Shown one piece after another: positions 1 to 27,004 of a stretch of 27,004 nucleotides of DNA; the stretch's first letter is position 1, and each line of letters opens with the position of its first letter. The notes beneath the pieces are model-generated. The model was not told the origin of the DNA. It saw nothing but the letters and a program-made list of their open reading frames with translations, and ran no database searches. The stretch spans positions 1 through 27,004 of IMG/VR virus record IMGVR_UViG_3300030687_000048; one strand, written 5' to 3'. The DNA comes from a virus. Made by a program: the position numbers and the translations under genes.

Positions 1-81
1 CGAGCAAACCTGTTGGTTAATCCAGCAGGATGGGATTCGACAATTGTGCCAGGCGTTTATATCCCTTACTGGCTAGCTTAA
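1..81 (+). CDS. C-terminal end of an unidentified protein (5' truncated)
   Basis: Frame 1 is open from the first base and ends at a TAA stop at 79-81. It encodes 26 residues ending in GVYIPYWLA. The next gene starts nine bases later in the same direction, so the two are probably co-transcribed. Because phage structural genes follow, a tail or baseplate protein is plausible, but too little is visible to assign a function. The gene begins outside the window. Confidence 0.7.
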   Translation, partial: RANLLVNPAGWDSTIVPGVYIPYWLA

Positions 82-90
82 GAGAGAAAC

Positions 91-1194
91 ATGACAACTG
101 AAACGCCCGCATTTTACGATGCAACAAACGCAGTGATTCGTCCCATGGATGCTGGAGCGACGATACCGAACACCGCGATTCCCGTTTCCGCTGCATTGGG
201 AAACGTTATCCAGAATCTTAGCGACGGCCTTTACGTTGGTAGCTATCAGGGAACCGCATTGTATGTGAATTCCTCTACGGGTTCGGACTCGAATGCAGGA
301 ACTGAGGGTTCACCATTTCTTACCATCGGTGGCGCGTTAACGCACTTGCAATCTCTGTTCTTGAGTAATCAATTTGTAGGGCAAGCAACGATTGCTCTGG
401 CATGTGGACACAGTTATCCATGGACCGCAGACTTCAACCTCTACGGCGGGTCGATCGATTTTACGTTCTATGGTGATCCGACGTACGGTGATTACAACTC
501 AGCACTGGTTAATGGGACGACTCACGGATGGTTCATGTCAAATCTTGAACGTCCTATAATTACGCCCACGACCTACACTGGTACATCCGGTCAGTATCAG
601 ATGTACGGCATCAACATCCTGGGTGGATCAGTATCATTGAATGGCGTGCAGATTAATCTACCGGCTGCTCCTGTTTCACCCGGGATCACGAACTACGGTG
701 GTTACTGCGACTTCATCCGCTCCGCTATTGGTGCCACACAGGTAGGGGTCTATACCTCGGGAACTGTGGTAAACATGACTGACGTCACTGCCTTCTGGGG
801 ATTCTTAGGATGCTTTAGTCGCTCGTTTGTGAACCTAGGTCAACTCGCTACGCAATTCCAGATCAACGGGATTGTAATGTCGGCAGCAAATAGTCCGAGC
901 TCCACCCAGTTGCAACAACGTCAGTACTTCATCAAGTTCATCCAGGACTATGCGACTAACAACCAGAACGTCCTTTGGTTGTCGACTACGGCAACCAATT
1001 CCTCGACGGGTTCAGGGATGATTCAATGTTCGTGGTCAGACGGAGAGTCCTTGACGGTTACCGGTAGTGAAGTAACACTGGCAACGTTCCCCATTTCGTT
1101 CCAACCCAGCTATGGTTTGATCAACTACATCCTGAATCTGACCACAAACTCTAGCGGTCTGCCGCTGAATTTCCTTAATACGCGACTGTCCTGA
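91..1194 (+). CDS. Probable beta-helix tail/baseplate surface protein
   Basis: The product has 367 residues. After about 50 N-terminal residues comes LYVNSSTGSDSNAGTEGSPF, a signature often seen at the start of right-handed beta-helix (pectate-lyase-like) phage tailspike and surface proteins. The rest is rich in Gly, Ser, Thr, Asn and aromatic residues, has few charges and no membrane segment, which fits an extended beta structure. No catalytic residues can be pointed to. A weak purine-rich ribosome site (AGAGAG) precedes the ATG. It lies nine bases after the preceding stop and 18 bases before a collar-type fibre gene, so it is likely part of the same virion operon. Tailspike, baseplate decoration or fibre-attachment protein are all possible. 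The fold is inferred from one motif and composition. Confidence 0.55.
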   Translation: MTTETPAFYDATNAVIRPMDAGATIPNTAIPVSAALGNVIQNLSDGLYVGSYQGTALYVNSSTGSDSNAGTEGSPFLTIGGALTHLQSLFLSNQFVGQATIALACGHSYPWTADFNLYGGSIDFTFYGDPTYGDYNSALVNGTTHGWFMSNLERPIITPTTYTGTSGQYQMYGINILGGSVSLNGVQINLPAAPVSPGITNYGGYCDFIRSAIGATQVGVYTSGTVVNMTDVTAFWGFLGCFSRSFVNLGQLATQFQINGIVMSAANSPSSTQLQQRQYFIKFIQDYATNNQNVLWLSTTATNSSTGSGMIQCSWSDGESLTVTGSEVTLATFPISFQPSYGLINYILNLTTNSSGLPLNFLNTRLS

Positions 1195-1212
1195 TTACCC
1201 ATAGAGGTTTAA

Positions 1213-2991
1213 ATGTCTTCAGTAACTCCAGAAACAACACCCCTATTTCTCATCACCAACGCAGGCCTGGCAGCTGCTTCAGTAGCAATGCCTGAAGGTC
1301 CTTACATCCACATAGTTGGATTCCAGATTGGCTCCGGGTACGGCTACACTCCGACATCTAGCCAAACAAGTATTCAGGGGACACTTCTTTACTCTGCGTC
1401 GCCTACAAGTTATCAATCGATTGGTAACAACACGTTAGATATTCTCTGTGAGATTCCGCCGACAGCAGGACCCTTCCAATTCGGTGAAGTCGCATTGTTC
1501 TTAGCAGATGCGGATGGGAATTTCAGCTCGTCTTCGGTGATGTTTTGTATCGCAGTATTCGAGACTCCGCAGACGAAGTTTTCATCGTTGGGAACGAACG
1601 TTGTCTCGTCCTATGATCTGAACTGTCTACTGAAACTTCAACAGTCGACTGCAGTATTTCAGATTTCGGATGCAACTGTACCTCCCGCTATCTACAATAT
1701 CTTTCAATGGTCGGATGTATACCCACCAGACATTTCGGCAAATCCGAGTATTCCTCAATACCTGGTAAAGGAATTGAATTCGTTTGGTGATGCATCGATA
1801 CTAGCGAATGCGACGGTGGATAACTGGTCAATTGAATCTTCCTCGTACGCACGCTACTATGGTCCACAAAGCGTCGCTACGATGCCCGTTGTAAATTCGT
1901 CTACCACGTGGATACAGATTGCTTCGTCCTACTTCTTTGCCAATGCGGTAACTGAAGGGGCGCACAACAGGAGATTCCTGGTACAGACAGCAACAGGGTT
2001 CTGGCGTTCGGTTAGTAGCATCGTGGTATCGGGTTCCAATCTGCAGTTGAATCTTAACTGTACGAACGATGGGACATATAATAACTCGCCGCTGCCCTCA
2101 GCCCCCACCGTTGGATCAGAAGTGCAAGTGTATTGCGATCTTGATGGTATTGGTCAACCGATCTATTACTCGCAGCTGTTGGGTACGCCTCCAGCACCTC
2201 CTGTTGCAACCCCTGGAACACCAGGTCTTGCTTATGGTGGAGCAGGTACGTACATGCCAGGCGGTGGAGCAATCAATGCATATGGACTGCTTCAATCACC
2301 ATCGACCTTGAGTGGTCGACCCCTGACGTCTGCTGATGACTTGAATAACATAGCACTACCCTCTGGCTTATACAACGCAACTACTGCATCGCCTCCAGCG
2401 AACATGCCGTTTAGCTGGGATGCCATGATATGGATTCACAATCTTGGCAACGGAACTTCAAGCTCAAACGGAGCAGACATAACACAGCTGGCTTTTCCGT
2501 GGGACACTGGTGGCGGACCAAATCAGAGTGGCTTGGGTGGATATCCTATGTACTTCCGTCAAGGTTCTAACTCAGGTGCTAACTGGACTAATTGGATGCC
2601 GCTGGCTACGGTTGGTCGTAAGTCTTTGCAGTCTGCAAACTTTGAGTCGCAATACACTTCGACAAACTTTATACCAGCTGGTGGTTCCACACATAACATC
2701 GGGCCACTGACGTTCACTCCCGCAACTTATGGGCAGGTGATGGGCATCATCATAAAGAATAATGCGTCGTCCAATGGAACATCCGCGTCCTCTGCCGTTA
2801 GTGTTACTTCGTCTACGTTGGGTGCGACAACAGATAGTGACCATACCCAATTATCGACGCAGCAAATTGCTGTACAGCAAGTGGCACCTGGTGACACCGT
2901 AACCATAGCTGGATCGATCGTACAGGATGCAGGAGGAGGTGGACCCCAGATGGGTATCAAGTTGACGTATGTCTTCATTCCTCAGTGGTAA
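1213..2991 (+). CDS. Tail-collar type fibre protein with pyocin-knob-like C-terminal region
   Basis: The product has 592 residues. The N-terminal part (about 1-150) contains ITNAGLAAAS, GFQIGSGYGYTP and GPFQFGEVALF. These match the layout of the phage tail-collar fibre N-terminal family (PF12571-like) and also the N-termini of the two minus-strand fibres at 19789-21855 and 22796-25087. Residues about 359-463 (LLQSPSTL, LPSGLYNA, MYFRQG, WTNWMPLA) look like a pyocin-knob domain, found near receptor-binding ends of fibres. The last about 120 residues are a separate Ser/Thr-rich beta domain ending in YVFIPQW. An AGAGG ribosome site lies seven bases before the ATG. The fibre probably attaches to the baseplate by its N-terminus and contacts the host by its C-terminus. 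It is the last gene of this plus-strand group and is followed by a terminator. Confidence 0.8.
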   Translation: MSSVTPETTPLFLITNAGLAAASVAMPEGPYIHIVGFQIGSGYGYTPTSSQTSIQGTLLYSASPTSYQSIGNNTLDILCEIPPTAGPFQFGEVALFLADADGNFSSSSVMFCIAVFETPQTKFSSLGTNVVSSYDLNCLLKLQQSTAVFQISDATVPPAIYNIFQWSDVYPPDISANPSIPQYLVKELNSFGDASILANATVDNWSIESSSYARYYGPQSVATMPVVNSSTTWIQIASSYFFANAVTEGAHNRRFLVQTATGFWRSVSSIVVSGSNLQLNLNCTNDGTYNNSPLPSAPTVGSEVQVYCDLDGIGQPIYYSQLLGTPPAPPVATPGTPGLAYGGAGTYMPGGGAINAYGLLQSPSTLSGRPLTSADDLNNIALPSGLYNATTASPPANMPFSWDAMIWIHNLGNGTSSSNGADITQLAFPWDTGGGPNQSGLGGYPMYFRQGSNSGANWTNWMPLATVGRKSLQSANFESQYTSTNFIPAGGSTHNIGPLTFTPATYGQVMGIIIKNNASSNGTSASSAVSVTSSTLGATTDSDHTQLSTQQIAVQQVAPGDTVTIAGSIVQDAGGGGPQMGIKLTYVFIPQW

Positions 2992-3002
2992 TTCCGAACA
3001 TT

Positions 3003-3020
3003 GAAGATGGAAAAGGCCAC
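3003..3020. repeat. 18-bp repeat at a terminator, copy 1
   Basis: The sequence gaagatggaaaaggccac occurs here and again at 4734-4751. In both places it forms one arm of a terminator stem plus the adjacent minus-strand T tract and tail. Hairpin loops and opposite arms differ between the two places. Confidence 0.75.
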
Positions 3021-3045
3021 CATGGTTTCATTCATGGTGGCCTTT
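3012..3045. terminator. Bidirectional rho-independent terminator between convergent genes
   Basis: A 13-bp perfect stem (3012-3024 pairing with 3033-3045) encloses an eight-base loop. On the plus strand the stem is followed by TTTATCTT. On the minus strand it is followed by a run of T. It sits between the stop of the fibre ending at 2991 and the stop of the minus-strand gene ending at 3056, so it can end both transcripts. Confidence 0.85.
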
Positions 3046-3055
3046 ATCTTGCCCA

Positions 3056-3463
3056 TTAGATACCGGTTAAGGTCGAGGTGAATGCCAGGATGACATTCGC
3101 CACTTCAGTTGTACTAGTGTTTGTCAGGACAAACGAAGTGAACGATTGATCGATGATAAACAATTGGTTCACGGTGATCGTTATAGCGATCGACCCATTG
3201 TTCAACGTCAGTTGTACCGGGCTATCAGTCGAGACTAGTAACGCAGTACAGGATTGACCTGGTGAGTACGATCCACTTGTAGCAATCGTCAGATTCTGTA
3301 CACTCTCATTAGTCGTCGGGTAATAACCGTTCACTAATCCCCGATGTCGAATCAGGTGGTTGACACCTTCCTGGATATCTACCTTGAACTTCAGGCTTAA
3401 TGTCGAGGCATTGGGTACGGAGATGATACAGTCTCCGCACGTCCCTATAACTTCGCTACTCAT
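3056..3463 (-). CDS. Short beta-rich protein, probable virion component
   Basis: The product has 135 residues when started at the ATG at 3463. That start has an AAGGAG ribosome site about seven bases upstream. An open frame extends further upstream but would overlap the preceding gene and has no such site. The protein is rich in Thr, Ser, Val and Ile and has no membrane segment. Its C-terminal half (residues about 85-133, with ITVNQLFIIDQSF, FVLTN and TEVANV) aligns by eye with residues about 70-118 of the neighbouring 398-residue fibre-like protein (LNVNQQTTIDDTV, FQVTN, TQVAVN). The two therefore probably share a small beta domain. The ribosome site overlaps the stop of the upstream gene, so translation may be coupled. 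Function is not recognised; a fibre accessory or decoration protein is an inference. Confidence 0.6.
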   Translation of the reverse strand: MSSEVIGTCGDCIISVPNASTLSLKFKVDIQEGVNHLIRHRGLVNGYYPTTNESVQNLTIATSGSYSPGQSCTALLVSTDSPVQLTLNNGSIAITITVNQLFIIDQSFTSFVLTNTSTTEVANVILAFTSTLTGI

Positions 3464-3474
3464 TGCCTTACTCC

Positions 3475-4671
3475 TTAGATTTGAACAGGTTGATCTGTTG
3501 AGAACACCCGCCAGTTCTCTGTAGACCAATATGCAGGAACGCCCGTCCCATGACCTGCAGCTTCACCAACTTTCCGTCCATTGGTAACAAAAATCATCGA
3601 CCCGTTAATTGTTCCCGTAGGAAGATCTGCGAATGCGTAAGAGATTGGTGATACTCCGATAACGCTTAACGTGCCATCGCCTGCTATAGTTACATTCGTC
3701 CCTTGCTTGACCCCACCAATCACGGATGCTGTTGCAGGAGCGATCGAAAGGGATCCCGATGTCACGGATAACCCAGACGTAGTGCTGACTTTAACACCAC
3801 CTAGAACTGTTGGTGATGCAGTGGGCAATGTATATGGAGCAGGGATATTATCAAGATCAGAATACGATCCGCTTGTCGCCACCAAAGCAAGAACAGGAGC
3901 ACCAGTCAAGGACGAATAGAGACCGGTTGTTGCTACAGGTGCAAGCGTGGGTGTATCGATGAGATTGTTATAGCTTCCTGTCGTTGCTACTGTAGCAAGA
4001 GTAGGAACGCCCGTCAAAGATGAATATGATCCCGTTGTTGCCACGGCGGCTAACTGAGGCTTGTTCAGGATCTGAGATAATCCCGAACTTGAATTCCAAT
4101 CGGCGTTTACCGGTGCTGTCGGAATAACAGGAAGATTTGTTAGACTGTTATAGCTACCAGTCGTTGCAACGGCCGCCAGGTTAGGAAGATTTATAAGGTT
4201 GAAGTAATTACCTGTTTGCGCGACCGTAGCTAAACCTGACAGCGAAGATGCAGTGAGGACGACTGCCCCCGTCTGACCATTCACCGAGGTGACTACAGAA
4301 GTAACAGGCGTTGATGTCGAGACCTGAACAATCCAGATGAGGTTGACTGCAACCTGAGTAGTGCCCGGATTCGTCACCTGAAAAGTATCAACTGTGTCAT
4401 CGATCGTTGTCTGTTGATTGACGTTCAAACTTATGTATGCGGGATTACTTCCCTTCTGCGCGGTAAGAACCACAGTGGCTTGTGGGTTCACAGTGATCTG
4501 CGAGAAGCCGGCAGGCGAGCTGAACTGCGACCCAGCTGACCCACTAGGTTGTAGCAACAGGGTTTGCGTTATAGTCTGTCCAGCCTGGTACAGCGAGGAA
4601 ATATTCTCCGCTATGCCCGCCGGCGTATTCTGTGTTCCGACCTGTGTGTTGACTACCAGACTCGAACTCAT
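3475..4671 (-). CDS. Repeat-rich tail-fibre-like protein
   Basis: The product has 398 residues. I chose the ATG at 4671 because GAAGGAG lies eight bases upstream; the longer open frame starting at 4701 has no ribosome site. Residues 1-120 form a beta-rich domain resembling the 135-residue neighbour. Then follow VTSVNGQTGAVVLTASSLSG, a hallmark of phage fibre shafts, and about six copies of a roughly 18-residue repeat (VATTGSYSSLTGVPTLA type). After these come LGGVKV repeats and a C-terminal domain of about 70 residues (YAFADLPTGTINGSMIFVTNG to the end). The SYSDLxxxP-type repeats are common in trimeric fibre shafts. It probably forms a short fibre or tail-tip appendage with the neighbouring small protein. 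No catalytic motif is seen. Confidence 0.72.
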   Translation of the reverse strand: MSSSLVVNTQVGTQNTPAGIAENISSLYQAGQTITQTLLLQPSGSAGSQFSSPAGFSQITVNPQATVVLTAQKGSNPAYISLNVNQQTTIDDTVDTFQVTNPGTTQVAVNLIWIVQVSTSTPVTSVVTSVNGQTGAVVLTASSLSGLATVAQTGNYFNLINLPNLAAVATTGSYNSLTNLPVIPTAPVNADWNSSSGLSQILNKPQLAAVATTGSYSSLTGVPTLATVATTGSYNNLIDTPTLAPVATTGLYSSLTGAPVLALVATSGSYSDLDNIPAPYTLPTASPTVLGGVKVSTTSGLSVTSGSLSIAPATASVIGGVKQGTNVTIAGDGTLSVIGVSPISYAFADLPTGTINGSMIFVTNGRKVGEAAGHGTGVPAYWSTENWRVFSTDQPVQI

Positions 4672-4733
4672 TATCTCAACTCCTTCTTTATACTTCATCA
4701 CTATGCCTCAGATATGATGAAATTGATAAAGCA

Positions 4734-4751
4734 GAAGATGGAAAAGGCCAC
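4734..4751. repeat. 18-bp repeat at a terminator, copy 2
   Basis: Exact second copy of the sequence at 3003-3020, forming the arm and T tract of the terminator at 4742-4764. The matching position in two terminators suggests duplication or exchange of a terminator cassette. Confidence 0.75.
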
Positions 4752-4764
4752 CTCATGGATGGCC
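4742..4764 (-). terminator. Rho-independent terminator after the zinc-finger gene
   Basis: On the minus strand, seven paired bases (one G-T wobble) around a five-base loop are followed by TTTT. It starts six bases after the stop of the gene ending at 4771 and so would end that transcript. It shares an arm and tail with the terminator at 3012-3045. Confidence 0.7.
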
Positions 4765-4770
4765 CAAGTG

Positions 4771-4986
4771 TTATTTCAACCCGTTTATTTCCCTCATCCT
4801 CTGTTCCTTTGAGTAGTCATCCCGACACTCTGAGGAGCAGAATAGCAAAGAGGTGCCAACGTTGTCTTCACAGTAATAGCAGACTCCGGTAGGCAGTAAT
4901 GATTTCTTGGTCTTGTCTCTAATGTTCTTTATCCTGGCGTTGAATTGAATCTCGGTTTCAGTTTGTGCAAGGTCTAGTGGATCCAT
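4771..4986 (-). CDS. Small four-cysteine zinc-finger protein
   Basis: The product has 71 residues. An N-terminal acidic helix (MDPLDLAQTETEIQFNARI) resembles the start of TraR/DksA-type proteins. It is followed by CYYC at residues 36-39 and a second knuckle with Cys50 and Cys54 (FCSSEC), giving C-x2-C-x10-C-x3-C. The C-terminus is charged. A zinc-binding role is well supported by the four cysteines. Binding to RNA polymerase as in TraR is only a possibility, since the spacing differs and the acidic tip motif is not certain. A GAGAG ribosome site precedes the ATG. The gene is flanked by a hairpin on its 5' side and a terminator on its 3' side, so it may be a separate transcription unit. Confidence 0.65.
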   Translation of the reverse strand: MDPLDLAQTETEIQFNARIKNIRDKTKKSLLPTGVCYYCEDNVGTSLLFCSSECRDDYSKEQRMREINGLK

Positions 4987-5008
4987 CTTAGTGCTCTCTC
5001 AAATATTA

Positions 5009-5047
5009 AAGGTGGTTCATTCAAAGTCCGAAGGTGAACCACGCCTT
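5009..5047 (-). terminator. Hairpin after the metallophosphoesterase gene, possible terminator
   Basis: Arms 5013-5019 and 5035-5041 pair over seven bases (TGGTTCA with TGAACCA). A two-base bulge is followed by four more pairs (AAGG with CCTT), and the loop is 15 bases. On the minus strand the stem is followed by TTTAATATTT, an imperfect T tract. It lies just after the stop at 5052. It may end the phosphoesterase transcript or attenuate expression of the zinc-finger gene. Confidence 0.5.
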
Positions 5048-5051
5048 AAAA

Positions 5052-6113
5052 TTATCTCTTCGATTTGCGTTTGCGCAGGAACTTCAGGTAATCTGCACCT
5101 GCGTGCGTATCCCAGAAGGGCTTGACCTTGTCTACAGGATTTGCTGTTGGATCCAGGATGAGAGTAACCGAAGGAGCGAATCGCATAGGCATAAAACGAT
5201 GCGTGTCTGCGTAGTCATCAACCATCTTGTAACCAGAGACCCGGAAGAGGTGAGAGATCCATGGGTCATCTGCATGTGCATGCATTGCATAGGCATCGAT
5301 ATGGCGGTGACCAGCCAACAGGATGTGATCTCTTAAACCGAACGCAAGCTCACGACGTAGCGAGTGGGCAGCATTATAGATAGAGTTACCGGGGAAGTCG
5401 TGTCGTGCATGAATACGAATAGGATCTCCAGAAGGGAATTTGAGATTCAAACGTACTCCGTGTGGCTGAGCAATCACTAGTTGGTCTTCTAATGCCCAGT
5501 CAAGGAGATTCTGTCCATCGTTCCACAGGTCATGGTTACCCGAGACTACAAACATATTGGGACGATCTTTCAGTACCCAGTTGATGAGCTTACGTGCATG
5601 GGCTCTGGTTGTTACCTGATCTCCATACTTGAACTGCAGACGACCAATCCAGTTGTTGGTTATATCACCAAGGTGGCCTAAGAACATGGCCTCGGTTTTG
5701 CATGCGATATCAAGATCAGATTCGAGACGAACGATATCGCATGAATCATCATCTACGTGCGGGTCTCCTAGGACGATCAAACCAACCGGACCATCAATCG
5801 ATACATTAACATCTATAAGGTGGTTATAGTTCTGAGCAGCAATCTTTCGTCTTGCGAGTTCCTTCTTTGAAGAGATGATCTCGTCTATAGTCAGATCACC
5901 CAGAGGTGGTTCCTGTTCAATAGACATACCTTTCGACTGTGTAGTCTGGGGCTTCTCATTCCTGTCGAGTATACCTCGATCGATCGATATTCGACAACGC
6001 TTCTTAAAGGCTTGCTTTGATATACCGCAAAGAGTGTAACCGTTGTTACCCAACTTGCGGTAAGCTTCTGCCGTCTGTTGAGCTAATGCATCTGACAATC
6101 GGGGAGTAGGCAT
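5052..6113 (-). CDS. Calcineurin-like metallophosphoesterase with N-terminal HTH-like segment
   Basis: The product has 353 residues. The metal-binding motifs of the calcineurin-like phosphoesterase fold are present in order: GDPH (Asp117, His119), GHLGD (Asp150), SGNHD (Asn193, His194), ARHD (His238) and AGHRH (His269, His271). Such enzymes hydrolyse phosphate esters, including nucleic acids or nucleotides, with two metal ions; the substrate cannot be read from sequence. Residues about 8-45 look like a small DNA-binding helix-turn-helix, with ISKQAFKKRC as the likely recognition helix region, followed by a polar linker to about residue 100. HTH-plus-phosphoesterase proteins occur in other phages, but their role is not established. 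The ATG at 6113 has GGAG about ten bases upstream. An 84-base gap separates it from the upstream gene. Confidence 0.85.
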   Translation of the reverse strand: MPTPRLSDALAQQTAEAYRKLGNNGYTLCGISKQAFKKRCRISIDRGILDRNEKPQTTQSKGMSIEQEPPLGDLTIDEIISSKKELARRKIAAQNYNHLIDVNVSIDGPVGLIVLGDPHVDDDSCDIVRLESDLDIACKTEAMFLGHLGDITNNWIGRLQFKYGDQVTTRAHARKLINWVLKDRPNMFVVSGNHDLWNDGQNLLDWALEDQLVIAQPHGVRLNLKFPSGDPIRIHARHDFPGNSIYNAAHSLRRELAFGLRDHILLAGHRHIDAYAMHAHADDPWISHLFRVSGYKMVDDYADTHRFMPMRFAPSVTLILDPTANPVDKVKPFWDTHAGADYLKFLRKRKSKR

Positions 6114-6197
6114 GTGGTGAGACTCCAGTGTTAGGAATCCGACAGAGGTGGTTGTACGTTATATTCAAGACTCGATAAAATTAACTACCAGTACCCC

Positions 6198-7271
6198 TTA
6201 TTTACCTATCTTACCCTTGACGTCTTCCAGTACTTTCTTACGCTCAGGGCTCAGGTTCTTCCCTGCTCTGTTGATATAAAAATTCAACGAAGATGATGCC
6301 TTACCCGTATCACCCTTATGACTCTTCTTCAACCACGAGGCAATCTCATCTGCGGATCCCTCCTTGAACAAACCTTCAGGTGGGTGCTTCTTGGTCTTGA
6401 CATCTGAACTCCATTTATCGGCCACCATGATATGCTTGAATGCACTATCAAGGATTGACGTAGCGTATGCAGAGTTCGATATCGGGTTGACTTCCTCAAA
6501 GTTGTTATCGAGTGAGTCCGATGTCGAATCACCCTTTACCTTCTTTGGGGCTATAGGAGTCTCTTCCAGGTTGTTGATCGCGGTAGAACCAGCTTCAGTC
6601 TCCTCAGGTTCTTCCACACTAGACATTCTTTGGTTGGGATCCTGCACCGAGTTCAGAATGGAAGCCTGAGCCAACCTGTTTCCAATCTTCATTAGAGAGC
6701 CCATTGTAACCCTTGCATTCAACTTCGGTGGGTTATCAACAAATTGAGGATCCTGCTCTGGATCCTTTTGACGATTGTCCGGTACTTCCTTCAAGAGGTT
6801 TACCATACCATCATCCTTGTTGTGACCAGGTGGCAAAGCATAAATCGACTGCTCATTCATTGCCCGGATACTACTAGTCGTTGTCGTCGAGTCAGATGTC
6901 GAAGTATCAGAAGTATCAGTTGATGTCTCCTGATCCCCGTACTGATTCTTCAAAGCTTCCTTGGATTGGTGCAGACGTTCCTTGTCTGCACCCTGCAGAT
7001 TACGACCATTGCGATTGATATAGGAATCGAGTTTCTTCTCAGCAGTTCCATAGTCAGGCGAATGATTCTTGACTATCTGCGCTATACCCGACGGACTTTT
7101 GTCGAACGTACCCTTGGGTAGAACCTGACCGGGCTTCCTCGGCTTATGGATTTGTTTGTCCTCCATCTCATGTTGCCAATTCATGTTCGGGTTATTATTG
7201 CTTGGGTTGTTACTCCCAATGCTATCATCGGCTTCTATCAACTGAGCCTTAATCATGTCCGCGATAATCAT
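6198..7271 (-). CDS. Protein with two DUF3175-like domains joined by a long disordered linker
   Basis: The product has 357 residues from the ATG at 7271, which has AGAGAG eight bases upstream. A TTG start 36 bases earlier would overlap the spanin gene and lacks a site. Two related segments occur. Residues about 56-112 contain GTFDKSPSGIAQIVK and SYINRNGRNLQ. Residues about 300-357 contain GLFKEGSADEIASWLK and FYINRAGKNLS. Both have the pattern of the DUF3175 family: F-x-x-x-x-x-x-IA, a basic stretch, then Y-I-N-R-x-G-x-N-L and a charged helix. Between them lie about 190 residues rich in Ser, Thr, Asp, Asn, Glu and Pro, including a run of Ser/Thr/Asp, probably disordered. The function of DUF3175 is unknown. 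A two-headed binding protein, perhaps on nucleic acid, is an inference from the duplicated basic domains. The gene follows the spanin genes by 16 bases and is probably co-transcribed with them. Confidence 0.65.
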   Translation of the reverse strand: MIIADMIKAQLIEADDSIGSNNPSNNNPNMNWQHEMEDKQIHKPRKPGQVLPKGTFDKSPSGIAQIVKNHSPDYGTAEKKLDSYINRNGRNLQGADKERLHQSKEALKNQYGDQETSTDTSDTSTSDSTTTTSSIRAMNEQSIYALPPGHNKDDGMVNLLKEVPDNRQKDPEQDPQFVDNPPKLNARVTMGSLMKIGNRLAQASILNSVQDPNQRMSSVEEPEETEAGSTAINNLEETPIAPKKVKGDSTSDSLDNNFEEVNPISNSAYATSILDSAFKHIMVADKWSSDVKTKKHPPEGLFKEGSADEIASWLKKSHKGDTGKASSSLNFYINRAGKNLSPERKKVLEDVKGKIGK

Positions 7272-7287
7272 CTCATTCACTCTCTTA

Positions 7288-7464
7288 TCAGGTCCCCGTT
7301 TTATCAATCTTGATCTTCTGACACTCTTTGTACATGCTGATGATATGTACGGTATAGTCCTTCAGAGTCTCCTGATCTCCCATGCTAGGAACATCCGGAC
7401 ACCCTGAGGATCGGGTAGCACATGAGGCGAGTAGCAGGGTGAATATCGCTATAACTGATCTCAT
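7288..7464 (-). CDS. Rz1-like outer-membrane spanin lipoprotein (o-spanin)
   Basis: This 58-residue frame starts MRSVIAIFTLLLASC, a lipoprotein signal peptide with lipobox LASC and acylated Cys15. The residue after that cysteine is Ala, not Asp, which favours outer-membrane sorting. The mature part is only 44 residues, with Cys22 and Cys48. Its ATG overlaps the TGA of the preceding coiled-coil membrane protein (ATGA), the usual coupling of Rz and Rz1 genes. By analogy with lambda Rz1 it would bind the inner-membrane partner across the periplasm and fuse the membranes in the last lysis step. It is less proline-rich than lambda Rz1, so the assignment rests on lipobox, size and position. Confidence 0.78.
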   Translation of the reverse strand: MRSVIAIFTLLLASCATRSSGCPDVPSMGDQETLKDYTVHIISMYKECQKIKIDKTGT

Positions 7465-7937
7465 TTGTTCTTCCCCTTCACTACTGCGTTGATCTGTTGA
7501 CGATCCTTTTCGGTCGCACCTTTGGTGACTTCCGTGACTGCGGTCTGTGCAGCAGAGGCAGCCTTCTTCATGGTCTCCAACTCGGCTTCGCGAACATGAA
7601 CCTGTTGCTTCTGGGTCAGCTGAACATTACCCACTATGTCTTTGAGTTGATGGATAAGTTCAGTCTGTTCCTCTATGCGACCAGTCTGCTCCGTCGTCAT
7701 ATCCTTGGCTTCCACCAGACGTGCGTCGCACTCCGCTGCCATGCGTTGTCTCTGTTCCGCCAGTTGGGCATACAGAGTAGCGCGTTCATTCCTGTCCCCG
7801 ATATTTTTCAGAGAGTATCCGAGAGCAAACATGCCAACGGTAAGGATTATTCCTATAGCATTTCTACGGAGTAACTCAGTTATGACTTCAGCGAGGACTG
7901 TAATTCGGGTACGTAGATTCGGTTTCTTTTCCTGCAT
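7461..7937 (-). CDS. Rz-like inner-membrane spanin (i-spanin)
   Basis: The product has 158 residues. A basic N-terminus (LRTR, RR) is followed by one membrane segment at about residues 27-43 (AIGIILTVGMFALGYSL). A long charged helical region (about 48-115, with many Glu, Gln, Arg and heptad-like spacing) follows, then an Ala/Thr/Lys-rich tail. This is the N-in, C-out layout of Rz-type i-spanins. The ribosome site GAGGAG lies six bases before the ATG at 7937. The gene overlaps the upstream 249-codon gene by 50 bases and its stop overlaps the start of the lipoprotein gene. Together with that lipoprotein it would form the spanin complex. A structural membrane protein is the alternative, but the adjacent lipobox protein makes spanin the best reading. 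Confidence 0.75.
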   Translation of the reverse strand: MQEKKPNLRTRITVLAEVITELLRRNAIGIILTVGMFALGYSLKNIGDRNERATLYAQLAEQRQRMAAECDARLVEAKDMTTEQTGRIEEQTELIHQLKDIVGNVQLTQKQQVHVREAELETMKKAASAAQTAVTEVTKGATEKDRQQINAVVKGKNK

Positions 7938-8637
7938 CTGATTCTCCTCGATTCAACTTCAATTCTTGTGGTGCTTCCAACAGGGATGGTAGCTCGTAGT
8001 TTTTCTTTACCAAGAGAGCCGTAAGCTTTGCCTCACCTTCCTTCGAGCCCGCCAACATCTTTACACCAACGAATTTATCAATTGCCGGCAGGATTTCATC
8101 TTCAAAGGCTGGGTGCATACGCATTGTCCCCCAATGATCGTGTGGGATATTGCTTGTTGATAGCAAGTGATTCTGTGCCGTATGAATCAACTGCAACTTC
8201 CACTCTTCGAACTGTGCAGCCTCGTGTGCTTGAGAATCCGATAGATGGGCATACTTTCGAAATGGTTGCAACTTGTCCTGACATTGACGAATGAACGCTA
8301 GTTCGGCGACAGCTGCGTCATAATTCTTCTGCGTTGTCCCTGCCAATGCGCGTAGCTCTTCGATATCCGCCAGAGCATCCATGTAATCGGGATCCTCCTT
8401 GTTAGCTTCTGCGATCTCACCTGTTTGAGGATCAATGAAGGAGGCCATGAGATGCTCAGCCCGTTTGATCTTAGCCTGATCTCTCAAACTGTAGGCCTTG
8501 AATGACTTAAGTGCATTCGAACGATCCTCTGCAAGATCACACAAGATCGAGTAGGCGGCATCCGCGGTCTGGCACGCGCCCGCAATGAAATAAGCAATCT
8601 GAAAATCATGGTTGAGTCGGTTGGTTTTGTAATGCAT
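7888..8637 (-). CDS. Conserved-looking helical protein of unknown function
   Basis: The product has 249 residues, mostly charged and amphipathic helix, with no membrane segment, signal peptide or recognised catalytic motif. An internal stretch reads SFIDPQTGEIAEANKEDPDY. The C-terminal tail is polar (TESTYPNYSPR). AGAGAG lies six bases before the ATG at 8637. The last 50 bases overlap the spanin gene, whose ribosome site lies inside this frame, so the two are translationally linked. Position between the propeller gene and the spanin pair is the only functional clue. I do not recognise the family; a lysis accessory or structural protein would be a guess. Confidence 0.6.
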   Translation of the reverse strand: MHYKTNRLNHDFQIAYFIAGACQTADAAYSILCDLAEDRSNALKSFKAYSLRDQAKIKRAEHLMASFIDPQTGEIAEANKEDPDYMDALADIEELRALAGTTQKNYDAAVAELAFIRQCQDKLQPFRKYAHLSDSQAHEAAQFEEWKLQLIHTAQNHLLSTSNIPHDHWGTMRMHPAFEDEILPAIDKFVGVKMLAGSKEGEAKLTALLVKKNYELPSLLEAPQELKLNRGESDAGKETESTYPNYSPR

Positions 8638-8670
8638 GATATCTCTCTTATTGGTTAATGTTAAATTAAA

Positions 8671-9576
8671 TCAGGTCCACCCAGGATTCGAAGATGTACC
8701 AGCGAGCCAGTAATTAGCTGTGGTCAAACTAGTGCCGGCGGCGACCGCGTTGTTACTGAAAGTGTAGACATCCGTTACAGAACTTCGTGTCGGTGTATTA
8801 TTGGTGGCTCCACCAGTGAACACTCCGATCACTGGATTACTACCTGATGCCAACTGTTCTCGAGCTACGGTAAGACTTGTCCCAGATACTGAAGTATTGC
8901 CCGAGTACGTATAGACTGAACTTGATGATATCGGTCCCATGCCTCCGGCGAATACTGCTTTCGCCGAAGTACCACACGCCGCTGGGTATTCTGCAGCTGT
9001 AGTTAGATTTGTGCCCGAGACATCTGAGTTGGTAGAGTACGTATAGATGTCTGTGACGTTGGTTATAGATCCCGTAAAGCCAGCACCGAAAAGTCCTATG
9101 GTAGTATTTCCTGCTGCAGCAAGAGCGTAGCGTGCGGTTTGTAAACTTCCTCCGGATGCGACAGTATTACCAGAGTATGTATAGACAACGGATGCAGTTG
9201 AAAATCCTGGAGTACCACCTGCGAATACAGCCACGCTAGTATTTCCAGCTGCGCCACTAGCGTAGTTGGCATTACTTAGTTGGGTTCCAGCCGATACTGT
9301 GTTAGTGCCATAAACGTAAAGATCGGTATATTGGATCTGCCCACCGTTGTATCCGTTGCCAATTATACCTTGGGTAGCGTTTCCTGTTGCATTGACTGCA
9401 TAACGCGCTTGACCAAGGTTTGTTCCTGAAGCCAACGTGTTGTTAGGGTAAGAATATTGAACCGTGGTGGCGATTACTGCTGCCGAGGTGTTGCCTCCGG
9501 CAAATAACGCGTACCCGGTGTTCGAAGGTGGCGGTGCACTATGGGATGCTGCGGCAAGGAGAAGAAATAAACTCAT
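8671..9576 (-). CDS. Six-repeat kelch-like beta-propeller protein, copy A
   Basis: The product has 301 residues. Six tandem repeats of about 45-48 residues fill it from residue 21 to the end. Each has a hydrophobic strand ending in GG (ALFAGG, AVFAGG, VFTGG), then VYTYSGNTVASGTSL-type and LTTARYALAAAGN-type segments. Length, Gly-Gly placement and repeat number fit a six-blade propeller of the kelch type. The N-terminus (MSLFLLLAAASHSAPPP) is hydrophobic but lacks basic residues, so a signal peptide is doubtful. A paralogue of nearly equal size lies at 21870-22796, and both end in SSNPG. The gene lies directly downstream of the giant fibre gene but beyond a terminator hairpin. No ribosome site is visible before the ATG at 9576. 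A receptor-binding or fibre-assembly role is inferred from context. Confidence 0.68.
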   Translation of the reverse strand: MSLFLLLAAASHSAPPPSNTGYALFAGGNTSAAVIATTVQYSYPNNTLASGTNLGQARYAVNATGNATQGIIGNGYNGGQIQYTDLYVYGTNTVSAGTQLSNANYASGAAGNTSVAVFAGGTPGFSTASVVYTYSGNTVASGGSLQTARYALAAAGNTTIGLFGAGFTGSITNVTDIYTYSTNSDVSGTNLTTAAEYPAACGTSAKAVFAGGMGPISSSSVYTYSGNTSVSGTSLTVAREQLASGSNPVIGVFTGGATNNTPTRSSVTDVYTFSNNAVAAGTSLTTANYWLAGTSSNPGWT

Positions 9577-9592
9577 AGTTAAGTACCCGAAA

Positions 9593-9617
9593 AGAGGTCA
9601 CCCTTCGGGTGACCTCT
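9593..9617 (-). terminator. Strong rho-independent terminator after the giant fibre gene
   Basis: An 11-bp perfect stem (9593-9603 with 9607-9617) has a three-base loop. On the minus strand it is followed by TTTCGGG. It begins six bases after the giant-fibre stop and ends 17 bases before the start of propeller copy A. It should end most of the lysis/fibre transcript and limit read-through into the propeller and spanin genes. Confidence 0.82.
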
Positions 9618-9622
9618 ACTGA

Positions 9623-12600
9623 TTAGGTGGCCATCGCTAGGCCGAGTGTGAATATCATGTAAACGGCGCTGATTGCATCGTATTTGACGCCAATCATGTC
9701 AATACCCGAAGCTGATAACGTGGGCGCAGTTCCACCCGAGTACAATGAACCTGTGGGCCATGTAATATTTGTCCCACCATTTGTTATACGAAGATATACT
9801 ACCTGCCCAGTACTCGTCCCCAAAGTATTCGTGAATGCAATCGTAGTAGCCGCGGACACGGTGAATGCAAATTCTGAGTACAACCCTAAATCGAGTGTTA
9901 ACGTTCCAGAAGTCGAACCGATATTGTCTATCGCATAACTTTGTGAAGTAGTTTGCAATCTGCGGGTCAACGCTGCGGGTTGAACTGCAATGACACCAAC
10001 AGTATTGGATATGACAGAAGTCGCAACTGTTTCCGTAGCCAACACTACAGACTGCGGAAGCACCAAGCCTGCGCCACTTCCGTTCGTCAAAGTAACTGTG
10101 AAAGCGTTAGTACTAGTATTCGTCGTCGTGTTATAAACCGTCCAGGACCCGACTGTAGGAACTGTAACTACCACACTCGCCGTCAAGGTACCTGTGAAAA
10201 TTATAACTGGTACCGAATACTGGGTAGCTGTGAGTGTAACATTTGATCCCGTCAAAGCTACCGAAGAAGAGCCCTGATCCGCATTGTAGACAAAAGCTGT
10301 TGTCGCCAACTGAGTTGTATCTGTACCTGTTGATGCCGTAGGCGCTGTTGGAGTTCCCGTAAATGCAGGCGACGCCAGAGGTGCATAAGTTCCCGTAGTT
10401 GCAGCTTGAACAAAAGCAGTGGTTGCAAGCTGGGTCGTGTTCGTACCCGTAGTTGCCGTAGGAGCCGTAGGAACACCGGTCAACGCCGGATTAGCTAAGG
10501 GCGCGAATGAGGTCGCAACGAATGCCGTTGTTGCCACTTGAGTTGTGCTCGTTCCAGCCGTTGCCGTAGGTGCTGCTGGTACTCCGGTGAATGTCGGAGA
10601 AGCCAGTGTTGCGATCCCGGTTACTGCGCCTGTGCTTCCATTCACTGAAGAAACACCAGTGATGATAGGATTCACAGGAAGCACACCAGCAGATCCATCC
10701 GAGATATAAGGCGATGTTGCGGTTCCCGACTGCGGCACCACGGCGGTCGCACCCGTACCATTCGACAACGTGACCGAGAACGCTCCACTTGTTGCGTTGT
10801 AGAAGATCCACTGACCCGAAGTCGGCACCGTTACGGTGACGTTTGCGGTCAGAGTGCCTGTGAAGATAATAACCGGTACCGAATATTGGGCCGCGGACAG
10901 CGTAACGTTTGCTGCGGCCAATGCAACCGTTGCAGATCCTTGTGTCGCCCTGTACACATAAGAGTCTGTCGCAATCTGCACCGAGTTGTCACCCGCTGCA
11001 GCAGTTGGAGCTTGTGGTGTCCCCGTAAATACAGGTGAAGCCACAAGAGCACCGCCGGCGCCGCTAATGTCTGTGTTCGTCAGCGTCACCGTTCCCGAAC
11101 GTGTGTTGAACGTATTGACAACAGTTGAGCCACCGCCTGCTATGGTAACCATACCTGCTGTCGAATTCGCCACCACCGGCAACGTGTTTTCCGTTGCTTG
11201 CGGGATCACAAGATTCTGCCCAGCGCCATTACCCAATGTTACAGTGAATGCTCCGGTGCAAAGGTTAAGAACTTCCCATGCACCAGAGCCTGGCATCGTA
11301 ATAATGATGTTAGCTGTTAAAGTTCCTGTAAATTCCAAAATCTCCGCACTGTACTGGGCTGCCGTCAATACTAGTGTGGTTGCTCCGCCAGTTAAACTGA
11401 TTACCGCTGTGCCTTGAGTCGCCGCATAGACGTACGCCGTGGTTGCTACGTCTGTGTTATTGACACCTATTGTCGGCGTCGGAGCAACCACGGTTCCCGT
11501 GAACGTCGGACTAGCCGCCGGTGCTCCACCCACTCCTGTTACGTCTGCCAACGTCAGTACCACAGAGCCCGTCCTACCGAATACCGAAACAACGTTTGCC
11601 GATAGTACACCAGTTCCGGAAATCGTGACGCCCGTACCTTGCGAAACGATACCTGCCGTTGAACCTGTTGCTGCGGAAACTGCAATGTCGCCCGAAGAGT
11701 TAACCGTTAGCCCGGAACCATTCGGAACAATCACACCACCGAGCGTTGTTGACGTGGCTGGCGTTAAGGTGAACGCAGAGATGTTTGAGTTGACGATACC
11801 CAGAGTGCCCAGAGATATGACGCTCGAGCTTTCGTTATCGAGAGCCACATAAGTAGCACCACTTCCGTTACTCAACGTTACATTAAACGTCCCGCCGGAT
11901 GACGTAGTGTTATTGTAGAACGACCAGATACCACTCGTCGGCAACGTCAAAGTCAGATTGGCAGTAAGACTTCCCGTCAACTCAATAACAGTTGTACCAT
12001 ATTGCGATGCTGGAACGGTATAAGGTGAAGTCAACCCACTGACGTTAATCGTAGTCGTATTTAACATCGCGTTGCTAACGAACGCCGTCGAAGCTGCAGC
12101 CGTGGAGCTCGTACCTTCCGCAGCTGTCGGAACCGTAATCGAACCACCAGTGAAACTATTTGCTGCCGTCCACGTATTAGCCGAAGCAACAAGGGCACCA
12201 CCCGCCCCAGTTATATCCCCACTCACCAGAGTAACCGCACCCGAGCGAGTATTGAACGAAGTAACAACACCCGTTCCCAAACCTAACACATCTTGAACGT
12301 AAGCAGTCGTCGCTATGTTTGTTGAGTTATCCGTAGGCGATTGCGTAACTGCGGTGCCCGTCGAAGGAATAACACCCAACGTAAGATTACTCAACACCTG
12401 AATCGAAGTGCCCTGAGCCAGCACGTAGGTAGCGGTACCTCCATTGCCCAACGTCAGAGTAAATGAAGTTGAACCTGTAGTGGAGTTGTGGAATGTCCAT
12501 TGCCCTGTGATAGGAATCGTTACCGCGATACTAGCAGTTAACGCCCCTGTGAAATAAATAACAGGGAAACTTAGTTCTGCGGTCGTCAAATTCAATGAGC

Positions 12601-15600
12601 TAGATCCACCAGCAAGACTAACGGTCGTCGATCCAGTCAGCGTCGTTCCCACGACGAATGCAGTTGTCGCCAACTGAGTGGTTGAAGTTCCATTGGCCGC
12701 TGTCGGAGCTGTTGGAGTTCCCGTAAATGCAGGCGACGCCAACAGCGCACCACCAACTCCCGTAACGTCTGAAGCTTGCAGTGTTACAACGCCGACCCGC
12801 GTGTTGAATGAGTTGACGACATTCGATCCACTACCTAGCAATGTATGGACGAACGAAGTAGTAGCCAGGTTGTTCGAGTTATCCAAAGACGCTGTGGTAA
12901 TACCCGAGGTGATGGCAGGTAAAACTCCAAGGTTTGTATCGCTAAACAGGTGGACCGAGGATCCTTCTTGAAGGACAAATGTTGCTCCCGAAGTCACGCC
13001 GTTCGACAATGTAAGAGTAAAGCTTCCTGCATTAGTCGTTTCGTTGTAGAAGATCCATTGACCCGGGAACGGCAGGGTAACGATAACATTTGCCGTCAGG
13101 TTACCAACGAAAATCACCGTATTGTAGTTAGCGTTCGTGCCCAGAGAGATATTCGAGGAACTAACGGTGACGCTTATAGAAGCCGCCAGCGTATTTTGTA
13201 CAAATCCCGTCGTTGCCAACTGCGTCGTATCGGTGCCCACCGAAGCTGTAGGAGCAGTTGGAGTTCCCGTGAATGCTGGAGAGGCTAGAGGAGCGGCGCC
13301 AGATATATCCGTTACCGACAATGTGACTGCACCCGTTCTCCCCGCTACAGTTGTGACATTGGCCGAAAGTAAACCACTCGTTTGAACAGTTAATCCCGAA
13401 CCAATGATTACCCCACCAAGAGTTGTCGTCGTTGCGGGTTGAACACCACCAGACGCAACCGCTGTAGTAACGAATGCTGTCGTCGCTATCTGAGTTGTAT
13501 TCGTTCCCGGTGACGCCGTTGGTGCAACAGGAACACCAGTGAATGACGGAGAGGCAAGAGGAGCTCCACCAGCGCCCGTGACGTCTGCAAGTGTTAAAGT
13601 GACCACGCCTATCCGGGTGTTGAACGAGGTGACTGCTCCGCTGGACAGCGAGGCTTGAACAAAAGCTGTTGTCGCTATCTTTGTGGTGTTGTCACCCGTC
13701 GACGGTGTAGTCGAGGTCGGTACTCCCGTGAATGCAGGAGAATTCAGAAGTGCACCACCAGCTCCAGTAATATCCGTGCTGTTGAGCGTGACTGCCCCAT
13801 TCCGACCGTTAAAGGTCGTAACTCCCGCATTCGTCGTAATCGCAGCTTGAACAAATGCGGTTGTTGCCAACTGAGTTGTATTCGTCCCAGCAGTAGCTGT
13901 TGGTGCTGTCGGCGTCCCAGTTAGTGCAGGAGAATTCAGAGGCGCATAACTCACCAGGTTATTCTGAACGTACGCCGTGGTGGCCAGGCTCGTATTATTT
14001 GTACTAGTCGAAGGCGTCGGGGCGGTGGGTGTTCCCGTAAATGCAGGACTAGCCAGCAAAGCTCCACCGACTCCTGTGACATCGGCAGCCTGAAATACGA
14101 CTGCGCCGGTGCGAGTATTGAAGGAAGTAACACCCGTAGCCAACGTTGCTATAACTTCCTGAACGTATGCAGTCGAGGCTGCATTGTTCGAATCGTCCGA
14201 AGTTGCTACGGTCGGTACAGTAATTGTTCCACCGGTGAAACTATTTGTTCCCGTGTAGTTGTTATTCCCGGAAAGCGTATTGTTGTTCCCCGCTATAACC
14301 GCACCAAGATTTACTATGTCAGAGAGTTGCAGGGTGACAGCCCCGATACGACCATTGAACGAAGTGATAACCTGAGTTGGATCAACACTTAGAGTTCCAC
14401 CGACAGTTATCGCCAAACCGGATCCAGGCTTGACTGCACCATTTGCCGAAGTAGTTGCGGCGGGCAGGTCTCCTCCGACCAATGAACGGAACGTCGGCTG
14501 ATTTGCAGAGCCCGTTGTCGGCCCAGCCCAAATCAGATTTGCATTCTGACTGTTCAGCGTCGCAGTCAGAGTCCCTGTTGTCGTCACCGGAGAACCAGAC
14601 ACCGTGAAAATCGGAGGCATCGCCAACCCGACTTCCGTAACCGTACCACCCGTTGCACCAGAAGCTGCGATGGTGATGGTCGAACCTGAAGTCGTAACGG
14701 TGACGCCTGTACCTTCGGCAATCGTTACTGCACCTGCTGTTGTGTTTATCGAAGTTACGACATCCGTGTCATTGATAGAAAGGTTGCCCGAACCATCAAC
14801 GACCAATCCACCGGAAGGTGGAACAATTACCCCACCAAGAGTTGTCGTCGTTGCTATGACCAAAGGCGTTGTTGAGATTACGCCATCATCCGTGATAGCT
14901 ATTCCGGATCCAGCAATTACGCCACCCAAGGTCGAATCAGTAGCAGGAGGCAGGTCATAATCGAGTTGCCCATTACCTTGAACCGACAGCGTAGGACCAA
15001 CGATGATACCGCCCAACGAACTAGTCGTTGCCGCCGCCAAGGTATAAGGTACTACTGCGAGCGTGCCATCTGATTGAACAGTCAACCCCGAACCAACGAT
15101 TACCCCACCAAGAGTTGTCGTCGTTGCGGGATTGAGTTGCAGCGCATTAGCACTAAGTGTTCCATCTCCAGCAATCGTCAGGTTCGATCCGACCTTTATA
15201 CCACCCAATGTCTGCGAACTTGCAATCGGTAAGACGTAGGGCGTCGGCGTATTAATCAGGTCGTCATAGTTGCCTGTCGTCGCTACGGTTGCCAAGCCAG
15301 TGATATCTGAAGCCGTGATAACGACTGCCCCTGTCTGACCATTCACCGAAGTAACAGGAGGAGTTATGGATGCTGCAGCAATCGTGATCGTATCAAGACC
15401 GACGTCTTGCGTTATCGTGATGTTAGCGCCTGCAGATATCGACTTCAGGAGGGCGATGGTTGTCCCACCCGAACCATCATAGTTCACCAGAGAAGTTCCG
15501 GAGCCCGTCGATTGAACTGCGGTTAAATTCCCGCCACCGCCCGTATTATTCGTGGCATTGATCGTTACGCTGTTACCGTCTGTCGCGAAGTTAACATTCG

Positions 15601-16570
15601 CACCAGCAACAAGTTCTTTGATTTGCGCAACCTGTGTGACTGAGCCATCGTTAGCAACGAGAGTAGTACCTCCAGCCTCTGGTGAAGATTGAACAGCTTG
15701 CACGTAGCTCGGAATAGATAGCGCTATATCCGTGCCATTGTCCGTCAACGTGATATCACCGGTGCTAACCAGATTCTTTATCAGGATATTGCCGGTTGTC
15801 GCTCCGCTATCGCTTACCAAGGACAGCGAGGTGGAAGAAGTAGTCTCTGCCGGGAGAGCTTGAACAACAACGGCTCCCGTTGACCCACCAGTTTGTCCAT
15901 TCACGCTGTGGATGATATCGAGAGCCGAAGGACTTTCTGCTACCCATTGACTAATCGAGTTCGAGAAGCGCAGGAGATAACCATCAATCGCCGGACCTTC
16001 CGAAATGCTAACGTCCGGAAGATTGCGAAGGTATACATTTACGTTGTGGTTCGAATCAACACCAACGCCGTTCACCGTCCAAACAGCCGAAGCCAGTTCA
16101 GGTGCAAGATCCGGAATATCAGTAATCTGCAACTCGACATTGCCAGAAGCATCTGGATCAACGCCATTGACCGAATAGACTCCTGCTGCGACATCAAACG
16201 ATTGAATGACACCGTAGAAGCCATTCAGAACTGCATCAACTACTGTACCATTGATTGGTAAACCATTGACGAATACCGAGGTCGTTGTCTGAGATCCACC
16301 GTAATCCACATCCTCGGTTGAGTTGTAGATGACGGTGATACCCGCGCCATTTATTATAGCTTGCGTGATAGGTTCATATGGGATGGCAAGTTTCCACCCG
16401 CCGTTAGAACCGACATAGAGACCGGGCACATACGAACCCAAGCTCGATTGCAGAACAACAACTTCATTTTGCGGGTTAGCGTCGAGAGAGGTAACCCAAG
16501 GAACAACGTAAGGCTCTGACTGAGCACCATTGACCAACGTTACTTGATAATAAAAGATCGGGTCCGCCAT
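9623..16570 (-). CDS. Giant modular tail fibre protein (2315 residues)
   Basis: The product has 2315 residues. Residues 1 to about 100 are a non-repeated N-terminal domain, probably the attachment to the tail. The next about 630 residues carry VNGQTGAVVI and ATTTTLGGVIVGSGLTVQ-type shaft repeats. From about 730 come many copies of FNTRTGAVTLT, LASPAFTGTPTAPT and TTQLATTAFVQ, as in phage_fiber_2-type shafts. Between residues about 1127 and 2190 six copies of a roughly 90-residue beta module occur, each with FTGTLTANVTVTVP and GQWIFYN-like cores. The last about 125 residues (from TRRLQTTSQSYAI on) are unique and likely the host-contact tip. The ribosome site before the ATG at 16570 is weak. Upstream, 34 bases away, is the endolysin gene, so fibre and lysis genes appear co-transcribed. 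The gene is intact with no frameshift. Confidence 0.88.
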   Translation of the reverse strand: MADPIFYYQVTLVNGAQSEPYVVPWVTSLDANPQNEVVVLQSSLGSYVPGLYVGSNGGWKLAIPYEPITQAIINGAGITVIYNSTEDVDYGGSQTTTSVFVNGLPINGTVVDAVLNGFYGVIQSFDVAAGVYSVNGVDPDASGNVELQITDIPDLAPELASAVWTVNGVGVDSNHNVNVYLRNLPDVSISEGPAIDGYLLRFSNSISQWVAESPSALDIIHSVNGQTGGSTGAVVVQALPAETTSSTSLSLVSDSGATTGNILIKNLVSTGDITLTDNGTDIALSIPSYVQAVQSSPEAGGTTLVANDGSVTQVAQIKELVAGANVNFATDGNSVTINATNNTGGGGNLTAVQSTGSGTSLVNYDGSGGTTIALLKSISAGANITITQDVGLDTITIAAASITPPVTSVNGQTGAVVITASDITGLATVATTGNYDDLINTPTPYVLPIASSQTLGGIKVGSNLTIAGDGTLSANALQLNPATTTTLGGVIVGSGLTVQSDGTLAVVPYTLAAATTSSLGGIIVGPTLSVQGNGQLDYDLPPATDSTLGGVIAGSGIAITDDGVISTTPLVIATTTTLGGVIVPPSGGLVVDGSGNLSINDTDVVTSINTTAGAVTIAEGTGVTVTTSGSTITIAASGATGGTVTEVGLAMPPIFTVSGSPVTTTGTLTATLNSQNANLIWAGPTTGSANQPTFRSLVGGDLPAATTSANGAVKPGSGLAITVGGTLSVDPTQVITSFNGRIGAVTLQLSDIVNLGAVIAGNNNTLSGNNNYTGTNSFTGGTITVPTVATSDDSNNAASTAYVQEVIATLATGVTSFNTRTGAVVFQAADVTGVGGALLASPAFTGTPTAPTPSTSTNNTSLATTAYVQNNLVSYAPLNSPALTGTPTAPTATAGTNTTQLATTAFVQAAITTNAGVTTFNGRNGAVTLNSTDITGAGGALLNSPAFTGVPTSTTPSTGDNTTKIATTAFVQASLSSGAVTSFNTRIGVVTLTLADVTGAGGAPLASPSFTGVPVAPTASPGTNTTQIATTAFVTTAVASGGVQPATTTTLGGVIIGSGLTVQTSGLLSANVTTVAGRTGAVTLSVTDISGAAPLASPAFTGTPTAPTASVGTDTTQLATTGFVQNTLAASISVTVSSSNISLGTNANYNTVIFVGNLTANVIVTLPFPGQWIFYNETTNAGSFTLTLSNGVTSGATFVLQEGSSVHLFSDTNLGVLPAITSGITTASLDNSNNLATTSFVHTLLGSGSNVVNSFNTRVGVVTLQASDVTGVGGALLASPAFTGTPTAPTAANGTSTTQLATTAFVVGTTLTGSTTVSLAGGSSSLNLTTAELSFPVIYFTGALTASIAVTIPITGQWTFHNSTTGSTSFTLTLGNGGTATYVLAQGTSIQVLSNLTLGVIPSTGTAVTQSPTDNSTNIATTAYVQDVLGLGTGVVTSFNTRSGAVTLVSGDITGAGGALVASANTWTAANSFTGGSITVPTAAEGTSSTAAASTAFVSNAMLNTTTINVSGLTSPYTVPASQYGTTVIELTGSLTANLTLTLPTSGIWSFYNNTTSSGGTFNVTLSNGSGATYVALDNESSSVISLGTLGIVNSNISAFTLTPATSTTLGGVIVPNGSGLTVNSSGDIAVSAATGSTAGIVSQGTGVTISGTGVLSANVVSVFGRTGSVVLTLADVTGVGGAPAASPTFTGTVVAPTPTIGVNNTDVATTAYVYAATQGTAVISLTGGATTLVLTAAQYSAEILEFTGTLTANIIITMPGSGAWEVLNLCTGAFTVTLGNGAGQNLVIPQATENTLPVVANSTAGMVTIAGGGSTVVNTFNTRSGTVTLTNTDISGAGGALVASPVFTGTPQAPTAAAGDNSVQIATDSYVYRATQGSATVALAAANVTLSAAQYSVPVIIFTGTLTANVTVTVPTSGQWIFYNATSGAFSVTLSNGTGATAVVPQSGTATSPYISDGSAGVLPVNPIITGVSSVNGSTGAVTGIATLASPTFTGVPAAPTATAGTSTTQVATTAFVATSFAPLANPALTGVPTAPTATTGTNTTQLATTAFVQAATTGTYAPLASPAFTGTPTAPTASTGTDTTQLATTAFVYNADQGSSSVALTGSNVTLTATQYSVPVIIFTGTLTASVVVTVPTVGSWTVYNTTTNTSTNAFTVTLTNGSGAGLVLPQSVVLATETVATSVISNTVGVIAVQPAALTRRLQTTSQSYAIDNIGSTSGTLTLDLGLYSEFAFTVSAATTIAFTNTLGTSTGQVVYLRITNGGTNITWPTGSLYSGGTAPTLSASGIDMIGVKYDAISAVYMIFTLGLAMAT
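13407..13435. repeat. 29-bp shaft repeat DNA, copy 1
   Basis: Identical at DNA level to 14826-14854 and 15099-15127. On the minus strand it encodes the TTTLGGVI repeat peptide. Confidence 0.8.
14826..14854. repeat. 29-bp shaft repeat DNA, copy 2
   Basis: Identical to 13407-13435 and 15099-15127 and encoding the same TTTLGGVI peptide. Other copies of this peptide in the gene use different codons. Confidence 0.8.
15099..15127. repeat. 29-bp shaft repeat DNA, copy 3
   Basis: Identical to 13407-13435 and 14826-14854. The first 26 bases also occur at 20747-20772 in a different fibre gene. A 28-base stretch at 15087-15114 recurs at 23481-23508 in a third. Confidence 0.8.
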
Positions 16571-16604
16571 GGCAGGGTCTCTATAATGTTCTTACTGTTG
16601 AAGA

Positions 16605-17258
16605 TTAGGGCCAAACGAGTACAGAGTTGACCTTGTTCAAAACTGGTAGGCGCTGAGGAACGGTCACTGTTGAACCATTTATCACTCGTGTCGCCTGCGT
16701 GAATGAATCTGAATCCGCTAAGGCATTCATATGGTTGTCGTCCCAGAACCATCCAGCGGAAAGGAATGCATCCACAGGTTGGGCAACAAGATCGGGATTC
16801 AAGACGATTCGATTATCACCATACGCCGCCTGACTGTATGCCGTATAGTTCGACCTGAATGTCAGGTCGAATGCACCGCGTCCACGAAAATTCCAACCAT
16901 CGCCTGAGGACGTTGGACCATTCCCATCCCGATTTGCGTACACAAGATTCGCTAGCTTCTGCGGATTGTTGATGTAGTTCGGTGCATACGCATAGTTCGT
17001 ATGTGTTGGATCTAGAGTAAATCTTGAGGGCCACTCTGTTACCAATCTTTCAGGCGTCGTATAGTCTAGATTCTCCGACCAGGATGTATATTGCTGCGTT
17101 TCAAAGAACGACTGCGCCACAAAGTAGCGCAAGCGTATTGCTGATTGGTCGATACCGTAACGAGAAGCACACGCATTGATGCCATCTGCTAGTGCTTGGG
17201 CATTCGTCAAGTTTGAGTTGAGGCCAAGAATCTGATTTGCTGTAACTTGAAATGACAT
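16605..17258 (-). CDS. GH19-family (chitinase-like) endolysin
   Basis: The product has 217 residues, the usual size of a single-domain phage GH19 muramidase or chitinase-type endolysin. The core reads FVAQSFFETQQYTSWSENLD, placing the two catalytic glutamates at Glu53 and Glu62, followed by DYTTPERL. The downstream family signature is GDGWNFRGRGAFDLTFRSNY. Two features are unusual: the His that normally precedes the first catalytic Glu is Phe, and the conserved Gln of the GRGxxQLTG element is Asp. There is no signal peptide, so release through a holin is expected. The ribosome site TAGGA, seven bases before the ATG at 17258, overlaps the stop of the upstream membrane protein. It cuts peptidoglycan at the end of infection. 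Confidence 0.85.
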   Translation of the reverse strand: MSFQVTANQILGLNSNLTNAQALADGINACASRYGIDQSAIRLRYFVAQSFFETQQYTSWSENLDYTTPERLVTEWPSRFTLDPTHTNYAYAPNYINNPQKLANLVYANRDGNGPTSSGDGWNFRGRGAFDLTFRSNYTAYSQAAYGDNRIVLNPDLVAQPVDAFLSAGWFWDDNHMNALADSDSFTQATRVINGSTVTVPQRLPVLNKVNSVLVWP

Positions 17259-17266
17259 GATTATTC

Positions 17267-17728
17267 CTACTTGATCACCACATTGGACAACTCAAAATCA
17301 ACCGTACCATTCTTTATCGGATTGAACCAATAGATCAGCTTTGCGCCGATCTGATACTCTCCGGGTTTGAGATCAGGTAGTTGAATGTGGTCATCAATCA
17401 GTTTGAATTCTGAAGGATCCTTGACGAAGTGATCCGGATATACGTAGATCACCTCGCCTGCTTTATCCTTGATGAAGATTCTGTATAGCGCCTTGTTTGT
17501 CTTGGTCTGAACTGTGACAGGGATGGAGATTGAAATCCAACTCCCTGCACTTTCCCACATGTAACCGTTGGAGATGAATTTTTGTTCTGGCGCCTGCTCC
17601 ACAAACATCACCAATGAACCACCCACTATCGCAGGAATAATGAGGCAAGAGGCCATAGACAGGAGGACGTCGAGGCGAACAAGCAATTTCTTTATCGCAG
17701 GATTTAGGGAATTGTGAATGGTTAACAC
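17267..17728 (-). CDS. Membrane-anchored extracytoplasmic protein in the lysis cassette, function unknown
   Basis: The product has 153 residues from a GTG start at 17728, chosen because AAGGAGAG lies about five bases upstream within the end of the holin gene. A basic N-terminus is followed by one hydrophobic segment at about residues 21-43 (VLLSMASCLIIPAIVGGSLV). A soluble domain of about 105 residues follows, with alternating beta-like segments and LPDLKPGEYQIGAKL, resembling an Ig-like or carbohydrate-binding sandwich. The basic residues before the segment predict that the domain lies in the periplasm. The gene sits two bases after the holin stop and eight bases before the endolysin start, so a lysis regulator such as an antiholin is plausible. 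It has no recognisable similarity to T4 RI or lambda S107. I do not recognise the family. Confidence 0.6.
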   Translation of the reverse strand: MLTIHNSLNPAIKKLLVRLDVLLSMASCLIIPAIVGGSLVMFVEQAPEQKFISNGYMWESAGSWISISIPVTVQTKTNKALYRIFIKDKAGEVIYVYPDHFVKDPSEFKLIDDHIQLPDLKPGEYQIGAKLIYWFNPIKNGTVDFELSNVVIK

Positions 17729-17730
17729 GG

Positions 17731-18117
17731 TTACTCTCCTTCCTTACTCTTGTCGTCTGGATGAACTACGGGTGTCGTTCGATCATTTTCTAGAGCTTGT
17801 TCAATCGGTGCTTCAGCTTTCATGCCCATGCGAACCATATATAGGTTTTCGAGGATACGTAACAATCGCGTTCCCATCAAACCAGATGTGGCAATCATAA
17901 TGGCAGAGAGCGGACCAACAATGTTCATCCATTCGCATGCCCAGAATGTACAGAGTCCACAAAAGGCAGCGGTCAATAAATCCTTGACGAGCACACCGAA
18001 TTTAAATCCTTCAGTGTGGTTAACATATCTTACCAGACCACCCAAACAGGCTACGCCTATAGCGGTGGCGTACGTCAACAGCGAATCGGTGAAAGGGTTC
18101 TTGTCTGAACTCAGCAT
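17731..18117 (-). CDS. Holin, superfamily III-like
   Basis: The product has 128 residues with three predicted membrane segments: about 11-31 (DSLLTYATAIGVACLGGLV), 42-62 (VLVKDLLTAAFCGLCTFWAC) and 67-86 (VGPLSAIMIATSGLMGTRLL). A charged cytoplasmic tail rich in Glu, Asp and Lys ends in SKEGE. The layout and the GGLVRYV and SGLMGTRLL segments resemble LydA-type (superfamily III) phage holins. Holins accumulate in the inner membrane and open it at a set time, releasing the endolysin. Its ATG at 18117 has GGAG five bases upstream. It is the first gene of the minus-strand lysis/fibre unit and faces a divergent plus-strand unit 136 bases away. Confidence 0.75.
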   Translation of the reverse strand: MLSSDKNPFTDSLLTYATAIGVACLGGLVRYVNHTEGFKFGVLVKDLLTAAFCGLCTFWACEWMNIVGPLSAIMIATSGLMGTRLLRILENLYMVRMGMKAEAPIEQALENDRTTPVVHPDDKSKEGE

Positions 18118-18253
18118 AACTGCTCCGTATTTTTAAGCTTGGTCTTCCTAGCGTGTTTCGGCCCTTACGCAGGTTTGCACCTCATTAAATTGATAGAGGG
18201 ATTCGAAAATTTGATGAGTAAGATGTGGTAAATAGTACCTTAAGGAGGATAGA
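18118..18253. other. Divergent intergenic region between lysis unit and nuclease unit
   Basis: This 136-base gap separates the holin gene (leftward) from the 93-codon gene (rightward), so at least two promoters are expected. I looked for sigma70-like hexamer pairs on both strands and found only poor matches with wrong spacing, such as TTGATA at 18190-18195. No convincing promoter or operator palindrome is visible. Confidence 0.4.
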
Positions 18254-18535
18254 ATGACCACGTTAGCCGGTTACAGAATTACTCCAGCTGCTCAACTGGA
18301 GTCTCCTCATCCTCGGGAACTCATGTTATTCATAGAGCACAAAATCAACATGGCACCAGACATAATGGAACGTGAAGATTTCATGAAGGAACTAGATGCA
18401 ACGCTCAGGAAACAATTCGGTGCACATTTCTCCGCTACTCTGATAGATCCAACTACAGACATGAAATCCGATGACTGGGATGATGTTTCGATCATTCAGG
18501 TGGATGCACTTACTCAAAGTACAGGAGTACATTGA
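18254..18535 (+). CDS. Small acidic protein of unknown function
   Basis: The product has 93 residues. A strong ribosome site (TAAGGAGG) lies six bases before the ATG, the best in the window. No membrane segment, signal peptide or known motif is visible. The centre is helical and charged (MEREDFMKELDATLRKQF), and a beta-like C-terminal stretch (VSIIQVDAL) follows. The stop overlaps the start of the next gene (TGATG), so the two are translationally coupled. With the exonuclease gene it forms a three-gene unit likely expressed earlier than the tail genes. I do not recognise the family. Confidence 0.65.
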   Translation: MTTLAGYRITPAAQLESPHPRELMLFIEHKINMAPDIMEREDFMKELDATLRKQFGAHFSATLIDPTTDMKSDDWDDVSIIQVDALTQSTGVH

Positions 18536-18909
18536 TGAAAAGCATAATGGGCAAAGGATTTTGGGCTCTCAATTCTTCTTATATCGGGATTGGTCGGGAT
18601 ACTTCTGATCCCTACAGTAAGCCGAAGCCCGAAGTAAAGATACCCTATCGTTATGGTATGAGGTCCGCTGAGAATTCCTCATCTGTGGCTTCGATGGCAA
18701 ATCGTGTCGCTAAAGATTACATCGTTACAGATCCTCAAGGTGTGGAGCAAAAGATACATAACCTAGCCAGGTTTTGTCGAGAGCACGATCTGGAGGCTGC
18801 ATATATGCACCAGGTAATGGCGGGTAGGTTGAAACATCATAGAGGATGGAAATGCCGCCGGGTGGAAGATAAAGAAAAGGAACAGGATGGAACGGATATT
18901 CGTGAGTGA
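18535..18909 (+). CDS. NUMOD-like DNA-binding protein without nuclease domain
   Basis: The product has 124 residues from the ATG at 18535, which has AGGAG eight bases upstream and shares its first base with the previous stop. Residues about 60-110 contain YIVTDPQGVEQ, NLARFCREHDL and GRLKHHRGWKC. This is the pattern of NUMOD-type helix-turn-helix repeats that give DNA contacts in phage HNH and GIY-YIG homing endonucleases. The N-terminal about 55 residues are basic and unstructured-looking, and no HNH or GIY-YIG residues are present. It could be a remnant of a homing endonuclease or a free-standing DNA-binding protein. The first 23 bases of the exonuclease gene overlap its end, so it seems to belong to a working operon. 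Confidence 0.62.
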   Translation: MKSIMGKGFWALNSSYIGIGRDTSDPYSKPKPEVKIPYRYGMRSAENSSSVASMANRVAKDYIVTDPQGVEQKIHNLARFCREHDLEAAYMHQVMAGRLKHHRGWKCRRVEDKEKEQDGTDIRE

Positions 18910-19792
18910 CACCAACTGGTATCTATATCGCGCCATGCTGGTAGCCGGTAAATCATCGAGACCAATAGAGCAGTCATTACCTTACGCCCTGCTATCCATG
19001 ATCTGTGGCGATGCGCTTGCTGTTGGTGCCAACTATGTCCTGGCAGCGTTTGACGGTCCGAAAGTATTCAGGCACAAGATATACCCGGCGTACAAAGCGA
19101 ACCGTGAAGGTAGGAATAACGATGGTCGAACTGATGCAGAGAATGCAGAACAGGGAGAATCGGATAAGGATCGCATGTACGCATGCCTACCCTACGTCTT
19201 CGAGCTATTCGATAAGATTGGTCTAGCTTACTACGTCCCGAAGATATACGAAGCGGATGATGTTCTGTGTTCCATCGCAAGAAAGTATGGATCAACTTAC
19301 AGGATTGCTTGTGGCACACAGGACAAGGACGCTTATCAATATTTGTCTGACACTGTTTGGTTATATGACTCGAGCGCCAAGGGGAAGGACGGAAAGAAGA
19401 AGCCGAAGTGGATACGTCCCGCGGACGCAGAGAAGATAAAGGGTGTTAAGATAAGTCAGATGATAGCATATCAGACGCTGCTTGGTGACATGGGTGACAA
19501 CGTTCAACCAATCAAGGGTATGGATAAGCGGGTGGTGAAGAAGATATTGACAGAGTACGGATCGATAACGAGGTGGGGTCGAGCAAACAAGGCAAATGCG
19601 AAATTTCTCACCATTCACTCTGAGAGAATTCAGTTGAATCGCAAGTTAGTGACGCTTGTTGACACAGCTATTCCACCGGGTGATCCTAAAGAATGGAAGC
19701 TCCTGAAGAAGAAACCAAATGATCGATTTCTCAGCCGGAGCTTCCACGAGCTACATAACCTCTTATGGCCTAAGACCAAGGGTTTATTTTAG
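18887..19792 (+). CDS. 5'-3' exonuclease / flap endonuclease (T5 exonuclease type)
   Basis: The product has 301 residues, close to the size of phage T5 D15 and the N-terminal nuclease of DNA polymerase I. Family motifs occur in order: VSDTNWYLYR (Asp8), AAFDGPKVFRH and YPAYKANR (Asp56, Arg62, Lys70, Arg73), EADD (Glu122, Asp124, Asp125), GTQDKD (Asp146, Asp148) and GDMGDN (Asp201, Asp204). These are the acidic two-metal residues and the DNA-binding arch region. The enzyme removes RNA primers and 5' flaps in phage replication. After GDMGDN an H3TH-like stretch (IKGMDKRVVKKIL) follows. The ATG at 18887 has AAGGAA about six bases upstream and lies inside the previous gene. Its TAG stop overlaps the stop of the convergent fibre gene by four bases. 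Confidence 0.9.
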   Translation: MERIFVSDTNWYLYRAMLVAGKSSRPIEQSLPYALLSMICGDALAVGANYVLAAFDGPKVFRHKIYPAYKANREGRNNDGRTDAENAEQGESDKDRMYACLPYVFELFDKIGLAYYVPKIYEADDVLCSIARKYGSTYRIACGTQDKDAYQYLSDTVWLYDSSAKGKDGKKKPKWIRPADAEKIKGVKISQMIAYQTLLGDMGDNVQPIKGMDKRVVKKILTEYGSITRWGRANKANAKFLTIHSERIQLNRKLVTLVDTAIPPGDPKEWKLLKKKPNDRFLSRSFHELHNLLWPKTKGLF

Positions 19793-21855
19793 TTACACCA
19801 GATATGCCACTGACATTCAGCGGAGCCACGAAGAACAAGAGCACCAGTGTTGCCCCAATATGTTGGTGCGTAAATGGTTATGGTAGTTAGGCTGAGTGGA
19901 GCAATACCAAAGCTGTAGGCGTTGTTCCCGATGTCTGATGCTAGCCCATTTAAATATGCCGTGGGGATTGCCGTGGGTAATGTGACTACGACACTGTTCA
20001 CTCCGGATGCCACCGTAGCATTACCCCACATCTCGATCGTGCCATCCGGATTTGTGCGCCATCCAGGATTTGTCAGTGAGTTAGCCGCGACTCCCGTGAC
20101 AGTTATGGTGCCGCTTGTATTTGTTAACCCGGTGCTGAATGTCGGAGTACTACTAAGGTCCGCATAACTTCCCGAAGTTGCAACTGCAGCGAACCCTGAG
20201 ATTGAGGATGCCGTGAGAACAACCGCACCCGTTGAACCATTCACCGAGGTGACGGCAGCACTCAGGGTTCCGCCACCAGTCACCACCAAACCAGAACCAA
20301 CTATCACTCCACCAATAGTCGAAGTAGTAGCAGGAGGAATAGCAGTCGAAGTGGACACAGAGATCCATGTCGACCACGTGTTTGACGATTGAGCATAACG
20401 ACGGAAGTACAAGCCTGCGTTAGTCGTATATCTCTGAATCAGATCCCCGCCAGTTGCCGTTGTGGTAAACGGCTCAACATCCAACGTCCCACCTGTAGCA
20501 GTAGTAGGAGCATTCAGGAAGGTGGAAGCGTTCGCGTCCAGACCGAAGTATAATCCCGTAGTTTGCAGAGTATTGAAATCTGTTGAGGCAGCAATCGCAG
20601 TCGGCGCGATAAGACCGATAACGTTCGGTGTCACCACAACATTGCCCGAACCATCTGGTGCTACACTGTTAACCGTCTTGACGGGAGAGAATCCGAGATC
20701 GATCGTACCATTCCCTGCAATGCTCAGGTTGCCATCCGGCGAAACAATTACCCCACCAAGAGTTGTCGTCGTAGCGGCAGGCAAAGTGTAAGCTGCAGGT
20801 GCTCCGATAAGCGAAGAGTATTCTCCGTTATAGGCGACGGCAGCGAAACCTGTGATATTGGTATTATTCAATACCACAGCACCTGTCAAACCATTTACGG
20901 ATATAACTGGTTGCCCTGAAGGACCAACGTTAAGGACGCCTGAGTCCGAGATCTCCAAAGTCGTGCCAACTATGATGCCACCCAAAGCAGATGTCGTGGC
21001 CACTGGTAAATTCACAATCGTAGTTGATAGTGACTGACGACCAAAGATCGTGATTGAATCTCCAACCACCGGGCTCTGCAGGAGGATAGACCTGAAGTTC
21101 AGAGTTGCAGACGAACCCGAGATCACAACCGACTGCACGTAACGACAGATACCGTAGTTAACACCGGAAGAGAATTCGACAACGATCTGCCCGAAGTACT
21201 CTGGATTGAATCCGGGTTGATAGTTGCCAAGCGCAATCGTAACTGATTGACTCGTGAATGACGTGATAGGGATAACTGCCTGATTAGCAAATGCATAGGC
21301 ATCGAAATTCCACAGACTGTTTTGGTCGGTGTAGGCCTGAAACGACGATTGCGCGCTCGATGCTCCACTAATTATGTACTGATTTGGAGTAGCACCATTG
21401 GGCGGAGGAAGCTGATCCACCGAGGCCAGGACCGGCACAACCGAGGTTGCTTCCGAAGTCGTAAGAGCCACCCACATAGAATAGCTTGTATTAACTACGG
21501 ATAGGTATTCATCGATGCGAATCAGATTGCCGGGATCCCCTGTTACTGCAGTCTTCTGAATCAGGGAGTCGCCGGCCGCTAAGGCAAACAGGGTAGATCC
21601 AACAAATAACCCAATTTCTCCGAAGGCGAAAGGTCCAATGGTTGCATCGAGGTATGAAGTGTAGCAAACGACATTCGCGTTCACTACTACAGGAGCCGCC
21701 GGCACACCAGTATAAACTAGCGATCCATGTATCGCAGTGTCTGAGGCTTGCGGAATATACCCGAAGGCGGAACCAAGTTGAAACGATGTAACTGCCACAG
21801 GACCCTGACTCGATTCAACCAAAGCCTGGCCTGCTGTTGTCAAAACTACTTGCAT
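19789..21855 (-). CDS. Tail-collar type fibre protein with pyocin-knob and gp53-like C-terminal domains
   Basis: The product has 688 residues. Residues 1 to about 260 match the collar-fibre N-terminal type: LTTAGQALVES, SFQLGSAFGYIP, GPFAFGEIGLF and WNFDAYAFA. They closely resemble the fibre at 22796-25087. The middle carries VNGLTGAVVLNNTNITG, EYSSLIGAPAAY and TTTLGGVIV shaft repeats. Residues about 415-503 (LQTTGLYFGL, LYFRRYAQ, WSTWISVS) look like a pyocin-knob domain. The last about 90 residues (PGWRTNPDGTIEMWG to ECQWHIWCN) resemble the gp53-like fibre C-terminal domain, a probable receptor-binding tip. AAAGGA lies six bases before the ATG. It is the last gene of its unit, starts 14 bases after the propeller gene and ends in a 4-base overlap with the convergent exonuclease. 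Confidence 0.85.
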   Translation of the reverse strand: MQVVLTTAGQALVESSQGPVAVTSFQLGSAFGYIPQASDTAIHGSLVYTGVPAAPVVVNANVVCYTSYLDATIGPFAFGEIGLFVGSTLFALAAGDSLIQKTAVTGDPGNLIRIDEYLSVVNTSYSMWVALTTSEATSVVPVLASVDQLPPPNGATPNQYIISGASSAQSSFQAYTDQNSLWNFDAYAFANQAVIPITSFTSQSVTIALGNYQPGFNPEYFGQIVVEFSSGVNYGICRYVQSVVISGSSATLNFRSILLQSPVVGDSITIFGRQSLSTTIVNLPVATTSALGGIIVGTTLEISDSGVLNVGPSGQPVISVNGLTGAVVLNNTNITGFAAVAYNGEYSSLIGAPAAYTLPAATTTTLGGVIVSPDGNLSIAGNGTIDLGFSPVKTVNSVAPDGSGNVVVTPNVIGLIAPTAIAASTDFNTLQTTGLYFGLDANASTFLNAPTTATGGTLDVEPFTTTATGGDLIQRYTTNAGLYFRRYAQSSNTWSTWISVSTSTAIPPATTSTIGGVIVGSGLVVTGGGTLSAAVTSVNGSTGAVVLTASSISGFAAVATSGSYADLSSTPTFSTGLTNTSGTITVTGVAANSLTNPGWRTNPDGTIEMWGNATVASGVNSVVVTLPTAIPTAYLNGLASDIGNNAYSFGIAPLSLTTITIYAPTYWGNTGALVLRGSAECQWHIWCN
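20747..20772. repeat. 26-bp shaft repeat DNA shared with the giant fibre gene
   Basis: Identical to the first 26 bases of the repeat at 13407, 14826 and 15099, although it lies in a different fibre gene several kilobases away. Confidence 0.75.
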
Positions 21856-21869
21856 TTTATATCCTTTGA

Positions 21870-22796
21870 TTAGAAGCCGCCCGGGTTGGAAGATGTAGCT
21901 GCAAAATCATCTGTAGCTGTGGTAAGACTTGTTCCCGAAGTAACGACATTACCAGAGAAGGTATAGACGTCGGTAACGCTTTGAGTCGTTGTCCCATCCG
22001 TGCCTCCACTAAAGAGACCGAAAGTGGGATTAGAAGCTGCCGCAAGATTATACCGAGCAGTACCAAGATTTGTACCACTTACCCTAGCATCACTAGAATA
22101 CGTTACAACACTAGTAGTAAGCTGAGGGACACTTGTTGAATTTGCGCCACCACCGAAAACTGCAACCGTTCCATTACCACAAGCTGCCAAATTACCTAAA
22201 GCTGTACCAAGGGAAGAACCATTGCTGGATGTGTTAGAGGTCAGGTTGTAGACACTTGAAAGTGCAGTCGGTCCGGAAGCTATTTCACCACCAGCAAAAA
22301 TACCAGTTGTGGCATTCGATGCAGCTGCCAAGGTATAGCTTGCGTTGGTTAGATTTCCTCCAGCACCAACAATGGAACTTGAGTACGTATAGACATAGGT
22401 TACAGCAGTTATTGTCGAGCTTGAGCTGCTGGTATTACCTCCACCGAAAACTGCATTAGTTGAGTTTCCGCACGCCGCCAATTCGGCCGTGCCTGTTGTG
22501 AGGCTTGTACCCGGAGCTACGGTGTCTCCTGAGTACGTGTACGTATCGCTGACCGTTTCATAAACTCCACCCGCAGTTCGGCCGCCTGCAAAAATCCCTA
22601 TACTCGTAGTCCCAGCTGCTGCAAGAAATAATCGTGCGGTCCCGAGATTTGTACCCGAAGATAAAGCGTTGGTTGAATAAGTATATTTTTGAGAGGCGTT
22701 GGTAACTCCACCACTATTATCCCCGCCAGCGAAGAGGGCGAATCCCGCCTGGGCAATAACAGGTTTACCCCACCACGGATTATAGATAAAAGGCAT
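21870..22796 (-). CDS. Six-repeat kelch-like beta-propeller protein, copy B
   Basis: The product has 308 residues. Six repeats of about 46-50 residues run from residue 18 to the end. Their strands end in GG (ALFAGG, GIFAGG, AVFGGG, GIFAGG, AVFGGG, GLFSGG), each followed by YTYS and SGTNLGTAR-type segments. It is a paralogue of the 301-residue protein at 8671-9576 with the same repeat count and the same SSNPG ending. The N-termini differ (MPFIYNPWWGKPVIAQ here). The start overlaps the stop of the 763-residue fibre gene (TAATG), so translation is probably coupled. The next fibre gene follows 14 bases later. This placement between two fibre genes supports a role in host binding, fibre capping or assembly, but no enzymatic residues are recognised. 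Confidence 0.72.
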   Translation of the reverse strand: MPFIYNPWWGKPVIAQAGFALFAGGDNSGGVTNASQKYTYSTNALSSGTNLGTARLFLAAAGTTSIGIFAGGRTAGGVYETVSDTYTYSGDTVAPGTSLTTGTAELAACGNSTNAVFGGGNTSSSSSTITAVTYVYTYSSSIVGAGGNLTNASYTLAAASNATTGIFAGGEIASGPTALSSVYNLTSNTSSNGSSLGTALGNLAACGNGTVAVFGGGANSTSVPQLTTSVVTYSSDARVSGTNLGTARYNLAAASNPTFGLFSGGTDGTTTQSVTDVYTFSGNVVTSGTSLTTATDDFAATSSNPGGF

Positions 22797-25087
22797 TACG
22801 TTGCCACTCCAAGTAAAGTGAACGTGACGTTCGCCAGCGTCGCATCTGCAGTAGCCGGAGCTAAAACAGTCAGGACCTGTCCGGGTGTTATCGATGCAGT
22901 TCCCGTCAAAGTGAACGTCGCTGTGGTTGCCGATGCAGCAAATACCATCGTGCCAATTGTCGAGCTATTGACTTGTATCGTGAATGTTGCACTAGCTGTA
23001 GGTGCAACGCCGGCAAAACCTTGAGAGGAACTGAAGTTCGCACTCCACGTAACAGTTCTAACCGAAACCATCTCGAGGACGATCTGCGACGCGGTGTACG
23101 TTCCTGCAACGCCACCCGGGATATCGTAGTACTTGACGGCTGCTGCCGCAGTTGCAACTGCAGATGTAACGAATGCCGTCGAAGCTGCGACAGTATTATT
23201 CGTTCCGGCAATTGCCGTAGCAACTTCTGTGTTGCCCGCCGTGAAGTTATTCGTTCCTGTCCAGGTGTTACTTGAACCAACAAGAGCACCACCAACGCCT
23301 GAGACATCAGTAGACTCTAACACGACCGCGCCTGTTCGGGTATTGAACGATGTCACTCCGCCTGGAGACGTAACGCTTAGGACGCCACTTGTTATCGTCA
23401 ATCCAGATCCAACGGTTATAGTTCCCGTTGTACTAGTCGTCGCAACCGGCACGCTAATTGTACCAGCAGTTACGCTTATACCCGAACCAACGATTACCCC
23501 ACCAAGAGTAGACGTCGTAGCATCTGGTAATGTGTAGGTCGAAGCAGAGTTCGTTATCTCAAGGTTGCCATTCGAATCTGTAGACAGGGTGATGCCAGTG
23601 CCCGGAACAATCGTCTTCAACTTTATCGCGCCAGTCGTAGAGCCACTGTTGACGATAAGCGTCGTGCCCGAAGCATCATTGTTGTCCGTCGCGGAAACCA
23701 CGACTGTTCCTGTCTGTCCACTAACAGAAGTCACCAAGCCTGAGGTGTTGAGCGAAAGTGTTCCGCCTCCGGTTACGCTAAGACCTGATCCAACTATAAC
23801 ACCGCCCAACGTTCCCACCGTAGCGGCAGGCAACGTATAAGGAGTAATCGTTACCGCTCCTGTCTCTCCATTCACCGAAGTGACTGGAGTGAAGCCAAGA
23901 TCGATAACTCCAGTAGATGCGTTGATTGTCAGGTTCCCGTCCGAAGGGGCCTTGACGCCACCAAGCACTGAAGTTGAACCAATCGGCAAGACATATGGGC
24001 TCGGCGCACCAATCAACGCCGAGTATTCACCCGAGTATGCAACAGCGGCGAACCCTGAGATATTTGTGTTGTTGAGAACAACAGCTCCTGTCAATCCATT
24101 CACGGAAGTGACGGGATAGGGGATATCCGCATAGTCAACACTTAGCAGGCCCGGTGTACTTCCACCAATCTCAACAGTCAGACCCGTGCCGATCTGAACC
24201 GTACCCAGAGATGTGTATGTTGCAGGATTAACCACAAAATCTGTGGTTGCGATTTGACGAATGAAAACAGTTGCCAGATCTCCAACGGCAGGCTGTATAA
24301 GAATCGCCGTGTCGAAGTTGAATGTCGCGTAGATGCCAGATTCAACAACCGAAGTGACGTAGCGACACGTAGAGAACAGTGCGCCATTGGTGAACTCAAG
24401 AATGATCTGACCAATATAGGTCGGAATCATGTTCGACGTCACCTCGGAAGCCAGCACAGTTATCGACATCGTATCCGAAGACACGACCGTGATCTGCGAC
24501 TCTTGAGCGAACGCGTAAGCATCGAACTGCCACATAGAACTTTGGTCTGTGTACGCAAAGAACGGAGACTGTGAGAATTCCGAATAGCCACTAACGACAT
24601 AGACATTGGGAATAGCTTGCTGCGATTGTGGTAATAGATCCGGGGAGGCCAGGACCGCGACACGGAAATCATTGTTCGACTGCGCCGTCTGAATCCACAT
24701 GGAGAAATTCTGGCCGACCACATTAACATAGATGCTAATCGTGATTGCATTACCAGGAGGACTCGTGGTCGAGGAAATCTTCTGAATCAATTCCGACCAG
24801 GCGACGAGAGCGAAGAGGACGCCACCCGTGGTGAATAATCCTAGCTCACCGAAATAGAAAGGTCCCAGTTCGTAATCGAGGACGACGCCATACATGACGG
24901 TGTTAGCCGATACGGTAACTGGCGTGCTTGGGACCCCGGAAAAGACAACACTACCATGGATATTAGTGTCGGTTGGTGCGGGAACGTAGTTGACCGCAGA
25001 GCCAAGTTCAAAGGTTCCTAATGTTATTGGACCAGTACTTGATGCGAGTAAAGCCGCTCCCTGATTTGTGAGCTGGACGCTTACCAT
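22796..25087 (-). CDS. Tail-collar type fibre protein with beta-sandwich C-terminal domain
   Basis: The product has 763 residues. Residues 1 to about 280 match the collar-fibre N-terminal domain (LTNQGAALLASS, TFELGSAVNYVP, GPFYFGELGLF, WQFDAYAFA) and parallel the 688-residue fibre along their whole length. The shaft has VNGLTGAVVLNN, EYSALIGAP, TTSTLGGVIVGSG and FNTRTGAVVLE repeats. The last about 115 residues, from VKYYDIPGG onward, form a beta domain (QGFAGVAPTASATF, TPGQVLTVLAPATADATL) of a type I have seen in phage structural proteins. This differs from the tip of the 688-residue fibre, so the two likely recognise different targets. GGAGGA lies six bases before the ATG, within the end of the endonuclease gene, which overlaps by seven bases. 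Confidence 0.83.
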   Translation of the reverse strand: MVSVQLTNQGAALLASSTGPITLGTFELGSAVNYVPAPTDTNIHGSVVFSGVPSTPVTVSANTVMYGVVLDYELGPFYFGELGLFTTGGVLFALVAWSELIQKISSTTSPPGNAITISIYVNVVGQNFSMWIQTAQSNNDFRVAVLASPDLLPQSQQAIPNVYVVSGYSEFSQSPFFAYTDQSSMWQFDAYAFAQESQITVVSSDTMSITVLASEVTSNMIPTYIGQIILEFTNGALFSTCRYVTSVVESGIYATFNFDTAILIQPAVGDLATVFIRQIATTDFVVNPATYTSLGTVQIGTGLTVEIGGSTPGLLSVDYADIPYPVTSVNGLTGAVVLNNTNISGFAAVAYSGEYSALIGAPSPYVLPIGSTSVLGGVKAPSDGNLTINASTGVIDLGFTPVTSVNGETGAVTITPYTLPAATVGTLGGVIVGSGLSVTGGGTLSLNTSGLVTSVSGQTGTVVVSATDNNDASGTTLIVNSGSTTGAIKLKTIVPGTGITLSTDSNGNLEITNSASTYTLPDATTSTLGGVIVGSGISVTAGTISVPVATTSTTGTITVGSGLTITSGVLSVTSPGGVTSFNTRTGAVVLESTDVSGVGGALVGSSNTWTGTNNFTAGNTEVATAIAGTNNTVAASTAFVTSAVATAAAAVKYYDIPGGVAGTYTASQIVLEMVSVRTVTWSANFSSSQGFAGVAPTASATFTIQVNSSTIGTMVFAASATTATFTLTGTASITPGQVLTVLAPATADATLANVTFTLLGVAT
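23481..23508. repeat. 28-bp shaft repeat DNA shared with the giant fibre gene
   Basis: Identical to 15087-15114. The match includes the codons before the TLGGVI peptide, so it is not limited to one conserved motif. Confidence 0.75.
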
Positions 25088-26259
25088 GGTCTTCCTCCAC
25101 TCAGTCTGGTTAAAATGCGTCGTACCTCAATCTTACTATTAAGTGGATACATATCTACTTTTCCTTTAGGGTGTCCTATCGCAAGGACAAAAGTGGCCCC
25201 AGTTTCCCTGCACCACTTTATAGCCGAGTGAAATTTTTGGAGGTTTTTGTCTATATCCAAACTAGCTGTGTACGTACTCTTAACTTCAAAAAGAATCCTT
25301 TCGCCGCTAGTCATCTCAACTAAAGCATCTGGGTAGTACCTTCTACTTTTGTCTTCGTGTTTATAGTATAGACATGGTAAGTTTTTAGATTTCGTCCATA
25401 GTTTTGTTATCTCAGGCTCCAAATATTTGAGTACGAAAGGTTCATATCCCTGAACCCTATGTAGTTTTCCATTTATTCTTATGGATTTTCTTTTGTAACT
25501 ATTTTTCTGTCTTTCAAATATTTCAGGATCCTGCGTCACCCACTTTACGCCATATCTTGCCTGACAGGTAGCTACACATTTCTGGTACCATTCTGGCGTC
25601 TGGGAAAACCAATCCACTTCATATCTTTCCTGAAATGTGGATCTAGTTTTTTCCTTGCAGGTTTCTAACTGAGTGACCCACGAGACTCCATATTTTTGAG
25701 TACAAGTTTGTCGAACTTTTTCGTACCAATCTTGTGTCTGTGAAAAATCCCGAACCCCATATCTGTCTTCGATTGTCTTGTGTGCTTTCCTACTTAAGGA
25801 TGGTGAATCAAAAGTAGAAGATCCACCATAACGTTTACGGTTTGTTTGCTTCCTCTTCTCTATTACTGATTTGTCAAGGGATACATGGATCACACCTCTT
25901 ATCCTTAGATGACTTTCCTCAATCTTTTGTCGAACTTCAGGAGAACCTGCAGCGCAGCTACGACCACAATACTTGGCTTTAAACCCACCTTGAAAACTTA
26001 TTTCTGAGTTCGGATTCCGGGTTGTCAACTCTGATCCACACCTGTGACACGTACTACGTCCTGGTTGAAGAAATTTGAATAGTTGTTCCGTACTAAATTT
26101 TGCGCCCAGAAATTTAGTAAGCCTGCGATGTAATTTGTAGTCTAGTTTTTCTGAGGTATACCATAAAGGTTTGCCACCAATTCGGTTATCAAGAAACCAC
26201 TCGTACGTTTCTTGCCGGTTATATTTTCCATCTATGTTAGGTTGAAGCTTCTTTGACAC
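25081..26259 (-). CDS. Putative PD-(D/E)XK homing endonuclease with zinc knuckle and tandem repeats
   Basis: The product has 392 residues from the GTG at 26259. The open frame extends upstream to 26421 but lacks a ribosome site there and would overlap the divergent nuclease. Order of parts: helical N-terminus; a zinc knuckle at Cys71, Cys74, Cys98, Cys102 (CHRC, CGRSC); about five repeats of about 23 residues (TIEDRYGVRDFSQTQDWYEK type, DUF7487-like) at about 135-260; and a C-terminal nuclease domain with GYE (Glu273), YYPDALV (Asp311) and FEVKSTY (Glu325, Lys327). Such RYGV repeats with this nuclease core are seen in phage homing endonucleases. The gene is visibly richer in A+T than the fibre genes on either side, as expected of a recent arrival. 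It heads the fibre/propeller unit and overlaps the first fibre gene by seven bases. The site it cuts cannot be told from sequence. Confidence 0.7.
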   Translation of the reverse strand: MSKKLQPNIDGKYNRQETYEWFLDNRIGGKPLWYTSEKLDYKLHRRLTKFLGAKFSTEQLFKFLQPGRSTCHRCGSELTTRNPNSEISFQGGFKAKYCGRSCAAGSPEVRQKIEESHLRIRGVIHVSLDKSVIEKRKQTNRKRYGGSSTFDSPSLSRKAHKTIEDRYGVRDFSQTQDWYEKVRQTCTQKYGVSWVTQLETCKEKTRSTFQERYEVDWFSQTPEWYQKCVATCQARYGVKWVTQDPEIFERQKNSYKRKSIRINGKLHRVQGYEPFVLKYLEPEITKLWTKSKNLPCLYYKHEDKSRRYYPDALVEMTSGERILFEVKSTYTASLDIDKNLQKFHSAIKWCRETGATFVLAIGHPKGKVDMYPLNSKIEVRRILTRLSGGRPW

Positions 26260-26266
26260 GAGTGAT

Positions 26267-26274
26267 CTCCTTCT
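26267..26274 (-). promoter_or_regulatory. Ribosome binding site that fixes the endonuclease start
   Basis: On the minus strand AGAAGGAG lies seven bases before the GTG at 26257-26259. The upstream ATG and TTG codons in the same frame have nothing comparable, so this site decides the start. Confidence 0.7.
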
Positions 26275-26340
26275 GAATACCATGAAATTTGATACCGCAA
26301 CCAGTAAATATTCCTCAGACTTCATAAGGTGCGTAGCATA

Positions 26341-27004
26341 GTGATAACGATAAAGCCCCTTTCTCAGCACGGAATTGCTCAGGATTTTCTGCAGACGTAC
26401 AAGAAAATCCTGAAGGATCAAAAGTTCTATTCAAAGACGACACCAAGTCGCATCCTTTCTCTCCGTCCTTCCCAAATGCCGTTCTGTCCTCTTTCCGTAT
26501 TCGTCAACCATGCCAAACATGGGATGTATAGGGAAGAGGATTTTTCCATGGCATTCTACACTCGAGTTGGCACCGTCGTGCATGAGGTGATGCAAAATTT
26601 CCTCTGCATGTCAGGCAAACTTCTAGCCGACTATCATTGCCGCGAATGTAATAAGTGGCATCGAATGTCTTACAAGACCGAGTGTTGCGGATTCCCCACC
26701 CAATATCATGAAGTCGAAATAGATTACAAAGGCATCAAGGGCCATATCGATGCTATCTACAAGGATCGAAATGGTAAGCTGTGGATCGTCGACTTCAAGA
26801 CGACAAGCCTTGATGGTGCGAAGAAGAAACAGAAAGACCCGGGTGTCGTCTACAAGGAACAGATAGAGACCTATGCAGTTCTCGTTGAGCTCCAATACGG
26901 GATAAAGATCGAAGGCTACGCGAACTCATTTGTCATCCGAGATAACCCGATCAAGAATGATCCGCCTATGTGGTGCACTCGCTTGACTCCGCAAATGCGT
27001 AAGA
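26341..27004 (+). CDS. RecB/Cas4-like PD-(D/E)XK nuclease (3' truncated)
   Basis: A frame open from 26308 to the right edge encodes at least 221 residues from the GTG at 26341, which has AAGG nine to twelve bases upstream. The GTG at 26329 is an alternative. The nuclease motifs are YTRVGTVVHE (His81), GHIDAIY (Asp137) and LWIVDFKTTS (Asp151, Lys153), the H, D and D-x-K pattern of RecB/Cas4-like enzymes. Further along, YKEQIETYAV resembles the QxxxY helix of the same family. Cysteines at 100, 103, 115 and 116 may hold a metal. The start LRPSQMPFCP is typical of phage members. Such phage enzymes act in DNA processing or recombination; the exact role is not clear. It is divergent from the endonuclease by 81 bases. 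The end lies outside the window. Confidence 0.75.
   Translation, partial: MITIKPLSQHGIAQDFLQTYKKILKDQKFYSKTTPSRILSLRPSQMPFCPLSVFVNHAKHGMYREEDFSMAFYTRVGTVVHEVMQNFLCMSGKLLADYHCRECNKWHRMSYKTECCGFPTQYHEVEIDYKGIKGHIDAIYKDRNGKLWIVDFKTTSLDGAKKKQKDPGVVYKEQIETYAVLVELQYGIKIEGYANSFVIRDNPIKNDPPMWCTRLTPQMRK

Follow-up and report, generated by a model that had tools for sequence, protein, structure and literature searches.

Kelch propellers encoded beside tail-fibre genes of a probable jumbo phage, and a linked helical protein that may assist their assembly

A 27,004-base IMG/VR virus record, here called the window, encodes a kelch-like repeat protein (P0001) directly after a giant tail-fibre gene, and a paralogue (P0002) after a second fibre gene. 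An earlier note on this DNA saw in this repeated pairing an undescribed fibre-propeller module. The locus raises the question of whether the fibre is the characteristic neighbour of the propeller, and what the two would do together. The features concerned are as follows.

7888–8637, minus strand: partner gene, 249 residues, predicted all-helical, directly downstream of P0001; proposed adhesin assembly factor
8671–9576, minus strand: kelch propeller P0001, 301 residues, six predicted blades (residues ~21–297)
9517–9576, minus strand: N-terminal ~20 residues of P0001 (pLDDT 46–57); candidate fibre-docking peptide
9593–9617, minus strand: hairpin of 11 bp with a tail of four T, between the giant fibre gene and P0001 (z −3.7)
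9623–16570, minus strand: giant tail fibre P0003, 2315 residues, upstream of P0001; C-terminal tip at 9626–9955
19789–21855, minus strand: fibre-like paralogue P0005, 688 residues, after P0002; PF12571 match below cut-off
21870–22796, minus strand: second kelch propeller P0002, 308 residues, with an NPxW-type N-terminal peptide
22796–25087, minus strand: tail fibre P0004, 763 residues, Phage_tail_fib PF12571, upstream of P0002; C-terminal tip at 22799–23128

The two propeller proteins are as the earlier note described them. Both open reading frames are real, the 301- and 308-residue products are 47% identical over residues 15–299 of P0001, and each contains six repeats of about 46 residues. 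A blade HMM, whose training set includes P0001 and P0002 themselves, finds six copies in the L027 protein, which is identical to P0001 (E = 6e-75). The AlphaFold2 model of P0001, built from an alignment of 25 sequences, is the closed propeller that had been expected, with 24 strands, four to each of the six blades (mean pLDDT 92.6, pTM 0.89) and low confidence for the first ~20 residues. Foldseek matches this model to human and designed kelch domains (E = 3e-21, TM about 0.85), and a VIA comparison superposes it onto Keap1/SAKe kelch domains with a Z of 40.5 and an rmsd of 1.8 over 274 residues. On the evidence of this model, P0001 is a closed six-bladed kelch propeller, and P0002 is taken to have a similar fold because of the 47% identity. 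A chance or low-complexity origin of the P0001 repeats is ruled out, since the modelled fold matches solved kelch domains. The Pfam kelch models remain below their cut-offs for both proteins (P0001, 13.5 versus 22 bits for Kelch_3; P0002, 12.9 versus 21.6 bits for Kelch_4); kelch membership is a claim about the fold, not about the Pfam Kelch models. The PHROGs profile phrog_19111, which has no named function, matches both propellers (1.2e-14 and 6.2e-20). The polyglycine-II sandwich domain of T2-type gp38 adhesins was also considered, and the P0001 model is a kelch propeller instead.

In all likelihood the window is part of a jumbo phage genome, since its left and right parts match a 32-kb contig (L003, 99.3% identity) and a 215-kb contig (L004, 99.6%), respectively, over the parts fetched; judged by these matches, both contigs appear to belong to the same phage. 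Hypervariation of P0001, P0002 and the partner gene within the population was considered and left nothing to test: in the fetched parts, the window does not differ from L003 within P0001 or the partner gene, nor from L004 within P0002. Of the 145 differences between the window and L003, 75 cluster in window positions 2500–3499 (L003 being 99% identical), which resembles a recombination or assembly boundary. By the proteins searched, the nearest relatives among phage records are BcepSaruman and BcepSauron, Burkholderia phages of about 263 kb, with 42% identity for the 5'-3' exonuclease and 35–37% for the N-terminal part of the fibre. Beyond the exonuclease, the corresponding BcepSaruman interval holds a single tail-collar gene followed by plus-strand genes; therefore, the fibre, kelch and endonuclease genes of the window look like insertions or duplications. 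The endonuclease-like gene (25081–26421, phrog_3339, homing-endonuclease-like) adjoins fibre P0004. Elsewhere in the window, the protein encoded at 6198–7307 has two DUF3175 matches (Pfam, 3.6e-17) and no PHROG match.

The position of the propeller genes directly downstream of long fibre genes is confirmed at both loci. P0001 starts 46 nt after the stop of P0003, and the P0002 gene overlaps that of P0004 by one base. P0003 and P0001 may be on separate transcripts because of the strong hairpin between them, which is absent from the list of a terminator scan that demands five T where the hairpin has four. P0002 has no adjoining partner gene.

In related loci, too, fibre-like genes are common upstream of propellers. 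Eleven of 25 genes upstream of stand-alone propellers match the unnamed family phrog_5906, while named tail-fibre families account for up to four each; after dereplication, 25 of 48 upstream genes have a fibre-tip motif of one of three kinds at their end. At three loci, the propeller is fused behind an N-terminal segment that belongs to a known protein of the tail or virion. The L020 protein joins a tail fibre/tailspike N-terminus (phrog_1640, 7e-39; phrog_1171, tail spike, 4e-21) to a kelch C-terminus (phrog_19111, 1e-20), the kelch domain of L035 follows the tail protein phrog_1887, and that of L076 follows phrog_587, a structural protein placed by PHROGs in the category head and packaging. 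Five further propellers (L033, L042, L043, L128 and L049) were not counted as fusions because their N-termini have no PHROG match. Homologues are thus not found mostly away from fibre genes, the outcome that would have spoken against the earlier proposal, and are often next to fibre-like genes or fused to tail or virion domains. The proposed fibre-propeller module, however, stands only in part: the fold and the frequent fibre neighbourhood support it, whereas the steadiest neighbour of the propeller is the gene downstream, and the pair of BcepSaruman and BcepSauron lies far from the annotated fibre genes.

This downstream partner gene (7888–8637 in the window), rather than the fibre gene, is the most constant kelch neighbour. 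IMG/VR viral contigs were searched with the partner first, with no kelch sequence in the query; 14 loci came from the first search and 80 of 94 confirmed loci from a wider profile, 81 in all. The gene immediately upstream could be read for 77 partner ORFs, and for 73 of these it is a kelch. This figure combines two sets: 71 of 75 called ORFs (80 ORFs from 79 of the 81 loci, less five without an upstream gene), and two loci that the greedy ORF caller overlooked and that were inspected manually (L076 and L095), both with kelch upstream. After dereplication at 90% partner identity, the called set gives 34 of 38. The two genes share a strand in 70 of 71 cases and are separated by −4 to +15 nt in 59 of 71. 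The exceptions come from L037, L038 and L066, the last with two adjacent partner ORFs. L037 and L066 carry kelch at another place on the contig. On L038, the full kelch profile finds no kelch, and the neighbour of the partner is at best a very diverged one (E = 0.49, or 0.0085 in a second reading).

Outside these 81 loci, kelch adjoins the partner in L109. L108, a 216,249-base contig of a Rhodoferax MAG that may be a jumbo phage placed in a bacterial genome bin, carries a partner with no adjoining kelch and six kelch genes elsewhere on the contig. A putative adhesin array is seen in L041 (about 6–11 kb), where two kelch genes precede and two follow a single partner gene. Beyond viral contigs, a partner search of the genome collection gave two loci, and tblastn with the window partner against 72,556 plasmid records gave none. 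When two family members were compared with 50,697 phage records by tblastn, the partner was found in only four, namely BcepSaruman and BcepSauron in their GenBank and RefSeq versions. The phage of the window (two records) has two propellers and one partner, and each of the five partner-bearing records examined has one partner copy beside one to six kelch genes. Fused propellers are also followed by a partner, of this family in L035 and L076 and of a second, ~280-residue family in L020. A search that started from kelch gave one of the two partner families in 12 of 15 loci; neither family was present in L021, L022 or L012, the last of which is a fragment from the same phage as the window.

BcepSaruman and BcepSauron, the only isolated phages found to carry the pair, encode a propeller of the window family (BcepSaruman_110/BcepSauron_109, 33–34% identity) adjacent to a partner homologue (BcepSaruman_109/BcepSauron_108, 43–44%), as in the window. 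Unlike in the window, the two genes are divergent, and some 120 kb separate them from the gene annotated as long tail fibre. The kelch gene is on the plus strand amid minus-strand genes, and no feature in the surrounding 41 kb, most of it hypothetical, is annotated as a tail protein; the pair itself is annotated only as kelch-motif or hypothetical proteins. Because these phages keep the partner and not a fibre beside kelch, a fibre gene as the obligate companion of the propeller was rejected as too narrow an idea.

The partner is predicted to be all-helical (pLDDT 85.7), with a long helical hairpin followed by a C-terminal helical domain, and its N-terminal motif is near-invariant. Foldseek finds nothing in the PDB below an E of 0.6. 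The best VIA match is to UvsY, for the hairpin only, with a Z of 8.8, in a range that the tool deems common, and BFVD matches are mostly uncharacterised phage proteins (best 4e-5). The structural matches of the model are too poor to hint at a function. Pfam gives no match to the window partner up to E 0.1, and only unrelated matches below cut-off to the L013 partner and BcepSaruman_109; 39 partners together match 15 PHROGs families, and none of these bears the name of a chaperone.

Marine-type kelch loci have a gene of ~280 residues in place of this partner. Among the matches listed, 79 such genes occur in 80 of 490 confirmed loci; kelch is immediately upstream of 67 of these 79 and within three genes of 73, farther off for one, and absent from the locus for five. 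The two partner families are probably related, as judged from profile comparisons. The HMM of the first family, run against 987 ORFs of second-family loci, has second-family members among 39 of its best 40 matches, the top match being a different gene that follows a kelch-like gene. The reverse search is weaker: beyond the second family, its best matches range from 5e-5 to 0.05, and the first of these (L088) is not a partner. As hhalign between the families is weak (3.9% and then 33.5%), we do not claim their homology as proven.

More distant relatives are associated with other proteins. Among 18 proteins, S-ShM2_038 (phrog_1409, cyanophage T4-GC 353) is matched by both partner HMMs (5.6e-4 and 8e-12), and the phrog_1409 profile matches two of 39 partners at E ≤ 0.1 (best 5.9e-4). 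This probable remote relative resembles the partner in lying near the end of a block of fibre and adhesin-like genes, and differs in that neither blade HMM recognises its neighbours as kelch (best 0.16). The S-ShM2 block (28823–36275, L194) comprises fibre, Gly-rich and short adhesin-like genes, then the partner-like T4-GC 353 gene and, by eye, oxygenase-like genes. S-ShM2_038 has relatives in 123 phage records, and every one of these records bears the name of a Synechococcus phage, a Prochlorococcus phage or a cyanophage. The available text of one cyanophage paper (PMC3037559) covers an analysis of the S-SM1 virion and names a Kelch-repeat protein of P-HM2; the S-SM1 genome has no phrog_1409 match, and our kelch profile has none in P-HM2. 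Virion evidence for phrog_1409 relatives was not found in the published text searched, supplementary tables aside. PaBG_00123, in the replication region of phage PaBG, is a further partner relative (profile positions 20–112, 4e-15); no kelch was detected in that phage.

Sequence variation in the propeller, mapped on the P0001 model, looks greater on one face than on the other. Mean entropy is 2.39 in the loop between the GG and YTY strands and 2.36 in the loop that joins the third strand to the fourth, compared with 1.55 and 1.34 for the other two loops. By strand order in the model, the two variable loops would share one face, which may correspond to the peptide-binding face of Keap1. The third blade strand is nearly as variable as these loops (2.19). 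Pairwise comparison of 47 loci shows the partner to be better conserved than the adjoining kelch in 885 of 1081 pairs, with mean identities of 0.51 and 0.41, respectively, and the identities of the two proteins are correlated (rho 0.85), as shared descent predicts.

The short N-terminal peptide of the propeller varies together with the tip of the upstream fibre. The similarity of the two is correlated (Mantel 0.33; n = 48), also when propeller similarity is controlled for (partial 0.26); the effect is modest, and the p value of 5e-4 for the partial test is the floor for 2000 permutations. These 48 pairs, out of 67 of kelch and upstream gene, remained after dereplication, and their N-termini were trimmed heuristically, some wrongly (for example L058, L088 and L074). 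Of these pairs, 35 fall into four combinations of N-terminal peptide and upstream tip: NPxW with F1 (3 pairs, the class of P0002), SAQGFG with F2 (18), short hydrophobic with F3 (4, the class of P0001) and YxGG with F4 (10, the upstream protein being a putative fibre). All 35 pairs classed on both sides are matched, five being classed on the propeller side only and eight on neither, with class motifs that were written post hoc, from sequences already seen; the Mantel test preceded them. P0001 and P0002, 47% identical and from one phage, belong to different classes, each with its own fibre. The NPxW propeller of BcepSauron has no fibre beside it. This pattern could in part reflect the shared descent of gene clusters.

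Taken together, we consider it somewhat probable that P0001 and P0002 are exchangeable adhesins of the tail tip and that the partner is a dedicated assembly factor. The propeller would be the distal adhesin of the virion, its variable face meeting the host and binding the receptor, and its short N-terminal peptide would fit into the C-terminal tip of the upstream fibre. The partner, mainly a coiled-coil protein by its model, may act like a chaperone, by analogy with V22 gp27, Mu Tfa and T4 gp38; we propose that it serves the phage's propellers in trans because the window's phage has two propellers and only one partner. Several observations point against this reading, namely the layout in BcepSaruman and BcepSauron, the location of P0002 without a partner, the hairpin before P0001, and partner relatives without kelch, both PaBG_00123 and the cyanophage genes located by other adhesin-like proteins.

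Parallels with characterised assembly factors bear on the role of the partner. The accessible part of one report (PMC7289586) describes V22 gp27 (DUF4376) as a chaperone that the receptor-binding protein cannot do without but that is missing from the final complex; it, T4 gp38 and Mu Tfa are each encoded by a small gene directly downstream of a receptor-binding gene, a position that the partner would share if the kelch gene encodes the receptor-binding protein. Pam3 gp25, in the portion of its description available (PMC9608196), embraces the distal part of the fibre. The partner differs from all four in having no Pfam or PHROGs match to a named chaperone family, in its all-helical model, and in following propellers. 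It could instead be an adaptor, retained in the virion as the link between propeller and fibre, a reading that we regard as unlikely. Its long helical hairpin with a C-terminal helical domain, its near-invariant N-terminal motif and its tight linkage to kelch would all suit such a component. However, fused propellers, which would not be expected to need an adaptor, are still followed by a partner, and the single copy in the window phage would have to serve two propellers on different fibres.

The separate, exchangeable adhesin that we favour for the propeller has a counterpart in the T2-type gp38 proteins (S16, PP01), which, as far as the available accounts go, are separate fibre-tip proteins whose protruding loops bind the receptor (PP01); unlike P0001, they form a polyglycine-II helix lattice. 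The closest precedent for the kelch fold is the Pectobacterium jumbo phage CBB, for which the available text (PMC5259590) lists the kelch proteins CBB_550, CBB_552 and CBB_554 beside structural genes, as in the window, and reports CBB_552 in virions. Laminin_G_3 proteins are among the CBB kelch neighbours, unlike in the window, and neither our kelch profile nor our partner profile matches the CBB genome. That jumbo phages encode kelch proteins, and carry one of these in the virion, was already published. The pair of propeller and partner, in contrast, was not found described in the open-access literature searched (preprints and most subscription papers lay outside it), nor did that literature yield mass spectrometry of virions from any phage that carries it.

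The same evidence bears on two readings that place the propeller elsewhere. Kelch domains commonly bind peptides, and the kelch gene of BcepSaruman and BcepSauron is a lone plus-strand gene amid metabolic and hypothetical ones, both of which would fit a protein that acts inside the cell, in host takeover or as a decoy, and has nothing to do with the tail, its fibre neighbourhood being accidental. We consider this highly improbable, given the propeller fusions to tail and virion domains, the fibre-like genes upstream at many loci, and the virion-borne CBB_552 (in the text of PMC5259590 available). That the propellers decorate the tail shaft or baseplate like whiskers, as the whisker-like tail structures of CBB beside its kelch proteins (same text, PMC5259590) and the head-and-packaging category of the L076 fusion partner phrog_587 might suggest, is very doubtful when both window propellers come after a fibre, the L020 propeller is fused to a tailspike/fibre N-terminus, and N-terminus and fibre-tip classes are matched.

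If the propellers are indeed exchangeable tail-tip adhesins assembled with the help of the partner, they may belong to a widespread receptor-binding system of environmental phages, in which kelch adhesins plug in through docking classes and a single partner superfamily, spanning jumbo phages, T4-like cyanophages and marine phages, also serves adhesins other than kelch; we put forward this wider picture only tentatively. The question is testable, because the pair is a compact two-gene unit carried by the cultured phages BcepSaruman and BcepSauron. A positive answer would give a function to two unannotated gene sets, the kelch family phrog_19111 and a partner that has no named family, and would provide a sequence rule for spotting receptor-binding proteins in metagenomic phages.
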